From Reyranella sp. CPCC 100927 (GTDB taxonomy: Bacteria > Pseudomonadota > Alphaproteobacteria > Reyranellales > Reyranellaceae): DNA of 64,000 nt. A model generated the notes under the pieces. The model ran no database searches. It saw only the letters and a program-made list of their open reading frames with translations, and was not told the origin of the DNA. Positions 1-64,000 of this stretch are shown here, in pieces. The position numbers and the translations under genes are program-made. The DNA is taken from the NCBI RefSeq assembly GCF_007859315.1, contig NZ_VOHA01000016.1, positions 1 through 64,000 of the forward strand, in the 5' to 3' direction. The first letter of the stretch is position 1. Each line of letters begins with the position of its first letter.

Positions 1-1212
1 CGGCGGCGTTTCCGCCGGCGCTCCCGGCCGTCGCGGCAGATGCAGGATCCGCGCGCTGGTGGCCGAGGCGGCGGCCGCGGCCGGCACCGGTGTTTGTGCC
101 GGCGGCGCAACCGGTGCGGCGGCCGGCACCGGTGCAGGTGACTCGCCCGGTGGAGGCGCAGCGGCGGCAGGTTGTCCGAACACAGGCTCGACCCGCGAGA
201 CATCGACGTGGGCAGTGCCCCGCTCGCGACCGAAGACGCGCGCCAGGAGTGACGACAGGGGTGGCAGCGACGACCGCTTCGCCGCGGCGCGGGGCGCCAT
301 CGGCGGAATGTCCAGGGACGGCGGTGCGTCGGGAATCGCCTCCACCGGCTTGAGATCGGCGATCGGCGACAACGGCGCGTCGACCATCAGCGTGTCGCGC
401 CCCGGCAAGGGCTGTCCATGCTCCGGAATGCCGGTGAACCGGGCGGGATCATACTGCGACGCATCGATCTCGCCGGGGACATCGGCATAGCCGATGGTGG
501 GCTGCGGTGCCTCCGCTTCGGCCGGCATCTCGCGCTCCGGACGGCCGCGCCACACGGCGACGCCGGCGCGCAGCAGCATCTTCAGCAGCGAGAACGGCAA
601 TAGCAGCAGCCGCATGGCAACCGGCAGGTGGCCGCGCTTCATGCCGATCGCCGGCACCATCAGCAGGACCGCGGCGATCGCCGTGATTGGCGGCAGGAAA
701 TCCAGCAACCAACCGTCGGAGTAGGTGAGCGTGAGTTCCTTGAAGCGGGATGCCACGGCCGCGCCGGTCACGCCGCCCGGCCCGGCATGCGGCGTCCAGT
801 GCCCGATGGCATCGAGTGCCGATGCGGCGCTGGAGGCGAGCAAGGTCGCCAGCAGGAGCAGTGCCAGGCGCAGGCCGAAGAACGGCAGCGCGTGACGGCG
901 CATCAACATGATGCCCCATGCCGATAGCGCCACCGGTACCAGCAGCGAGCCCAGCCCCAGGCTCTGCATCATCACGTCGGCAAACGTGGCACCGGGAACC
1001 CCGAAGAGGTTGCGGGGCGCAAAGCCGGTGGCGCGATTGAGCGACGGATCCGTCGAATGGTAGGTAATGAGCGCCACCAGCGACGCAACGCCGATCGCCG
1101 CCGTCGCCAGCCCGACGATTTCCATCGCGCGGTGACGGAAGAACAGCGCCGTGCCGCCAGGCAGGAACCTGCCCGCAGCCGTGGCCGAATGCCTCAAGCT
1201 CGCCAGTGCCAT
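1..1212 (-). CDS. ftsK: DNA translocase FtsK, N-terminal part (runs off the window)
   Basis: The minus-strand frame is open from the ATG at 1212 to the window edge (about 404 codons) with no stop, so only the N-terminal part is present. FtsK is the septal DNA pump that clears and sorts chromosome termini at division. The N-terminus has about four hydrophobic segments. The first ends in the typical FtsK periplasmic signature ITYHSTDPSLNRATG (about residues 55-69). After the membrane part comes a Pro/Ala-rich linker that is still running at position 1. The RecA-like motor and gamma domain lie outside the window. The start lies 2 bp after the stop of the upstream aminotransferase gene, so the two are very likely cotranscribed. 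The identification rests on the signature and domain layout; the motor motifs cannot be checked here. Confidence 0.85.
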   Translation of the reverse strand, partial: MALASLRHSATAAGRFLPGGTALFFRHRAMEIVGLATAAIGVASLVALITYHSTDPSLNRATGFAPRNLFGVPGATFADVMMQSLGLGSLLVPVALSAWGIMLMRRHALPFFGLRLALLLLATLLASSAASALDAIGHWTPHAGPGGVTGAAVASRFKELTLTYSDGWLLDFLPPITAIAAVLLMVPAIGMKRGHLPVAMRLLLLPFSLLKMLLRAGVAVWRGRPEREMPAEAEAPQPTIGYADVPGEIDASQYDPARFTGIPEHGQPLPGRDTLMVDAPLSPIADLKPVEAIPDAPPSLDIPPMAPRAAAKRSSLPPLSSLLARVFGRERGTAHVDVSRVEPVFGQPAAAAPPPGESPAPVPAAAPVAPPAQTPVPAAAAASATSARILHLPRRPGAPAETPP

Positions 1213-1214
1213 GG

Positions 1215-2414
1215 CTATAGCAACTCCGCGATGCGTGTCAGCGCCGTGCGCGTGGTTTCGAGGTCCTGCACCATCGCCACGCGGATATAGCGCTTGCCTG
1301 GGTTCACACCGTCCACCTCGCGCGCGACATAGGCTCCCGGCAGGACCTTGATGCCGCCGTCGGCCCACAGCTTGCGGGTGACGGCTTCGCCGTCACCCAC
1401 GTCGAGCCACAGGAAGAAGCCGCCGTCGGGCGTGAAGAAGCCACCCTTGTTGTGCAGGATCGACTTCGCCAGCTGGAACTTCGCCCGATAGCCGTCGCGG
1501 ATGGTCTCGACATGCGCCTCGTCGCGCCACAGGGCCGCCGAGGCATTCTGGATGGGAATCGGTACCTGCACGCCGCCGTAGGTCTTCCAGCGCAGCATCA
1601 TGGCGACGATCTTGGGATCGCCGGCGACGAAGCCGCTGCGCATCCCCGCCGCATTCGAGCGCTTCGACAACGAATGGAACACCGCCACGTTGGCGAACGG
1701 GTTACGGCCGCCGGTCTCGTCCATCGCCAGCGCCGCCTGCAATCCGCCCGACGGCGCGGTGTTGTTGTAGATCTCGGCATAGCATTCGTCGATCGCCAGC
1801 ACCGCGTCGTGGCGCCGGCACTGATCGATCAGCTTCTGCAGGTAGGGCAGCGACGCCATCGCGCCCTGCGGGTTGCCGGGCGAGCACAGGTAGACGAGCG
1901 CCGTGCGCTTCCACGTCTCCGTCGGCACCGAATCGAAATCGGGCATGAAGCCGCTGCCGGCATCGGCATTGAGAAACAGTGGCGTGCCGCCGGTCAGAAC
2001 CGTGGCGCCGAGATAGACCTGATAGAACGGGTTGGGGATCATGACGACCGGCTGCGCGCCGGCCTTGGACGGCGGCACCGCCACGGTGCCGATGGCGTAG
2101 ACGCCCTCCTTGCTGCCGGCCAGCGGCAGCACATGGCGCGCCGGGTCGAGCACGCCGTCGGCAATACGATATCGACGCTGCAGCCAGCTCACGATGGCGG
2201 CGCACAGATCCGGCGTGCCCTGGTTGGGCGGGTAGCGATTGGTGAAGGCCAGGTCGCGGCTCACAATGTCACGGGCGAACGCCGGAACCGGACCCTGCGG
2301 TTCACCGACCGACATGATGATGGGCTGCGCCGGCGCCGGCAGATCGGCAATCAGCGTGGCGAGCCGCGCAAACGGGTAGTCGTTGAGGTCGGACTCAAGG
2401 CGGGGGTTGATCAT
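1215..2414 (-). CDS. dapC: PLP-dependent class I/II aminotransferase, DapC-like
   Basis: A fold-type I aminotransferase of about 399 residues, probably N-succinyldiaminopimelate aminotransferase of the lysine/peptidoglycan pathway. Visible motifs are the substrate-loop region VGEPQGPVP near the N-terminus, SPGNPQG, the Asp-containing IDECYAE, and the PLP-lysine motif FHSLSKRSNAAGMRSGF. A longer upstream start exists, but the ATG at 2414 has GGAG seven bases upstream and gives the usual family start (MINPRLESDLNDYPFARL). It is the first gene of a tight pair with ftsK. The substrate is inferred from family resemblance and from the common pairing of dapC-like genes with ftsK in alphaproteobacteria; another aminotransferase specificity is possible. 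Confidence 0.85.
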   Translation of the reverse strand: MINPRLESDLNDYPFARLATLIADLPAPAQPIIMSVGEPQGPVPAFARDIVSRDLAFTNRYPPNQGTPDLCAAIVSWLQRRYRIADGVLDPARHVLPLAGSKEGVYAIGTVAVPPSKAGAQPVVMIPNPFYQVYLGATVLTGGTPLFLNADAGSGFMPDFDSVPTETWKRTALVYLCSPGNPQGAMASLPYLQKLIDQCRRHDAVLAIDECYAEIYNNTAPSGGLQAALAMDETGGRNPFANVAVFHSLSKRSNAAGMRSGFVAGDPKIVAMMLRWKTYGGVQVPIPIQNASAALWRDEAHVETIRDGYRAKFQLAKSILHNKGGFFTPDGGFFLWLDVGDGEAVTRKLWADGGIKVLPGAYVAREVDGVNPGKRYIRVAMVQDLETTRTALTRIAELL

Positions 2415-2542
2415 TGCACTCCGGCTTTCCTGTCTTGGCGACCGGACGAGCTTCGCGCCCCCCTTGGCGTCTGGCAACGCCGCGGTGAAATCATGGCCCC
2501 AGCACCCCTTAACAACGAACTATGGGGTGATCTTAAACGACA

Positions 2543-2551
2543 ATTATATCA
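2543..2551 (-). promoter_or_regulatory. Extended -10 promoter candidate for dapC-ftsK
   Basis: An AT-rich island at about 2510-2590 interrupts otherwise GC-rich DNA. On the minus strand it contains TGATATAAT, a perfect TATAAT hexamer preceded by the TGn of an extended -10. No good -35 is visible at 17 bp. A start about 7 bp downstream would give a leader of about 120 nt before the dapC ATG. The rest of 2415-2703 shows no gene; there is a 6-bp hairpin (TCGAGG/CCTCGA) near 2640-2660. Confidence 0.4.
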
Positions 2552-2703
2552 ATAACAAGAACAGGATAGAGTGTTTTTTTAACATGGAATTCAATGGCTT
2601 GCACAAAGCCATCCCCATCCCGCCGCGGCCCGGCGAAGGATCGAGGAGAAACCCTCGACCCTCCCGTTTCGCCGAGCCCGGCGGCATCGGACAGAAAGTG
2701 CCC

Positions 2704-3144
2704 TCAGGCCGCGCACGGCGCGGCGCGGCGGACCCATGTGATGCCGCGCACCGCCACCTGACCGCGCGCGTCGCGATCAAGCTGGGCGCTGATCTCGGCG
2801 CATGTCGGCGTTTCGCCCAGCGGCTTGCCGCGCCCGTCAACCTGGACCAGCGTCAGGCGATGGGAGCAGGCGCCGCTGTCGGCACAGCCGGCCTTCTGTC
2901 GTGTTGCCGAATACTGCTGCAGGAAGGCCGGCGTCCGCACGTGCTCGGCCAGCACCGCCTCGGCATCGGCCTCACGCGTGGGCCGGCGGAACGCCGCAGC
3001 CAAGGCACTGCCGGTCGGGTCGAAGGCTTCGACGTAGCGTCCACCGCTATCGCCGCCACCCGATGAACCCGTCACGCACCCCGTCACACCGGCGGCCAGG
3101 ATCATGATCGCAGCGAAGTAACGCACAGTCTTCGATTCCACCAT
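2704..3144 (-). CDS. Small putative lipoprotein, function unknown
   Basis: A protein of about 146 residues starting at the ATG at 3144, with AAGGG eight bases upstream. It has a short basic N-terminus, a hydrophobic core (YFAAIMILAAGVTGC) and a lipobox-like VTG-Cys, so it is probably exported and lipidated. A Gly/Ser-rich spacer follows. The mature part contains several further cysteines (KAGCADSGACSHR, TPTCAEI), which could form disulfides in the periplasm. I do not recognise the family. It stands alone on the minus strand, about 90 bp downstream of the CopD-like gene, and may be the last gene of that transcript. Confidence 0.6.
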   Translation of the reverse strand: MVESKTVRYFAAIMILAAGVTGCVTGSSGGGDSGGRYVEAFDPTGSALAAAFRRPTREADAEAVLAEHVRTPAFLQQYSATRQKAGCADSGACSHRLTLVQVDGRGKPLGETPTCAEISAQLDRDARGQVAVRGITWVRRAAPCAA

Positions 3145-3234
3145 GGCATATCCCTTTCGTCGCACTGGCAGCGGCGGACGATGGGGCGCCACTTGGGCAG
3201 GTTGATGGCAGCCGCTGGCGCGGCTGCCGTTGTC

Positions 3235-3663
3235 TTACAGAGGCTTGGCTATAGCCAGAATCGCAATCACGGTGATCGCGGCGAGAATGAGCGGCGCGGC
3301 GAAGCGCAGGAACGCCGGCGGCGTCTGCGGCCGGTTGTTGGCCAGGCGACGCAAGGTGCCCGACTGGATGCCATGCACTGCCGACAGCATCACGACAATG
3401 ATGAGCTTGACCCACAACCAGGGCGCCGCGAACCATTTCGCATCGAGCGCCATCACCAGGCCCAGGATCCACACCAGCAGCATGGCGGGCGTCGTCACCC
3501 GGCCGTCCCACGCACGCGCCCGGTTGATCAGACGCGTTTCATCACGCGATCGCGCGCCCGCCGTGGGCGACAGCGACGTCAGGAGCAGCGACAGCACCAG
3601 CATGCCGCCGATCCACGTGATGACGGCGGCGAGGTGCAGCGCCTTGATCAGGAGATAGGTCAC
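3235..3663 (-). CDS. CopD/HemJ-like integral membrane protein
   Basis: A 142-residue protein with four predicted membrane helices. The first helix carries KALHLAAVITWIGGML, the His/Trp-containing pattern seen in the CopD and HemJ (UPF0093) families, whose members bind haem or copper; HemJ oxidises protoporphyrinogen. A second conserved stretch is RARAWDGRVTTPAMLLVWILG. The start is a GTG overlapping the TGA of the upstream DUF3817-like gene (GTGA), so translation is coupled. The length fits HemJ-like proteins, but the copper-transport CopD family is equally compatible, so no gene symbol is given. It may work with the neighbouring membrane protein and NADH dehydrogenase in respiratory or haem metabolism; that is inference. 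Confidence 0.6.
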   Translation of the reverse strand: MTYLLIKALHLAAVITWIGGMLVLSLLLTSLSPTAGARSRDETRLINRARAWDGRVTTPAMLLVWILGLVMALDAKWFAAPWLWVKLIIVVMLSAVHGIQSGTLRRLANNRPQTPPAFLRFAAPLILAAITVIAILAIAKPL

Positions 3664-4067
3664 GACCGCCTCTCGCCGGCCGGCGCCGGTGCAACGACCA
3701 AAGCATCTTCGCGCCGTTGCAGCAGGCGCATGTTCATGAAAGCACCAAACGGAATGAAGGCCACCACGATGAGCCTGACGATCTCGCCGCGTGGCCAGTC
3801 GCCGCTCGATACGGTGCTGATGACCATCCAGAGATAGATCAGAAACGCCACGCCATGGATCGGACCGACGATCGCCGTCGCCGCCGGGTAGCCCGCCAGA
3901 TGTTTCAACGGCACCGCGAGGCAGATCAATACGATGAGCGTCATTCCCTCGAGCAGGGACACCAGCCGCAGCCGTCGCAGCTGCGTCCGCTCGGCCTGTC
4001 GCCAGTCAACCTCTTCGCCCGCCATCACCCGCGCTCTATCAAGAACCGCCGGCAGCGAGAATGACAA
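3660..4067 (-). CDS. DUF3817-type small membrane protein
   Basis: A protein of about 135 residues with three hydrophobic segments. The core, RLRLVSLLEGMTLIVLICL followed by VGPIHGVAFLIYL, matches the pattern of DUF3817 proteins: integral membrane proteins of unknown function, often near respiratory or transport genes. The annotated start is TTG at 4067 with a poor ribosome site; an internal ATG 14 codons later is an alternative, so the N-terminus is uncertain. It overlaps the downstream CopD-like gene by 4 bp and follows the NADH dehydrogenase gene on the same strand at a gap of about 40 bp. The three probably form one transcript. Confidence 0.6.
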   Translation of the reverse strand: MSFSLPAVLDRARVMAGEEVDWRQAERTQLRRLRLVSLLEGMTLIVLICLAVPLKHLAGYPAATAIVGPIHGVAFLIYLWMVISTVSSGDWPRGEIVRLIVVAFIPFGAFMNMRLLQRREDALVVAPAPAGERRS

Positions 4068-4109
4068 ACTTCATTCGAATCCAGCCAAGCACACGGCGGC
4101 GCACGGGCT

Positions 4110-5420
4110 TCAATCCGAATTGGACCCGCCGGTGATCAGGCGCGCGCCGGACTGGAACGTCACGTACGACCACGTCCAGTCCATCAGCACGATCAGACGA
4201 TTGCGGAAGCCGGCCAGGAACATGATGTGCACCAGTCCCCACAGCAGCCAGGCGAACAGGCCCGAGAAGCGGTAGCGCGAGAACAGGTGCGCCACGGCAT
4301 GATTGCGGCCGATGGTCGCCATCGCCCCCCAGTCACGATAGACGAACGGCCGCACCGCCGCGCGCCCGGTGACGCGTGCGCGCAGCAGGTCGGCTACGTA
4401 GGCGCCTTGCTGTTTGGCGACCGGCGCCAGCCCTGGATAGGGGTTGCCGGCCGGATCGAGAGCGAGCGCGGTGTCGCCGATCACGAAAACATTGTCGTGG
4501 CCCGGGACGGACAGATCCGGCTGAACCCTGATCCGCCCGGCCCGATCGGCATCCGCCTTCAACCATTTGGCCGCCGATGACGCCCGCACGCCGGCCGCCC
4601 AGATCACCGTGGCCGACGCGATGCGCTCGCTGCCGACCACGACACCCTCGGCGTCGACCGCCGTGACCGGCACGCCCAGGCGCACCTCGACACCCAGTCG
4701 CTGCAGCGACGTATAGGCGCGCTCCGACAGGGCTTCGGGGAAGGCGGACAGCACGCGCGAGCCGGCCTCGACCAGTACGATGCGCGCCGCACGGGGATCG
4801 ATCTGCCGGAAATCGCGGGCCAGCGCCCGGCGCGCCAGTTCGGCGATGGCGCCGGCCAATTCGACGCCGGTCGGACCGGCGCCGATGATGATGAAATTCA
4901 GCAGGCGCCGGCGCACGGCGGGATCTCGCTCGGTTTCCGCCGCCTCGAAGGCCGTCAGGATGCGGCGGCGAATGGCCGTGGCATCGTCGATTTTCTTCAG
5001 GCCCGGCGCGTATTGTTCCCAGTCGTCGTGGCCGAAGTAAGAGTGTCGCGCACCGGTGGCCAGGATCAGATAGTCATAGCCGACGTCATGGCCGTCGGTG
5101 TGCACCGTGCGGCCCGCGACGTCGACACCGCTGACCCGGCCCATCAGCACGCGCACATTGGCGGCGTCGCGCAGCACACTGCGGATCGGCATCGCAATCT
5201 GTGCCGGCGACAGGCCGGCCGTGGCCACCTGATACAACAGCGGCTGGAAGAGATGATAGTTGCGCCGGTCGATCACCGTGACATCGACCGGGGCACCCGC
5301 CAGGCGCTGGGCCGCCGTCAGGCCGCCGAAGCCAGCACCGACAATGACGACATGCGGACGTCGCGATGCCGGCGGCGATGCGAGGTCGTGGGGTTCCGAG
5401 GCGGACTGCGCATGGGACAT
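4110..5420 (-). CDS. ndh: Type II NADH dehydrogenase (NDH-2), FAD pyridine-nucleotide oxidoreductase
   Basis: About 436 residues. NDH-2 passes electrons from NADH to quinone without pumping protons and sits on the inner face of the membrane. Motifs are the FAD-binding VIVGAGFGGLTAAQRLAG, then RNYHLFQPLLYQVATAGLSP, typical of NDH-2, the second Rossmann motif FIIIGAGPTGVELAGAIAE, and the FAD-ribityl motif DNVFVIGDTA followed by APVAKQQGAYVA. The hydrophobic C-terminus (LFAWLLWGLVHIMFLAGF) is the membrane-anchoring region. The start is uncertain: the ATG at 5420 (MSHAQS) has no clear ribosome site, and a TTG at 5462 would extend it. A second, more divergent NDH-2-like gene lies at 50626-51852. 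Confidence 0.85.
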   Translation of the reverse strand: MSHAQSASEPHDLASPPASRRPHVVIVGAGFGGLTAAQRLAGAPVDVTVIDRRNYHLFQPLLYQVATAGLSPAQIAMPIRSVLRDAANVRVLMGRVSGVDVAGRTVHTDGHDVGYDYLILATGARHSYFGHDDWEQYAPGLKKIDDATAIRRRILTAFEAAETERDPAVRRRLLNFIIIGAGPTGVELAGAIAELARRALARDFRQIDPRAARIVLVEAGSRVLSAFPEALSERAYTSLQRLGVEVRLGVPVTAVDAEGVVVGSERIASATVIWAAGVRASSAAKWLKADADRAGRIRVQPDLSVPGHDNVFVIGDTALALDPAGNPYPGLAPVAKQQGAYVADLLRARVTGRAAVRPFVYRDWGAMATIGRNHAVAHLFSRYRFSGLFAWLLWGLVHIMFLAGFRNRLIVLMDWTWSYVTFQSGARLITGGSNSD

Positions 5421-5591
5421 GGGTCGGTCAAGCACGGTCGCCCGCCCGCCCAGCGCCGTCAACCGCGCGCCATGCCGGCCGATCGATGCGGCGATCGTCC
5501 GCCGGCGGGTTTTCCTTGCCGCTCCCTGGGCAACCTTGCCGATAATGGAAATACTCAGTTCCCATGGCGCAATTCGCCGGTGCTATCGGTT

Positions 5592-5661
5592 CCGGTTGAA
5601 TTCACATCCGGAATTGAACCGGAATTGTGACTTTGTCCAACCGTCCAAAGTGGACTATCCT
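5592..5661 (+). promoter_or_regulatory. Promoter with direct and inverted repeats upstream of the response-regulator operon
   Basis: TTGTCC at 5633-5638 and TATCCT at 5656-5661 are separated by exactly 17 bp, a reasonable housekeeping-type promoter. Overlapping it is the inverted repeat ACTTTG/CAAAGT (5630-5635 and 5646-5651). Just upstream are two direct copies of CCGGAATTG (5608-5616 and 5619-5627) and a related CCGGTTGAATT (5592-5602). The repeats could bind a regulator. CGTCCAA and CTATCCTGG here also occur next to the inverted repeat at 51963-51980. The leader to the first start at 5765 would be about 100 nt. No gene is visible between 5421 and 5764. Confidence 0.45.
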
Positions 5662-5764
5662 GGGTGGGTGTTTTATTTTTGCGCTTCCGTGTGATAATCG
5701 GAGCATCCGAAAACTGTACTTTTGATGTTCCATTCATAAACAGAATTTGACGGAGGTCGCGGCC

Positions 5765-6139
5765 ATGTCTGGCGATGCGATCGTCATCATCGAAGACAAT
5801 GAAGATCTCCGCGACGAGATCGTCGACTATCTCCGTCGTCGCGGTCGTGCGGCGGTCGGTTGCAGGACTCTTGCCGAGGCCCAGGACGTTTGTCGGCAGC
5901 AATCCCCTGCCGTCGTGGTCGCCGACATCCATCTGCCGGATGGCGATGGAGTCACGTTCTGCCGCGACATGGCTGAACGCTATCCGGACATCAAGTGGGT
6001 GCTGATGTCGGGCAACGCCGACCTGGTTCGACAGGGCAACCAGGCACGGACCTCGGCCTTTGCCGTGATCGACAAACCCATCCCTCTGCGTACCCTGGAT
6101 CGCTTCGTCGCCGACGCAACCGTGCGCCGAGCGCGCTAA
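5765..6139 (+). CDS. Single-domain response regulator
   Basis: A 124-residue stand-alone receiver domain, with no output domain. It has the acidic pair (IIEDNED), the phospho-acceptor Asp in VVVADIHLPDGDG, Ser in VLMSGNAD and the conserved Lys in VIDKPI, so it should be phosphorylatable. The ATG at 5765 has GGAGG at good spacing. It is the first gene of an operon with a second receiver (16 bp downstream) and a PAS histidine kinase. With no DNA-binding partner encoded here, it may act in a phosphorelay or by protein-protein contact, in the manner of CheY or DivK. The cognate kinase is most likely the one at 6659. Confidence 0.85.
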   Translation: MSGDAIVIIEDNEDLRDEIVDYLRRRGRAAVGCRTLAEAQDVCRQQSPAVVVADIHLPDGDGVTFCRDMAERYPDIKWVLMSGNADLVRQGNQARTSAFAVIDKPIPLRTLDRFVADATVRRAR

Positions 6140-6155
6140 ACCTGCAGTTGGCACC

Positions 6156-6581
6156 ATGCCTGCCCCGTCCGTCCTGACGATCGTTGTGATCGATGACGAG
6201 GCTGAACTCCTCGGCGAGATCTCGCGTTTCCTGCAGCGGCGCGGACACCGGGTCCACGCCGCCGCCTCGTTCGCCGAAGGCCAGGCCTTGATCGACAGCA
6301 TGATCAATCCCGACGTGCTGATCACCGATGTGCGGATGCCGGGCGGCAGCGGCCTGGACCTGGCGCGCCGGTCGCGCGGACGGCACCCGGCGTGCCACGT
6401 CATCGTCATGACCGGCCATCTCGACCAGAGCCAGATCGGTTCGGCAGAGGAACTCGGCGCCGTCGCCGTGCTCTTCAAGCCGTTCAGTTTCGGCCGCCTC
6501 CTGGCGCTGGTCACCAGCGCCACCGAGCAACGCAACGGCTCTGAGATGCCGGACATCACACACTCGGCATCGGCCGTATAA
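6156..6581 (+). CDS. Response regulator, receiver domain only
   Basis: 141 residues: a receiver domain with the acidic pair (VVIDDEAE), the phospho-Asp in VLITDVRMPGGSGLDLA, Thr in VIVMTGHLD and Lys in LFKPFSF, plus a short polar tail (ATEQRNGSEM) without a recognisable output domain. The receiver resembles FixJ-type receivers (DVRMPG-SGLDL), so it may descend from a truncated FixJ-like regulator. It lies 16 bp after the first receiver gene and about 77 bp before the kinase gene. Two tandem receivers plus one kinase suggest either a branched phosphorelay or one receiver acting as a phosphate sink. Confidence 0.85.
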   Translation: MPAPSVLTIVVIDDEAELLGEISRFLQRRGHRVHAAASFAEGQALIDSMINPDVLITDVRMPGGSGLDLARRSRGRHPACHVIVMTGHLDQSQIGSAEELGAVAVLFKPFSFGRLLALVTSATEQRNGSEMPDITHSASAV

Positions 6582-6658
6582 GGCAGCGCCGCCGGGCCAA
6601 CTCGCGCGGGTCCACACGATCCAACCCATTGTCGACAACGGTTGAAGCGCAGCACGTC

Positions 6659-9241
6659 ATGATCGGCAGGTGGTTGGACGTTTTTCGCCGGCTGAGCACG
6701 GCCATCGGCCCCGCCGGGCTCGTGTGGGGAGTCGTTGCGGCGATCCTCGGCCTGCTGAGCTTTGCCATTACGTTCGCCGACAGCCGCATGACGCGCGACA
6801 TGGTCGAGGCGCACAACATTCGCACCGCCGCGTTCGATGTGACGACGGGCAGCAACGACCTGAACAAGGCCTTGATCGTGGTGCTCGGCGCGAGGCTCGG
6901 CGACAGATCCCGTATCTACGCCCTTACGCCTCTGGAAGCCTGGGGCCAGGCGGCGCGCCAACTACGATCGATCTGTGCCCATTCGGACTGGCGCACGGGC
7001 GAGGTCGCATTGCACGCGAACCGCGCTTGCGACGCCTTCAACGCCCTCGATATCGCCATGGTGCCGGCACTCACCGCACACGAAAAATCCGGCACGGCGA
7101 TCGGCGATGACCTGGTCGCACGCCTGGCAGAACTCGTCAGGCTGACTGACGCAGCCAATACCGCGGCGCTCAGCACCCTGGAACCGCGGCACGAGACGAA
7201 AACCTCCCTGCATCTCACTGCCGTCGTCAGCACCAGCGGCTTTCTTCTGGCGGTCGTCATCTTGCTTCTGCTGGTCGGCCGCTCGGCGACGCGCCATCAC
7301 GATATATCGGAGGTCGCGCGCCGGGCGCAAAGCGATGCACAAGCCAGCCGCCAGCAAGTCGTCGATGCCATCGAGACCGTGCCGGTCGGTTTCGCCTTGT
7401 ACGACAAGGACGAGCGCCTGGTGCTGTTCAACCGCCAGTACAATGAAACGGTAGCGCACCTGGGCGGCGTGAACGACTCGATGATCGGTTGGCCGCTGGA
7501 GCGCATCGCCGAGCATCTTCAGCAACAATTGCTGGTGCGGTATCCCGACCAGGACGGTTCGCACTGGAAGAGCGAATATATCCGCCGGCGCCGCGAGGGG
7601 CATCGTGCCGACGTGCAACTGCTGAATGGACGCATGGTGCGGCTGCAGCGATCGTCGACACCCAGCGGCGGCACCGCGACCGTGTGGACGGATGTCAGCG
7701 ACCTGATCCAGCGGGAGGAGGCATTGCGCAGCAGCGAGCGACGCTTCCAGCTGCTGGTCAACTCGCTCACCGATACCGTGTTCTCGCTGAACCGCGACAA
7801 TCGCATGACCTATCTCAGCGCCGGCATCGAGGACCTGCTCGGATTCAAGGTGGATGAACTGCGTCTGCGATCGGTGTTCGAGGTGATCCATCCGGACGAT
7901 CATCCCCTGCTTCATGAGGTTGCCGATCGGCTGCGCGCGCATCGCGGTTTGCCGGCTACGTTCACGTGCCGGATGCAATCCAAGGACGGTACGCATCGCA
8001 TGGTCGAGATTCGATTGGCCGCCCCGGAGAAGCAGGACAATCTCAACGGCGAATTCGCCATCACCGGCCTGGTCCGCGACATCGAAGCCCAGCACGAACT
8101 GGCGCGGCGACTGCACGATCGGATGGAGCGGCTGAACTCGATTGTCCAGTCGACCGGCGCGCTGTTCCTGTTGATCGACCGCCACCAGCACATCGTGATG
8201 GCCAACAACGGTTTTCTCAGCTTCACCGGGCTCACCGAGGACCAGATCGTCGATCGGCCGTTTGCGGCACTGGCCGATTGGCGCCTCGACCCGGCGGTCG
8301 TCGAGGCCTGGCTGGGCGCCAGCGAAGCTCAGACGCTGAAAGCGGTCGACTACAACAACATGTTGACGAACGCCCGCGGCGAACGACGCACCATCCATGT
8401 CACGGCCAACCCCGTGCGCGGCACGTCAGGCCGGGTCGAACACATCGTGCTGCTGGGAGTCGACGAGACGGAGCGGCGGCAGGCGGAACTGCAACTCTTC
8501 GATACCTCGCGCCTGGCCACCCTGGGCGAAATGGCGTCCGGCATCGCCCATGAGATCAACCAGCCGCTGACGGTGATCCGCTTCGCCGCCGAGAGCCTGC
8601 AGGACGAACTGCGTGAAACGGCGGATAACACCCTTCTGGGCAACCTGCGCCGCTTCATCGACGAGAAATGTTCGCGCGTCACGGCACAGACCGAGCGCGC
8701 GGCGACCATCATCCGCGATCTGCGCGGCTTTGCCCGCAAGCCGGACGACATGCCGGAACAGTTCGACGTCGTGCAGGCGCTGCGCGTGGCCGCCACGATG
8801 ATCGACGAGCAGCTTCGCCTGGCGCGCATCGACTTGCACCTCGACCTTGATCCTGCCGCGCCGCCGATCACAGGACATGCCAGCCGGCTGCAGCAGGTGA
8901 TCATCAACCTGGTACTGAATGCCCGCGACGCCATCCTCGATACCCGCAATTCGGGCGGCACGATCACGATCCGGGTTCAGACGCTGCGCCAGTCGGGGCA
9001 CGTCGTCATCACGGTCGAGGACGATGGCCCCGGTATTCCCGGTCACGTGCTGCCGCGGTTGTTCGAGCCGTTCTACACGACAAAGCCGACCGGGAAAGGC
9101 ACTGGACTGGGCCTGTCCATCAGCTATCAGATCATCCAGCAGATGCGCGGGACGATCACCGCCGAGAACCGCGCCGAGGGCGGCGCCCGGTTCACCGTGA
9201 CGTTCGACACCGCGCCGATATCCGCCACCGCCGTCAGCTGA
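6659..9241 (+). CDS. Membrane-anchored multi-PAS sensor histidine kinase
   Basis: About 860 residues. Membrane helices at about 17-40 and 186-207 enclose a periplasmic segment of about 145 residues. Three PAS-like domains follow (about 235-350, 365-480 and 490-610). The HisKA region contains LGEMASGIAHEINQPL with the phospho-His near residue 630, and the ATPase domain has the N-box NLVLNARDAI, VEDDGPGIP and GTGLGLSISYQI. It should autophosphorylate and feed the two receivers just upstream. The ATG at 6659 is chosen over a TTG 30 bp earlier; neither has a strong ribosome site. The periplasmic domain has no feature I can link to a ligand; the signal could be sensed there or by the PAS domains. 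Confidence 0.9.
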   Translation: MIGRWLDVFRRLSTAIGPAGLVWGVVAAILGLLSFAITFADSRMTRDMVEAHNIRTAAFDVTTGSNDLNKALIVVLGARLGDRSRIYALTPLEAWGQAARQLRSICAHSDWRTGEVALHANRACDAFNALDIAMVPALTAHEKSGTAIGDDLVARLAELVRLTDAANTAALSTLEPRHETKTSLHLTAVVSTSGFLLAVVILLLLVGRSATRHHDISEVARRAQSDAQASRQQVVDAIETVPVGFALYDKDERLVLFNRQYNETVAHLGGVNDSMIGWPLERIAEHLQQQLLVRYPDQDGSHWKSEYIRRRREGHRADVQLLNGRMVRLQRSSTPSGGTATVWTDVSDLIQREEALRSSERRFQLLVNSLTDTVFSLNRDNRMTYLSAGIEDLLGFKVDELRLRSVFEVIHPDDHPLLHEVADRLRAHRGLPATFTCRMQSKDGTHRMVEIRLAAPEKQDNLNGEFAITGLVRDIEAQHELARRLHDRMERLNSIVQSTGALFLLIDRHQHIVMANNGFLSFTGLTEDQIVDRPFAALADWRLDPAVVEAWLGASEAQTLKAVDYNNMLTNARGERRTIHVTANPVRGTSGRVEHIVLLGVDETERRQAELQLFDTSRLATLGEMASGIAHEINQPLTVIRFAAESLQDELRETADNTLLGNLRRFIDEKCSRVTAQTERAATIIRDLRGFARKPDDMPEQFDVVQALRVAATMIDEQLRLARIDLHLDLDPAAPPITGHASRLQQVIINLVLNARDAILDTRNSGGTITIRVQTLRQSGHVVITVEDDGPGIPGHVLPRLFEPFYTTKPTGKGTGLGLSISYQIIQQMRGTITAENRAEGGARFTVTFDTAPISATAVS

Positions 9242-9245
9242 GATC

Positions 9246-9268
9246 GAGCCCCCTCGCGGTGGGGGCTC
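9246..9268. terminator. GC hairpin between convergent kinase and amtB genes
   Basis: GAGCCCCC (9246-9253) and GGGGGCTC (9261-9268) pair perfectly around a 7-nt loop. The hairpin lies in the 31-bp gap between two convergent genes, so it could terminate in either direction. There is no U-tract on either side, so intrinsic termination is not assured. Confidence 0.45.
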
Positions 9269-9272
9269 CCGC

Positions 9273-10595
9273 TCAATGCACGCTCTCGCCGTGCAGGTTG
9301 ATGTCGAGGCCTTCGATTTCCTGCTCCGGCGTGACCCGCAACCCGATGGTGGCGTCGATCGCCTTGAGGATGACGGCAGTGCCGATCGCCGACAGTGCCA
9401 CGGTACAGATGATCCCGTAGAGCTGTGTCAGCACCTGCTGGCTGTTGCCGTCGATCAACCCCTTCACATCGGGTCCGGCAATCGCGCTGGTGGCGAAGAT
9501 GCCCACCATCACGGTGCCGATCAGGCCGCCGACGCCGTGCACGCCGAACACGTCGAGCGAGTCGTCGTAACCCATGCGCCGCTTGAACGCGGTCGACGCA
9601 TAGAAGCACCCCAGGCCGGCCACGAGGCCGATGACCAGCGCGGCACTGATATCGACGTAGCCGGATGCCGGCGTGATCGTGCCGAGGCCAGCCACGGCAC
9701 CGGAGGCGATGCCGAGCACGCTCGGTTTGCCCATCGTCGCCCACTCGGCGAACATCCACGCCAGCGCCGCGGTGGCAGCCGAAACGTGGGTCACCGTCAA
9801 GGCCATGCCGGCGCGCGCATCGGCGGCGACGGCCGAGCCGGCATTGAAGCCGAACCAGCCGACCCACAGCAACGATACGCCGATCACCGTCAGCACCAGG
9901 TTGTGCGGTGCCATGTTCTCGGTCGGATAGCCGCGACGCGGCCCCAGCATCAGCGCCAGCACCAGGCCGGCGACGCCGGCATTGATATGCACGACGATGC
10001 CGCCCGCGAAATCGAGCACGCCGGCCTTCTGCAGGAACCCGCCGCCCCACACCCAGTGCGCCACCGGGCAGTAGACCAGGATCAGCCACAGCGCCATGAA
10101 CCACAGCATGGCGGAGAACTTGATGCGATCGGCGGCCGACCCCACGACGATCGCCGGCGTGATGGCGGCGAAGGTGAGCTGGAACATCATGAAGATGTTT
10201 TCCGGCACCGTCTTGGCGGCGTCGTGCACGCTATCCATCTTCAGGCCGGCCATCATGAAACGCGACAGATCGCCGATGACGCTGTTGCCCGGCGTGAACA
10301 CCAGGCTGTAGCCCACGACGACCCAGAGCACGGTGACCAGGGCGACGGTGGCCAGCGTCTGGGCCGTGGTGGCCAGCACGTTCTTCTTGCGCACCATGCC
10401 GGCGTAGAACAACGCTAGGCCGGGGATCGACATCAGCAGCACAAGCGATGTGGCCACGATCATCCAGGCGGTATCGCCGCTGTCGATCTTCGGCTTGTCA
10501 TCGGCCGCGATCGCGATCGCCGGCAGCAGCACAACCGCCAGCCCGACAGGCAGCGGCAGACCAAGGCGGCGGACGCAAGACAGGACTGCGGGCAT
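9273..10595 (-). CDS. amtB: Ammonium transporter AmtB (copy 1)
   Basis: About 440 residues: a trimeric channel for ammonium uptake, gated by GlnK. A cleavable signal peptide (about residues 1-27, ending AIAIAA) is followed by the Amt fold with 11 membrane helices. Family hallmarks are DTAWMIVATSLVLLMSIPGLALFYAG, the twin-His residues in YCPVAHWVWGGG and FGVHGVGG, and DFAGGIVVHINAG. The ATG at 10595 is chosen because GGGGAG lies upstream and it starts the signal peptide; a long upstream extension of the frame has unrelated composition. It lies 46 bp downstream of glnK copy 1, the usual glnK-amtB operon. It is paralogous to the transporter at 11350, differing mostly at the N-terminus and in loops. 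Confidence 0.95.
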   Translation of the reverse strand: MPAVLSCVRRLGLPLPVGLAVVLLPAIAIAADDKPKIDSGDTAWMIVATSLVLLMSIPGLALFYAGMVRKKNVLATTAQTLATVALVTVLWVVVGYSLVFTPGNSVIGDLSRFMMAGLKMDSVHDAAKTVPENIFMMFQLTFAAITPAIVVGSAADRIKFSAMLWFMALWLILVYCPVAHWVWGGGFLQKAGVLDFAGGIVVHINAGVAGLVLALMLGPRRGYPTENMAPHNLVLTVIGVSLLWVGWFGFNAGSAVAADARAGMALTVTHVSAATAALAWMFAEWATMGKPSVLGIASGAVAGLGTITPASGYVDISAALVIGLVAGLGCFYASTAFKRRMGYDDSLDVFGVHGVGGLIGTVMVGIFATSAIAGPDVKGLIDGNSQQVLTQLYGIICTVALSAIGTAVILKAIDATIGLRVTPEQEIEGLDINLHGESVH

Positions 10596-10641
10596 CGCCC
10601 ATTCTCCCCGTTTTCTTATGGTGGACGTCGCGGAGTTCGTG

Positions 10642-10980
10642 TCAGAGCGCGTCGGTTCCCGTCTCGCCGGTGCGGATGCGCACGGCGTGGGAGATGTCGG
10701 TGATGAAGATCTTGCCGTCGCCGATCTTGCCGGTGGCCGCCGCCTTCTGGACCACCTCGATGGTGCGATCGACCAGGGCATCGTCCAGCACCATCTCGAT
10801 CTTCACCTTGGGCAGGAAATTCACCGCGTACTCGGCGCCGCGGTAGATCTCGGTCTGCCCCTTCTGTCGGCCGTAGCCTTTGACTTCCGTCACCGTCAGG
10901 CCCTGGACGCCCAGCCCGGTGAGCGCCTCGCGAACTTCCTCGAGCTTGAAGGGCTTGATGATGGCGATGAGCATCTTCAT
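10642..10980 (-). CDS. glnK: Nitrogen regulatory P-II protein GlnK (copy 1)
   Basis: 112 residues, the standard P-II length. It senses ATP/ADP and 2-oxoglutarate, is modified by GlnD, and plugs AmtB when nitrogen is ample. The start MKMLIAIIKPFKL at 10980 is the conserved P-II start. The T-loop contains [15 protein letters not shown] with the uridylylation Tyr51. The C-terminal signature [10 protein letters not shown] and RIRTGETG are present. It lies directly upstream of amtB copy 1. No sigma-54 promoter was found upstream, unlike copy 2. The AT-rich DNA at 11040-11160 before it is a likely promoter region but shows no convincing hexamers. Confidence 0.95.
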   Translation of the reverse strand: MKMLIAIIKPFKLEEVREALTGLGVQGLTVTEVKGYGRQKGQTEIYRGAEYAVNFLPKVKIEMVLDDALVDRTIEVVQKAAATGKIGDGKIFITDISHAVRIRTGETGTDAL

Positions 10981-11164
10981 GCGTGCAGCTCCACAGCGGG
11001 CGTCCATCGGGACCGCCCATCAATAGACCACACGCAGGATAACCGCCCAACTTTTGGACGGGTACAGAAGATTGATACGACGGGTCGATTCGCTGACATG
11101 ACCATCAATTCAGCATGGCGCCGTATTTTTAGGCACCCTCGTCGGAAGAGCGACCCGACGAAAA

Positions 11165-11195
11165 AACGCCCGACACCGTGACGGCATCGGGCGTT
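11165..11195 (-). terminator. Rho-independent terminator downstream of amtB copy 2
   Basis: A 9-bp perfect stem, AACGCCCGA (11165-11173) with TCGGGCGTT (11187-11195), has a 13-nt loop. Read on the minus strand it runs straight into a T-tract (GGGCGTTTTTTCG), the classic terminator layout. It lies about 155 bp after the amtB copy 2 stop and before glnK copy 1, so it separates the two glnK-amtB units into distinct transcripts. The rest of 10981-11349 has no gene. Confidence 0.8.
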
Positions 11196-11349
11196 GGAAG
11201 GTGCCACCGAACGTGCGAGGCCCGGCGGCGGAGGGAACTCTGGCGACCTCGGATGCCCGACCTGGCGGTCTGGGCCCCCGCCGCCCTTCACCCGCAACGC
11301 AAGTGAAGGGCGGCATGCCGCGCGCGGCGGCCAGGGGTGGCGGTTGAAC

Positions 11350-12717
11350 TCAGTGCACGGTCTCGCCGTGCAGGTTGATGTCGAGGCCTTCGACTTCCTG
11401 TTCCGGATCGACGCGCAGGCCGATGATCACGTCGACGACCTTGAGGATGATGAACGTGGCGACCGCGCAGTAGAGGATGGTCACGGCGGCGCCGTAGATC
11501 TGGGTCAGCACCTGGCCGGCGTTGCCGTCGATCAGGCCGGCCAGGACCGGCTGGTTCTTCTCGTCGACCTTGCCGGTGATCGCCTGGGTCGCGAAGACGC
11601 CCGTCAGCACCGCGCCGACGAAGCCGCCGATCCCGTGCACGCCGAAGGCATCGAGCGAGTCGTCGTAGCCCAGCATGTTCTTGAGCGACGTCGCGGCCCA
11701 GAAGCACACCACGCCGGCAACCAGCCCGATGATCAGGGCTCCGGTCGGATTGACGAAGCCCGAGGCCGGCGTGATCGCCACCAGCCCGGCCACGGCGCCG
11801 GAGATGACGCCCAGCACCGACGGCTTGCCGCGCATCGCCCACTCCGCGAACATCCAGGCCAACGCCGCCGCGGCCGTGGCGATCTGCGTCACCGCCATCG
11901 CCATGCCGGCCGATGCGCCTGCCGATACCGCCGAGCCGGCATTGAAGCCGAACCAGCCGACCCACAGCAGCGACGCACCGATCACCGACAGCACGAGGTT
12001 GTGCGGCGCCAGGTTGTCGTTGCCGTAGCCCTTGCGCTTGCCCAGCACGAGGGCGCAGACCAGACCGGCAACACCGGCGTTGATGTGCACGACCGTACCA
12101 CCGGCGAAGTCCAGCACGCCCCAGGTGCCGAGGAAGCCGCCGCCCCACACCCAATGGGCGATGGGCGCGTAGACCACGATCGACCACAGGCCCATGAACC
12201 ACATCATCGCCGAGAATTTCATGCGCTCGGCGAACGCACCGGCGATCAGTGCCGGCGTGATGATGGCGAAGGTCATCTGGAAGCACATGAAGACCGATTC
12301 GGGGATCGTCTTCGCAAGGTCATGAACGGAGTCGACGGCCATACCGCGCAGGAAGAAACGGCTGAGGTCACCGATGATGTTGCCGCCGGTCGTGAATGCC
12401 AGGCTGTAGCCGATGATCATCCACAGCACGGTGACGAGGGCCGTGATAGCGAAACTCTGCATGGCCGTGGCCAGCACGTTCTTGCGACGGACCATGCCGG
12501 CGTAGAACAGCGCCAGGCCGGGAATGGTCATCATCAGGACCAGCGCAGTCGACGTCAGCATCCATGCGGTATCACCGGTGTCGAGCTTTGGCGCCGGCGG
12601 CGCTGCGGGTGGCGCCGCCGGCGGCGTCTGCTGCGCGAGTGCGGTTGCCGCATATATCGCGGTCAACGAAGCCCCGGCAGCCGCCAGCGCCAGACCACGT
12701 ACCTTCTGCATTGTCAT
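11350..12717 (-). CDS. amtB: Ammonium transporter AmtB (copy 2)
   Basis: 455 residues. It begins with a signal peptide (about 1-29, ATALAQQ) and a Pro/Ala-rich stretch (TPPAAPPAAPPAPK), then the Amt channel with DTAWMLTSTALVLMMTIPG, the twin-His residues in YAPIAHWVWGGG and FGVHGIGGF, and DFAGGTVVHINAG. The start at 12717 has GGGGAA upstream; a second ATG two codons later is possible. It follows glnK copy 2 by 21 bp in the same operon. It carries a short insertion (about GKVDEKNQPVLAG) absent from copy 1. Two Amt copies in tandem suggest duplication, with different partners or affinities. Confidence 0.95.
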   Translation of the reverse strand: MTMQKVRGLALAAAGASLTAIYAATALAQQTPPAAPPAAPPAPKLDTGDTAWMLTSTALVLMMTIPGLALFYAGMVRRKNVLATAMQSFAITALVTVLWMIIGYSLAFTTGGNIIGDLSRFFLRGMAVDSVHDLAKTIPESVFMCFQMTFAIITPALIAGAFAERMKFSAMMWFMGLWSIVVYAPIAHWVWGGGFLGTWGVLDFAGGTVVHINAGVAGLVCALVLGKRKGYGNDNLAPHNLVLSVIGASLLWVGWFGFNAGSAVSAGASAGMAMAVTQIATAAAALAWMFAEWAMRGKPSVLGVISGAVAGLVAITPASGFVNPTGALIIGLVAGVVCFWAATSLKNMLGYDDSLDAFGVHGIGGFVGAVLTGVFATQAITGKVDEKNQPVLAGLIDGNAGQVLTQIYGAAVTILYCAVATFIILKVVDVIIGLRVDPEQEVEGLDINLHGETVH

Positions 12718-12738
12718 TGGTCTTGTTCCCCTGTCTTC

Positions 12739-13266
<528 letters not shown>

Positions 13267-13297
13267 CTAGGGGACCCATGCACCGGGAACAGCACCT

Positions 13298-14593
13298 TTG
13301 ACGGCAAACAACGGCACCGAGGAACAGGCGGCGGACGTCGTGGTGGTCGGTGCCGGCCTGATCGGCGCGACGCTGGCGGCGGCGCTGGGATCGGCCGGTG
13401 TGCGCGTGGCTGTGATCGACCGGCTGACGGGTTCATCCCAGGTGGCCCCGACCTTCGATGGCCGGACCACCGCCATCGCCCATGGCTCGCAGCGGGCGCT
13501 AGAGACGATCGGCGTCTGGCGCTTCCTGGGACACCACGCCCAGCCCATCCTCGACATCCGGATCTCCGACGGCCGCCTCGATCCCACGGGTGGTCCGGCG
13601 CCGGTGTCGCCGTTGCACCTGCATTTCGATCATCGCCAGGCCGCCCGACCCGGCGAGGCGGTGGCGCCCATGGGCCATATCGTCGAGAACCGCCATATCC
13701 GGGCGGCCCTGTTCCGACGCCTGGAGGAACTTCCCGCCGTCAGCCTGCTGGCGCCGGCCGAGCTCTCCGGCGCCGAGCGCAGCGACAACGAGGCCCGGGT
13801 TGTGCTGGCCGATGGACGGGCGATCAATGCCGCCCTGCTGGTCTCGGCCGAAGGTCGCGGCGGCATGCTGCGCGAGCAGGCGGGAATCCGCTTGCACCGA
13901 GCCGGCTACGGACAGACGGCGATCGTCGTCACGGCCGAACACGCGCTGCCCCACCGCGGCGTGGCGCAGGAGAAATTCCTGCCGGCGGGGCCCTTCGCCA
14001 TCCTGCCCATGACGGACGATCCGGCGACCGGCGCCCACCGGTCGTCGATCGTGTGGACGGAGCGCGCTGAACTGGTTCCGGCGTTGCTGCGCCTGTCCGA
14101 GGCGGCGTTCCAGAACGAGTTCGCCCGCCGGTTCGGCGAACACCTTGGCGCGGTGAAGGCGGTGGGGCCGCGTTTTTCCTATCCGCTGTCAGTCCAGACC
14201 GCCGAGCGGCTGGTGGCACCGCGCCTGGCGCTGGTCGGCGATGCCGCACATGGCATTCACCCCATCGCCGGACAGGGCTGGAACCTGGGCCTGCGCGACG
14301 TCGCGGCGCTGGCCGAGATCGTGGTCGATGCCCATCGCCTGGGCCTGGACGTCGGCCATGCCTCGGTGCTGGCCGACTACGAGCGCTGGCGCCGGGTTGA
14401 CGGCCTCGCCATGATCGGCGCCACCGACGGGCTCAACCGGCTGTTCTCCAACGATGTGCTGCCGCTGCGCCTGGTTCGCGACGTCGGGCTGGCGGCGGTG
14501 AACCGCATGCCGCCACTACGACGCTTCTTCATGCGTCACGCCATGGGGTTGATCGGCGATCTGCCACGCCTGATCAAGGGCGAGGCGCTGTAG
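13298..14593 (+). CDS. UbiH/COQ6-type FAD-dependent aromatic hydroxylase
   Basis: 431 residues. Family members use FAD and NAD(P)H to hydroxylate the ubiquinone ring. Motifs are the N-terminal Rossmann VVVVGAGLIGATLAAALGSAG, the mid-chain LVSAEGRGGMLREQAGI, and the C-terminal FAD-binding LALVGDAAHGIHPIAGQGWNLGLRDVAAL. The start is TTG at 13298 with GGGA about 11 bases upstream; the first nearby ATG is out of frame. It is divergent from glnK copy 2, and its 3' end overlaps the convergent methyltransferase gene by 58 bp. It may be a ubiquinone hydroxylase (ubiH/ubiF/ubiL), or the tailoring hydroxylase of the adjacent type III polyketide cluster; the sequence alone does not decide. Confidence 0.85.
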   Translation: MTANNGTEEQAADVVVVGAGLIGATLAAALGSAGVRVAVIDRLTGSSQVAPTFDGRTTAIAHGSQRALETIGVWRFLGHHAQPILDIRISDGRLDPTGGPAPVSPLHLHFDHRQAARPGEAVAPMGHIVENRHIRAALFRRLEELPAVSLLAPAELSGAERSDNEARVVLADGRAINAALLVSAEGRGGMLREQAGIRLHRAGYGQTAIVVTAEHALPHRGVAQEKFLPAGPFAILPMTDDPATGAHRSSIVWTERAELVPALLRLSEAAFQNEFARRFGEHLGAVKAVGPRFSYPLSVQTAERLVAPRLALVGDAAHGIHPIAGQGWNLGLRDVAALAEIVVDAHRLGLDVGHASVLADYERWRRVDGLAMIGATDGLNRLFSNDVLPLRLVRDVGLAAVNRMPPLRRFFMRHAMGLIGDLPRLIKGEAL

Positions 14594-15093
14594 CCCTCGC
14601 GCGGGCGCCGCGCCAGCGCGGCGTTTTCGATCCGAATGCGATGCCACAGCAGCAGTGCATTCAGCGCCGACCAGACGAGCGCGATGTGCCAGGCGCCGAA
14701 TGCCAGCGGCAGCACGGCGATCTCGCCGACGACGATCCAGTAATTGGGATGGCGCAGCAGCCGGTAGGGACCACGCCGGATCAGAGGCGCGTCCTCGACG
14801 GTGATGATGCGTGTCGTCCAGAACCGGCCGAGACTGGCCACGACCCAGACCCGCAGCGCCTGCAGCACGAGAAAGATCGCGACGAGCGTCCAGGATGGCG
14901 GCGTCGACCATGGCACGATGACAGCCAGGGCGAGCAGCCAGGAGCCGTGCAGCAGGATGAACAGCGGATAGTGGCGGGCACCGATCTCGCGACCGCCCTG
15001 CGCCAGCAGACGCCGCGTGTTGTGGCGTGCCAGCGCAAGCTCAGCCAAGCGCTGGACTACCACGAATGCGAGCAACCAGAGAAACGGCGTCAT
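14536..15093 (-). CDS. Isoprenylcysteine-carboxyl-methyltransferase-family membrane protein
   Basis: 185 residues with about four hydrophobic segments. The C-terminal half has the ICMT-family SAM-binding pattern: RRGPYRLLRHPNYWIVVGEI followed by LNALLLWHRIRIENAAL. Family members methylate carboxyl or phenolic oxygens of lipidic substrates; in Bacillus (BpsB) and Streptomyces (SrsB), relatives act on type III polyketide products. The gene follows the TPR gene by 13 bp and the type III synthase on the same strand, so O-methylation of the polyketide is a reasonable inference. Its 3' end overlaps the convergent UbiH-like gene by 58 bp. The ATG at 15093 has a weak ribosome site. Confidence 0.75.
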   Translation of the reverse strand: MTPFLWLLAFVVVQRLAELALARHNTRRLLAQGGREIGARHYPLFILLHGSWLLALAVIVPWSTPPSWTLVAIFLVLQALRVWVVASLGRFWTTRIITVEDAPLIRRGPYRLLRHPNYWIVVGEIAVLPLAFGAWHIALVWSALNALLLWHRIRIENAALARRPREGYSASPLIRRGRSPINPMA

Positions 15094-15106
15094 ATGTCCA
15101 TGAACT

Positions 15107-15607
15107 CTATCGGCTGGCTTGCGGCTTGATGCCCTTCTTGTAGTTGGCGATCGCCGCCTTCAGCGTTCGCTCCTCCTTGCAGCCGAAGGTGCAGAGTTGG
15201 CCGAGCCGGCCCAGGTGCTCCTCGGCGCGCTGCGGCTGATCCAGCATCAGGTACGCCTCGCCGATATACTCGTGCGCCCCCAGGTGCTTGGGATCGAGTG
15301 ACAACGCCTTTTGGTAGAACTGCAGCGAACCCGCGGGATCACCCGATTTGCGGGTGGCATAGCCCATCAGGTTGAAGGCTTCCGGGTTGCTGGGCTCGGC
15401 GGCGATCACGCGCTGCAGCCAGCCTTTGGCATTGGCGTACTGCTTGTGGGCGATGGCCGCCTTGGCATTGTCGAAGTCCGGGTTGGAGCGTCGTGACGGC
15501 GTGTCCGATCCGCCGCTCATGGCGAGCGCGGCCGGCGCCGCGACCAATACCGACAACGCGGCGGCCATCATCGCCACGGCAGTGAATCGTCTCATGGAAT
15601 GCTGCAC
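15107..15607 (-). CDS. Exported TPR-repeat protein
   Basis: About 166 residues. The GTG at 15607 has GGAGG six bases upstream and is preferred over the ATG four codons later. A signal peptide (about 1-34, ending PAALAMSG) is followed by two to three TPR units: NAKAAIAHKQYANAKGWLQR, PEAFNLMGYATRKSGDPAGS and LGAHEYIGEAYLMLDQPQRAEE. A Cys pair (LCTFGCKEE) near the C-terminus could form a disulfide. It is likely periplasmic and mediates protein contact. It sits between the polyketide synthase and methyltransferase genes with short gaps (47 and 13 bp), so it is cotranscribed; its role there is unknown. Confidence 0.8.
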   Translation of the reverse strand: MQHSMRRFTAVAMMAAALSVLVAAPAALAMSGGSDTPSRRSNPDFDNAKAAIAHKQYANAKGWLQRVIAAEPSNPEAFNLMGYATRKSGDPAGSLQFYQKALSLDPKHLGAHEYIGEAYLMLDQPQRAEEHLGRLGQLCTFGCKEERTLKAAIANYKKGIKPQASR

Positions 15608-15654
15608 GTATGCCTCCTTCACCCAAACAGCCGAAAGTCGACGGCCGACCAGCC

Positions 15655-16710
15655 TCACGCGGCCTCAAGCGTGAGGAACGAACCGGTGAAGCCCGGTCCC
15701 AATGCCGACATCAGATTGCGGCCGCGCAGGCCGCGTCGCAGCATGCGGTCGAGCACGAACATCACCGTCGCCGCCGACATGTTGCCGTAGTCGCGCAGCA
15801 CGGCGCGGGCATCGACCATGCCGCCGGTCTGCAACCCGAATACTTCTTCCAGGGCGTCGATCACCTTGGCGCCGCCGGGATGGGCGATGAAGCCGTCGAT
15901 GTCGGCAAGGCCAAGGCCGTGCCGGGCCAGGTAGTCGCACGCCGCCGGCCGCACCTTGTCGCGTACCAATGCCGGGATATCGCGCGAGAACAGGACCGTG
16001 AGACCATCCTCGGCCACGTCCCAGCCCATCACGTCGAGCGTTCCGGGCCACCGCCGTTCGCCCGCGTGGAGTATCGCCGGATTATCGTTGGCGATCGTCT
16101 GGGCGCGCACGACGGCCGCCGCGGCGCCATCGCCAAACAGCGCCGTGGCAATGATGTTGGCCTTGCGCCGATCACCGCTGCGGAAGGTCAGCGTGCACAG
16201 CTCGACGACCAGGAACAGGACGTTGGTGCCCGGCTCGGCGCGCGCCAGCCTGGCCGCCGCGCCCAGCCCCGTCACACCGCCGGCGCAGCCCAAACCGAAA
16301 ATCGGCAGCCTTCCGACTGTTTCGCGAAACGGCAGGCGTTCCATCAGCAGGGCGTCGAGACTGGGCGTGGCAACGCCGGTCGAGCAGACGGTAACGATCT
16401 GGTCGATGTCGCCAAAGCTCAGGCCGGCGTCGGCAACGGCACGCCGGGCGGCGTCCGCGAGCAGTGCCGGCGCGTGCCGCAGGAAGGCATCATTGCGCGT
16501 CTTCCAGCCGATCGGTCGCTGATACCAATCGAGCGGCTCACACAGATGGCGGTTGTCGATACCGGCGTGCAAAAACGCCGGCAGCAGGCGATCCACGTCA
16601 ACGCCGTTGGCACCGAAGTAGCGACCGGCAGCCTGCATCAGGTCGCGTTGAGGCACGGCATGCGCGGGTGCCGCAGTGGCAAGTGACAGCAGGCGAGCGA
16701 TGGCGGTCAT
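15655..16710 (-). CDS. Type III polyketide synthase (chalcone/alkylresorcinol synthase family)
   Basis: 351 residues, the typical length. These homodimeric enzymes extend an acyl-CoA starter with malonyl-CoA and cyclise it to resorcinols or pyrones. The Cys-His-Asn triad is visible: Cys142 in FGLGCAGGVTGL, His277 in FIAHPGGAKVID and Asn310 in RDYGNMSAATV. The C-terminal loop GRNLMSALGPGFTGSF is also family-typical. The ATG at 16710 has AAGGA six bases upstream. It is the first gene of a minus-strand unit with the TPR and ICMT-type genes, which points to a phenolic or alkylpyrone lipid. The starter unit cannot be predicted by eye. Confidence 0.9.
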   Translation of the reverse strand: MTAIARLLSLATAAPAHAVPQRDLMQAAGRYFGANGVDVDRLLPAFLHAGIDNRHLCEPLDWYQRPIGWKTRNDAFLRHAPALLADAARRAVADAGLSFGDIDQIVTVCSTGVATPSLDALLMERLPFRETVGRLPIFGLGCAGGVTGLGAAARLARAEPGTNVLFLVVELCTLTFRSGDRRKANIIATALFGDGAAAAVVRAQTIANDNPAILHAGERRWPGTLDVMGWDVAEDGLTVLFSRDIPALVRDKVRPAACDYLARHGLGLADIDGFIAHPGGAKVIDALEEVFGLQTGGMVDARAVLRDYGNMSAATVMFVLDRMLRRGLRGRNLMSALGPGFTGSFLTLEAA

Positions 16711-17002
16711 GGGATCCTTGGCCTGTGACTACAGTGTAAGGCTCGGCATTCGATGTCCGATGTTCACGTTGTCGGCATGGATGTTTCCAGCCGGTTACCA
16801 GCGGCTCGACGACTTGTTTCAAGCGGTGAACACTAGGCGGTTTCATTTCTTCCGCTGCCATGGATGAACGCACGAAGATCCCGGCGGATGCCACCGTCCG
16901 GTCCGCCCGCCGGTCGACAGCCGTGTGAAGAACCGTTAGACCGGTTGCGTGTTACTGACCGCAGTATGACGAACGATCGCGTGCCGGGCGCGTGGAGCGG
17001 GT
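16711..17002. promoter_or_regulatory. Divergent promoter region of the polyketide unit and the BTAD regulator
   Basis: 292 bp between two divergent genes with no coding signal. One inverted repeat, AACCG/CGGTT (16931-16935 and 16942-16946), lies 57-72 bp before the start of the BTAD-type regulator and could be an operator. No clear -35/-10 pairs were recognised. The arrangement leaves open that the BTAD protein controls the polyketide genes. Confidence 0.3.
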
Positions 17003-18628
17003 ATGCTGACCATTCGGTTGTTGGGCGAAATGGAAGTGCTGCGGGGGTCCGAGCGGCTGGATCTGCCGCGCTCGCGCAAGACCCGGGCCCTGCTGGCATA
17101 CCTCGCCGTGACCGGGCGGGCGCACCGCCGGGAGCGCCTGTGCGAGCTGCTGTGGAACGTACCCGACGATCCGCGTGGTGCCTTACGGTGGAGCTTGAGC
17201 CGAATTCGCGCGCTGGTGCGCGATTCCGAATCGTCGATCATTCATGCCGACCGTGCCGTCATCCAGTTCAATGCCGACGGCACCACCGTGGACCTGCTGG
17301 CGCTGCGCGCCAGCCTGGACGACATCGACGCGGCGTCCGTGGCGCAGTTGAAGGACGCCGCCGCAGCCTTTCGCGGCGCGTTCCTCGAGGGCCTCGATCT
17401 GCCCGAGTGTCACGAGTTCCGGTCATGGGTCGTGGCTCAGCGCGAAGATGCCCGCGCGCTGCATGCGCGCATCCTGGCAGCGCTTGTCGCCCGCCTGGCG
17501 GACGACGTCGAAAGCGCACTGCCGCATGCCCGCACGCTGGTTCAGATCGATCCGCAGGACGAACAGGCCTGGAGTCGGCTGATCCGGCTTCTAGTCTCCG
17601 CCGGCCGTCAGCAGGAAGCCCGCGAGCAGTATGAGACGGCGGCCCTTGCCCTGAAGCCGGTGGGCGGCCCCAAGGACTCCCTGCTGCAGACCTGGCGTGA
17701 CGTGGGTGGTGTCGTGGCGCCGCCGCGGCCGGCCACCGCGGTTCCGGTACCCGAGGCTCCCGCGCCGGCACCGCCGACATCATCGGTCTATCAGGAAATT
17801 CGTTTCTGCGTGGCCGACGACGGCGTGCGCATCGCCTACGCCACCGCCGGCCAGGGGCCGCCGCTGGTCAAGCCGGCCAACTGGATGACCCATCTGGAAT
17901 ACGACTGGGAGAGCCCGGTCTGGCGGCACTGGATTCGCGAGCTGGCGAGCCATCACCGCCTGGTCCGCTACGACGAGCGCGCCAACGGCCTCTCCGACTG
18001 GGACGTACCGAACCTGACGTTCGACGCCTTCCTGCGCGACCTGGAGGCCGTCGTCGACGCCGCGGGCCTGGAGCGCTTTCCCATCGTCGGTGTCTCGCAA
18101 GGCTGCGCCATTGCCATCGCCTACGCGGTCAAGCACCCCGAACGCGTCAGCAAGCTGGTGCTGTACGGCGGCTATACGCAGGGCTGGGCGCTGCGGGCGC
18201 CCGAGGACGTCGCGCGCCGGCAGGCGATGGGCGTGCTGATGGAGCTGGGCTGGGGCCAGGACAATCCGGCATTCCGACAAGTGTTCACGTCGCTTTTCAT
18301 TCCCGAGGGCAGCGCCGAACAAGTGCAGTGGTTCAACGATCTGCAACGCATGTCGATATCGCCGCGCAATGCCGTGCGACTCAACGACGCTTTCGGCACG
18401 ATCGATGTCCGCCCCCTGCTCTCGCAGGTGCGTACACCGACCTTGGTCCTGCATTGCCGCGACGACAACGTCGCGCCCTTCTCCGAAGGCCGGCTGTTCG
18501 CCGCGACGATACCGCAGGCACGCTTCCTGCCGCTCGATGGCCGCAACCATATCCTGCTGGAGACCGAACCGGCATGGCAGCGATTCGTCGCCGAGGTGCG
18601 CGCCTTTCTCGGCGTCAACGACCTATGA
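17003..18628 (+). CDS. BTAD/SARP-type transcriptional regulator fused to an alpha/beta hydrolase
   Basis: 541 residues in three parts. Residues 1-95 are a winged helix of the SARP/OmpR type (MLTIRLLGEMEVLRGSERL, KTRALLAYLAV, LWNVPDDPRGALRWSLSRIR). About 100-240 is an all-helical bacterial transcriptional activation domain (AFRGAFLEGLDLPECHEF, HARTLVQIDPQDEQAWSRL). After a Pro/Ala linker, about 265-541 is an alpha/beta hydrolase with nucleophile Ser365 in IVGVSQGCAIA, Asp in LHCRDDNVAPF and His in DGRNHILLE. The hydrolase part may bind or cleave a small ester or lactone effector. The start has GGAG upstream. It is divergent from the type III polyketide unit and upstream of a DHA2 exporter. The effector and targets are unknown. 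Confidence 0.85.
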   Translation: MLTIRLLGEMEVLRGSERLDLPRSRKTRALLAYLAVTGRAHRRERLCELLWNVPDDPRGALRWSLSRIRALVRDSESSIIHADRAVIQFNADGTTVDLLALRASLDDIDAASVAQLKDAAAAFRGAFLEGLDLPECHEFRSWVVAQREDARALHARILAALVARLADDVESALPHARTLVQIDPQDEQAWSRLIRLLVSAGRQQEAREQYETAALALKPVGGPKDSLLQTWRDVGGVVAPPRPATAVPVPEAPAPAPPTSSVYQEIRFCVADDGVRIAYATAGQGPPLVKPANWMTHLEYDWESPVWRHWIRELASHHRLVRYDERANGLSDWDVPNLTFDAFLRDLEAVVDAAGLERFPIVGVSQGCAIAIAYAVKHPERVSKLVLYGGYTQGWALRAPEDVARRQAMGVLMELGWGQDNPAFRQVFTSLFIPEGSAEQVQWFNDLQRMSISPRNAVRLNDAFGTIDVRPLLSQVRTPTLVLHCRDDNVAPFSEGRLFAATIPQARFLPLDGRNHILLETEPAWQRFVAEVRAFLGVNDL

Positions 18629-18717
18629 TGCCGGAATAGCAGGCCCACCGCGGGGTTCGTTATCAGCCGGCCGCGCCCGGTGATGACCTTGTTCCTGCAT
18701 GAGATGGCTTTGATGCG

Positions 18718-20244
18718 ATGACATCGCCGCGCACCGAGAGCCATCCGCCGTCGCCCTGGATGCTGTGGGCCGGCTTCGCCGCGATGTGCCTGGGCATGTT
18801 CATGGCGATCCTCGACATCCAGGTCGTCGCCACGTCGCTGCCCAATATCCAGTCGGCGCTGACGATCGCGCCCGACCAGATGAGCTGGATCCAGACCTCG
18901 TACCTGATCGCCGAGGTGATCGCGATCCCGCTGACCGGCTGGCTGACGCGCGTGCTGGGCATGCGCGGCCTTTTCGTGGTCGCCGTAACGATCTTCACCT
19001 TGGCGTCCGTGGGCTGTGCCGCCAGCACCGGCTTCGGTGCCCTGGTGGCGTGGCGGGTCGTGCAAGGCTTCGCCGGCGGCACGCTGATCCCGGCCGTGTT
19101 CTCCGCCGTGTTCCTGCTGTTTCCGGCCCGCGGCCAGGCGCTGGCGACGACCATCGCCGGCGTGATCGCGGTCCTGGCGCCGACACTGGGTCCGGTCGTC
19201 GGCGGTTGGATCACCGAGACTTATTCCTGGCACTGGCTGTTCCTGATCAACGTCGTGCCCGGCGTGATCGCCACGCTGGTGGGCGGCACCCTGCTGCCAC
19301 GGCAGCGCGTCGATCGCGACCATGTCCGCACGCTGGATGGGGTGTCGCTGATCCTGATGGCCGTGGCGCTCGGCACCCTGGAGATCGCCCTCAAGGAAGC
19401 GCCGTCACGCGGCTGGACGTCGCCGCTGGTGCTGGGCCTGTTGCTGCTGTTCGCTGCGACGGGCACGTCGTTCGTACGCCGCACACTGCGGAGTCACCGT
19501 CCGGTGGTTGACCTGCGCGCGCTGGCTGATCGCGATTTCGCCATCGGCTGCTGGCTCAGCTTCATGCTGGGGGTGGGGCTCTACGGCTCGGTCTACCTGA
19601 TGCCGGTCTTTCTCGGTTTCGTGCGCCAGCACGGTCCGCTGCGCATCGGCGAAATCATGCTGGTGACCGGCATCCTGCAATTGCTGACCGCACCCTTGGC
19701 TGTCGCGCTGGAGCGGCGCATCGACGCGCGGTGGCTGACCGCGGCGGGCTTCACCCTGTTTGCCGTGGGGCTTGGCATGAGCTGCTTCCAGACCTGGGAA
19801 ACCGACTTCGACGAGATGTTCTGGCCCCAGGTCGTGCGCGGCAGCGCCATCATGCTGTGCCTGCTGCCGCCAACCCGCCTGGCGCTCGGCCATCTGCCGC
19901 CGGCACGGGTGCCCGACGCCAGTGGGCTGTTTAACCTGATGCGCAACCTGGGCGGCGCCATCGGCCTGGCCCTGATCGACACGGTGCTCTACGGCCGGGC
20001 GCCCGTCCATGCCGAGCGAATACTGGCCCGTCTGGCCGCGGGCGATCTCGAGACCGCCCACAGCATCGGACTGCCAGCCATGCCGGGCACTGCCATGAAC
20101 ATGGTGCAGCCGCTGATCGAGCGGGCGGGTTTCGTGACGGCTGCCAACGAAGCCTGGGCCATGCTGGCGGCCTTCACCATCGCCGGCGTGGTGGCCCTGC
20201 CATTCGCACGCCAGCGCTCTGTCGCCCCAATAACACAAAAATAA
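18718..20244 (+). CDS. MFS multidrug exporter, DHA2 (EmrB/QacA) family
   Basis: 508 residues with 14 predicted membrane helices. Motifs are LDIQVVATSLPNIQSAL (the DHA2 motif D1 region), QTSYLIAEVIAIPLTGWL, and motif C in IAVLAPTLGPVVGGWITE. This is a proton-driven drug or metabolite exporter of the inner membrane. Helix 14 ends close to the C-terminus (PFARQRSVAPITQK). No HlyD partner is adjacent, so it may work alone. It lies 89 bp downstream of the BTAD-hydrolase gene on the same strand and may be its target. The second DHA2 exporter, at 54970, does have an EmrA partner. Confidence 0.85.
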   Translation: MTSPRTESHPPSPWMLWAGFAAMCLGMFMAILDIQVVATSLPNIQSALTIAPDQMSWIQTSYLIAEVIAIPLTGWLTRVLGMRGLFVVAVTIFTLASVGCAASTGFGALVAWRVVQGFAGGTLIPAVFSAVFLLFPARGQALATTIAGVIAVLAPTLGPVVGGWITETYSWHWLFLINVVPGVIATLVGGTLLPRQRVDRDHVRTLDGVSLILMAVALGTLEIALKEAPSRGWTSPLVLGLLLLFAATGTSFVRRTLRSHRPVVDLRALADRDFAIGCWLSFMLGVGLYGSVYLMPVFLGFVRQHGPLRIGEIMLVTGILQLLTAPLAVALERRIDARWLTAAGFTLFAVGLGMSCFQTWETDFDEMFWPQVVRGSAIMLCLLPPTRLALGHLPPARVPDASGLFNLMRNLGGAIGLALIDTVLYGRAPVHAERILARLAAGDLETAHSIGLPAMPGTAMNMVQPLIERAGFVTAANEAWAMLAAFTIAGVVALPFARQRSVAPITQK

Positions 20245-20308
20245 TATGTTATATTAACAAAAATCTCTCGCGAAATTCGGTAAATTCTCTATTTTACAGT
20301 TCGCGAGA
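20242..20308 (+). promoter_or_regulatory. AT-rich promoter with paired palindromes before the YeeE gene
   Basis: A sharp AT-rich patch includes TAATATGTTATATTA at about 20242-20257, an imperfect palindrome and likely -10 region. It is followed by TCTCGCGAA (20266-20274) and its inverted copy TTCGCGAGA (20300-20308). Each half contains the palindrome TCGCGA, so two regulator dimers could bind. The right copy overlaps the ribosome-binding region of the TTG start at 20315, which would allow direct repression. Confidence 0.45.
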
Positions 20309-20314
20309 TAAAAA

Positions 20315-21442
20315 TTGAGCGCGACCGTGGCCGATCTCGACCCCAGAACCATCCTTTTGCTCGGTGGCCTTGCCATCGGCGTGGCTTTCGGCGCCATCGC
20401 CCGATGGTCGGCGTTCTGCGTGCGCGGTGCGGTCGAGGACATGATCGCAACGCCTGACGCGCCCCGCCTGCGCGGCTACCTGCTGGCGGCCGCCGTCGCC
20501 GTCCTCGGCACCCAGGCGCTGGTCGCGCTGGGGCTGCTCGACCTGAGCAAGGCGCTATACATGCCGTCGCTGCTGCCGCTGGGCGGCGTGGTCCTGGGCG
20601 GTCTTGCGTTCGGCGTCGGCATGGTGCTGGCGGGCGGCTGCGGCGCACGGCTGCTGGTGCTGGCGGCCGGCGGCAACCTGCGTTCGCTGGTCACGCTGAT
20701 GGTGCTGGCGATCGCCGCCTACGCTACCTTGCGCGGGCTCTTCGCCCTGCCGCGCCAGGCCTTCAGCGGCGCCACGGGTGTCGAACTCAAGGCCCTGGGG
20801 CTGGCCGACCAGAGTCTGGCGGCGCTGCCGGCCAGGATCTGGGGCGCCTCGTCGGACTGGGCGCGCGGCCTGGTCGTCGCGGCGCTGACCTTGCCGGCGC
20901 TGGCCTATGTGTTCCGCCGCCGCGTGGCGCCGCGCCACCTGATCGGCGGCGCGCTGATCGGTTTGCTGGTGCCGGCGGGATTTGCCGTCACTGGCATCCT
21001 CGCCGTCGACGAGTTCAACCCGACACCGGCCGAGAGCATCACGGTCACAGGTCCGCTGGCGCAGACCTTGATCTACGGACTGACCTACACCGGCGCCACG
21101 ATGGATTTCGCGATCGCCTGGGTGCTGGGCATTCCGGTCGGCGCGGCACTGGTCGCGCTGCTGCGGCGCGAGGCGCGCCTGGAAGGCTTCGAGGGCGCCA
21201 ACCACACGCGGCGCTATCTGGTGGGCGGTGCCCTGATGGGCGTCGGCGGCGTGCTGTCGATCGGCTGCACCATCGGCCAGGGCCTGACCGGCGTCTCGAC
21301 CCTGTCGATCGGCTCGCTGCTGGCCATCGCGTCGATCTTCGTCGGCGCCGTGCTGGCGATGCGCTGGCGCCAGATCGTGGCCGTGGCGCGGCAGCGCATC
21401 GGCGGACAGCCCGGCACGGTGGGCGCCGTATCACACTCCTGA
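20315..21442 (+). CDS. YeeE/YedE-family (TsuA-like) thiosulfate/sulfur transporter
   Basis: 375 residues, an integral membrane protein with about nine or ten helices. It has the two conserved Cys-containing family motifs, GMVLAGGCGARLL and SIGCTIGQGLTG, which relay thiosulfate in TsuA. It has the full two-repeat length, unlike half-size DUF395 proteins. The start is TTG at 20315; a GTG three codons on is an alternative. No TusA-like or rhodanese gene is adjacent; the next gene, on the other strand, is an OsmC-family thiol-peroxidase-like gene. A strong terminator follows at 21496. Confidence 0.8.
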   Translation: MSATVADLDPRTILLLGGLAIGVAFGAIARWSAFCVRGAVEDMIATPDAPRLRGYLLAAAVAVLGTQALVALGLLDLSKALYMPSLLPLGGVVLGGLAFGVGMVLAGGCGARLLVLAAGGNLRSLVTLMVLAIAAYATLRGLFALPRQAFSGATGVELKALGLADQSLAALPARIWGASSDWARGLVVAALTLPALAYVFRRRVAPRHLIGGALIGLLVPAGFAVTGILAVDEFNPTPAESITVTGPLAQTLIYGLTYTGATMDFAIAWVLGIPVGAALVALLRREARLEGFEGANHTRRYLVGGALMGVGGVLSIGCTIGQGLTGVSTLSIGSLLAIASIFVGAVLAMRWRQIVAVARQRIGGQPGTVGAVSHS

Positions 21443-21495
21443 GTTCGACACCGTCCGCTGACAACACACAACGGCCAGCGGGCGGCCTCCCCGAC

Positions 21496-21528
21496 GGGCG
21501 CTCCGGGTGACCGGAGCGCCCGTTTCTT
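21496..21528 (+). terminator. Rho-independent terminator after the YeeE gene
   Basis: An 11-bp perfect GC stem, GGGCGCTCCGG (21496-21506) and CCGGAGCGCCC (21511-21521), has a GTGA tetraloop and is followed by GTTTCTT. It lies 54 bp after the YeeE stop and ends at the convergent OsmC stop. Confidence 0.75.
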
Positions 21529-22027
21529 ATGCCGTCAGCGCCAGCGACGGCGGGTTCTTCAGGGTCTGGTAGATCACGCAGTAGCGCTCGGTGAGCTTGT
21601 AGAGCGTCGTGAGCTGCTCGGCCGTGGCATCGGTGTCGAGATCGAACGACAACCGGATATCGCGGAAACCAACAGGGGCTGCCTTGTCGACGGCGAGCGT
21701 GCCGCGGAAGTCGAGATCGCCTTCGGCGCGCACGGTGCCCTGGCGGATGGCAACGCCCAGCGATGTGGCCACCGCTTTCAGGGTGACACCGGCGCACGCC
21801 ACCAACGCCTCCAGCAGCATGTCGCCGGAACAGGCCTGCGAGCCGTCGCCGCCGGTGGCCGGATGCAGGCCGGCCTCGACCAGGGCCCGCCCGGTATCGA
21901 CCTTGCAGGCGATGCTTGACGAATCGAGACTGCCGCTGGCGCGCAGCGTAATGGTCGCCGCGTCGGGCGCCTGTCGATACTTCTCCTTGAGCGGCGCCTG
22001 GATGGCGCGCAGTTGTTCGAGGTCCAT
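21527..22027 (-). CDS. OsmC-family protein
   Basis: 166 residues. OsmC/Ohr proteins reduce organic peroxides with a pair of cysteines. Both expected Cys are visible: GSQACSGDMLLEALVACAGVTL holds the two in the usual helix arrangement, and another Cys is in SIACKVDTG. The C-terminal TTLYKLTERYCVIYQTL carries the Cys seen in the YhfA/OsmC-like branch. The ATG at 22027 has GGGAG upstream; an earlier start would add 16 unlikely residues. It is transcribed towards the sulfur transporter. The substrate is not known; it may be a thiol-dependent peroxidase or a sulfur-carrier-like protein. Confidence 0.8.
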   Translation of the reverse strand: MDLEQLRAIQAPLKEKYRQAPDAATITLRASGSLDSSSIACKVDTGRALVEAGLHPATGGDGSQACSGDMLLEALVACAGVTLKAVATSLGVAIRQGTVRAEGDLDFRGTLAVDKAAPVGFRDIRLSFDLDTDATAEQLTTLYKLTERYCVIYQTLKNPPSLALTA

Positions 22028-22129
22028 GGCCTGCTCCCGTGCTTCCGCGCTGCGGCTGGTGCGATTCCAATCCACGCCAGCATGGCGCCGTTTGCGCTAG
22101 AGTGGAACCCACAATGGGAGGAACCACCG

Positions 22130-23113
22130 GTGACACTGCTTGCTTCACCTGTTCCGGGCATCACGCTCAAGACCGTCAGCGCCAACGGCATCACCATGCG
22201 CTATGCCGAAGCCGGCAGTGGACCGCTGGTGCTGTTCTGCCACGGCTGGCCGGAGAGCTGGTATTCGTGGCGTCACCAAATCAAGCACTTGAGCGCCGCC
22301 GGCTTCCGCTGCGTGGCGCCCGACATGCGCGGCTATGGTGGCACCGACGCGCCAGCCGAGATCGAGCACTACACGATCTTGCATATCGTGGGCGACATGG
22401 TCGAGCTGGTGAAGCAGCTGGGCGAGACGCAGGCGGTGATCGTCGGCCACGACTGGGGCGCACCGGCGGCATGGAACAGTGCCATGCTGCGGCCCGACGT
22501 CTTTCGCGCCGTCGTCGGCATGAGCGTGCCGTGGGCGCCGTCGGGCTATGTCGACCTGCTGTCGGCGCTGGCCAAGATCGGCATCACCAACTTCTACATC
22601 CAGTACTTCCAGAAGCCCGGTGTCGCCGAAGCCGAGCTCGAGCGCGACGTGCGCACCGCGCTACGGCGCATCTACTACACCGCCAGCGGCGAGATGAAGG
22701 AGCGCGGCAAGGGTTTCGCGCAGCTGCCCGAAGGCGGCGGCCTGCTCGACAACACGGTCGATCCGCCGTCGCTGCCGTCGTGGCTCAGCGATGCCGAACT
22801 TGACTACTACACGGCGCAGTTCACCCGCACCGGCTTCCGCGGCGGCCTGAACTGGTATCGCAACCTGACGCGCAGCTGGTCGCTGTTCGGCCCCTGGCGC
22901 GGGGTGCCGATCCGCCAGCCCTCGATGTTCATCGCCGGCAGCCGCGATGGCGTGCTGCGCTTTCCGGCATCACAGTCCCAGCTGGATGCCTACCCGCAGA
23001 CGCTGCCCGGCCTGCGCGGCAGCCACATCATCGACGGCGCCGGCCACTGGATCCAGGGCGAGCGGCCCGAGGCGGTGAACACGCTGCTGCTGGACTTCCT
23101 GAAAGGTCTGTAG
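22130..23113 (+). CDS. Epoxide hydrolase-type alpha/beta hydrolase
   Basis: 327 residues from a GTG start at 22130 with GGGAGGAA upstream (the frame stays open further upstream but without a ribosome site). Motifs are the oxyanion-hole CHGWPESWYSW, the nucleophile Asp108 in VIVGHDWGAPAAW, the cap-domain Tyr residues (YIQYFQKPG, GGLNWYRN), Asp in AGSRDGVLRF and His in GAGHWIQGERP. This is the soluble epoxide hydrolase pattern: Asp nucleophile and cap tyrosines activating an epoxide. The substrate is unknown. It converges with the HAD gene with only 4 bp between stops. Confidence 0.88.
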   Translation: MTLLASPVPGITLKTVSANGITMRYAEAGSGPLVLFCHGWPESWYSWRHQIKHLSAAGFRCVAPDMRGYGGTDAPAEIEHYTILHIVGDMVELVKQLGETQAVIVGHDWGAPAAWNSAMLRPDVFRAVVGMSVPWAPSGYVDLLSALAKIGITNFYIQYFQKPGVAEAELERDVRTALRRIYYTASGEMKERGKGFAQLPEGGGLLDNTVDPPSLPSWLSDAELDYYTAQFTRTGFRGGLNWYRNLTRSWSLFGPWRGVPIRQPSMFIAGSRDGVLRFPASQSQLDAYPQTLPGLRGSHIIDGAGHWIQGERPEAVNTLLLDFLKGL

Positions 23114-23117
23114 CGCC

Positions 23118-23741
23118 TCACAACCGCACCACCGTCAGCAACGGCTCGATCGCGCGCGACGTGATCATCGCGGCCGGTGCGCCCTGAGGCGCCGGCAGGC
23201 CGATGCGGTTGTGCCAATAGGTGTCGAGCCCAACGGCGGCGGCGCCGAACAGGTCGTAACCGGAACCGGCGACGAACAGCGCATCGCGGGCATCGACGCC
23301 GAGTTCATCCAGCGCCATCCGATACGGTCGCGGATCGGGCTTGTAGAAGCCGGCGCGCTCGGCCGTGACCACGACATCGAACGGCACGCCCACCTGCTCG
23401 GCAGCGACATGCCCGAGGCGCTCTGAGCAGTTGGTGACCACCGCAAGCTGATGCGTTGCCCGCAGTGTGGTCAACGTGTCCTGTACGCCGGACCACGGCA
23501 CCAGCGATGTCCAGTGCCGCTCAAGCTGCACCACGGCACCCGGATCGACGTTCGCATCCGCCGCCGCTTCGGCGACCAGCGTTTCATACGGACGATAAGC
23601 CCCGCAGGCGTACGTGCGACGCAGATAGGCAGCACGCCAGCGACGACCGATCTCGCTACTGCCGGCAGCAGCGTCCCATAACGACCAGGAATCGAGCACG
23701 GCCGTCAGGAGGTCAAACAGGACTGCACGATATCGCGTCAT
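23118..23741 (-). CDS. HAD-superfamily hydrolase, 2-haloacid dehalogenase (type II)-like
   Basis: 207 residues. Motif I is FDLLTAVLD with the first catalytic Asp but without the second Asp of phosphatase members, as in L-2-haloacid dehalogenases. Motif II is VVTNCSERLG, Lys of motif III is in GFYKPDPRPYRMAL, and motif IV is VAGSGYDLFGAAAVGLDTYWHNR. The Tyr-rich middle (YLRRTYACGAYRPYETLV) also fits that group. The ATG at 23741 has AAGGG upstream. It may act on a haloacid or a phosphorylated small molecule; neighbouring genes do not settle this. Confidence 0.8.
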   Translation of the reverse strand: MTRYRAVLFDLLTAVLDSWSLWDAAAGSSEIGRRWRAAYLRRTYACGAYRPYETLVAEAAADANVDPGAVVQLERHWTSLVPWSGVQDTLTTLRATHQLAVVTNCSERLGHVAAEQVGVPFDVVVTAERAGFYKPDPRPYRMALDELGVDARDALFVAGSGYDLFGAAAVGLDTYWHNRIGLPAPQGAPAAMITSRAIEPLLTVVRL

Positions 23742-23875
23742 GAAGCGCACCCTTCGCAAATCATCCGCATAGTTCGTTCGCACACGTGCAACTTCGCATG
23801 ATTTTTGCCTGCGCGTCGGCGCGGTTTCTGCAAGGATCGCCGCGCGACAATCGACTGCCTGTGGGAGGGGAGTTC

Positions 23876-24799
23876 ATGAACGAAGACGAGAAACAAGGTC
23901 AATCGCCCGCAACGACGCGGCGCGACATGTTTCATCTATCGGCAGCGACGGCCGGCGTCGTCGCGGCGGTCGGCGCCGTCGGCGCGGTCGCCACCGCGCC
24001 GCGCGCGGCGCTCGCGCAGACCATCGATCCGTCCAAGAGCAAGCTGCAGGAGGTGCTCAAGCGCGGCAAGCTGATCGTCGGTACCGGCAGCACCAACCCG
24101 CCATGGCACTTCGAGGACCGCAGCGGCAAGCTGGTCGGCATGGACATCGACCTGTCACGACTGCTGGCCAAGAACCTGTTCGACGACTACGAGAAGGTCG
24201 AGTACGTCATCCAGGGTTCCGACGCGCGCATCCCGAGCCTGGTCACCAACAAGGTCGACATCGTGGTGCAGTGGATGACGATCACGCCGGGCCGCGCCCA
24301 GCAGGTCGAGTTCACCATCCCCTACTATCGCGAAGGCGTCGGCCTGATGATGATGGCGGGCGGCAAGTACAAGACCTTCCAGGAGGTCAAGGCCGCCGGC
24401 AAGTCGGCCAAGATCGGCGCCATGCAGAACGTCTTCATCGAGGAATGGGTCCACAAGGCGCTGCCCGAGGCGGGAGTCGACCAGTTCGACAGCCCGGACA
24501 CCACGCTGCAGGCGCTCAACGCACGGCGCATCGATGCCTACCTGGGCGACCAGTCGGCGATCCGCTGGCTGATGCAGCAGTTCCCCAACCGCTATGTCGA
24601 GGGTGGCTACGGCTGGATGCCCAACTCGTACGCCTCGGCGGTGCGGCCGGGCGATCCGATCTGGCTGAACTGGGTCAACACCGTCTACAAAGAAGCGATG
24701 ATGGGCGTCGACTTCGACTACTTCGCCGCCTCCTACAAGAAGTGGTTCGGCCTGGAATTACCGACACCGAAGGTCGGCTTCCCGCAGGAATTCGTCTGA
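23876..24799 (+). CDS. Amino-acid ABC transporter, periplasmic substrate-binding protein (Tat-type signal)
   Basis: 307 residues, starting at the ATG at 23876 behind a strong GGGAGGGGAG site. The N-terminus has a twin-arginine export motif (TTRRDMFHLSAATAG) and a hydrophobic core ending ARAALAQT-like. The mature part is a family 3 (polar amino-acid) binding protein: LKRGKLIVGTGSTNPPWHFED, KLVGMDIDLSRLLAKNLF, and VQWMTITPGRAQQVEFTIPYY, which replaces the usual D-x-T/TxxR ligand contacts. It heads an operon with two permeases and an ATPase. The ligand is probably a polar amino acid. Confidence 0.88.
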   Translation: MNEDEKQGQSPATTRRDMFHLSAATAGVVAAVGAVGAVATAPRAALAQTIDPSKSKLQEVLKRGKLIVGTGSTNPPWHFEDRSGKLVGMDIDLSRLLAKNLFDDYEKVEYVIQGSDARIPSLVTNKVDIVVQWMTITPGRAQQVEFTIPYYREGVGLMMMAGGKYKTFQEVKAAGKSAKIGAMQNVFIEEWVHKALPEAGVDQFDSPDTTLQALNARRIDAYLGDQSAIRWLMQQFPNRYVEGGYGWMPNSYASAVRPGDPIWLNWVNTVYKEAMMGVDFDYFAASYKKWFGLELPTPKVGFPQEFV

Positions 24800-24849
24800 T
24801 CCTCCTCCCATGTCGTGGGGAGGTGCTCCCAAGGGGCCGAGGGGAGATG

Positions 24850-24924
24850 ACGTGGTCTTGGTAATCGAGACCACGTGAGGCCCACCTCTGCCCTTCGGGC
24901 ACCTCCCCACCTTCGGTGGGGGAG
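24850..24924. repeat. Palindromic hairpin cluster in the ABC operon
   Basis: The 136-bp gap 24800-24935 holds ACGTGGTCT (24850-24858) and AGACCACGT (24868-24876), a 9-bp perfect stem, then a GC hairpin around 24903-24924 (CCCCACC/GGTGGGG). It has no T-tract. The short CCTCCCC-type palindromes recur at 28216 and 42880, so this is probably a REP-like intergenic element. Here it may damp transcription, or protect mRNA, between the binding-protein gene and the permease genes. Confidence 0.55.
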
Positions 24925-24935
24925 ACTCTGCGCCG

Positions 24936-25601
24936 ATGACCTACCAGTTCAATTTTGACGTCATCTTCCGCAGCTTCGACAAGATGCTGGCCGGCCTGTG
25001 GTTGGGGCTCTGGCTGGCGGCTTTGTCGTTGGCGATCGGCACCGTCATCGGGCTGTTCGCCGCCTACGGGCGCCAATCGCGGTTCGCGCCGTTGCGCGGG
25101 ATCGTGTGGACCTATGTCGAGATCGTCCGCAACTGCCCCATCCTGCTGCTGATCTTCTTCGTCTATTTCGGGCTGCCGGAGCTGGGCATCTTCTTCCTCG
25201 ACAAGACCGCGAGCTTCATCATCACGCTCTCGATCTATGCCGGCGCCTATCTCTGCGAGGTGTTCCGTGCCGGCCTCGCCTCGATCCCGGCGCGCTACGT
25301 CGAGGCGGCGAAAGCCATCGGGCTACGGCCAGTACAGCGGCAGGTCTACGTCGTGCTGCCGGTGATGTTCCGCATCACGCTGCCGTCGCTGTCGAACAAC
25401 CTGATCTCGCTGTTCAAGGACACGTCGCTGGCCGCCGCCATCGCGCTGCCCGAGCTGACGTTCGTCACCCGGCAGATCAACGCCAACACGTTTCGCGTCA
25501 TGGAGTCGTGGCTGACCGCCAGCGCGCTCTACCTCGTCACCTGTTACGCCATTGCCTGGCTGCTGCGCCGGGTCGAGCGGCGCTACGCCGTGATCCGGTG
25601 A
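24936..25601 (+). CDS. Amino-acid ABC transporter permease (first)
   Basis: 221 residues, His/Glu/Gln/Arg/opine-type permease with about five membrane helices. It has the family regions VRNCPILLLIFFVYFGLPELG and the cytoplasmic EAA loop YVEAAKAIGLRPVQRQVYVVLP, which contacts the ATPase. The ATG at 24936 lies in the palindromic gap region after the binding-protein gene. Its last codons overlap the possible GTG start of the second permease, so translation is likely coupled. It pairs with the second permease to form the membrane channel. Confidence 0.88.
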   Translation: MTYQFNFDVIFRSFDKMLAGLWLGLWLAALSLAIGTVIGLFAAYGRQSRFAPLRGIVWTYVEIVRNCPILLLIFFVYFGLPELGIFFLDKTASFIITLSIYAGAYLCEVFRAGLASIPARYVEAAKAIGLRPVQRQVYVVLPVMFRITLPSLSNNLISLFKDTSLAAAIALPELTFVTRQINANTFRVMESWLTASALYLVTCYAIAWLLRRVERRYAVIR

Positions 25602-25606
25602 TCCCA

Positions 25607-26275
25607 ATGTTCGAGCAGGGCTCCTTCCTCTACGAAGTCTGGGTGGCACGCAACGGCCTGCTGGCCGGGCTTGCCGTCACGGCGCGGCTGTCGGCGTACA
25701 CCATCATCATCGGCTCGTTCATCGGCGTGCTGGGTGGCATTGCGCTGAGCTTCGGGCCCTGGCCCGTCCGCCTGCTGCTGCGCGGCTATGTCGACGCCGT
25801 GCGCGGTATCCCGGTGCTGGTGCTGATCCTGTTCAGCTACTATGGGCTGGCACTGTTGGGCGTGCAGATCTCGCCGTTCACCGCCGGCGTGGTGGCGCTG
25901 GGCGGCTTCTGCGGCGCACATATGTCGGAAACCGTGCGCGGCGCCATCGAATCGATCCCGATCGGCCAGACCGAGGCCGGCAAGGCCATCGGCCTGCGCT
26001 TCTGGCAACGCCTGCGCTACGTGCTGCTGCCGCAGGCGATCCGCCGACTGCTGCCGCCGTGGGTCAACACGGCGGTGGAGATGGTGAAGGGCACGACCTT
26101 GCTCTCCATCATCGGCGTCGTCGAGCTGCTGCTGGCGACGCAGCAGACCATCGCGCGCAACTACATGGTGCTGCAGTTCTACTTCGCCGCCGGCGCGCTC
26201 TACGTCATCTTCAACTTCATCATCTCCCAGCTCGGCGCCTTGATCGAGCGCCGCACCGCCCACTTCCACTATTGA
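25607..26275 (+). CDS. Amino-acid ABC transporter permease (second)
   Basis: 222 residues with about five membrane helices. Family regions are VRGIPVLVLILFSYYGLALLG and the EAA loop QTEAGKAIGLRFWQRLRYVLLPQAIRRLLPP. The ATG at 25607 is used; a GTG at 25598 would overlap the previous stop. A much longer frame reading back through the first permease gene is a shadow. It forms the heterodimeric channel with the first permease. The C-terminal helix ends RRTAHFHY, six bases before the ATPase start. Confidence 0.88.
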   Translation: MFEQGSFLYEVWVARNGLLAGLAVTARLSAYTIIIGSFIGVLGGIALSFGPWPVRLLLRGYVDAVRGIPVLVLILFSYYGLALLGVQISPFTAGVVALGGFCGAHMSETVRGAIESIPIGQTEAGKAIGLRFWQRLRYVLLPQAIRRLLPPWVNTAVEMVKGTTLLSIIGVVELLLATQQTIARNYMVLQFYFAAGALYVIFNFIISQLGALIERRTAHFHY

Positions 26276-26281
26276 GCCTTC

Positions 26282-27052
26282 ATGACCCAGCCCCTCCTGC
26301 GCGCGATCGATGTCCACAAGCGCTTCGGCGCCACCGAGGTGCTGAAGGGCATCGACCTCGAGGTCCAGCAGGGCGAGGTGGTGGCGATCATCGGCGCCTC
26401 CGGCTCGGGCAAGACCACGTTCCTACGCTGCATCAACCTCTTGGAGGAATTCCACCAGGGCGAGATCCAGGTCGGCGGTGAGCGTATCGGTTACGCCGAG
26501 GGCACGCATCGCCGGCTGAGCGAGGCGGCGATCAGCGCCCAACGGGCCAAAATCGGCATGGTGTTCCAGAGCTACAACCTGTTCCCGCACATGACGGCCG
26601 AGCAGAACGTGACCCTGGGCCTGATCAAGGTGCAGGGCCGGCCGAAGGCCGAGGCAGTTGACATCGCGCGCCGCTGGCTCGACCGCGTCGGGCTGTCGGA
26701 GCGACGTGACCACTATCCCTACCAGCTGTCGGGCGGCCAGCAGCAACGCGTCGCCATCGCCCGCGCCGTGGCCATGGAGCCCAAGCTGGTGCTGTTCGAT
26801 GAAGTCACCTCGGCGCTTGATCCCGAACTGGTGGCCGAGGTGCTGGCCGTGATGCAGGACTTGGCCAAGAGCGGCATGACCATGCTGGTGGTGAGCCACG
26901 AAATGCTGTTCGTGCGCGAGGTCGCCAGCCGCGTGGTGTTCATGGAAGGCGGCCGCGTGGCCGAGCAGGGCGCGCCCGGCGACCTGCTGGTGAATCCCAA
27001 ATCCGAACGGCTCGCATCGTTCCTGGGCCGCTTCCACGGTGTGTTTCGGTGA
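26282..27052 (+). CDS. Polar amino-acid ABC transporter ATP-binding protein (GlnQ/HisP type)
   Basis: 256 residues. It powers the amino-acid importer encoded upstream. The Walker A IGASGSGKTT is at about 37-46, the Q-loop is in MVFQSYNLFPHMT, the signature is LSGGQQQRVAIARA, Walker B is LVLFDEVTSALDPE and the switch His is in VVSHEM. The insertion of about 20 residues after the Walker A helix (GERIGYAEGTHRRLSEAAI) is typical of HisP/GlnQ ATPases. The start at 26282 is six bases after the permease stop. Confidence 0.92.
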   Translation: MTQPLLRAIDVHKRFGATEVLKGIDLEVQQGEVVAIIGASGSGKTTFLRCINLLEEFHQGEIQVGGERIGYAEGTHRRLSEAAISAQRAKIGMVFQSYNLFPHMTAEQNVTLGLIKVQGRPKAEAVDIARRWLDRVGLSERRDHYPYQLSGGQQQRVAIARAVAMEPKLVLFDEVTSALDPELVAEVLAVMQDLAKSGMTMLVVSHEMLFVREVASRVVFMEGGRVAEQGAPGDLLVNPKSERLASFLGRFHGVFR

Positions 27053-27081
27053 TGTGATCTTCTCCAGCGCAAGAGCATTCC

Positions 27082-28179
27082 ATGAAGACGATCAAGCGAC
27101 GGCGCGGCCTCGCGGCCGCTGCCGGGGGTATGGTGGCCGGCGCGATCGCGGCGCCGGCCGTGGCGCAGTCGCTGCCCGAAGTGAAATGGCGGCTGGCCTC
27201 GAGCTTCGGGCGCGGGCTCGACACGATTTTCGGCACGTCGGAGACACTGGCCCGATACGTTGCCGACGCCACCGACAACCGGTTTCAGATCCAGGCCTTC
27301 GCGGCCGATCAGATCGCGCCCGCCCGCATGGTCCTGGACGCCGTGCAGAGCGGCGCCGTCGATTGCGGCCAGTCGCCGGTCAATTTCTACCGCGGCAAGG
27401 AGCCGGCATTGGCCTTCGCTGCCGGCGTCCCGTTCGGCCTCAATGCGCGGATGCAGCACGCATGGTGGCACTTCGGCGGCGGCGTCGAGATCATCACGGC
27501 GGCGCTGGCGAAGTTCAATATCGTCGGCTTCCCGATGGGAAATTCAGGAACGCAGATGGGCGGCTTCTTCCGCAAGGAGCTGAACGCCATGGCGGATCTC
27601 AAGGGCCTGCGGTTTCGCCTCGCCGGCTTCGGCGCCGACGTGCTGGCGCGGTTCGGCGCCCTGCCCCAACAGATCGCCGCGGCCGATGTCTATCCGGCGC
27701 TGGAGAAAGGTACGATCGACGGCACCGAGTTCGTCGGTCCCTACGATGACGAGAAGCTTGGGTTCCACAAGATCGCGAAGTACTACTATTATCCAAGCTG
27801 GTGGGAAGGCAGCGTGATGTACCACCTCGTCGTCAATCTCGACCAATGGAACAAGCTGCCGAAGGCCTACCAGCACATTCTCAAGAACGCCTGCGAGGCC
27901 GCCAACAACTGGATGCTGGCGCGCTACGATGCCGTGAACGCGCCGGCACTGCATCGGATGGTGGCCGACGGCGCCGTCCTCAAGCCGTTCCCGCAGGCCA
28001 TGATGGAGGGGTTCTACAAGGCAGCGCATGACATCTACGACGAGACCGCAGCGAACAGCCCGACATTCAAGCAGGCGCTGGAGTCCTACACCGGCTTCCG
28101 TGACACACAGCTGCCGTGGTGGCAGGTGGGTGAACTGTCGTACGACAGCTTCATGGTGCATATGCGCACACAACGCTGA
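27082..28179 (+). CDS. TRAP transporter substrate-binding protein, DctP family
   Basis: 365 residues with a Tat-like or Sec signal (MKTIKRRRGLAAAAGG, cleavage after AVAQS). DctP-family features are VKWRLASSFGRGLDTIFGTSETLARYV near the mature start, the binding-site Arg in LKGLRFRLAGFG, and EKGTIDGTEFVGPYDDEKLGFHKIAKYYY with the aromatic ligand contacts. These fit keto-acid/2-oxo-acid-type TRAP binding proteins. It lies 29 bp after the GlnQ-like gene and no DctQ or DctM membrane genes are present, so it must use permeases encoded elsewhere, or it is an orphan. Confidence 0.88.
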   Translation: MKTIKRRRGLAAAAGGMVAGAIAAPAVAQSLPEVKWRLASSFGRGLDTIFGTSETLARYVADATDNRFQIQAFAADQIAPARMVLDAVQSGAVDCGQSPVNFYRGKEPALAFAAGVPFGLNARMQHAWWHFGGGVEIITAALAKFNIVGFPMGNSGTQMGGFFRKELNAMADLKGLRFRLAGFGADVLARFGALPQQIAAADVYPALEKGTIDGTEFVGPYDDEKLGFHKIAKYYYYPSWWEGSVMYHLVVNLDQWNKLPKAYQHILKNACEAANNWMLARYDAVNAPALHRMVADGAVLKPFPQAMMEGFYKAAHDIYDETAANSPTFKQALESYTGFRDTQLPWWQVGELSYDSFMVHMRTQR

Positions 28180-28215
28180 GCGTCGTACGCTTGAGGGCAA
28201 ATGGCCGAGATCACA

Positions 28216-28241
28216 CCTCTCCCCGCTCCCGCGGGAAGAGG
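28216..28241. repeat. GC-rich inverted repeat between convergent genes
   Basis: CCTCTCCCCGC (28216-28226) pairs with GCGGGAAGAGG (28231-28241), one mismatch, with a 4-nt loop. It lies in the 82-bp gap between the convergent DctP-type and helicase genes and resembles the palindromes at 24903 and 42880. It may be a bidirectional terminator or a REP-like element; there is no U-tract. Confidence 0.5.
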
Positions 28242-28261
28242 AGATGTAACACAGGCGGGGT

Positions 28262-32614
<4,353 letters not shown>

Positions 32615-32853
32615 GGATCCTGAACCCACGCGGCGAAAGACGGACTTTCCGGGAAGCGATCCCAGGCACAACGCAACGCCACTTTTCTTGGTTTGTTCAC
32701 AGCATATGGGGGGCTTGCCCGATGAATCAATCGGCGCGTTTCCTGCTCGGGGGAACCTGCGAAGTGCAGCTAGCACAGGGGAATTAATTCATAGAAACAG
32801 GTACTTACGCGAATCCGCGCGCGACAAGGCGCTAAGGACCATCTATCGCCAAC

Positions 32854-32904
32854 GTGAATGGTTGAAAAGTGACTAGTCATTCACATTCGACGCCATGATA
32901 TGAT
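32854..32904 (+). promoter_or_regulatory. Candidate promoter and operator of the periplasmic-protein gene
   Basis: The 320-bp gap 32615-32934 between divergent genes contains GTGAATG (32854-32860) with its inverted copy CATTCAC (32878-32884), and within it the perfect palindrome TGACTAGTCA (32870-32879). TATGAT at 32899-32904 is a good -10; the -35 at the expected place is poor. An activator bound to the palindromes could compensate. The remaining part of the gap shows nothing definite. Confidence 0.35.
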
Positions 32905-32934
32905 ACCACGCGGCCGCAGCCCAGGAGATAGCCG

Positions 32935-34122
32935 GTGAAACAGTCGCGTTCGATCTATGCACTTGCTCTTGCAGTCATGACGGCGGCCGGCAGTGCTCAT
33001 GCCGATGATCCCGTGCCACTGCGCCAGCTGCTGTCGGTGGTCCCTGAGACGATCCTGGAGACGGAGGCCAAGCAGTTCCCCCTGGCCGCCACGGTCGATC
33101 TCGCCACAGCGCGACGCCTTCTGCCCGACGGCAAGGGAACCATGTCGAAGGAGCTCATGCGGCGCCTGTCGGCAGGCGGCATGATCCGGCCGCTCAGTTC
33201 GTGGTGGCGGTACCACGACATGGGCGTCTGGGAAGGGCAGGTCGCGGTGGCACCCACCGAGATCGATGCGTTCGTTGGTTACAACAGTCCGCCGCAGGAG
33301 GTTGCCGTCTGGTTCCTGCGCAACGACGCCAGCGCGAAGACGGTGTTCGACGACCTGCCCAACCGCGGCTTCACCGCCATCGAGGGCGGCATGGTGGCTA
33401 ACGGCAACCCTGGCGCCATCGATATCAAGGGGCGCCGTCCCGGCGATCCCTGGCGCGGCGAACTCGGCAAGACGTCGGTGGTCGCGCGCGAGGGACGGAA
33501 CCTGTTTCAAGCCGCGTTTCCCCCGGTCGTCGCCGCGGCGCGCAACGCATCGACATCGAACATCACCACGCAACCGGTCGTGGACGCGGTCCTGCGCGGT
33601 GCCGAGTCACTGTCCAAGGACGGCACTCGAATCGTGCAGGCTTTCCTGTCGTCACCGATCATCGGCTTCGACGGGTCGATGCCGATCCTGGAACCGAAGA
33701 CCGTCGATGAGATGCGCAAGAAACTCGAAGAGAAGATGGCCCGCGACCGGGCCACAGGGCTGCCGCCCTACGCCATGGCGTTGATCGCCGATATCGATAT
33801 GCCGGGCAAAGGACACGGCGTTGCGGTCGTATTCGCCCACCTGGGCTGTGACCAAGCCGAACTGGGCGGCAAGCAGTTCATCAAGCGCTGGAATGAGATC
33901 CCGACCTTCATGAACGGACAGACGCTGGCTCAGCTGGCGCCGACCGACGCGGCAGCCCGAACCGTGCCGGGATCGAACGGCCTGTGCGCCAATGTCGTCA
34001 CCTTGACCAGCCGCACGCCTGTGGCGGGTGCCGACCTTGCCAACAGGCCCTGGGACGTCATCTACAACGCCATCATGCAGCGCGACTTCGTCGCCGCCGT
34101 CATGGCGCCGGGTGGCAGATAA
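32935..34122 (+). CDS. Exported protein of unknown function
   Basis: 395 residues with a signal peptide (YALALAVMTAAGSAHA, cleavage near residue 24). I do not recognise the family. Visible features are SSWWRYHDMGVWEGQVAV and FVGYNSPPQEVAVWFLRND near the middle, a central stretch about coupling to a substrate of unknown type, and a Cys in FAHLGCDQAELG plus one in NGLCANVVTLTSRTP that may form a disulfide. The GTG at 32935 has AGGAGAT upstream. It stands alone on the plus strand. A diverged copy of about 75 bp from near its 3' end occurs at 35647, beyond the next gene. Confidence 0.65.
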   Translation: MKQSRSIYALALAVMTAAGSAHADDPVPLRQLLSVVPETILETEAKQFPLAATVDLATARRLLPDGKGTMSKELMRRLSAGGMIRPLSSWWRYHDMGVWEGQVAVAPTEIDAFVGYNSPPQEVAVWFLRNDASAKTVFDDLPNRGFTAIEGGMVANGNPGAIDIKGRRPGDPWRGELGKTSVVAREGRNLFQAAFPPVVAAARNASTSNITTQPVVDAVLRGAESLSKDGTRIVQAFLSSPIIGFDGSMPILEPKTVDEMRKKLEEKMARDRATGLPPYAMALIADIDMPGKGHGVAVVFAHLGCDQAELGGKQFIKRWNEIPTFMNGQTLAQLAPTDAAARTVPGSNGLCANVVTLTSRTPVAGADLANRPWDVIYNAIMQRDFVAAVMAPGGR

Positions 34123-34167
34123 TGTAGCGATCGGGCGACACCGGCAGACCAGCCGCCGGCCAGCCGA

Positions 34168-35349
34168 TCATCGCCGCACCAGCAACGCCCAGCCGGCAAA
34201 ACCCGCGAGGCCGACCAGCGCGATCCCCAGGCCGATGTTGAATTGCGTGGTGTGCGACACGTAGCCCATCAGCACGGTGAGCAGCGCCGCCGCCAGCATC
34301 TGCACGAAGCCCATCAGCGCCGAAGCGGCACCGACATGACTGGCCGGCACCGAGGCCAGCGCATTGGCCATGGCATTGGGCATGTTCAGCCCATTGCCCC
34401 AGCCCATCAGGATCAGCGGAATAATCAGCGCCAGCGGGGTGACGTAACCCGCGAGCGCCCCCGCCATCATGCCCAGCGCGCCGGCGATCAGCACGAGCTG
34501 ACCATAGGCGATCAGGTTGATGCTCTTCACGCGGCCCTGCAGGCGGCCCTGCACCAGGCTGCCGATGACGAAGTTGCCGGCCCAGGCCAGGGTGAACCAG
34601 CCGAACAAGGCGGCCGACACGCCCATGACCTGGATCAGCAGGATCGGTCCGCCCGAAAAGAAGATGTTGAACGCCGACGAGGCCGAGGTTGCCGCAATCA
34701 TCAGGCCGACGAAGCGCCGCTCGCGCATGACGATGCGGAACCCCTCGAGATAGGCGCGCAACCAACTGGCGGCCGCCTTCGATTTCGGTGCCGTCTCGCC
34801 CAGGATCAGCCAGACCGCGATCAGCACGGCACCGCCGAATGCCGCCATCAGCCAGAAGTTCGCGCGCCAATCGAAGATCAGCAGTATCTGCCCGCCGAGC
34901 AGCGGCGCCAGCGCCGGGGCAAGCGCCATGGACGAGGCCATGTAGCCCATGGCGCGCGGCGCTTCGTGCGCGGCGCGGCTGTCGCGCACGATGGCGCGGC
35001 CCAGCACCACGCCGCCGCAGGCGCCGCAGGCCTGCAACAGGCGCGCGCCGATCAGCATCTCCATCGACACGGCAAGCGCGCACAGCACGCTGGCGATGAC
35101 GAAGATCGCCAGACAGGCCAGCAGAACAGGGCGTCGTCCGATGCGGTCGGAGAGTGGGCCCACGGCCAGCTGCGCGAACGCGAAGGCCAGCAGATAGACC
35201 GACAAGGTGAGCTGTGCCGTGCCATAGGCGACGTTGAAGTGCGTGGCGATGCTGGGCAGCGCCGGCAGATAGATCGTCAGCGCCAGTTGCGAGGCAACGG
35301 TCGCGATCATCAACAGCCAGATCGGCGGCCGTGCCGTTCGCAAGCTCAA
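34168..35349 (-). CDS. Bcr/CflA-family MFS multidrug exporter
   Basis: 393 residues with 12 membrane helices. Family motifs are LALTIYLPALPSIATHF after the first helix, motif A in LAVGPLSDRIGRRPVLLACL, RLLQACGACGGVVLGRAIVRD, and motif C in MALAPALAPLLGGQI. This is a proton antiporter for drugs or metabolites such as bicyclomycin or sulfonamide. The start is TTG at 35349 with AGGAG about 11 bases upstream. It is flanked by plus-strand genes on both sides, and it lies between the complete copy of the exported-protein gene and a 75-bp fragment copy of it, so this block may have been rearranged. Confidence 0.85.
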   Translation of the reverse strand: MSLRTARPPIWLLMIATVASQLALTIYLPALPSIATHFNVAYGTAQLTLSVYLLAFAFAQLAVGPLSDRIGRRPVLLACLAIFVIASVLCALAVSMEMLIGARLLQACGACGGVVLGRAIVRDSRAAHEAPRAMGYMASSMALAPALAPLLGGQILLIFDWRANFWLMAAFGGAVLIAVWLILGETAPKSKAAASWLRAYLEGFRIVMRERRFVGLMIAATSASSAFNIFFSGGPILLIQVMGVSAALFGWFTLAWAGNFVIGSLVQGRLQGRVKSINLIAYGQLVLIAGALGMMAGALAGYVTPLALIIPLILMGWGNGLNMPNAMANALASVPASHVGAASALMGFVQMLAAALLTVLMGYVSHTTQFNIGLGIALVGLAGFAGWALLVRR

Positions 35350-35854
35350 AGGTCAGGGCTCCTGGAAACCAGCAGTGACGCCAACGCCTGCTCGCGATGT
35401 CTAAAGTCCAGGGCTGGCCCGCCCCGCCGGCGGGGCGCCCTCGAAACAGGTCGTCGCGCCGGCGATGGGCGCGCGGCCTGCTGCCAGTTCATCGCGCATG
35501 GCCTCTGCCTCCTCCTTCACCGGCCGGACTCCATCTGAACCGTCGCTGCCCGTACCGTCGACCGTCAATGCGACAATCCGATCATACTCCGCATGCATCC
35601 CCATAAACGCGAAGAAGCCGATCTGCGCTGAAAACTTGAATGCCACGACGCGGCGGCCCGAACCGTACCGGGATCTGGCGGCCTGTGCGCCAATGTCGTG
35701 ACCTTGACCAGCCGCACCCCGTCCCAGGCGGGAGGGTCACGAGGTTTTTTATGGCCGGTTCCGGTTTCAACTATTGGCCCTGCCCGCGGGGTGGCCCCTA
35801 GCCTGGGATGTCGGCCGCGCGGGCGGCCCGGTCGTCTTTCGAAGGCCCGTCCCC
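35350..35854. other. 505-bp gap before the peptide transporter operon
   Basis: Apart from the fragment copy at 35647-35721, no convincing gene was found. A minus-strand open frame at 35401-35646 (81 codons) has a GTG start without a ribosome site and no recognisable domain. A short poly-T run near 35744-35750 follows a possible hairpin (GACCC...GGGTC-like) after the fragment. The promoter of the downstream operon should lie between 35720 and 35850 but no clear hexamers were seen. Confidence 0.4.
35647..35721 (+). pseudogene. Fragment copy of the exported-protein gene (3' part)
   Basis: About 75 bp match 33946-34020 in the exported-protein gene with roughly 8 differences. In frame it still encodes ARTVPG-GGLCANVVTLTSRTP-like residues, but the frame is closed by a TGA at 35629 upstream and diverges after 35721. 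It is best explained as the remnant of a second gene copy or a recombination scar. Third-position changes keep the protein sequence nearly unchanged, so it was probably once coding. Confidence 0.6.
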
Positions 35855-37444
35855 ATGAAACGTCGGCAGTTCCTCACGGGTGCGTCCCTGGCGGCAGGGT
35901 CGCTGCCGATTTTGGCGCGGCCCGGCCTGGCGCAGAAGTCGGCGGCCACGACGCTGCGGGTCATCCGCAACGGCAATCTGGCGTCGCTCGATCCCATCTG
36001 GACCACGGCTCCGCCGACCAAGGACTATGCCTTCCTCACCTTCGACCAGCTGCTGGCCGTCGACATGGCGTATGTGCCGCAGCCCCAGATGGCCGAGGGA
36101 TGGACGGTCGAGGACGAAGGCCGCACCTACCTGCTGGGCCTGCGCGAGGGCCTGAAATTCCACGACGGCGAGCCCGTGCGATCGGCCGACTGCATCGCCT
36201 CGATACAGCGCTGGGGTGCCCGCGACGGTTTCGGCCAACTGACGATGAAGTTCATCGACACGTTCGACGCGGTCGACGACCGGCGCTTCCGCATCAAGCT
36301 CAAGAAACCGTTCCCACTGCTGCCGGCGGCACTGGGCAAGTCGAGCTCGTCGCAGTGCTTCATCATGCCCGAGCGCATGGCCAAGACCGACCCGATGAAG
36401 GCGGTGACCGACACTATCGGCAGCGGTCCCTACCGGTTCCTGAAGGACGAATGGGTATCGGGCGCGCGCGCCGCCTGGGCCCGGTTCGACGGCTACATCC
36501 CACGCAAGGAACCGGTGAACGGCATTGCCGGTGGTCGCATCCCGGCCGTGGCGCGCGTGGCGTGGACGTTCATCAACGACTCATCGACCGCGATGGCCGC
36601 GCTCCAGGCCGGCGAGCAGGACTACTGGGATTCGCCGCCGCCCGACCTGCTTCCCATCCTCAGGGAAGATCGCAACATCGTGGTCGCGACACGCAACCCG
36701 ACCGGCAACTACTACATGTTGCAGCTCAACCACACGCAGCCGCCCTTCGACAACCCGCGAATCCGCCAGGCGGTCGCGATGGCCGTCGACCAGTCCGACT
36801 TCCTGAAAAGCGCGGTCTCCGATCCGGCGTTGATCAAGCCATGCTACAGCTACTATGGCGCCGACTCGCCCTACGCCAGCGAGGATGGCGCCGACATCCT
36901 GAAAGTCAGGAGCATCGACAAGGCCAGGACCGCCCTGAAAGACGCGGGCTACGCCGGCGAACCCGTGGTCATTCTCGGCGTCATGGATTCACCTGCCACC
37001 GCGGCGATGTGCCAGGTCGCTGAAGACCTGCTGCGGCGCATCGGCATGAACGTGAAGCTGGTGGCCATGGATTTCGCGACCCTGGCGCAACGCCGGGTCA
37101 GCCGCGAGCCGGTCGACAAGGGGGGCTGGAGCCTGTTCGTCACCGTGTGGACCGGGTCGGATATCGTCAATCCCGCCGTCCATCAGATGCTGCGCGCCGG
37201 CGGCCCGACGGCGTGGTTCGGGTGGCCGAACGACCCGCAGATGGAGTCGCTGCGCGATCAGTGGGCGAACGCGACGGACGCGGACGAACAGAAGCGTCTG
37301 GCGGTCATGCTGCAGGTCCAGGCCTTCAAGACCCTGCCCTACATTCCGCTGGGCTCGGTGCTGAACCAGGTCGCCTACCGCAGGAACGTGACGGGTGTGT
37401 TCCCCAGCCCGGTGTTCGCCTACTGGAACATCGCGAAGACCTGA
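35855..37444 (+). CDS. Peptide-type ABC transporter substrate-binding protein (family 5)
   Basis: 529 residues. The start MKRRQFLTG at 35855 is a twin-arginine-type signal ending near GLAQKS. Family 5 (DppA/OppA) features are TLRVIRNGNLASLDPIWTTAPP at the mature N-terminus, the signature region YLLGLREGLKFHDGEPVRSADCIASIQRW, and NPTGNYYMLQLNHTQPPFDNPRIRQAVAMAVDQ. It captures a peptide, nickel-chelate or similar solute in the periplasm. It heads an operon with two permeases, overlapping or 13 bp apart. No ATPase gene is present in this window after the permeases, so ATPase subunits must be supplied from elsewhere. Confidence 0.9.
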   Translation: MKRRQFLTGASLAAGSLPILARPGLAQKSAATTLRVIRNGNLASLDPIWTTAPPTKDYAFLTFDQLLAVDMAYVPQPQMAEGWTVEDEGRTYLLGLREGLKFHDGEPVRSADCIASIQRWGARDGFGQLTMKFIDTFDAVDDRRFRIKLKKPFPLLPAALGKSSSSQCFIMPERMAKTDPMKAVTDTIGSGPYRFLKDEWVSGARAAWARFDGYIPRKEPVNGIAGGRIPAVARVAWTFINDSSTAMAALQAGEQDYWDSPPPDLLPILREDRNIVVATRNPTGNYYMLQLNHTQPPFDNPRIRQAVAMAVDQSDFLKSAVSDPALIKPCYSYYGADSPYASEDGADILKVRSIDKARTALKDAGYAGEPVVILGVMDSPATAAMCQVAEDLLRRIGMNVKLVAMDFATLAQRRVSREPVDKGGWSLFVTVWTGSDIVNPAVHQMLRAGGPTAWFGWPNDPQMESLRDQWANATDADEQKRLAVMLQVQAFKTLPYIPLGSVLNQVAYRRNVTGVFPSPVFAYWNIAKT

Positions 37445-37457
37445 CGCGCGGCGCGCC

Positions 37458-38399
37458 ATGCTGGCCTACACCATTCGCCGGATCCTGATGGCCGTGCCCG
37501 TGATGGGCGTGGTGGCCGCCATCGTCTTCAGCCTGCTCTACCTCACGCCGGGTGATCCGGCGACGGTGTTGGCCGGCGACCAGGCGACGCCAGACCAGAT
37601 CGAGAAGATCCGCGCCGCGCTGGAGCTCGACCAGCCGCCGCACCGGCGCTTTGCCAGCTGGGCATGGCAGATGGTGAACGGCGACCTCGGCACATCGATC
37701 TTCAGCGGCGAGCCGGTGGCGCACATGATCGGGCAGCGCCTGCAGCCGACCTTCTCGCTGCTGATCCTGGCCGTCGTGATCTCGATTACCGTCGGCGTGC
37801 CGTTCGGCGTCGTTGCGGCAGCCCGCCGCGGCGGCTGGACCGACCGTGCCCTGGTCTATTTCTCCACGCTCGGTTTTTCGATTCCCTCGTTCATCGCCGG
37901 CTATGCATTGGCGTTCATCTTCGCCACCCAGTTGCGATGGCTGCCGGTGCAAGGCTTCGCGCCGCTGTCCGACGGCGTGCCGTCGTGGCTGCGCAGCCTG
38001 ATCCTGCCGGCGGTGACGCTGAGCCTGGTCTACGCCGCGCTCATCGGGCGGGTCACGCGGGCCTCGATGCTGGAGGTGCTGTCGGAAGACTACATCCGCA
38101 CGGCGCGCGCCAAAGGTCTGCCGCCGTGGCGCATCCTGTTCCGCCATGCCCTGCAGAACGCGGCCGTGCCCATCGTCACCATCATCGGCATCGGCATTGC
38201 CACGCTGATCGGCTCGGCTGTGATCACCGAGAACGTCTTCGCCATTCCCGGCATCGGCCGGTTGACGGTCGATGCCATCCTGCATCGCGACTATCCGATC
38301 ATCCAGGGCGTCGTGCTGCTGCTGAGCGCCGCCTATGTGCTGGTCAATGTCGCCGTCGACCTGTGCTACACGATGCTCGATCCGAGGATCCGGTATTGA
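37458..38399 (+). CDS. Peptide-type ABC permease, DppB/OppB family
   Basis: 313 residues with six membrane helices. It starts MLAYTIRRILMAVPVMGVV and has the DppB pattern YLTPGDPATVLAGDQATPDQIE in the large periplasmic loop, then the EAA loop EDYIRTARAKGLPPWRILFRHALQNAAVP, which contacts the ATPase. The ATG at 37458 is chosen by family alignment. It lies 13 bp after the binding-protein gene, and its TGA overlaps the TTG start of the partner permease. Confidence 0.9.
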   Translation: MLAYTIRRILMAVPVMGVVAAIVFSLLYLTPGDPATVLAGDQATPDQIEKIRAALELDQPPHRRFASWAWQMVNGDLGTSIFSGEPVAHMIGQRLQPTFSLLILAVVISITVGVPFGVVAAARRGGWTDRALVYFSTLGFSIPSFIAGYALAFIFATQLRWLPVQGFAPLSDGVPSWLRSLILPAVTLSLVYAALIGRVTRASMLEVLSEDYIRTARAKGLPPWRILFRHALQNAAVPIVTIIGIGIATLIGSAVITENVFAIPGIGRLTVDAILHRDYPIIQGVVLLLSAAYVLVNVAVDLCYTMLDPRIRY

Positions 38400-39301
38400 G
38401 CGACGGCACGCCGCGCGATCTGCATCCGGCGGCGCCAGGCGAACCGCTTCGCCTCTCGCTGCTGCGCCTCGGGACGCGCCTGGCCGTACTGCGGCGGCAC
38501 GCCGACCTTGTCATCGGCGGTGTGCTGCTGATGGCCGTGGTTGTTCTCGCCGTCGCGGGGCCGTCCCTGATCGACGCCGACCCGCGCGCATTGTCACCCG
38601 GCCGCCGCCTGCTGCCACCGTCAGCTCAGCACTGGTTCGGTACCGACCAGCTGGGGCGCGATCTGTTCGCGCGTGTGTTGCACGGGGCGCGGGTCTCGCT
38701 GCTCGTCGGTGTCGCGGTCGCCGCGCTGTCGTCCCTGCTGGGAGCGGCCGTCGGCATGCTGTCGGCTTCGGATCGGCGGCTCGATGCGGTGGTGATGCGC
38801 GTGATGGACGGCGTCATGTCCATCCCGGCCATCCTGCTGGCGATCGCGCTGATGGCCGTCACGGGCGGTTCGGTGCTCAACGTGATCATCGCCGTCACCA
38901 TCGTCGAAGTGCCGCGGGTGGCGCGCCTGATCCGTGGCATCGTGCTGACGCTACGGGAACAGCCTTACGTCGAAGCCGCAATATCGGTGGGAACGACGTG
39001 GCCGAGGATCGTGGTCCGGCACCTGCTGCCGGGCATCGTCGCCCCGCTGATCGTACAGGCCACCTTCGTGTGGGCGACGGCCATGTTGCTGGAGGCCGGC
39101 CTGTCGTTCATCGGCGCCGGTACGCCGCCGACAACGCCGTCGTGGGGCAACATCATGGCCGACGGCCGCGCGCTGTGGCAGATCCGCCCGACCCTGATTT
39201 TCTTCCCGGCCGTGTTCCTGTCGGTGACCTTGCTGGCGGTCAACATGCTGGGCGACGGGCTGCGCGACCTGCTCGACCCGACCCAGAAACGCGATCCTTG
39301 A
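38396..39301 (+). CDS. Peptide-type ABC permease, DppC/OppC family
   Basis: 301 residues. The N-terminal cytoplasmic arm is followed by six helices. The DppC hallmark HWFGTDQLGRDLFARVLHGARVSLLVG is present, and the EAA loop reads REQPYVEAAISVGTTWPRIVVRHLLPGIVAP. The start is TTG at 38396, overlapping the TGA of the DppB-type gene (TTGA), so the genes are translationally coupled. No later start precedes the first membrane helix without truncating it. It is the last transporter gene; a LysR-type regulator follows 58 bp downstream. Confidence 0.88.
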   Translation: MSDGTPRDLHPAAPGEPLRLSLLRLGTRLAVLRRHADLVIGGVLLMAVVVLAVAGPSLIDADPRALSPGRRLLPPSAQHWFGTDQLGRDLFARVLHGARVSLLVGVAVAALSSLLGAAVGMLSASDRRLDAVVMRVMDGVMSIPAILLAIALMAVTGGSVLNVIIAVTIVEVPRVARLIRGIVLTLREQPYVEAAISVGTTWPRIVVRHLLPGIVAPLIVQATFVWATAMLLEAGLSFIGAGTPPTTPSWGNIMADGRALWQIRPTLIFFPAVFLSVTLLAVNMLGDGLRDLLDPTQKRDP

Positions 39302-39359
39302 AAGTCTCTACCGGGAAGATCGGAAAGCGCTGCTTGATCGGCTTGTAAGGAAAAGTCGT

Positions 39360-41306
39360 TTGTCCGCATTCGCGTGCGTCCGCGATGGTGGCCGCACAGA
39401 CGTGTTGGCCGAGGCGATGTTTCCTGCGACGAGCGATGCGGTCCGTTCCCGGTCGGTGATCACATTCACGCAGATCGGCACCTTCCTCGCGCTCGTCCGC
39501 GAAGGCAGTGTCGTGCGTGCCGCCGCGTCCCTGGGTCTGGGGCGTTCGACCGTCAGCGCCCATGCCAAGCTGGTTGCCGACGACATCGGGCACCAGCACT
39601 TCCGTCGCAGCAACTCGGCGCGTGTCCTGCCCACCGAGGCCGGCCTGGAAACGTACAATCGGTTCCGGACGCTACTGGCGCACGCGACCTTCTGCGCCCG
39701 GTTCTTCCGCAGCGGCCGCGCGACACCGACGTTCACTCCCATCCTGCTGCCGTCAGGCTTTCCCGGTTCCCTGCTCGATCGGGCGGTCGACCGGATCGCG
39801 GCCCAGCTGGCAATGCAGCGGCCGGACATCTGCCTGCTGCCAACCTATGTGAGGGACAATCCTGCCGCCGGTGATCTGGGTTTCACCTCCGGCGCGACCG
39901 GCACGCTGTCGGCCGCGGATCGCTGGCTGTTGATCCGTGCCGGCCGGCAGAACAGTGACGAGGCTGCCGGCGTCGGGCTGGACGCACTGGCCGACGTAAA
40001 ACTCCACGCCCCACACCTGCCGGCGGACGCGCGCGCACGCCTGTCAGCGCTGGCCACGCAGGCGAAGACCACCGTCGCATGGTCCGATGACACGCTTGCC
40101 GGCGTCCTGGCCGAGATCGCGCTCACGCCCGGCACGGCTGCGATCATCCCGGCGAGCCTGTTCAACCCCAGCCTGGTCGACGAGCAGTTTACCGTCGCGC
40201 GTGTCGAGACGACGCACCTCGACCCGGTTCTGGCGGTCACCGGTGGCGCATTCCCAGACATCGCCCGGTTGCTGCGCGACGCGGTGCAGGCATCGCTCGA
40301 CCAGCCTTCCGGCGTTCCGTTCCCCGTGCCGCAAACCCGGCCGCTGTCCTTGAAATACTGCCGATCGTTCATGGTCCTCTACGAGGAAGGCAATGTCGGC
40401 CGCGCGGCACGACGGCTGTCGATCGTACAGCCGGCGTTGACCGTGCAGTTGCACCACATCGAGGCGCAGGCGGGCTGTCGGCTGTTCGATCGCTCCCATC
40501 AGGGACTGCGCGCGACCGATCGCGCCGCCGCGTTGCACCACCTGCTGCGGCCGCTGATGGCGCGTTTCAGCGCGACGCTGCGCCATCTGCGCGCGACGGC
40601 CGACAAACGCGCAATGCCGATCCGGATCGGCATGATTCCGGCGCTCGACGACGAAAGCCTGATGTCGCAAGGGTTCGCCGCGGCCTTGCACAGTTGGTCC
40701 CGCCAGCATCCCGACGATGTGCTGCGCGTCATGGAGGGGTACTCCGGCACGCTGATGCGGTGGTTGCAGCGCGGTCTGGTCGATTTCGCCCTTGTCGACC
40801 GATACGTCGCCGATCCCGACCTGGCGCTCGAGGTGATCGTTGAAGACACGCTGGCCGTCGTCACGAGCGCCGCGTCAGGCCTGCTGCCGCCGGGCCCGGT
40901 CAGCCTCGGGCAGGTGCCGCGCCTGCCGTTGTTGCTGCCGTCCAGCCGACACGGCCTTCGCACGCTGCTGATGCACAGCCTCGGCCGCCATGGACTGACG
41001 CTGCAGCCCCGGATCGAGGTCGATTCGATGGCCGCCTGCCTCAATCTGGTGAAGATCGGCGACTGCGCCACGATCCTGCCGACCGGCTCCGTGAACAGGA
41101 GCCGCCATCGGCGGGGCCTTGCCATCCACGAGATCAAGGATCCGCAGATCGTGCGCTCGGTCTGCCTGGCGCGGGCGCGCAGCAAGCCGTACCGTGACGC
41201 CGAAACCGCATTTCTGGTCGAACTCCGGCAAGCCTTCGCAAGTCCGGCGCTCCACACCGGGCAGCCGCTGCTTCCATTCCTCGCAGCCATGCCGCTCGCC
41301 TCGTAA
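39360..41306 (+). CDS. Tandem double LysR-type regulator in a single polypeptide
   Basis: 648 residues made of two LysR-type units in one chain. The first helix-turn-helix is at about 34-93 (FTQIGTFLALVREGSVVRAA, GRSTVSAHAKLVADDIGHQHF) with an effector domain to about 320. The second is at about 328-390 (LKYCRSFMVLYEEGNVGRAA, QPALTVQLHHIEAQAGCRLFDR) with a second effector domain to the end. A normal LysR regulator is about 300 residues with one such unit. The TTG at 39360 has GGAA upstream; an ATG 19 codons later is possible. It lies between a peptide ABC importer and an NtaA-type monooxygenase and may regulate both. The first unit is more divergent. Confidence 0.85.
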   Translation: MSAFACVRDGGRTDVLAEAMFPATSDAVRSRSVITFTQIGTFLALVREGSVVRAAASLGLGRSTVSAHAKLVADDIGHQHFRRSNSARVLPTEAGLETYNRFRTLLAHATFCARFFRSGRATPTFTPILLPSGFPGSLLDRAVDRIAAQLAMQRPDICLLPTYVRDNPAAGDLGFTSGATGTLSAADRWLLIRAGRQNSDEAAGVGLDALADVKLHAPHLPADARARLSALATQAKTTVAWSDDTLAGVLAEIALTPGTAAIIPASLFNPSLVDEQFTVARVETTHLDPVLAVTGGAFPDIARLLRDAVQASLDQPSGVPFPVPQTRPLSLKYCRSFMVLYEEGNVGRAARRLSIVQPALTVQLHHIEAQAGCRLFDRSHQGLRATDRAAALHHLLRPLMARFSATLRHLRATADKRAMPIRIGMIPALDDESLMSQGFAAALHSWSRQHPDDVLRVMEGYSGTLMRWLQRGLVDFALVDRYVADPDLALEVIVEDTLAVVTSAASGLLPPGPVSLGQVPRLPLLLPSSRHGLRTLLMHSLGRHGLTLQPRIEVDSMAACLNLVKIGDCATILPTGSVNRSRHRRGLAIHEIKDPQIVRSVCLARARSKPYRDAETAFLVELRQAFASPALHTGQPLLPFLAAMPLAS

Positions 41307-41308
41307 CG

Positions 41309-41343
41309 GCCGGGGTCGCCGGCATGCCGTTCCCGCTTTTTTT
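41309..41343 (+). terminator. Possible terminator after the double LysR gene
   Basis: GCCGG (41309-41313) and CCGGC (41319-41323) form a short stem, and a run of seven T follows at 41337-41343. The 13-nt distance between stem and T-run is longer than usual, so intrinsic termination is uncertain. Confidence 0.3.
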
Positions 41344-41429
41344 ATGAGACGTGCCGCGCGTTTGCATGAACCGGCACCAGGGATCGCGGGCAAAGTCCCG
41401 CCGCGTCGGTCAATGCGGAGTGCCGTCCC

Positions 41430-42731
41430 ATGAGCAAGTTCCATCTCGGCTGGTTTCTCGGACCCGGCATCACGATCCAAGGCTGGAACGAGCCCGGGTT
41501 CGGTCACGGCTACGACTGGACGAAGCCCGACCTGTACCAGGACGCCGTGCGCGCCCTGGAGCGGGCGCGCTTCGATGTGCTGATCCTCGAGGACTCCTCG
41601 GCGGTGCCCTACACCTACAAGGGCAGCATGGACTTCTACCTGAAGCACGCCACCATGACGCCGAAGTTCGATCCGGTGATGCTGACGCCCTACCTGATCG
41701 CGGCGACCCGGCATATCGGCCTGGCGCCGACCCTGACGACGACATTCTACCCGCCGTGGCTGCTGGCCCGCAGCCTGTCGACGCTGGACCACTTCTCGAA
41801 CGGCCGCATCGCCTGGAACATCGTCACCGCCACCAGCGACGCGGCGGCGCAGAACTACGGCTTGGACAAGCAGATCGAGCATGACCTGCGCTATGACATG
41901 GCCGACGAATACGTCGACCTGGTCAGCCAGTTGTGGGATGCCTGGGAGCCGGAGGCCGTGGTGATGGACGAGGCCACCCACACCTTCATCGACCCCGCCA
42001 AGGTGAAGGCCGTCCACTTCGAGGGCAAATTCTACAAGTCGCGCGGTCCGCTCAACGTGCCGCGCTCGCCGCAGGGCCGGCCGGTGTTCGTGGCCCCGGG
42101 CGGCTCGCCGCGCGGGCGACAATTCAGCGGCCGCAATGCCGAGATCGTCCTGGCCGGCGGCGAGACCATCGCCGACATGAAGGACTATCGCGACGAGGTG
42201 CACCGCCACGCCACCGCGCTCGGCCGCGATCCCGCCAAGATCAAGACCCTGTTCACGTGCGTGCCGACGGTCGTGAAGAGTGCTGACGAGGTCGACGACA
42301 CCCGGAAGATGTTGGCGCAGGTGCGCCAGAAGCACGTCGAGCGCGGCCTGGCCGCGATGTCGTTCCTGTCCGGCATCGACTTTTCAACATTCGATCTCGA
42401 CACGCCGGTACCCGAGATCAAGACCAACGGCATGCAGACCCTGCTGCGCACCTTCAAGAACGCCGGTCCCGATGCCACCTTGCGCGACATCGTGACCAAA
42501 CCCAACGGCCAGGGCTTCACCCACATGGTGGGCACCGCGGACCAGATCGCGGGCCAGATGCAGGAGGCCATGGAGGAAATTGGTGGCGACGGCTTTCTCG
42601 TCGTCGGCCACTTCAAGCCGAAGTACATCCAGTCGATCGTGGACGAGCTTGTCCCCGCGCTGTGGAAGCGACAGCTGACGCGGCGCGAGTACGAGCACAC
42701 GCACTTCCGCGACAACCTGCTGGCGTTCTGA
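41430..42731 (+). CDS. LLM-class FMN-dependent monooxygenase, NtaA/SnaA/DszA family
   Basis: 433 residues, the usual length for this family of FMNH2-dependent, two-component monooxygenases. It begins HLGWFLGPGITIQGW and contains LEDSSAVPY, FYPPWLLARSLSTLDHFSNGRIAWNIVT (active-site region), EYVDLVSQLWDAWEP and PQGRPVFVAPGGSPRGRQF. Relatives oxidise nitrilotriacetate, dibenzothiophene sulfone, pristinamycin intermediates or sulfonates. Following a peptide-type ABC importer and a double LysR regulator, the substrate is probably imported by that transporter. No flavin reductase gene is adjacent. The start at 41430 leads a full-length family N-terminus. Confidence 0.88.
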   Translation: MSKFHLGWFLGPGITIQGWNEPGFGHGYDWTKPDLYQDAVRALERARFDVLILEDSSAVPYTYKGSMDFYLKHATMTPKFDPVMLTPYLIAATRHIGLAPTLTTTFYPPWLLARSLSTLDHFSNGRIAWNIVTATSDAAAQNYGLDKQIEHDLRYDMADEYVDLVSQLWDAWEPEAVVMDEATHTFIDPAKVKAVHFEGKFYKSRGPLNVPRSPQGRPVFVAPGGSPRGRQFSGRNAEIVLAGGETIADMKDYRDEVHRHATALGRDPAKIKTLFTCVPTVVKSADEVDDTRKMLAQVRQKHVERGLAAMSFLSGIDFSTFDLDTPVPEIKTNGMQTLLRTFKNAGPDATLRDIVTKPNGQGFTHMVGTADQIAGQMQEAMEEIGGDGFLVVGHFKPKYIQSIVDELVPALWKRQLTRREYEHTHFRDNLLAF

Positions 42732-42879
42732 GTTTCTGCCGATACCGGACCGTCCAGCCTGGGCGGCCATCGCCGCCATCGTGTGTCGAGCGCGCCCCGC
42801 TCCCGGCGGATCTGCATGATGCGGCCCACCGCCGGTTCGTCGCGACCGTCGCCCCCGCGCAGCGACGCTGGCGCGAGGT

Positions 42880-42910
42880 CTCGGCCTCTCCCTGGCGGGG
42901 AGAGGCCGAG
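42880..42910. repeat. 13-bp perfect hairpin between convergent genes
   Basis: CTCGGCCTCTCCC (42880-42892) pairs perfectly with GGGAGAGGCCGAG (42898-42910) around TGGCG. It lies between the monooxygenase stop and the thiC stop. No T-tract follows on either strand, so a REP-like or bidirectional transcription barrier is more likely than a classical terminator. The rest of the 201-bp gap shows nothing else. Confidence 0.6.
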
Positions 42911-42932
42911 AGGCAATGGCCGCATGCGAATG

Positions 42933-44958
<2,026 letters not shown>

Positions 44959-45353
44959 AATCGAGCGCACCGTCGTCCGATGCGGCGCAACTGTCAAGGG
45001 CCGCCGCGATGGTAAGCGCGCAGCGCAGGATGCCCGACTGTGTCTCGCTGCTTGCAGCGGTACGTCCAATCGCAACCTGTCGCGCGTGGCGTCGACACTG
45101 GCACCGAACCGTGGGGTGGCGGTGGCCTGCACACCGTGGTACGACCTGAACAATCACCTAGAATGTAGAATGGCGTAGGCGGCTACGAGTGGCCACGCGA
45201 TGACGGGGTGCGCGGTGCAGACCGGAGGGGTTTCATCGTTCGGTCCTTTCAGCCTGGTTGGGAGTGAAAGACTCCTCACCGGGGAAGGCGTAGTCGTGCC
45301 ATCGGCTGCGTGGGACGACAGTCCTCACGCCCAGGCGCGGTAGGGCCGCCGAC
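44959..45353. other. 395-bp gap between the riboswitch and the first winged-helix/TPR gene
   Basis: No gene is visible. It should hold the thiC promoter on the minus strand. Near the other end, CTTTCA (45246-45251) and TGAAAG (45265-45270) form an inverted repeat about 85-105 bp before the GTG at 45354 and could be an operator. The 18-bp repeat found before other genes of the 51-63 kb region is absent here. Confidence 0.35.
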
Positions 45354-46940
45354 GTGCAGTACAGGTTTGAAGACTACGTGCTCGACCCCGAACGACGTGA
45401 GCTCACGCGCGGCGTCGAGACAGTCGCCGTTGGGCCCAAGATCTTCGACCTGCTGCTCTACCTGGTGCAGCACCGTGACCGCGTCGTCAGCAAGGATGAC
45501 CTGCTGCAAGCCGTGTGGGATGGGCGGATCGTCTCAGAATCAACCCTGACCAGCCATATCAATGGCCTGCGCAAGGCGATCGGTGACAACGGCGAGACGC
45601 AGCGCCTGATCCGGACAGCGTCGCGCAAGGGGTTCCGGTTTGTTGGCGACGTCCGGGAGGAGACCCGGGCATCCGATGGCGGCGTCCCACTCGAGACCGG
45701 AACCGCCGGATCGAACAAGACGATCACGCCGGTGCTCGCCCTTCCCGACAAGCCGTCCATCGCGGTGTTGGCGTTCCAGAACCTGAGTGGCGATCCGCAG
45801 CAGGAATACTTCGCCGACGGCGTGGTGGAGGATATCATCACGGCGCTGTCGCGCATCGGCTGGCTGTTCGTCATCGCCCGCAATTCAAGCTTCACCTACA
45901 AGGGCCGGGCGGTCGATGTGAAACAGGTGGGCCGCGAGCTCGGTGTGCGCTACGTGCTGGAAGGCAGCATGCGCAAGGCTGCCAACCGCGTGCGCATCAC
46001 GGGGCAGCTCATCGATGCGACGACCGGGGCGCATATCTGGGCGGACCGCTTCGAAAGCGCCCTCGACGACATCTTCGAGGTGCAGGATCGGATGGCCGAG
46101 GGAGTCGTCGGCGTCATCGCGCCACAAGTGGAACGGGCGGAGATCGAGCGCGCGATGCGCAAGCCGACCGGAAGCCTGGACGCCTACGATTGCTATCTCC
46201 GGGCGCTGCCGCACTTCCACGCCCTGACCCGCGAGGGCGTGGATCAAGCGCTTGCGCTGCTCGATCGGGCCGTTGCCATCGACCCGCACTTTGCACTGGC
46301 GAAGGCGCTGGCCGCGCGCTGCTACGCGTGGCGAAATCCCCACGGCTGGGCCACCGCGCCGGAAGCCGAAAAAGCCACCGCGGCACGGCTTGGTCAGGAG
46401 GCGTTGCGGGATGGCGCGGACGACCCGACCGTGCTGTGGATGGTGGGCTTTGCACTGTGGCAGCTTCGCATCGACCCCGAGCGGGCGCTCGCGCTGTACG
46501 ACAGGTCGCTCGCCCTGAATGCGAACGGCGCGCAGGCGCTAGGCCTTCGCGGCTGGGCACTGGCGACCGCAGGGCAGCCCGACGAAGCCCTCCCACCACT
46601 TCTCAAAGCCATCCGACTGAGCCCATACGATCCGGAAGCATTCTTTACCATGACCGCCATCGGATGCACCCACCTCCTGGCCGAACGCTTCGATGAGGCC
46701 GTCACATGGACGTCCCGCGCGCTCAGGGAGCGGCCATTCTTTGCACCGGCGCTTCGCTTCCATGCGGCATGCCTGATCGGGCTCGGTCGCGTGCAGGAGG
46801 CACGCGATACGATCGCGCATCTGCTGCAACAGGAGCCTACATTGACTGTTTCAGCCTTGCGCCGGCGGGCGCCTATTTTTGATGCAAAGCTGATGGATGC
46901 TTATCTAGATGGCCTGCGAAAGGCGGGGTTGCCCGAGTAA
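45354..46940 (+). CDS. Winged-helix/TPR regulator, paralog 1
   Basis: 528 residues. Residues 1-100 are an OmpR/CadC-type winged helix (FEDYVLDPERRELTRG, FDLLLYLVQHRDRVVSKDDLL, SESTLTSHINGLRKAIGD, TASRKGFRFVGDV). About 125-240 is a TolB N-terminal-like domain (DKPSIAVLAFQNLSGDPQQEYF, ELGVRYVLEGSMRKA). From about 250 a chain of TPR-like helical repeats runs to the C-terminus. No membrane segment is visible, so it is cytoplasmic, unlike CadC or ToxR. The GTG at 45354 follows GGTAGGG. Two close paralogs occur at 59661 and 63531. The targets and signal are unknown. Confidence 0.85.
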   Translation: MQYRFEDYVLDPERRELTRGVETVAVGPKIFDLLLYLVQHRDRVVSKDDLLQAVWDGRIVSESTLTSHINGLRKAIGDNGETQRLIRTASRKGFRFVGDVREETRASDGGVPLETGTAGSNKTITPVLALPDKPSIAVLAFQNLSGDPQQEYFADGVVEDIITALSRIGWLFVIARNSSFTYKGRAVDVKQVGRELGVRYVLEGSMRKAANRVRITGQLIDATTGAHIWADRFESALDDIFEVQDRMAEGVVGVIAPQVERAEIERAMRKPTGSLDAYDCYLRALPHFHALTREGVDQALALLDRAVAIDPHFALAKALAARCYAWRNPHGWATAPEAEKATAARLGQEALRDGADDPTVLWMVGFALWQLRIDPERALALYDRSLALNANGAQALGLRGWALATAGQPDEALPPLLKAIRLSPYDPEAFFTMTAIGCTHLLAERFDEAVTWTSRALRERPFFAPALRFHAACLIGLGRVQEARDTIAHLLQQEPTLTVSALRRRAPIFDAKLMDAYLDGLRKAGLPE

Positions 46941-46946
46941 GGCCGG

Positions 46947-47387
46947 CTAAGCACACGCGGCTTTTGCAGCGTGTGCTTGGCGGATTGCCCAGAGGGTCAA
47001 CATCGCCCCGAAAATTGCTGGCAGGCTGACGCCTGCAAAATCGCGCAGGATGGCCGATGGCGAACAGATGCCGACGGCCACCTCCCACAGATGGAAGACG
47101 GCGTGCGCGCTCAGCCACAGCGTCGCGGCGGCCCACAGCCCGATGCGGCGTTCCGATCGGAACATGCCGATGCCGAAAGCCACACTCAGGAACAGCTGGA
47201 TGATCCCGATATCGCGAATGAAGTGCTGATTGTAGAAGCCGGTCTCGGTCACGCCCGGCACGGCGTAGTACCACGTCTCCGGCGCGACGAGCATGAAGAG
47301 GCCGTTCGCGCTGAGGAAGATGCCGTTGAACGCCACCATCGTCATGATCACGATTCGGATGGCGAGTTTGTCTTGTGTGGCCGTCAT
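46947..47387 (-). CDS. Four-helix membrane protein, function unknown
   Basis: 146 residues with four hydrophobic segments (IRIVIMTMVAFNGIFLSANGLFMLV, IGIIQLFLSVAFGIGMF, GLWAAATLWLSAHAVFHLWEVAVGI and LPAIFGAMLTLWAI). Between the first and second is APETWYYAVPGVTETGFYNQHFIRDIG, seen in small membrane proteins of alphaproteobacteria whose function I do not know. The ATG at 47387 has GGAAGGG upstream. It converges with the winged-helix/TPR gene with only 6 bp between, and its start overlaps the end of a short Tat-type fragment. Confidence 0.65.
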   Translation of the reverse strand: MTATQDKLAIRIVIMTMVAFNGIFLSANGLFMLVAPETWYYAVPGVTETGFYNQHFIRDIGIIQLFLSVAFGIGMFRSERRIGLWAAATLWLSAHAVFHLWEVAVGICSPSAILRDFAGVSLPAIFGAMLTLWAIRQAHAAKAACA

Positions 47388-47680
47388 GGGTTGCGCCCTT
47401 CCCGTTGAGTTCGATGACCGGTGGGCCCGCATGTGTTCAGGCCCTGATCAACGCACGCAGATCGGCATTGACCCGATCCTGATACCTCGCTCTGATGTCG
47501 TGCGGCGCACCCGGGTCGGAGATCTTCCGGGTGCCCCTGGCCAGGGTGAGAAGCCGGAACGTCCTCCTCATCCTGGGCCAGGTCAGCGACAGCGACGCCG
47601 GCCGCGGCGATGCCGACCACACCGCCCAGCAAGACATCGCGACGGAGCAGACCTGAAGAGGGGCGTGGCTCGTCCTTCAT
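47384..47680 (-). pseudogene. Truncated or frameshifted Tat-exported protein
   Basis: An ATG at 47680 with AAGGA upstream begins MKDEPRPSSGLLRRDVLLGG, a clear twin-arginine signal peptide (RRDVLLGGVVGIAAAGVAVA). The frame then turns into unlikely residues and ends after 98 codons. In the +1-shifted frame over 47440-47560 a protein-like stretch appears (RGTRKISDPGAPHDIRARYQ, ending DLRALIRA). A single frameshift or internal deletion in a once longer exported protein gene would explain this. It is the last gene of the minus-strand operon beginning at 51852. Confidence 0.45.
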
Positions 47681-47724
47681 TGCGGCGATCCTTTCGCGCG
47701 ATGTCCTGAGGGAGTGTCGGCGTC

Positions 47725-48507
47725 CTACTGGGCGGTCCATGCCCCATCGACAGCGATGGCCGTGCCAGTGATCTGATCAGCCGCCGGCGAGCAGAGGAAC
47801 GCCACCGTCCCACCCAACTGCTCCGGTGTGACGAAGGCCTGCGAGGGCTGCTTCTCGCCGAGAAGCTCCATTGTCGCATCGCGGCGGCTGATCTTCTTGC
47901 GGGCCGCGATGTCGGCGATCTGCTTCTCGACCAGCGGCGTCAACACCCAGCCGGGGCAGACGGCGTTGGCCGTGATGCCGCTGCCGGCCGTCTCCAGGCC
48001 GACCACCTTGATCAACCCAACGAGCCCGTGCTTGGCCGCCACGTAGGCCGCCTTATGGACCGAGCCGACCAGACCGTGCGCCGAGGCGATGTTGATGATC
48101 CGGCCCCAGCCTTGCTTCTTCATCGGCGGCACGGACGCGGCAATGCCGTGGAATGCGGCCGACAGGTTGATCGCCAGGATCGCGTCCCACTTGGCGGCCG
48201 AGAACTCCTCGACCGGTGCCGTGAACTGGATGCCAGCGTTGTTCACCAGGATGTCGATGCGGCCCAGCTTCTCGACCGTGGCCGCGACCAAGCCGCGCAC
48301 GGCGTCACCTTTCGACATGTCGGCACCGTCGTAGACGGCACGCACGCCGTGCGCGCGCTCGAGGTCACTGCGAAGCGCTTCGATTTCGTCGGCATCGCCG
48401 AACCCGTTCAGCACGATGTCGGCGCCCTGGCCGGCCAGTACCCTGGCGATGCCGAGGCCGATACCGCTGGTAGAGCCGGTGACGATCGCAACTTTGCCTT
48501 TCAACAT
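47725..48507 (-). CDS. bdhA: 3-hydroxybutyrate dehydrogenase (SDR family)
   Basis: 260 residues. This short-chain dehydrogenase interconverts 3-hydroxybutyrate and acetoacetate with NAD. Motifs are VTGSTSGIGLGIA (cofactor), NNAG, the catalytic Ser in NIASAHGLVGS, Tyr-x3-Lys in AAYVAAKHG, and the substrate loop QIADIAARKKISRRDATMELLGEKQPSQAF, characteristic of BdhA. The start at 48507 is the family start MLKGKVAIVTG. In the operon it follows the patatin gene; acetoacetate produced by it is the substrate of the acetoacetate decarboxylase two genes upstream. This supports a role in PHB or ketone-body breakdown. Confidence 0.92.
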   Translation of the reverse strand: MLKGKVAIVTGSTSGIGLGIARVLAGQGADIVLNGFGDADEIEALRSDLERAHGVRAVYDGADMSKGDAVRGLVAATVEKLGRIDILVNNAGIQFTAPVEEFSAAKWDAILAINLSAAFHGIAASVPPMKKQGWGRIINIASAHGLVGSVHKAAYVAAKHGLVGLIKVVGLETAGSGITANAVCPGWVLTPLVEKQIADIAARKKISRRDATMELLGEKQPSQAFVTPEQLGGTVAFLCSPAADQITGTAIAVDGAWTAQ

Positions 48508-48548
48508 GACCGTATTCCTTGTGATGTGGTCTGAGGGAAGCGGGTGAA

Positions 48549-49742
48549 CTACGAAGCGCGGGTCTCGCGATGCACGTCATGGGTGACGATGCCCTGCTCC
48601 GGCGCCGGCCGGTGCAGGCGGCGCGGGTCGGCCAGGGTGCGGCGGATGTCATCCAGGCCGCTCTGCCAGTGCTCGCGCATCGCATGCAGACCGAACTCGT
48701 AGTCCTTGGAGTGGCCTTCGAAGGCCTTGGACTGGTAGATCAGGTGAATGATGTTGTGGGCCTGATGGCGGGCCAGATCGGCGATGGCCAGGACGTCCTG
48801 GTCGTTCTTCGCCGCCTCCGGCAGCTTCGCCATCAATTGCTGCAGCGCCTGGCGCATCTTCTGCATCTGCATCATGTGGCTGGTGATGGCGCGGGTCCGG
48901 CTGGAATACTGGATGTCCTTCTGCCGGCTCGACACCTCCAGCAGGTCGTTGGGCAGCCGGCCCTTGGCCGACCACAGGTCGACCTGGAAGGTCAGGGTAT
49001 CGCGCCGTGGCTCGCTCGAGAGAACGCGCGCGAGCGGCGTGTTCGAGACCACGCCACCGTCCCAGTAGTACTCGCCGTCGATCTCTATGGCGGGAAAGCC
49101 CGGCGGCAGGGCGCCCGATGCCATGAAATGCTCGGCCCTCAGTCGTCGCTCCGCCGTATCGAAGTAGACGATGTTGCCGTTGCGGACGTTCACCGCCGCG
49201 ACGCTGACCCTGGTGTCGCCCGCGTTCAGCAGATCGAAATCGACCAGGCGATTGAGCGTGTCACGCAGCGGCGTGGTGTCGTAGAAGCTGGTGGCGGCGT
49301 CGCCGGGAAACAGCGACATGAAGGGCGGCGGGAATCGCGGCTTGAAGAAGCCGGTCTGTCCCGTCATTAGGGCGCGCATGGCCGCGGCGGCATTGCGCGC
49401 GGAGCGCAGGTCGACGGTGAAAGGCAAGGCGCCCAGCAGGCCGTCGTGCGCCGGCCATTCCACCGGCGCGGCGCAGATGGTCTCCCAGAACTCGCGCAGC
49501 CGCCCCACGCGGTGGGATTCGGGCGAACCCGCGATCACGGCAGCATTGAGCGCGCCGATCGAAATGCCAGCCAGCCAGGTCGGCCGGATTCCAGCCTCGT
49601 GCAGGCCCTCGTAGACTCCGGCCTGGTAGGCCCCGAGCGCCCCGCCACCCTGCAGCACCAGGGCCACGACATCATAATGCGGTATCTCGATCTGCGTGGA
49701 GGCGTCGCTATCGCCGAGCTGCTGTTTATGGTTCACGTACAT
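48549..49742 (-). CDS. Patatin-like phospholipase/esterase
   Basis: 397 residues. Patatin lipases use a Ser-Asp dyad. The oxyanion hole is VLQGGGALGAYQAGVYEGL (about 29-47), the nucleophile is Ser61 in LAGISIGALNAAVI and the Asp is in YWDGGVVSN. A C-terminal DUF3734-like region (QVDLWSAKGRLPNDLLEVSSRQKDIQYSSRT) is present. The ATG at 49742 has AGGAG seven bases upstream; an ATG two codons earlier is too close to that site. Such genes next to bdhA and adc are found in Bradyrhizobium-type genomes and are suspected of PHB or lipid turnover. Confidence 0.88.
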   Translation of the reverse strand: MYVNHKQQLGDSDASTQIEIPHYDVVALVLQGGGALGAYQAGVYEGLHEAGIRPTWLAGISIGALNAAVIAGSPESHRVGRLREFWETICAAPVEWPAHDGLLGALPFTVDLRSARNAAAAMRALMTGQTGFFKPRFPPPFMSLFPGDAATSFYDTTPLRDTLNRLVDFDLLNAGDTRVSVAAVNVRNGNIVYFDTAERRLRAEHFMASGALPPGFPAIEIDGEYYWDGGVVSNTPLARVLSSEPRRDTLTFQVDLWSAKGRLPNDLLEVSSRQKDIQYSSRTRAITSHMMQMQKMRQALQQLMAKLPEAAKNDQDVLAIADLARHQAHNIIHLIYQSKAFEGHSKDYEFGLHAMREHWQSGLDDIRRTLADPRRLHRPAPEQGIVTHDVHRETRAS

Positions 49743-49771
49743 TGTCATTCTCCTGGGACTGACGATCCGCG

Positions 49772-50548
49772 TCAGACCGACATCGCGTGGCGTGGCAGAC
49801 GTGTTGCCGTCTCAGCCAGGTAGTCGTGCACGACGGTGCCGAGGCCGAGCGTGAGGTCGGCGACCAGGTGCTTGGCCGACAGCACCTCCAGCACCGGCAG
49901 CTCGGCAACGGGCGCAAGCGCGTGCGGGGACAGCTGCAAGGATGCCGGGCCGCTCCAGGCCCCCTTCACGGTCACATCCTCGAGGTGATAGCGGACGAGC
50001 TCGCAGATGCGCGCCGTGCCATCGACATGCGGGATGATCTTGATCAGGAAGTTGGGCGCCGTGAGCTTCTTGGCTTCGACAGCGGCGTCGAGAGTGCGGT
50101 GCTTGTACCCCATGGTCGCGGTGGCGATGCGGACCGAGCCGTAGTTCAAGGTGCCAACCAGGGTGTCGGTCTCGACCGCGAGCGTCGGCTGCGCCAGCTT
50201 CTTGGGAAAGCCCCACAGCTCCCGCCCACCCGCGATGGGTGGATGATCATTGAGGAACATCTGATGGGTGAAGCTGCCGACCTGGCCCTGGTAGGATACC
50301 GGGATGGCCTGACCGCTTTCGGTATAGTCGCCGAAGCCCGTTGAATCCGGCATCCGGATGAACTCGTAGTTCACCACCGGCTCGAGCAGCATAAGCGGCT
50401 CCGGCACCACCCGGCGCAACGCCTCGGGATCGGTCCGGTATTGGATGATGAAGTACTCGCGGTTGACGAAGCGGTACGGGCCGGCGGGAAAAGCCGGGTT
50501 GGTCAACGGCATGGCAAATGCCGTCCTGCGAAGGGTCTCGCGGTTCAT
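49772..50548 (-). CDS. adc: Acetoacetate decarboxylase
   Basis: 258 residues. It decarboxylates acetoacetate to acetone and CO2 through a Schiff base. The catalytic lysine pair is in [12 protein letters not shown] at about residues 116-117, equivalent to Lys115 of the clostridial enzyme. Other family regions are [23 protein letters not shown] and [22 protein letters not shown]. The ATG at 50548 has GGAG nine bases upstream; a longer frame upstream is not used. It lies between the NDH-2-like and patatin genes, and with BdhA links 3-hydroxybutyrate to acetone. Confidence 0.92.
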
Positions 50549-50625
50549 TGCTATGGGCTCCAGGCTATCGATGGCTGCGTGGGCTGCGCTCCGATGCGGA
50601 GCGCAGCCCTTGTCGCGCGAGGCGC

Positions 50626-51852
50626 TTAGACGTCGGTGACGCGCTCCGGCTCGGCCGATGCGAGCGCCGCAGCACGCTCGGGCTTCGGCGGGTAGATCCA
50701 CACCGTGTTGATCTCCTGCTTGGTCTTCTTCGCCTCGGCGCCGACCATCTCCACCTTGCGGTCCCAGCCGCGCGTGAAGAGCGCGCCGTATTCACCGAGG
50801 TCGAGACAGGTGACATAGGCCTTCTGGTGATACGGCTTCAGCGGCTCGCCCAGCAGCTCGGCGGCGGCGTTGTGGCCGGCAAAGGCGCCCATTCGCGTGG
50901 CGTGCTGGCACGACATCAGAGCGTAGTTGCCGACATCGTCGCAGGCGGCCTTGGCAGCGTCGCCCGTCGCAAGAACACCGGGTACCGACGACACACGCAA
51001 CTCGCGGTCGACCAGCAGCCGGCCGAAGTTATCGCGCTCGGCCGGGATCTGCGCGGTCAACGGCGCGGCGCGCATGCCGGCCGCCCAGATCACGGTCGCG
51101 CTCTCGATGCGCACGCCATCGCTCAGTGTGACACCGGTATCGTCCAGTGACGCGACACCGGCGCCGAGCCGGGTCTCCACATTCAGCTCGCGCAGTGCAC
51201 CCGCGATGACCGGCCGCGGGCCGGCGCCCATATCCGGCGCGATCGCGTCGTTGCGCTCGACGATGACGACGCGCGGCTTGGCATTCTTGCCGAGGATCGC
51301 ACGAAGCCGCGCCGGCATCTCCGTCGCCACCTCGATGCCGGTGAAGCCCCCGCCGGCGACGACGACGGTGTCGCGCGCCGCTGACGCCGGCCGATCCGCC
51401 AGGCTGTGCAGGTGCCGGTCGAGGGCAACCGCGTCGTCGCGTTGGTCGACACTGAAGGCATACTCGGCGAGGCCAGGGATGTTCGGACGGAACAGCCGGC
51501 TGCCGGTGGCCACGACCAGCCGATCGTATGGCAGTGTCTCGCGCACACCCTTGGCGGTAACGAATTGCACCGAGCGGGATTTGGTGTCGACGGTCTCGGC
51601 GAGGCCTTGCACGTAGAGAACGTCGATGGCCTTGAGGACATCCTGGAGCGGCGCGGTCAGGGTTTCCGGCTTCGGCTCATAGAGACGCGGGCGAATCACC
51701 AGAGTGGGCTCCGGTGCAACGAGCGCGATCTCGAGCTCCTGGGACGAGACGCCCTTCATGTCGCGAAGACGGGCGGCGGAGAGCGCAGCGTACATAGCGG
51801 CAAAGCCGGCACCGATGATGACGATGCGTTGGGCGGACGGTTGCTTTGGCAT
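50626..51852 (-). CDS. NDH-2-like FAD/NAD(P)-binding oxidoreductase (second copy)
   Basis: 408 residues with the pattern of NDH-2/disulfide-reductase-like enzymes: [21 protein letters not shown] at the N-terminus, [19 protein letters not shown], the second Rossmann [21 protein letters not shown] and [33 protein letters not shown] near the C-terminus, where NDH-2 has its quinone-facing segment. It lacks the hydrophobic C-terminal helix of the copy at 4110 and is more divergent. The ATG at 51852 has AGAGGG upstream. It heads the adc/patatin/bdhA operon and carries the first copy of the shared upstream module (51899-51980). Confidence 0.85.
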
Positions 51853-51898
51853 GGGACCCTCTGTTGGGTATCGATCACGTCCATCGCGATCGATGTGA

Positions 51899-51980
51899 GC
51901 GGAGGATGCCTGCAAACCGGCCGGAAGACCTTGCAGCGCCCTTGAATTGCCGTTGCAGTTATCTTGGTTATTCGTCCAAG
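51899..51980 (-). promoter_or_regulatory. Shared upstream module, copy 1 (before the NDH-2/adc operon)
   Basis: Read on the plus strand: a leader with GGAGGATGCC (51901-51910), the box GGAAGACCTTGCAG (51923-51936), and the inverted repeat CTTGGTTATTCGTCCAAG (51963-51980) with arms CTTGG/CCAAG. The same three parts recur at 59530-59614, 62085-62178 and 63130-63216. Copy 1 lacks the intervening ATTGAATTTCC found in copies 2-3 but has TTGAATTGCC nearby. The gene it serves is on the minus strand, 47-128 bp away. Confidence 0.6.
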
Positions 51981-52036
51981 ACGGTCGCTATCCTGGTGTA
52001 CGTTATTGGCGGATGTGCATCGGCCCTTCTCGTCGT

Positions 52037-52149
52037 CCTGAACGCAGCGAAGGACCCTGCGGTATGTCCCTCAAAGAATGACGGCGCTGATGATCATCAG
52101 CGCCGTCCGTGTCGATGCCAGTACTGCAAGATCCTTCGCTGCGCTCAGG
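52037..52149. repeat. Nested palindromic intergenic repeat
   Basis: Outer arms of 18 bp, CCTGAACGCAGCGAAGGA (52037-52054) and its inverted copy at 52132-52149 with one mismatch, enclose a perfect 28-bp palindrome at 52080-52107 centred on GATGATCATC. This is the layout of small mobile palindromic elements (REP/MITE-like). The family with CCTGAGCGCAGCGAAGGA-type ends is widespread in proteobacterial intergenic DNA. It sits just after the stop of the first MBL gene. Confidence 0.75.
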
Positions 52150-52152
52150 CGG

Positions 52153-53067
52153 TCAGTACTCCCAATAGGCCGGTACAAAACGAAAGGCGTCGCCGGCGAC
52201 CGCGACCCGGCCGAGGGACGGGAACGGCAGATGGCAGGCCACCAGCGGCTCGCGGGTCGCCGCCAGCTCCCGCAAAAGACCGATTCGGACGCGAGCAGCG
52301 TCCTCGGGGTCGTGTTCGAAGGCGTTGTACCAGTCGGGGTGGTCGAAACCGGCTGGTAGCACGGCATCGCCGAGGAACGTCAGCCGGTCGCCTCCGGACG
52401 CCAGTCGAACAACGCTGTGCCCGACGGTGTGGCCGCCGGTACGACGGACGAGCACCCCTGGCGCCACCTCATGCTCCGCCTCGAACAGCCGCAGCTGGCT
52501 ACCGTACTCGGTCAAGAACCTAGCGGCGGCCGACCGAGCCGCGTCCGGAAACCACGCTGGCATGGAGGCGTTCGTGGAGAAATCGGGCGATGCCCAGAAC
52601 TTGGCCTCGGCGGCAGCCGCGTGGATCGGTACGTCCGGACGCAGCCGCTCCCTCACCCCGTCGACGAGCAGCCCGCCAACGTGGTCGAAGTGCATGTGGG
52701 TAAGCACCACGTCGGTCACGGACGCTAGATCGATGCCTGCAGCCTGCAGGCGCTGGGCCCACCGCCCGGCCCGCCTGAAGTCCGGCTGCTGATCCCCGAG
52801 CCCAGAATCGATCAGTATGGTCCGGCCGCCGCTACGCACCACGACCACGTTCACCGGCCACACCATCTCGTCTGGCGGCAGGAACGTGTCGTCCAGCCAG
52901 GCCGCCACCTCGGACGGGTCGGCATTGGTGGCCAAGTTCGGGGTTTTCAGCGACAGCAGCCCATCACTGACCACCAGCACGTCAATCTCGCCGACCCGCA
53001 GCGCGTAGCGCGACGGAACCAGTTCGTCGGCCCTCGGTCTACCGAGATGCAAGGCGTTGTCCAACAT
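52153..53067 (-). CDS. MBL-fold metallo-hydrolase (tandem copy 1)
   Basis: 304 residues with the metal motif THMHFDHVGG (HxHxDH), a later His in RTGGHTVGHSVV and Asp in FLGDAVLPAGF, the full set for a two-zinc metallo-beta-lactamase fold. Many members hydrolyse lactones or thioesters. The start MLDNALHLGRPRADELVPSR at 53067 has GGAGG upstream. It is about two-thirds identical by eye to the neighbour at 53350, including the C-terminal end RFVPAYWEY, so the pair is a tandem duplication. The substrate is unknown; quorum-quenching lactonases have similar layouts. Confidence 0.85.
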   Translation of the reverse strand: MLDNALHLGRPRADELVPSRYALRVGEIDVLVVSDGLLSLKTPNLATNADPSEVAAWLDDTFLPPDEMVWPVNVVVVRSGGRTILIDSGLGDQQPDFRRAGRWAQRLQAAGIDLASVTDVVLTHMHFDHVGGLLVDGVRERLRPDVPIHAAAAEAKFWASPDFSTNASMPAWFPDAARSAAARFLTEYGSQLRLFEAEHEVAPGVLVRRTGGHTVGHSVVRLASGGDRLTFLGDAVLPAGFDHPDWYNAFEHDPEDAARVRIGLLRELAATREPLVACHLPFPSLGRVAVAGDAFRFVPAYWEY

Positions 53068-53349
53068 GTTTGTCTCCTCCTTCGCTCGTGGTGTTGCTCC
53101 GCTAGTGGCGAGACCATGATCGCTGACGTGCCGAGCCCTCGATACCGTGCAACCTGCTAGGTTCTGCTATCCAAGAAGCAGGTAGACCTGCCCTTTGAGA
53201 TGGGTTGAGGTGAGTCACGCTCGCGATTTCGCCGGCTTGGGCAACGAAGCCTACGCCGGCGAAGATGCTGATGATGTCGTACGACGCTGCGATCGACCCG
53301 TTGTTCAAGCGCATGCGGGTCGTCGCGTTCGGTGCTGACCGACAAGCGG
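53068..53349. repeat. Upstream part of the MBL tandem duplication (copy 1)
   Basis: The 5' region of MBL copy 1 matches 54259-54430, which precedes copy 2: GCTAGTGGCGAGACCATGATCGC, GATACCGTGCA and AACCTGCTAGGTT are shared. That last motif (53151-53163) is a palindrome, AACCT/AGGTT. A second inverted repeat, GCAGGTAGACCTGC, is at 53178-53191. Further out, weaker similarity continues to about 53240. No intact gene was found here. Confidence 0.6.
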
Positions 53350-54258
53350 TCAGTATTCCCAGTAGGCCGGTATGAAACGAAAGGCGTTGCCGGCGACCGC
53401 CACCCGACCGAACGGGAACGACACGTGAGCGGCCACCAGCAGCTCGCGGCTCGCCGCCAGCTCCCGCAAAAGACCGACCCGGACGCGGACCGACTCCTCG
53501 GGGTCATGGTCGAACGCGTTGTGCCAATCGGGACGCTCGAAGTGGTTATGGAACACGGCATCGCCGAGGAACGTCAGCCGTTCGCCGCCGGACGTCAGGC
53601 GGACCACGCTGTGCCCGGGGGTGTGGCCGCCGGTGCGACGGATGACCACGCCCGGCGCCACCTCGCGCTCGTCATCAAACAGCTGAAGTTGCTTGCGGTA
53701 GGTGTCCGCGAACCGCGTGGCGGCCGATCGGAGCACGTCCGGTATCCCCTTCGGAAAGGCGTTGCGGGAGAAATCGGGCGACCTCCAGAACTCGACCTCG
53801 GCAGCCGCGATGTGGATCGGCAAGTCCGGGCGAAGCCGGCTCCTCAGCTCGTCGGCAAGCAGCCCGCCGACGTGGTCGACGTGCTGGTGGGTAATCACCA
53901 TGTCGGTCACGGATGCAGGGTCGATGCCGGCGGCCTGCAGTCGCTGTGCCAATCGCCCGGTCTGCGGGAAGTCCCGGAACTCCGCTCCAACGCCGGCGTC
54001 GATGAGCACGGTCCGGCCGCCACTGCGCACCACGATCACGTTCAGCGGCCAAAAGAACTTGTCCGCCGGCTGGCGCATGTCGTCCAGCCAGGCCGCCACC
54101 TCGGCCGGCTTGCCGTTGGTGGCGATCGTCGCGTCAGGCAGCGGCAGCACCCCATCGCTGATCACCAGCACGTCAATCTCGCCGACCCGCAGCGCGTAGC
54201 GCGACGGAACCAATTCATCGGCCCTCGGTCTATCGAGACGTAAGGTGTCGTCCAGCAT
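53350..54258 (-). CDS. MBL-fold metallo-hydrolase (tandem copy 2)
   Basis: 302 residues, paralogous to the gene at 52153. Metal motif THQHVDHVGG, His in RTGGHTPGHSVV, Asp in FLGDAVFHNHFERPDWH, and the shared N-terminus MLDDTLRLDRPRADELVPSR. The third residue of the HxHxDH motif differs from copy 1 (Val for Phe) and the loop after the Asp differs, so the substrate may differ slightly. The start at 54258 has GGAG upstream. It is transcribed towards copy 1 and shares its duplicated upstream region; the two probably have separate promoters. Confidence 0.85.
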   Translation of the reverse strand: MLDDTLRLDRPRADELVPSRYALRVGEIDVLVISDGVLPLPDATIATNGKPAEVAAWLDDMRQPADKFFWPLNVIVVRSGGRTVLIDAGVGAEFRDFPQTGRLAQRLQAAGIDPASVTDMVITHQHVDHVGGLLADELRSRLRPDLPIHIAAAEVEFWRSPDFSRNAFPKGIPDVLRSAATRFADTYRKQLQLFDDEREVAPGVVIRRTGGHTPGHSVVRLTSGGERLTFLGDAVFHNHFERPDWHNAFDHDPEESVRVRVGLLRELAASRELLVAAHVSFPFGRVAVAGNAFRFIPAYWEY

Positions 54259-54645
54259 GTTCGTCTCCTCTCTACGAGTGATGTTGCTCTGCTAGTGGTG
54301 GTGTTGCTCCGCTAGTGGCGAGACCATGATCGCGAACGTACCGGGCCCTCGATACCGTGCAGCCTGCTAGGTTCAGCTACCCAAGAAGTAGATAAACCTA
54401 CACTTTGAGATAGGTTGAGGCAGATCGCGGGCCTGCGCTTCAAGCGACGAACACCGACCGCGAATGAGCCGCGATCAAACCGATGCTGCCGGACAAGCCG
54501 CGCGGCATCCCACCGATCAACGACCGGCGTGTCATCAATCGCATCTTTTGGGTAGTCGGATCAGGAGCGCCGCGGCACGAGCACTTGGCCATCCCGGGCG
54601 TGAGCCCGCCGTTCGCGAAGGTTACCGGTGGGGATGGGGCACCGA
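54259..54645. repeat. Upstream part of the MBL tandem duplication (copy 2) and gap
   Basis: The first 170 bp repeat the region 53068-53240. They contain AGCCTGCTAGGTT at 54361-54373 and GTAGATAAACCTAC at 54388-54401, the counterparts of the palindromes in copy 1. A short local duplication (GTTGCTC-GCTAGTGG) occurs at 54288-54318. A 31-codon minus-strand frame starting MTRRSLIGGM (54440-54535) resembles a Tat signal but is too short to be a gene. No other gene to 54645. Confidence 0.55.
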
Positions 54646-54912
54646 TCAATCAACCTTCGGCTCGGTGGGTTCGACCCGAACATCGTCGTCTTGTCCGCTG
54701 CGATGGCTGTAGAACACCAGCGCCATCAAACCGACGGCAAGCGCCACCGTGAATATGATTCCCAGGATCAACGGTGCGACTGCCCCCGGATCGAGATCGA
54801 GGGAGCCGATTGCCGCCCAGCAGATTCCGGCGATCGCTACGATCCCGACGACGCAGGCAACAGAAAACCGGGTGATCCAGTGCGACTTGCGCATCTCCGT
54901 AACGATGCCCAT
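54646..54912 (-). CDS. Small membrane protein with two helices
   Basis: 88 residues. Two hydrophobic segments, FSVACVVGIVAIAGICWAAI and VAPLILGIIFTVALAVGLMALV, are followed by an acidic tail (RSGQDDDVRVEPTEPKVD). The ATG at 54912 has AAGGAG eight bases upstream, a strong site, which supports a real gene. I know no family. It lies 57 bp downstream of the EmrB-type gene on the same strand and may be its last cotranscribed gene. Confidence 0.65.
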   Translation of the reverse strand: MGIVTEMRKSHWITRFSVACVVGIVAIAGICWAAIGSLDLDPGAVAPLILGIIFTVALAVGLMALVFYSHRSGQDDDVRVEPTEPKVD

Positions 54913-54969
54913 CGTCCCAGCTCCTTGGCTTGAGTGCCTAAATCCCGCTTGACCATCGTAACGCGTATC

Positions 54970-56595
54970 TCAAGCGGTGGCATGCGCCCGCGCGGGCGCG
55001 ACCGCCGGCTTCAGCGCGGCTGGCGTAAGCGGGCCGGGCGGCGCCGCGCGCATCAGACTGACCAGCAGCATGCCGGCGATGGCGGCCCAGAAGGTTACCT
55101 CGAAACCGTCGATGAAGGAGAGGACGTCGGCCTGACGCCGCACGAACGACGCCAAGGTACTGGTCGCGCGCGCCACGGCCGTCTCGGCGGCGGCGCTGTG
55201 CTCGATGAATCGTCCCTTCAGCTGGTCCAGCGCATGCGCGACTTCGCTATCGCCCGCCGACACATGCAAGCCGATCAAGTTCGAATGGACCTGCTCGCGC
55301 ACGCGCAGCCAGGTGCTCATGACAGTGGTGGTGATCTCGATGATATCCAGGCGCATCACCTGGATGTAGGCAACGAGCGCGACGGTACGCGCGGGGTTCG
55401 CATTGGACACCACGAAGACCAACAGGCCGGTAAAGGTGAGGCCCTGGCCGAGGGCCTGCACGAGCGCCATGGGAATAAAATCATCGGGCGACCACTCATG
55501 CGTGATGCCGGTCCCCATCCAGCCGCTGATGGCGAAGCATGTCAGCCCGCCGAGAATCACCCACCGCGCGTCGAACCGGCGCAGCAGGAAGACCGCGGCG
55601 GCGACCACGCCAACCAGCGGCAATGCCGTGTAGTTGAGAAGCAAGTCGCCAACCTGCTCGGGTCGAAGGTGGCCGACGACGGTCAGGAAGTTCGGGACCA
55701 GCATCATGTTGGACAGGCTCGTGACCATGTAGGTCATGAGCGCCAGCATCGCGAGGCCGATGTTTCGCGACATCAGCACCGATGGATGCGCCCAGGGCTC
55801 CGGGACGACCGCTTCATTGATCAGGAAGCCGATGATTAGCGCACCGCCACCCACAAGGAGACTGGTGACGATCCCGGACTCGAACCAGTCAAGCCGGTTA
55901 CCCTGGTCGAGGCCGGCGTAGATCAGGGCGAGGCCGCCGCCCAGCAGCAACATCCCGCCCCAGTCGGCCTTGGCGAGAAGCTGGCGATTGACGGTTTCCC
56001 GCGGCGTGCCCAGCCATGCCAGCAACACCATGACCACAGCGACGATGGCGTTCTGCCAATAGATCCACTCCCAGCCCAGGTGCTGCACATGGAAACCCAC
56101 CAGCGATACGCCTGAATTGCCCGTGAACGACAGCCGGAACGAGTAGATCGCAAGGCCGACAACCCACCACCGCATGGGCAGATTGTGCAAGACGATCATG
56201 ATCGTTACCGGGACGAAGACACCCAGCAGCAAACCATGAACGAAGTGCAGAGCGAGGAGCGCCTGGTAGTCGCGGACGAAGGGAATGGCCAGCGACAGGA
56301 CGATGTAGATCAGACTGGGCGCAACGAGCACGCGGCGCACGCCGAGGACGGTCGCGAGCCAGGGTATGGCGGGTGCGACGAGGAGCTGCGGCGCGAGCGC
56401 AATCGTGGCGAGCCAGGTACCCTCGTCGAACGTCAGTCCGAAGGCGCCTCTGAGATCCGCCAGGCCGATCGCGAGCAGCCGCTGGTCGAAGCTCACGAGG
56501 AAGGCCCCGACCAATACCGCGGCCGCCCCCAGCACAGGGTTGTGGCTGGGGCGGCCTGTCGAGACAGCACCAGCACTGGTCAGCTCAGTTGCCAT
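54970..56595 (-). CDS. emrB: MFS multidrug exporter, EmrB (DHA2) type
   Basis: 541 residues with 14 membrane helices and a large periplasmic/cytoplasmic loop around 420-480. It starts AAVLVGAFLVSFDQRLLAIGLADL, whose DQR-x-LAIGL replaces the usual LD-x3-VNVALP. Other regions are GTWLATIALAPQLLVAPAIPWL and LALHFVHGLLLGVFVPV. With the HlyD-type partner it should form a tripartite exporter. The start overlaps the end of emrA by 11 bp. The loop after residue 430 (EQVHSNLIGLHVSAGDSEVAH) is typical of the DHA2 group in alphaproteobacteria that pairs with EmrA. It is regulated by the kinase/regulator pair upstream, by inference. Confidence 0.82.
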   Translation of the reverse strand: MATELTSAGAVSTGRPSHNPVLGAAAVLVGAFLVSFDQRLLAIGLADLRGAFGLTFDEGTWLATIALAPQLLVAPAIPWLATVLGVRRVLVAPSLIYIVLSLAIPFVRDYQALLALHFVHGLLLGVFVPVTIMIVLHNLPMRWWVVGLAIYSFRLSFTGNSGVSLVGFHVQHLGWEWIYWQNAIVAVVMVLLAWLGTPRETVNRQLLAKADWGGMLLLGGGLALIYAGLDQGNRLDWFESGIVTSLLVGGGALIIGFLINEAVVPEPWAHPSVLMSRNIGLAMLALMTYMVTSLSNMMLVPNFLTVVGHLRPEQVGDLLLNYTALPLVGVVAAAVFLLRRFDARWVILGGLTCFAISGWMGTGITHEWSPDDFIPMALVQALGQGLTFTGLLVFVVSNANPARTVALVAYIQVMRLDIIEITTTVMSTWLRVREQVHSNLIGLHVSAGDSEVAHALDQLKGRFIEHSAAAETAVARATSTLASFVRRQADVLSFIDGFEVTFWAAIAGMLLVSLMRAAPPGPLTPAALKPAVAPARAHATA

Positions 56596-57991
56596 GGCTG
56601 CTCACCCCTTGCGCGGATTTCTTGACATCACCTGTCACGTTGATCCGTGTCACGACCGACATCCCCGGCCGCAACTGTTCGACCAATGGCTGCCCGGCGT
56701 CGAATTCGATGCGGACAGGGATTCGCTGCACCACCTTGGTGAAATTGCCGGTGGCATTGTCGGGCGGCAGCAGGGCGAAGCTCGATCCGCTCGCCGGCGA
56801 GAGCCGCTCGACACGACCACGCAGAACGGTGCCGGGGAACATGTCCACGGTCACTTCGACCGGCTGGCCCGGCGCCACGTGCGTGAGCTGCGTTTCCTTG
56901 TAGTTGGCGACGGCGTAGACATTTGGCAGCGGCACCACGGCAATCAGCAAGGTCCCGACATTGACGTAGTCGCCTTCCTGCACCCGTCGCTCGCCGACGA
57001 CACCGTCGACCGGCGCCACGATACGCGTGTAGCCCAGGCGCAGTCGGGCCGTCGTCAACGCCGCCTCGGCGGCCAGGACATTGGCGTGCAGCAACGCCTG
57101 CTGGCCGTTCAAGACCTTGAGCTGGCGGCGTTGCGCTTCGATCGTCGCGTCGCTGGCAGCCTGGGCGGCCCTGGCCGTGTCGTGATTGGCCGTCGCCTGC
57201 TCAACCCGTTGGCGGGTGCCCGCGAGGCTGCCGCGCAGGAGTGCTTCCTGCCGTGCCAGTTCCTCGCGCGTTTGAACGGTACGCGCGAGCGCCGAGAGAT
57301 GCTGCGCCTCCGCCTGGTCGATGGCTGCCTGCTGGAATGCCTTCTGATTCTCGAGGTTTTCCAGCTGGGCCCGTGCCGCCGCGACGCTCGCCTCGGCTTG
57401 CGCCACGACCGCGTCGTAGTCTGCCGGTTCGATTTCCAGCAGCACATCGCCCGCCTTGACGTGCTGGAAGTCTTCAACCGCAACGCGCCTGATATTGCCG
57501 CTTACGCGCGCACTCAGTCGCGTGACGTCGGAGCGCACCGTCGCGTTGTCCGTCGTCTGCACGGCGGCCGCTCCCAGCCACGCCTCCCACCGAACTGACG
57601 TGGCCGCCACAAACACGCCGACGATACCGACGGCCAGCATCGGTATGATCAGCCGGCGCAGGCTGCGCGATGGCGGCGCGGGCGGCGCAGCCGCCTCAGG
57701 GCTGCCATGGCCAGCGTTATCAGGCGTTGCGCGCCGCGGCGTGGCGTCACCTCCGCCAGGCGCTTTCAACGCAACGCCGGCGGCCTTGTCCGGCTGAGGC
57801 GGTACACGTGCCGCATCGATGAGCGCCAGCGGCAACTTGGGCGTGCTGGCCCCTTCTTTCCGGTGTTTTGGCGCCTCTTCGGCCGGGCAGCTTTGCCGAA
57901 GCGCTTCGCCCGGCAGATCCTTTTGCTTGCGTTCGATGGCATCGCTGAGGCCACCGGCCGGGTGAAGCGACCCATTGGCGTTGCTCGTCAT
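56585..57991 (-). CDS. emrA: HlyD/EmrA-type membrane fusion protein
   Basis: 468 residues from the ATG at 57991 (an ATG one codon earlier is closer to GGAGG). A long Pro/Ala-rich cytoplasmic leader of about 130 residues precedes the membrane helix (IIPMLAVGIVGVFVAATSV). The periplasmic part follows the EmrA pattern: the beta-barrel/lipoyl half VKAGDVLLEIEPADYDAVVAQAEAS, a long alpha-helical hairpin of coiled-coil heptads rich in Gln/Ala (AFQQAAIDQAEAQHLSALA and onward), then YTRIVAPVDGVVGERRVQEGDYVNVGT and GQPVEVTVDMFPGTVLRGRV. It is coupled to emrB and follows the response-regulator gene by 52 bp. Confidence 0.88.
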   Translation of the reverse strand: MTSNANGSLHPAGGLSDAIERKQKDLPGEALRQSCPAEEAPKHRKEGASTPKLPLALIDAARVPPQPDKAAGVALKAPGGGDATPRRATPDNAGHGSPEAAAPPAPPSRSLRRLIIPMLAVGIVGVFVAATSVRWEAWLGAAAVQTTDNATVRSDVTRLSARVSGNIRRVAVEDFQHVKAGDVLLEIEPADYDAVVAQAEASVAAARAQLENLENQKAFQQAAIDQAEAQHLSALARTVQTREELARQEALLRGSLAGTRQRVEQATANHDTARAAQAASDATIEAQRRQLKVLNGQQALLHANVLAAEAALTTARLRLGYTRIVAPVDGVVGERRVQEGDYVNVGTLLIAVVPLPNVYAVANYKETQLTHVAPGQPVEVTVDMFPGTVLRGRVERLSPASGSSFALLPPDNATGNFTKVVQRIPVRIEFDAGQPLVEQLRPGMSVVTRINVTGDVKKSAQGVSSHGN

Positions 57992-58043
57992 CATATGTCC
58001 TCCAGCCGGTGTTGTGTTCGAGTGGGCGGAAGATGCGCGCGGC
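57992..58043 (-). promoter_or_regulatory. Leader of emrA resembling the shared upstream module (partial copy)
   Basis: In the 52-bp gap between the regulator and emrA genes the plus strand reads GTGTTCGAGTGGGCGGAAGATG at 58014-58035, close to GTGTTCGACTGAGCGGAAGATG at 63123-63144, and it ends in the GGAGG site before emrA. The GGAAGACCTTGCAG box and the inverted repeat are absent. This is therefore only the leader/SD part of the module, not a promoter copy. Confidence 0.5.
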
Positions 58044-58733
58044 TCACGGTCTGTCGCGAAGCTCGGCGGGCACCGAGTCCCAGGTGCGTACAAGCTGTCC
58101 AACGGACGCCGCCTGCATCTTTCGCATGACGTTGCCGCGGTGGAGTTTGACGGTGACCTCACTGATCCCCAGGTCGAAGGCGATCTGCTTGTTGACTCGC
58201 CCGTAGGCCAGCTCATGCAGAACCTGGCGCTCACGCGGGGTCAGCGTGGCAAACCGGTCGACATGCTGCTTGACGATGCGATCCTCGGCTCGCTGCGCGA
58301 CATCCCGTGCAATGCCGGCGGACACGGCATCGAGCAACGCCTGTTCCTGCACCGGCTTCGTGAGGAAATCGACGGCTCCGGCTTTCATGGCCTTGACCGT
58401 CATCGCAACGTCGGCATGGCCGGAGAGAAAGATGATCGGCTTCCTGTTGCCGATCGATGCGAGATGTTGCTGGAGATCCAGGCCGCTCAATCCCGGCATG
58501 CGGATGTCGAGGATCAGGCAACCCGGTCTTGCCGGAAGCGCGGCGCCCAGCAATTCACGCGTCGATGCGAAACAGACCGCGTCGAGGCCGACCGAGAGCA
58601 GGAGTTCCTGAAGCGCGGCCCGGACCGCCTCATTGTCGTCGACGATCAACACGAGGGGACATTGCAGATCGCCACTGTTCGCCGGCGGGCCAGACTGATG
58701 GCGCGGCAGGAGCCTGGAAGGGTCGTTTGTCAT
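58044..58733 (-). CDS. FixJ-type response regulator (receiver + LuxR-type HTH)
   Basis: 229 residues. The receiver has VLIVDDNEAVRAAL, the phospho-Asp in LILDIRMPGLSGLDLQQHL and Lys in FLTKPVQEQALL; the output domain is a GerE/LuxR helix-turn-helix (LTPRERQVLHELAYGRVNKQIAFDLGISEVTVKLHRGNVMRK), as in FixJ/NodW. The ATG at 58733 has GAGG upstream and begins one base after the kinase stop. It is expected to be phosphorylated by the adjacent kinase and to act on the emrAB genes just downstream, and possibly on the modules elsewhere. An upstream extension of the frame is not used. Confidence 0.88.
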   Translation of the reverse strand: MTNDPSRLLPRHQSGPPANSGDLQCPLVLIVDDNEAVRAALQELLLSVGLDAVCFASTRELLGAALPARPGCLILDIRMPGLSGLDLQQHLASIGNRKPIIFLSGHADVAMTVKAMKAGAVDFLTKPVQEQALLDAVSAGIARDVAQRAEDRIVKQHVDRFATLTPRERQVLHELAYGRVNKQIAFDLGISEVTVKLHRGNVMRKMQAASVGQLVRTWDSVPAELRDRP

Positions 58734-58734
58734 G

Positions 58735-59499
58735 TCATTTGACCTCATGACTGGCACGCAGCGCCTCGGCATCGCTGGCGTGAACCGGCAGCGTGAAGAC
58801 GAACGTCGTCCCGCCTGGCTTGTTGGGTGATGCCCAGAGTCGGCCATCATGCGACTCGATGATTGAACGGCAGATCGCGAGGCCCATGCCCATGCCGTGC
58901 GTCTTGGTGGTGAAGAACGGCTCGAAAATCTGCTCGAACTCGGTCAGGCCGATCCCGTTGTCCCGAACCTCCACACGGATCGTCCCGGCCGCGTCGCACA
59001 GTGAGCGGATCTGCACTGATCGTGCGTCGTCCGCGACTGTATCGAGCGCGTCGAGTGCGTTACGGATGAGGTTGGTGAGGACCTGCTGGATCTGGATCCG
59101 GTCGGCGCGTGCAGGCGGAAGGTCGGGGTCGAGCTCGAACGCGACACGGATATTCTTCGTCGCGATCTCATCGGCCATCGACTGCCAGACCGCGTCGATC
59201 ACTTGGTTGATATCGACCGACGTTCTTGCCCGAATACCGCCCCGACTGAAGAGCCCATCGATGCGGCTGACGAGCTCGGCAGCCGCGTGGGCGTCGCGAA
59301 TGATCCGCTCCAGCGTTGTCCTGCCCCGGTCGAGATTCGGAGGATCGGCGGACAGCCAGCGTCGACACGCCTGTGAGTTGGCCACGATCGCCGCCAGGGG
59401 CTGGTTGACCTCGTGCGCAATCGAGGCGACCGCGAAGATGCCGGCATTGTTGGACCGCGAAGCGCCGCTGACGAGGGCCAGGTTTTGCTGAGAGCTCAT
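58735..59499 (-). CDS. Soluble histidine kinase lacking a sensor domain
   Basis: 254 residues. It consists only of the dimerisation/phosphotransfer part (AVASIAHEVNQPLAAIVANS, with the His near residue 29; LERIIRDAHAAAELVSRID) and a HATPase_c domain (N-box NLIRNALDAL, DNGIGLTE, TKTHGMGMGLAICRSI). The first 20 residues contain no PAS, GAF or membrane segment. FixL-type kinases are normally about 500 residues with PAS domains, so either the sensing part was lost or the signal arrives from a partner protein. The ATG at 59499 has GGAGG six bases upstream. Module copy 2 precedes it. Confidence 0.88.
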   Translation of the reverse strand: MSSQQNLALVSGASRSNNAGIFAVASIAHEVNQPLAAIVANSQACRRWLSADPPNLDRGRTTLERIIRDAHAAAELVSRIDGLFSRGGIRARTSVDINQVIDAVWQSMADEIATKNIRVAFELDPDLPPARADRIQIQQVLTNLIRNALDALDTVADDARSVQIRSLCDAAGTIRVEVRDNGIGLTEFEQIFEPFFTTKTHGMGMGLAICRSIIESHDGRLWASPNKPGGTTFVFTLPVHASDAEALRASHEVK

Positions 59500-59529
59500 G
59501 ACGTACCTCCGGCCTGTGTCGTGATCGAG

Positions 59530-59614
59530 CAGGCGGAGGATGCCGGATCGCCGGCTGGAAGACCTTGCGTCGCCGTTTGATTGTGATTGAATTTCCCTTG
59601 GTTATCCGTCCAAG
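59530..59614 (-). promoter_or_regulatory. Shared upstream module, copy 2 (before the kinase/EmrAB operon)
   Basis: On the plus strand: GGCGGAGGATGCCGGATCG (59532-59550), GGAAGACCTTGC (59557-59568), GATTGAATTTCCC (59585-59597) and the inverted repeat CTTGGTTATCCGTCCAAG (59597-59614). It sits between the divergent kinase gene (minus) and winged-helix/TPR paralog 2 (plus, 59661), so either or both could be controlled. Confidence 0.65.
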
Positions 59615-59660
59615 CGACCCGGCAGTCCGACGCTTGCGTGCGCGATCAGGGAGAGCTGGC

Positions 59661-61244
59661 GTGCAGTATGCGTTCGAGGACTATGTGCTCGACCCCGAAC
59701 GACGCGAGCTCACGCGCGGCGCCGCGACGGTCGCCGTCGGGCCCAAGGTCTTCGACTTGTTGCTCTACCTGGTGCAGCACCGTGATCGCGTCGTCAGCAA
59801 GGACGACCTGCTGCAAGCGGTATGGGATGGGCGGATCGTTTCCGAATCGACCTTGACCAGTCATATCAATGCGGTGCGCCGGGCGCTCGGTGACAGCGGC
59901 GAGGCGCAGCGCCTGATCCGGACCGTTGCGCGCAAGGGGTTCCGGTTCGTTGGCGATATCCGGAACCTCCCGGTCCAGGATGGCGGCAGCACCATCGCGG
60001 CAGAGGCCGTAGGATCGACCGAACTCTCGGCACCAGTCCTCGCCCTTCCCGACAAGCCATCAATCGCCGTGCTGGCATTCCAGAACCTGAGCGGCGATCC
60101 CGAACAGGAGTACTTCGCCGACGGCGTCGTGGAGGACATCGTTACCGCGTTGTCACGCAATCGCTGGCTGTTCGTGATCGCCCGCAATTCGAGCTTCACC
60201 TACAAGGGCCGGGCGGTGGACCTGAAACAGGTGGGCCGCGAGCTGGGCGTGCGCTATGTGCTGGAAGGCAGCGTGCGCAAGGCGGCGAGCCGGGTTCGTA
60301 TCACCGGACAGCTCGTCAACGCGACGACCGGAACAAATCTGTGGACGGACCGCTTCGAAAGCGCGCTCGATGACATCTTCGATCTGCAGGATCAGCTGGC
60401 CGAGAGTGTCGTCGGTGCTATCGCGCCACAGCTTGAACGGGCGGAAATCGCGCGCGCGATGCGCAAGCCTACGGAAAGCCTCGGCGCCTATGACTATTAT
60501 CTGCGCGGTATCGCGAGCTTCCATCAGGCTACCAGCGAGGGCATCAGCGCCGCACTGGCGTTGTTCTACCGGGCCATAGAACGCGACCCCGCTTTCGCGT
60601 CGGCCCATGGCATGGCGGCGTGGTGCATTTACTGGCGCAAAATGAACGGCTGGATCGGCGACCGCGTGCGGGACTACGCCGAGGGCGCTCGATTGGCCAA
60701 CCGCGCGATCGAACTGGGCGCCAACGATGCGGTCGCCCTCACGCGAGGCGGCCACGCGCTCGCCCATTTCGGCGGCGATCTCGACAATGGCATCGCGGCG
60801 GTCGACCGGGCGCTGGCGCTCAATCCCAACCTGACGATCGCCTGGTATCTCAGTGGCTTCCAGCGGATCTCCCGCGGCGAGCCTGATGATGCGATCGAGC
60901 GTTTTGCGCATGCCATGCGCTTGAGCCCGCTCGATCCCGAGATATTCCAGATGCAGACCGGCACGGCGATGGCACATATGTTCGCGCGACGCTTCGACAT
61001 GGCGTCGGCATGGGCGGAAAAGGCATCCAGGACGCTGCCCGACGTGCTGCGGGTGTTCGCCTTTGGCGCCGCGAGCCACGCACTTGCCGGCCGAATGGAC
61101 GAAGCACAGCGCGCCATGCAGCACGTGCGTCGTCTGGCGCCCGCCTTGCGGCTTTCCGACGTCGAGGATTGGGTCGTGCTCCGGCGACCGGACGATCTGG
61201 CCACGTTCGTGGAAGGCCTGCGAAGAGCCGGGCTGCCGGCGTGA
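59661..61244 (+). CDS. Winged-helix/TPR regulator, paralog 2
   Basis: 527 residues from the GTG at 59661 with GGGAGAG upstream. Same architecture as paralog 1: winged helix (FEDYVLDPERRELTRG, FDLLLYLVQHRDRVVSKDDLL, ARKGFRFVGD), TolB-N-like domain (DKPSIAVLAFQNLSGDPEQEYF, LGVRYVLEGSVRKAASRVRI) and C-terminal TPR repeats. The DNA-binding half and the TolB-like half are highly similar to paralog 1; the TPR half is clearly diverged, so input partners probably differ. The leader GCGATCAGGGAG before the start recurs before paralog 3. It faces the kinase gene across module copy 2 and converges with the NmrA-like gene. Confidence 0.88.
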   Translation: MQYAFEDYVLDPERRELTRGAATVAVGPKVFDLLLYLVQHRDRVVSKDDLLQAVWDGRIVSESTLTSHINAVRRALGDSGEAQRLIRTVARKGFRFVGDIRNLPVQDGGSTIAAEAVGSTELSAPVLALPDKPSIAVLAFQNLSGDPEQEYFADGVVEDIVTALSRNRWLFVIARNSSFTYKGRAVDLKQVGRELGVRYVLEGSVRKAASRVRITGQLVNATTGTNLWTDRFESALDDIFDLQDQLAESVVGAIAPQLERAEIARAMRKPTESLGAYDYYLRGIASFHQATSEGISAALALFYRAIERDPAFASAHGMAAWCIYWRKMNGWIGDRVRDYAEGARLANRAIELGANDAVALTRGGHALAHFGGDLDNGIAAVDRALALNPNLTIAWYLSGFQRISRGEPDDAIERFAHAMRLSPLDPEIFQMQTGTAMAHMFARRFDMASAWAEKASRTLPDVLRVFAFGAASHALAGRMDEAQRAMQHVRRLAPALRLSDVEDWVVLRRPDDLATFVEGLRRAGLPA

Positions 61245-61309
61245 CGGCCGGGTTGGTCAACAGGGTGCGAGATCATCCACTACACAACCAGGCGCTTCCT
61301 GCCCGACGG

Positions 61310-62062
61310 TCAGCGCGCCGACGTACGGTTGAGCCAGTCGTCAAAACTGGTCGGCCCCAACCGCGGACGGTCGCCTGGCGTCAGCGACCGATCGTTCAGC
61401 TCGGTGCCGAAGTAGCGTGCGTGGATGTCCGCAACCACCTGGCGCGGATCACCCCGAGCGGCGAGGAACTTCCGGGCGACATGGTCGAGCGGCCAGGCAT
61501 CGGGACCGGCAATTTCGACGATATCGTTCAACGGTGGCGCGACGGCCAGGTCGGCCAGCGCCGCCGCGACGTCATCCGACGCGATCGGTTGCAGGAGCGC
61601 GGGCGACAGCCGGATCACGCCGCCTTGTGCGCCGGCTTCGGCGATGGGGCCGATGAACTCGAAGAACTGCGTCGCACGGAGAATGGTGTAGGGGATCGCG
61701 GCCGCCGTGATCAGCGTCTCCTGGGCCACCTTGGCGCGGAGGTAGCCGCTGTCCGGCGCCCGATCGGCCCCGACGACGGACAAGGCAAGGTGATGCTCGA
61801 CGCCCGACGCCGCTTCCGCCGCGGCCAGGTTGCGGCCGGCAGTCTGAAAGAAATCCAGGACGGCCTTGTCCTCGAACGACGGCGAATTCGCCACATCGAC
61901 GACAACTGCGGCGCCCGCCAGGGCTGCCGACAGTCCTTCGCCCGTGATGGCGTTGACACCCGACCTCGGCGACGCGGCCACGACCTCATGGCCTTTCTGG
62001 CGAAGCCTGTTGACCAGATTGCTTCCGATCAGGCCACTGCCGCCGATGACGACGATCTTCAT
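61310..62062 (-). CDS. NmrA-like NAD(P)-binding oxidoreductase (atypical SDR)
   Basis: 250 residues. The N-terminal glycine motif VVIGGSGLIGSNLVNRL binds NAD(P); VVVDVANSPSFEDKAVLDFF and HHLALSVVGADRAPDSGYLRAKVAQE follow, with Tyr-x3-Lys near-match YLRAK. The C-terminal region (ATQFFEFIGPIAEAG) is the NmrA/NAD(P)H quinone-oxidoreductase-like substrate part. The ATG at 62062 has GGAG nine bases upstream. It carries module copy 3. A decayed copy of its first 100 bp and upstream region occurs at 62580-63216. Role unknown; relatives are redox-sensing regulators or reductases. Confidence 0.85.
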   Translation of the reverse strand: MKIVVIGGSGLIGSNLVNRLRQKGHEVVAASPRSGVNAITGEGLSAALAGAAVVVDVANSPSFEDKAVLDFFQTAGRNLAAAEAASGVEHHLALSVVGADRAPDSGYLRAKVAQETLITAAAIPYTILRATQFFEFIGPIAEAGAQGGVIRLSPALLQPIASDDVAAALADLAVAPPLNDIVEIAGPDAWPLDHVARKFLAARGDPRQVVADIHARYFGTELNDRSLTPGDRPRLGPTSFDDWLNRTSAR

Positions 62063-62084
62063 GTATCAATCTCCGCGTTGTGTC

Positions 62085-62178
62085 GGGTTCGACGACGCGA
62101 AGAATGCCGGATCACAGGTCGGAAGACCTTGCAGGCGTCGCCACGCGGGATTGAATTTCCCTTGGTTCTTCGTCCAAG
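62085..62178 (-). promoter_or_regulatory. Shared upstream module, copy 3 (before the NmrA-like gene)
   Basis: On the plus strand: GGTTCGACGACGCGAAGAATGC (62086-62107), then GCCGGATCAC, GGAAGACCTTGCAG (62121-62134), GATTGAATTTCC (62149-62160) and the inverted repeat CTTGGTTCTTCGTCCAAG (62161-62178). This is the best-preserved full copy. The gap 62063-62285 has no gene otherwise. Confidence 0.65.
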
Positions 62179-62285
62179 GCCGCAGCGGCCGGTTATATTA
62201 GTTCACAGCGGCTCGAAAAATTGATGCTTTACACTCACTTGCCATCCGGAGGTGCCGCCGCTTTTCCGGCACACCAGTCAGGATC

Positions 62286-62495
62286 CTAACTTGCCGGTTC
62301 CGCAACGGCCGGCTCTTCCTTCACGAGAATGTCTGTGTCGATCGTTGCCGCATGATAGCCAGGGAAAGCGACATCCCAGCCGAGCGCCAAAAGTACGCCC
62401 GCGGCCATCCCTACGAAGAACGCCGAGACGATCATCATGCGAAGTTGATCGAGCTTCGGGCCGGTCACTTTCTCGTTTCGGGCAATACGCGACAT
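62286..62495 (-). CDS. Small single-helix membrane protein
   Basis: 69 residues from the ATG at 62495, with AAGGAG seven bases upstream. A basic N-terminus (MSRIARNEKVTGPKL) is followed by one membrane helix (LRMMIVSAFFVGMAAGVLLALGW) and a mostly acidic tail (DTDILVKEEPAVAEPAS). The strong ribosome site supports translation. No family is recognised. It lies upstream of, and on the same strand as, the NmrA-like gene, with module copy 3 between them, so it is probably a separate transcript. Confidence 0.6.
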   Translation of the reverse strand: MSRIARNEKVTGPKLDQLRMMIVSAFFVGMAAGVLLALGWDVAFPGYHAATIDTDILVKEEPAVAEPAS

Positions 62496-62579
62496 CTCTG
62501 GCTCCTTGGCGACAGGTGGTTCGGGGCAGGCGCTTCGCAAATGACGTTTCCTCATGGCTCGATAGACGTCCGGGCCGCC

Positions 62580-63101
62580 TCAGGCTGCATGGCAGGATGT
62601 CGACAAAACATCCGAGCCGTTGGCGCGAACGGTGAGAGCCTCCCTGCCGGCGAGGCCGAAGGATGCAAGCGCTCTCAGCCACGGGGATCCGGAAAGCGAA
62701 AGGCATCCGGCCATCGCGAAGTACGCTGTTCGCGCCAGATGACAAATCGTCTGCATTGCCCTCAGCAGGGCACGTACGCTCCGCTCCGGTTGAACGCGCT
62801 GCGCTGCACCGTTCGGGGTCGGGCGGGCGCGTGCGGATGAACTCAAAGCCGTGGCCGAGCGAGCGACGAGCAGTGACGCAGCAGCGTGCGGATTGGTCTC
62901 GTGGACAGCGGCAAGCGTCGCCCTCGACGTGCTGGACATCGCGTCATCGACGCGTATCGCGCCGATGCAAACAGCCGCCAACAGTGCTGCACAGATACCC
63001 AGAGCCGGCGACACGGCCACGACCTCGCGGCCGTCGTGATGAAGCCTGTCGGCCAGACTGGTCCTGATCAGGCGGCGGTGTCCGATGACGAGGATCTTCA
63101 T
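62580..63101 (-). pseudogene. Decayed copy of the NmrA-like gene
   Basis: The frame begins at an ATG (63101) with GGAG at good spacing and MKILVIG, close to the MKIVVIGGSGLIG start of the intact gene. The glycines of the cofactor motif are lost (VIGHRRLIR for VIGGSGLIG), and after about 33 codons (GREVVAVSP) similarity fades apart from a weak match around CIGAIRVDDAMSSTS. The remaining 140 codons have no recognisable pattern and are rich in Ala/Arg/Ser. Together with the degenerate module copy 4 it looks like a decayed duplicate. Confidence 0.65.
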
Positions 63102-63129
63102 GGTCATTCTCCGCGTCGTGTCGTGTTCG

Positions 63130-63216
63130 ACTGAGCGGAAGATGCCGGATCGGTCGCCAGAAGACCTTGCAGCTGCCTTCGATCGAGATTGAAATTTCCT
63201 TGATTCTTCGTCTAGA
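63130..63216 (-). promoter_or_regulatory. Shared upstream module, copy 4 (degenerate, before the decayed gene)
   Basis: On the plus strand: GAGCGGAAGATGCCGGATCG (63133-63152), AGAAGACCTTGCAG (63159-63172), GATTGAAATTTCC (63187-63199) and CTTGATTCTTCGTCTAGA (63199-63216). The inverted-repeat arms carry substitutions (CTTGA/TCTAG) compared with CTTGG/CCAAG in the other copies, matching the loss of the downstream gene. About 315 bp further on, winged-helix/TPR paralog 3 begins. Confidence 0.55.
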
Positions 63217-63243
63217 GCGCATCTCGGCTTTATGGAAACCGTT

Positions 63244-63317
63244 GTCATCCCGAGCACAGCGAGGGATCTCCCGGCAATGGAGTCGCCGTTCGCGGAGTTC
63301 TCTCGCTGCGGGATGAC
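63244..63317. repeat. Palindromic intergenic repeat (GTCATCCCG type)
   Basis: Arms GTCATCCCG (63244-63252) and CGGGATGAC (63309-63317) pair perfectly, and an inner pair AGCGAG (63258-63263)/CTCGCT (63302-63307) continues the stem. The loop is about 40 nt. This type of GTCATCCCGAGC-ended palindrome is common in bacterial intergenic DNA. The remainder of 63217-63530 shows no gene. Confidence 0.6.
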
Positions 63318-63530
63318 AGTGTGGTCGGACCACCGTCGGGCCTGCCAAAGCGGCTGTGACGTCTTGGACCTCGCGCGAGGTGCGCTTCCAATTTAATGAG
63401 GGCGCGACCTTAATCGGCGCGACGATGCCGTGCTCGACGAAGGCTGCTATGCTGTGGCCAGACGGTGGGTGTCCACCCTGTTGCCCTGGCTGCGTATCTG
63501 CGCCTGCGTGCGCGATCAGGGAGGACCGGC

Positions 63531-64000
63531 GTGCCGTACGCGTTTGAAGACTACGTGCTCGACCCTGAGCGGCGGGAACTTACCCGTGGCCCGGGCGCAA
63601 TTGCCGTCGGCCCGCAAGTCTTCGACCTGCTGCTCTATCTGGTGCAGAGGCGTGAGCATGTCGTCAGCAAGGACGAGCTGCTCGATGTGGTGTGGAACGG
63701 ACGGATCGTCTCTGAATCGACTCTCACCAGTCATATCAATGCAGCACGCAAGGCGGTCGGCGACAGCGGTCAGGACCAGCGCCTGATCCGAACGATCGCG
63801 CGCAAGGGATTTCGGTTTGTCGGCGACGTCACGGAAGGGCAGCCACTGGCCGGTTTCAGCCGCGAGAACACCGACGACGACGCGCGCGACGCGCTCCCTC
63901 AGGCACCGGAGCTGCCCGACAAACCATCCGTCGCAGTCCTGGCATTCCAGAACCTGAGCGGCGACTCCGAACAGGACTACTTCATCGATGGTGTGGTCGA
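63531..64000 (+). CDS. Winged-helix/TPR regulator, paralog 3 (runs off the window)
   Basis: The first 156 codons of a third paralog: GTG at 63531 with GGGAGG upstream, winged helix (FEDYVLDPERRELTRG, FDLLLYLVQRREHVVSKDELL, SESTLTSHINAARKAVGD, ARKGFRFVGDV), then the start of the TolB-like domain (DKPSVAVLAFQNLSGDSEQDYF). The linker (TEGQPLAGFSRENTDDDARDA) is longer and different from paralogs 1 and 2. The leader GCGATCAGGGAG is shared with paralog 2. The C-terminal TPR part lies outside the window. It is divergent from the decayed NmrA-like gene across module copy 4. Confidence 0.88.
   Translation, partial: MPYAFEDYVLDPERRELTRGPGAIAVGPQVFDLLLYLVQRREHVVSKDELLDVVWNGRIVSESTLTSHINAARKAVGDSGQDQRLIRTIARKGFRFVGDVTEGQPLAGFSRENTDDDARDALPQAPELPDKPSVAVLAFQNLSGDSEQDYFIDGVV

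Follow-up and report, generated by a model that had tools for sequence, protein, structure and literature searches.

The window analyzed here, a 64,000-nucleotide stretch of Reyranella sp. CPCC 100927 (contig NZ_VOHA01000016.1, positions 1 to 64,000), carries four copies of an upstream module; the genes behind all four are on the minus strand, and the modules are therefore read on that strand as well. Module 1 (51898 to 51980, recovered by alignment and profile) stops 45 nt short of the ATG (51852) of a gene encoding an NDH-2-like pyridine nucleotide-disulphide oxidoreductase (50626 to 51852, minus strand), the first gene of an NDH-2 group that continues with an acetoacetate decarboxylase gene and then patatin-like and short-chain dehydrogenase genes, the last two named by eye. 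Module 2 (59532 to 59614) is 32 nt from the ATG of a sensorless histidine kinase with HisKA and HATPase domains (58735 to 59499, minus strand), behind which are genes for a FixJ-like response regulator (58044 to 58850), an HlyD protein (56585 to 57994), and an MFS protein (54970 to 56595). Module 3 (62096 to 62178) is 33 nt from the ATG of an NmrA-like NAD(P)-binding protein (61310 to 62062, minus strand), and module 4 (63134 to 63216) is 26 nt from the ATG at 63107 of a truncated NmrA-like open reading frame (ORF) of 175 amino acids (62580 to 63107, minus strand), whose start is NmrA-like by eye while its remainder is not. This is followed by a small membrane-protein ORF of 69 amino acids (62286 to 62495, minus strand), which is kept in the sister species, where a module lies directly before it. 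The distance from module end to minus-strand start codon is thus 26 to 45 nt in all four cases, and the genes behind each module probably form operons. The preliminary description had reported four modules with the same parts, and all of its positions were verified.

When aligned, 22 copies with four repeats, drawn from 15 genomes, span 83 positions without internal gaps and show a fixed order of parts: the cap CTTGGACG, then four direct repeats resembling (C/G)AAGG at an 11-bp pitch, and finally a -10-like CATYCT that begins 20 nt behind the last repeat (the last CAARG). In module 1 the cap is at 51973 to 51980, the repeats are at 51962 to 51967, 51951 to 51956, 51940 to 51945, and 51929 to 51934, and the -10-like box is at 51903 to 51908. 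The repeats and -10-like box are at 59596 to 59601, 59585 to 59590, 59574 to 59579, 59563 to 59568, and 59537 to 59542 in module 2; at 62160 to 62165, 62149 to 62154, 62138 to 62143 (a weak third unit), 62127 to 62132, and 62101 to 62106 in module 3; and at 63198 to 63203, 63187 to 63192, 63176 to 63181, 63165 to 63170, and 63139 to 63144 in module 4. Alignment positions A49, A50, G52, and T56 are invariant in all 29 copies compared, A74 is kept in 28 of 29, and T78 in 26 of 29. Six copies represent a short form, exactly 11 bp shorter between the cap and the last repeat and therefore with three repeats. CATYCT is probably the -10 element, an assignment made by conservation alone; no canonical -35 was seen by eye adjoining it, and a sigma54 site was rejected by eye on a spacing mismatch. 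A promoter class for an alternative sigma factor, with no DNA-binding regulator involved, would account for conserved blocks at a fixed distance, but these blocks extend over more than 70 bp, the copies short of exactly one 11-bp unit would go unexplained, and the modules are associated with genes for winged-helix/TPR (wHTH-TPR) proteins, all of which leaves this explanation with very little probability.

Sequence searches recovered no full-length copy in the genome beyond these four. A whole-genome BLAST search with copy 2 recovered only the other three copies below an E value of 0.05, and a profile built from the 22 copies, which detects the full-length four-repeat form, placed the four modules at E values of 3e-20 (module 1) to 5e-17 in the 9.08-Mb genome with nothing else below 0.13 (E values of both profiles used in this study are rough, from a shortened calibration). 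A reading as a genome-wide repeat was rejected on these searches. The box GGAAGACCTTGCAG, singled out in the preliminary description, is uninformative alone, as it occurs 129 times with up to two mismatches compared with 153 times for a reversed control; two further exact matches (L001 and L004) have surroundings unrelated to the module. The modules are orthologous in the sister species, where they share 79 to 95% identity compared with 33 to 65% for the sequence just upstream (94% versus 39% for module 1; 95% for module 2) and have sharp upstream edges.

These results bear directly on whether the module is a short repeat, mobile or duplicated, whose position at gene starts is due to chance. 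Copies that are 75 to 78% alike beyond the core, and a truncated NmrA-like start carried along with some of them, could be taken that way, but the 9.08-Mb genome has just four full copies, all 26 to 45 nt before start codons, and those of the sister species are orthologous and conserved with sharp upstream edges; the genome scan largely refutes this reading, and we assign it almost no weight. The preliminary description had pointed to a mobile repeat family, or a scatter of copies at random positions, as an outcome that would speak against function, and what we found was four full copies, each before a start codon. Its proposal of a regulon signal kept by selection is supported by conservation relative to the sister species, placement at gene starts, recurrence in other families, and the absence of genome-wide spread. 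Its other proposal, that the module was copied as a cassette, may be partly true, in that truncated NmrA-like starts stand behind several copies.

A truncated NmrA-like start was recognized by eye behind copy 4 and behind several copies in other genomes, and in those copies the promoter and first codons may have been duplicated together. The gene behind copy 4 had been called dead, which the comparison with the sister species does not bear out: the frame is open in both species (175 and 185 amino acids) under weak constraint (dN 0.28, dS 0.46), and constraint is clearer on the small membrane-protein ORF that follows (dN 0.17, dS 0.66).

The preliminary description also reported an 18-bp inverted repeat, CTTGG-N8-CCAAG; a role for it as the key binding site is not well supported. 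Its arms are exact in copies 1 to 3, but in copy 4 only 1 of 5 arm positions pairs; in the sister species, both its counterpart and a related copy retain 3 of 5 pairs (CTTAG...TCAAG), so that some of the mispairing is shared and of older date, and some was added in copy 4. The idea that decay is confined to the copy before a dead gene therefore holds insofar as copy 4 shows further loss, and fails insofar as the imperfection is partly older and the ORF is open in both species. Among 31 tabulated copies, the arms are exact in 7 and have at least 4 of their 5 positions paired in 18, which makes the inverted repeat common but dispensable, and the right arm has been lost in several copies. It is not the core of the module and reads better as an inverted half-site together with the first of the four 11-bp repeats. 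The size of CTTGG-N8-CCAAG does fit a LuxR-type site, and the FixJ-like regulator (58044 to 58850), whose partner kinase gene carries module 2, might bind it as a symmetric LuxR-type dimer, making the four genes a two-component regulon; the 18 of 31 copies with at least 4 paired arm positions would suit this. Against it, the right arm is missing in several copies, no orthologue of the FixJ-like regulator was found within stretches of 10 to 19.5 kb surrounding the modules in G374, G240, and G129 (where only one kinase match, at 26%, was recovered), and no full module was present at the 71 searched loci of 80 with kinase relatives, which yielded two partial matches (E values of 0.16 to 0.17). 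A LuxR-type site was rejected on the grounds that, in the stretches examined elsewhere, no such kinase/regulator pair was found to accompany the module, and we regard this two-component explanation as improbable.

The 11-bp pitch was evaluated in several ways. Autocorrelation peaked at lags 11 (z = 3.2) and 22 (z = 2.9) in the 12 copies that prompted the idea, and at the same lags (z = 4.65 and 3.69) in 10 further, homologous copies; L221 and the three-repeat copies were excluded from this analysis and from model R2. A fixed-rule test of upstream regions of unseen regulators (from which L227 to L229, matches without a DNA-binding domain, and L155, already seen, were excluded) ranked pitch 11 top of ten pitches in 7 of 10, compared with 577 of 8,702 control stretches; the test favors pitches 9, 12, and 15 in control sequence, and the fair background for pitch 11 is therefore 6.6% rather than 10%. 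Pitch 11 was not ranked first at L206, L207, L208, and L221, and arrays seen by eye at L184, L189, and L199 after the idea arose were not counted as tests. At bases that have diverged from the first 12 copies, lag 11 did not stand out (95 of 328 matches, placing it fifth among 20 lags; permutation P = 0.18), nor did lag 22 (P = 0.21). Given the homology of the loci and this negative result, the outcome at unseen loci demonstrates conservation rather than independent origin. The module has direct repeats of a half-site at an 11-bp pitch, as expected of an OmpR/PhoB-type tandem operator, though without a pitch preference among diverged bases.

A regulator of that type is encoded next to module 2. 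The gene wHTH1 (59661 to 61244, plus strand), divergent from module 2 across a 46-nt gap, encodes a HilA/CadC-like protein with a PhoB/OmpR-type winged helix followed by TPR repeats, and is most likely the binder of the module. A paralogue with 68% identity, wHTH2, begins 314 nt beyond module 4 (63531 to 64000, plus strand, continuing past the window to about 65111 of the contig), and a third with 60% identity, wHTH3 (45354 to 46940, plus strand), is located at the distal end of the NDH-2 group and has a recognition helix that is nearly identical by eye. No module was seen upstream of wHTH3, and modules 1 and 3 have no directly divergent regulator. Pfam searches identified Trans_reg_C (PF00486) in wHTH1 (E value, 3.4e-18) and wHTH2 (3.5e-16), together with TPR families. 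NCBIfam models for CadC (7.7e-19), HilA/EilA (4.6e-17), and PhoB (1.9e-13) matched wHTH1, all far below the family cutoffs, and PDB matches to its winged helix were the DNA-binding domains of CadC and PhoB, the best being CadC 5ju7 (8e-11).

Recurrence in other genomes supports the pairing of module and regulator. A sequence-only search outside the genus recovered three full-length matches in three other alphaproteobacterial families, and all three are divergent from a HilA/CadC-related winged-helix/TPR gene; in other families the module precedes NmrA-, NDH-2-, and metallo-beta-lactamase-fold genes. Among 397 genomes of one order there were 10 strong matches (>36 bits), confined to the 8 genomes encoding a regulator of 62 to 67% identity, and none in the remaining 389; 8 of the 10 are divergent from the regulator, and the other two, L250 and L257, lack one in divergent orientation within 1.5 kb. 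Seven of those eight genomes had supplied training copies, and where copies were gathered via the regulator, as many were, the association counts are circular. Weak profile matches at L251 to L254, within long open frames and with no regulator nearby, were taken as chance. An array of this kind was recognized by eye at two more distant regulators, those of G805 and G635, and no clear array was present at L225, L226, or L155 (regulators with 54 to 57% identity) or at L211 (61%). The full module was not detected in 19 of 20 other upstream regions, L189 being a marginal exception.

The sequence, spacing, conservation, and genomic association of the module were each observed directly. We consider it probable, from these sequence comparisons, that the module is an activator-type promoter with a tandem operator for the wHTH-TPR regulators encoded nearby. 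Four protomers (three in the short form) would bind head to tail at (C/G)AAGG half-sites one helical turn apart, and the inverted cap CTTGG would accommodate or orient one more protomer on the upstream side. The final repeat would lie over the -35 position (roughly -38 to -33, provided that CATYCT is the -10), and the bound array could then recruit RNA polymerase to a promoter without a good -35. The predicted targets would be the NDH-2 group, the kinase, regulator, and efflux genes, the NmrA-like gene, and the truncated NmrA-like and small membrane ORFs. Binding, stoichiometry, and activation, including the sign of regulation, are predicted. The same wHTH-TPR binder could instead be a repressor, keeping both the divergent gene and its own gene silent as long as no ligand has reached the TPR part. 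Autoregulation would suit the 46-nt divergent spacing from wHTH1, and the array overlies the presumed -35, but the lack of a canonical -35 by the -10-like box (judged by eye) resembles activator-dependent promoters, and modules also precede genes without a divergent regulator; we find repression unlikely.

The principle of the activator-type operator proposed here is already known from PhoB, PhoP, and SARPs. The pho box consists of direct repeats at an 11-bp pitch. Proteins of the OmpR/PhoB type occupy direct repeats as tandem dimers, and PhoP recognizes 7-bp motifs with a 4-bp spacer, an 11-bp pitch (PMC4832192). The candidate regulators share with this family the PF00486 winged helix, the 11-bp direct repeats, and an array over the presumed -35, but the module has four or three units plus an inverted cap and a different half-site sequence, and the regulators have a C-terminal TPR part rather than a receiver domain. 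SARPs have an OmpR-type DNA-binding domain and repeats spaced 11 or 22 bp near the -10, and AfsR also carries a TPR domain (PMC10936776). wHTH1 differs from SARPs in lacking a BTAD-type match among Pfam families at an E value of 0.001 (TPR families only), and the module has more repeats and a predicted -10 box 20 nt behind the last repeat, compared with the 8 bp quoted for SARPs. The HilA/EilA model (HilA/EilA/YgeH group) aligns with residues 4 to 424, winged helix first, but the score of 61.6 bits compared with the NCBIfam cutoff of 589 marks wHTH1 as a relative and not a member. CadC/ToxR activators have a transmembrane segment behind an N-terminal winged helix; the winged helix is likewise N-terminal here, but no membrane segment was found (maximum 19-residue mean hydropathy, 1.49 in wHTH1 and 1.59 in wHTH3).

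We found no described DNA site for winged-helix/TPR regulators in the literature searched. Relatives of these proteins are common in alphaproteobacteria, with matches at E values of 1e-60 or better in 61 of 385 sampled genomes (many to the C-terminal part only), and the family is little studied. With a site predicted down to its exact pitch, a small regulon, and naturally occurring copies one unit shorter, this regulator family could be tested at once. More tentatively, and at rather long odds as a whole, the operator may be tuned by full turns of the helix (one cap with three or four units of 11 bp), may have spread by duplication of the NmrA promoter with its first codons, and may be read at the same sites by the three closely related regulators of this genome; if true, this would make visible how a one-component regulon can gain unrelated genes.

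The preliminary description placed a multipart module before four genes, and we recovered it at all four sites: 51898 to 51980 (module 1), 59532 to 59614 (module 2), 62096 to 62178 (module 3), and 63134 to 63216 (module 4), read from the minus strand like the genes behind them. The four can be aligned along 83 positions with no internal gap. They end 45 nt before the start codon of an NDH-2-like gene (module 1), 32 nt before that of a sensorless histidine kinase (module 2), 33 nt before that of an NmrA-like gene (module 3), and 26 nt before that of a 175-amino-acid open reading frame beginning like NmrA (module 4). The genome-wide profile search proposed at that stage was run for the full-length form: BLAST and a 22-copy profile recovered only these four full copies in the 9.08-Mb genome (81 contigs), all within 12 kb. 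Taken by itself, the 14-mer box is not informative: with ≤2 mismatches it occurs 129 times, versus 153 for a reversed control. Stretches resembling CCTGAACGCAGCGAAGGACC and CATCCCGAGCACAGCGAGGGATCT adjoin modules 1 and 4 (52034 to 52060 and 63240 to 63330) and are possibly a dispersed repeat of the Reyranella genome.

A sister species of the same genus (G001) carries five copies: they precede orthologues of the window's module genes, and one sits immediately in front of a small membrane ORF whose place in the window is behind module 4. The modules are 79 to 95% identical between the two species, compared to 33 to 65% just upstream and 55 to 83% between module and start codon, a contrast that points to selection acting on the module as such. 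The gene behind module 4 had been called dead; it is an open frame in both species, under weak constraint (dN 0.28, dS 0.46; small membrane ORF, 0.17 and 0.66; sensorless kinase, 0.06 and 0.21). The other two genomes of the genus examined, G002 and G003, gave no module match.

A nine-copy profile run with stricter filters against 385 genomes of the class (E 0.01) matched 14, among them the genome itself with its four modules, three matched along the full length (G374, G240, and G129; E 1.8e-8 to 2.3e-7), and ten whose matches are weak and partial (E 0.0017 to 0.009). In G374, G240, and G129, an NmrA-like or NDH-2-like gene follows the module, which is divergent from a winged-helix/TPR (wHTH-TPR) regulator 50 to 67% identical to that at 59661 to 61244; the stretches fetched around these modules contained no orthologue of the window's FixJ-like response regulator (58044 to 58850) and a single kinase match (26%). 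It was these neighbors that made the wHTH-TPR regulators, instead of the FixJ-like one, the prime suspects. Relatives of the sensorless kinase (58044 to 59499 with the response regulator) are numerous among rhizobia and other proteobacteria (at least 596 pattern matches, at least 580 confirmed).

The window encodes three wHTH-TPR regulators (59661 to 61244, 63531 onward, and 45354 to 46940), which by profile resemble CadC and HilA/EilA, and PhoB in the DNA-binding domain, but fall far under the curated cutoffs of these models; unlike CadC, the two tested by hydropathy have no membrane segment. Their recognition helices are nearly identical by eye, so the three may share sites. The third flanks the NDH-2 gene group at its far end and has no module of its own; upstream of it is a ThiC-like gene with a stretch that resembles a TPP riboswitch.

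In the first 12 copies, (C/G)AAGG-like units occur at positions 15, 26, 37, and 48, and lags 11 (z 3.2) and 22 (z 2.9) lead the autocorrelation among 20 lags. This pattern was noticed post hoc and was therefore retested on further loci, with regulator orthologues sought in the orders of G374 (17 genomes), G129 (18 genomes; an orthologue in G129 itself only), and G394 (397 genomes). In the order of G374, the module is present at seven of eight further loci where the match covers the DNA-binding domain (weakly, by eye, at L206) and absent at L211, where it also does. In six copies, four from this order plus the second one in each of G129 and G240, the distance from the cap to the last repeat is exactly 11 bp shorter. 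For the order of G394, under rules set beforehand (a matrix for the unit built on the initial 12 copies, three units per array, pitches 7 to 16, 350 bases upstream), pitch 11 ranked top at 7 of 10 loci, the others being L221 (rank 2), L226 (rank 3), and L225 (rank 10), and in 577 of 8,702 control stretches (6.6%); all seven loci scored ≥13.9, a value reached by 0.18% of controls. Pitch 11 was top at four of the eight loci from the order of G374, which had been seen before the test. The autocorrelation result recurred in ten additional four-repeat copies, including three from that order: lags 11 (z 4.65) and 22 (z 3.69) were the top two of 20.

The copies are all homologous to one another (55 to 72% identical to the first-12 majority over the repeat part), so the pattern is common to them partly by descent. 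When only bases differing from that majority were counted in the ten new copies, lag 11 came fifth of 20 (95/328; permutation P = 0.18) and lag 22 gave P = 0.21. The pitch is thus well conserved, but new changes favoring it do not show in the ten-copy data. The arguments independent of shared descent are the 11-bp length steps and the capless arrays at L255 and L256, described below.

When 29 copies are lined up by their last repeat, all of them share A49, A50, G52, and T56, and a CATYCT box at 73 to 78 is well kept (C73 in 27, A74 in 28, and T78 in 26). Should this box be a −10 element, as we infer, the last repeat would lie at about −38 to −33, replacing a −35 element. The cap, CTTGGACG, contains the half-site inverted as CTTGG. 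Modules 1 and 3 and L250 keep the cap too, although no regulator is divergent from them, so it seems to be part of the module rather than of the regulator's own promoter; it is absent at L257. At L255, L256, and L189, remoter wHTH-TPR regulators are divergent from a gene that encodes a hydrophobic segment close to its start. By eye, these loci show an 11-bp series of TCAAG-like repeats that ends in GCAAAGTCTT or CGAAAGTCTT and has no inverted cap, perhaps a second operator subtype.

Searching the 397 genomes of the order of G394 with the 22-copy profile (E 0.001 or better) gave 16 matches in 14 genomes. The ten strong ones (>36 bits) fall in exactly the eight genomes carrying a 62 to 67% identical regulator, seven of which had supplied training copies. 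Eight are divergent from that regulator (the seven training copies and L258, the L221 site), while L257 precedes a truncated NmrA-like start and L250 precedes a metallo-beta-lactamase-fold gene that shares 70% identity with the one in the window (52153 to 53067). Two of the six weak matches, L255 and L256, are capless arrays divergent from the remoter wHTH-TPR genes (43%); the others, L251 to L254, fall within long open frames and resemble chance hits. In the window (62580 to 63107) and at L205, L157:3085, L158:3135, and L257, the module is followed by an NmrA-like start and then divergence, as judged by eye, with some starts recalling NmrA; the promoter may have been copied along with the first codons.

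Our search of the literature on this regulator type and on PhoB- and ToxR-type sites, mostly outside subscription journals, found no published DNA site for this kind of wHTH-TPR regulator. The tandem-operator principle is already known; SARP repeats are 11 or 22 bp apart (PMC10936776). Regulator binding to the module is predicted from sequence. We read the module as a conserved tandem operator-promoter that serves a small local regulon and is most likely recognized by wHTH-TPR regulators, and within the literature searched the site, its variable unit number with an inverted cap, and its link to the wHTH-TPR family appear to be new.
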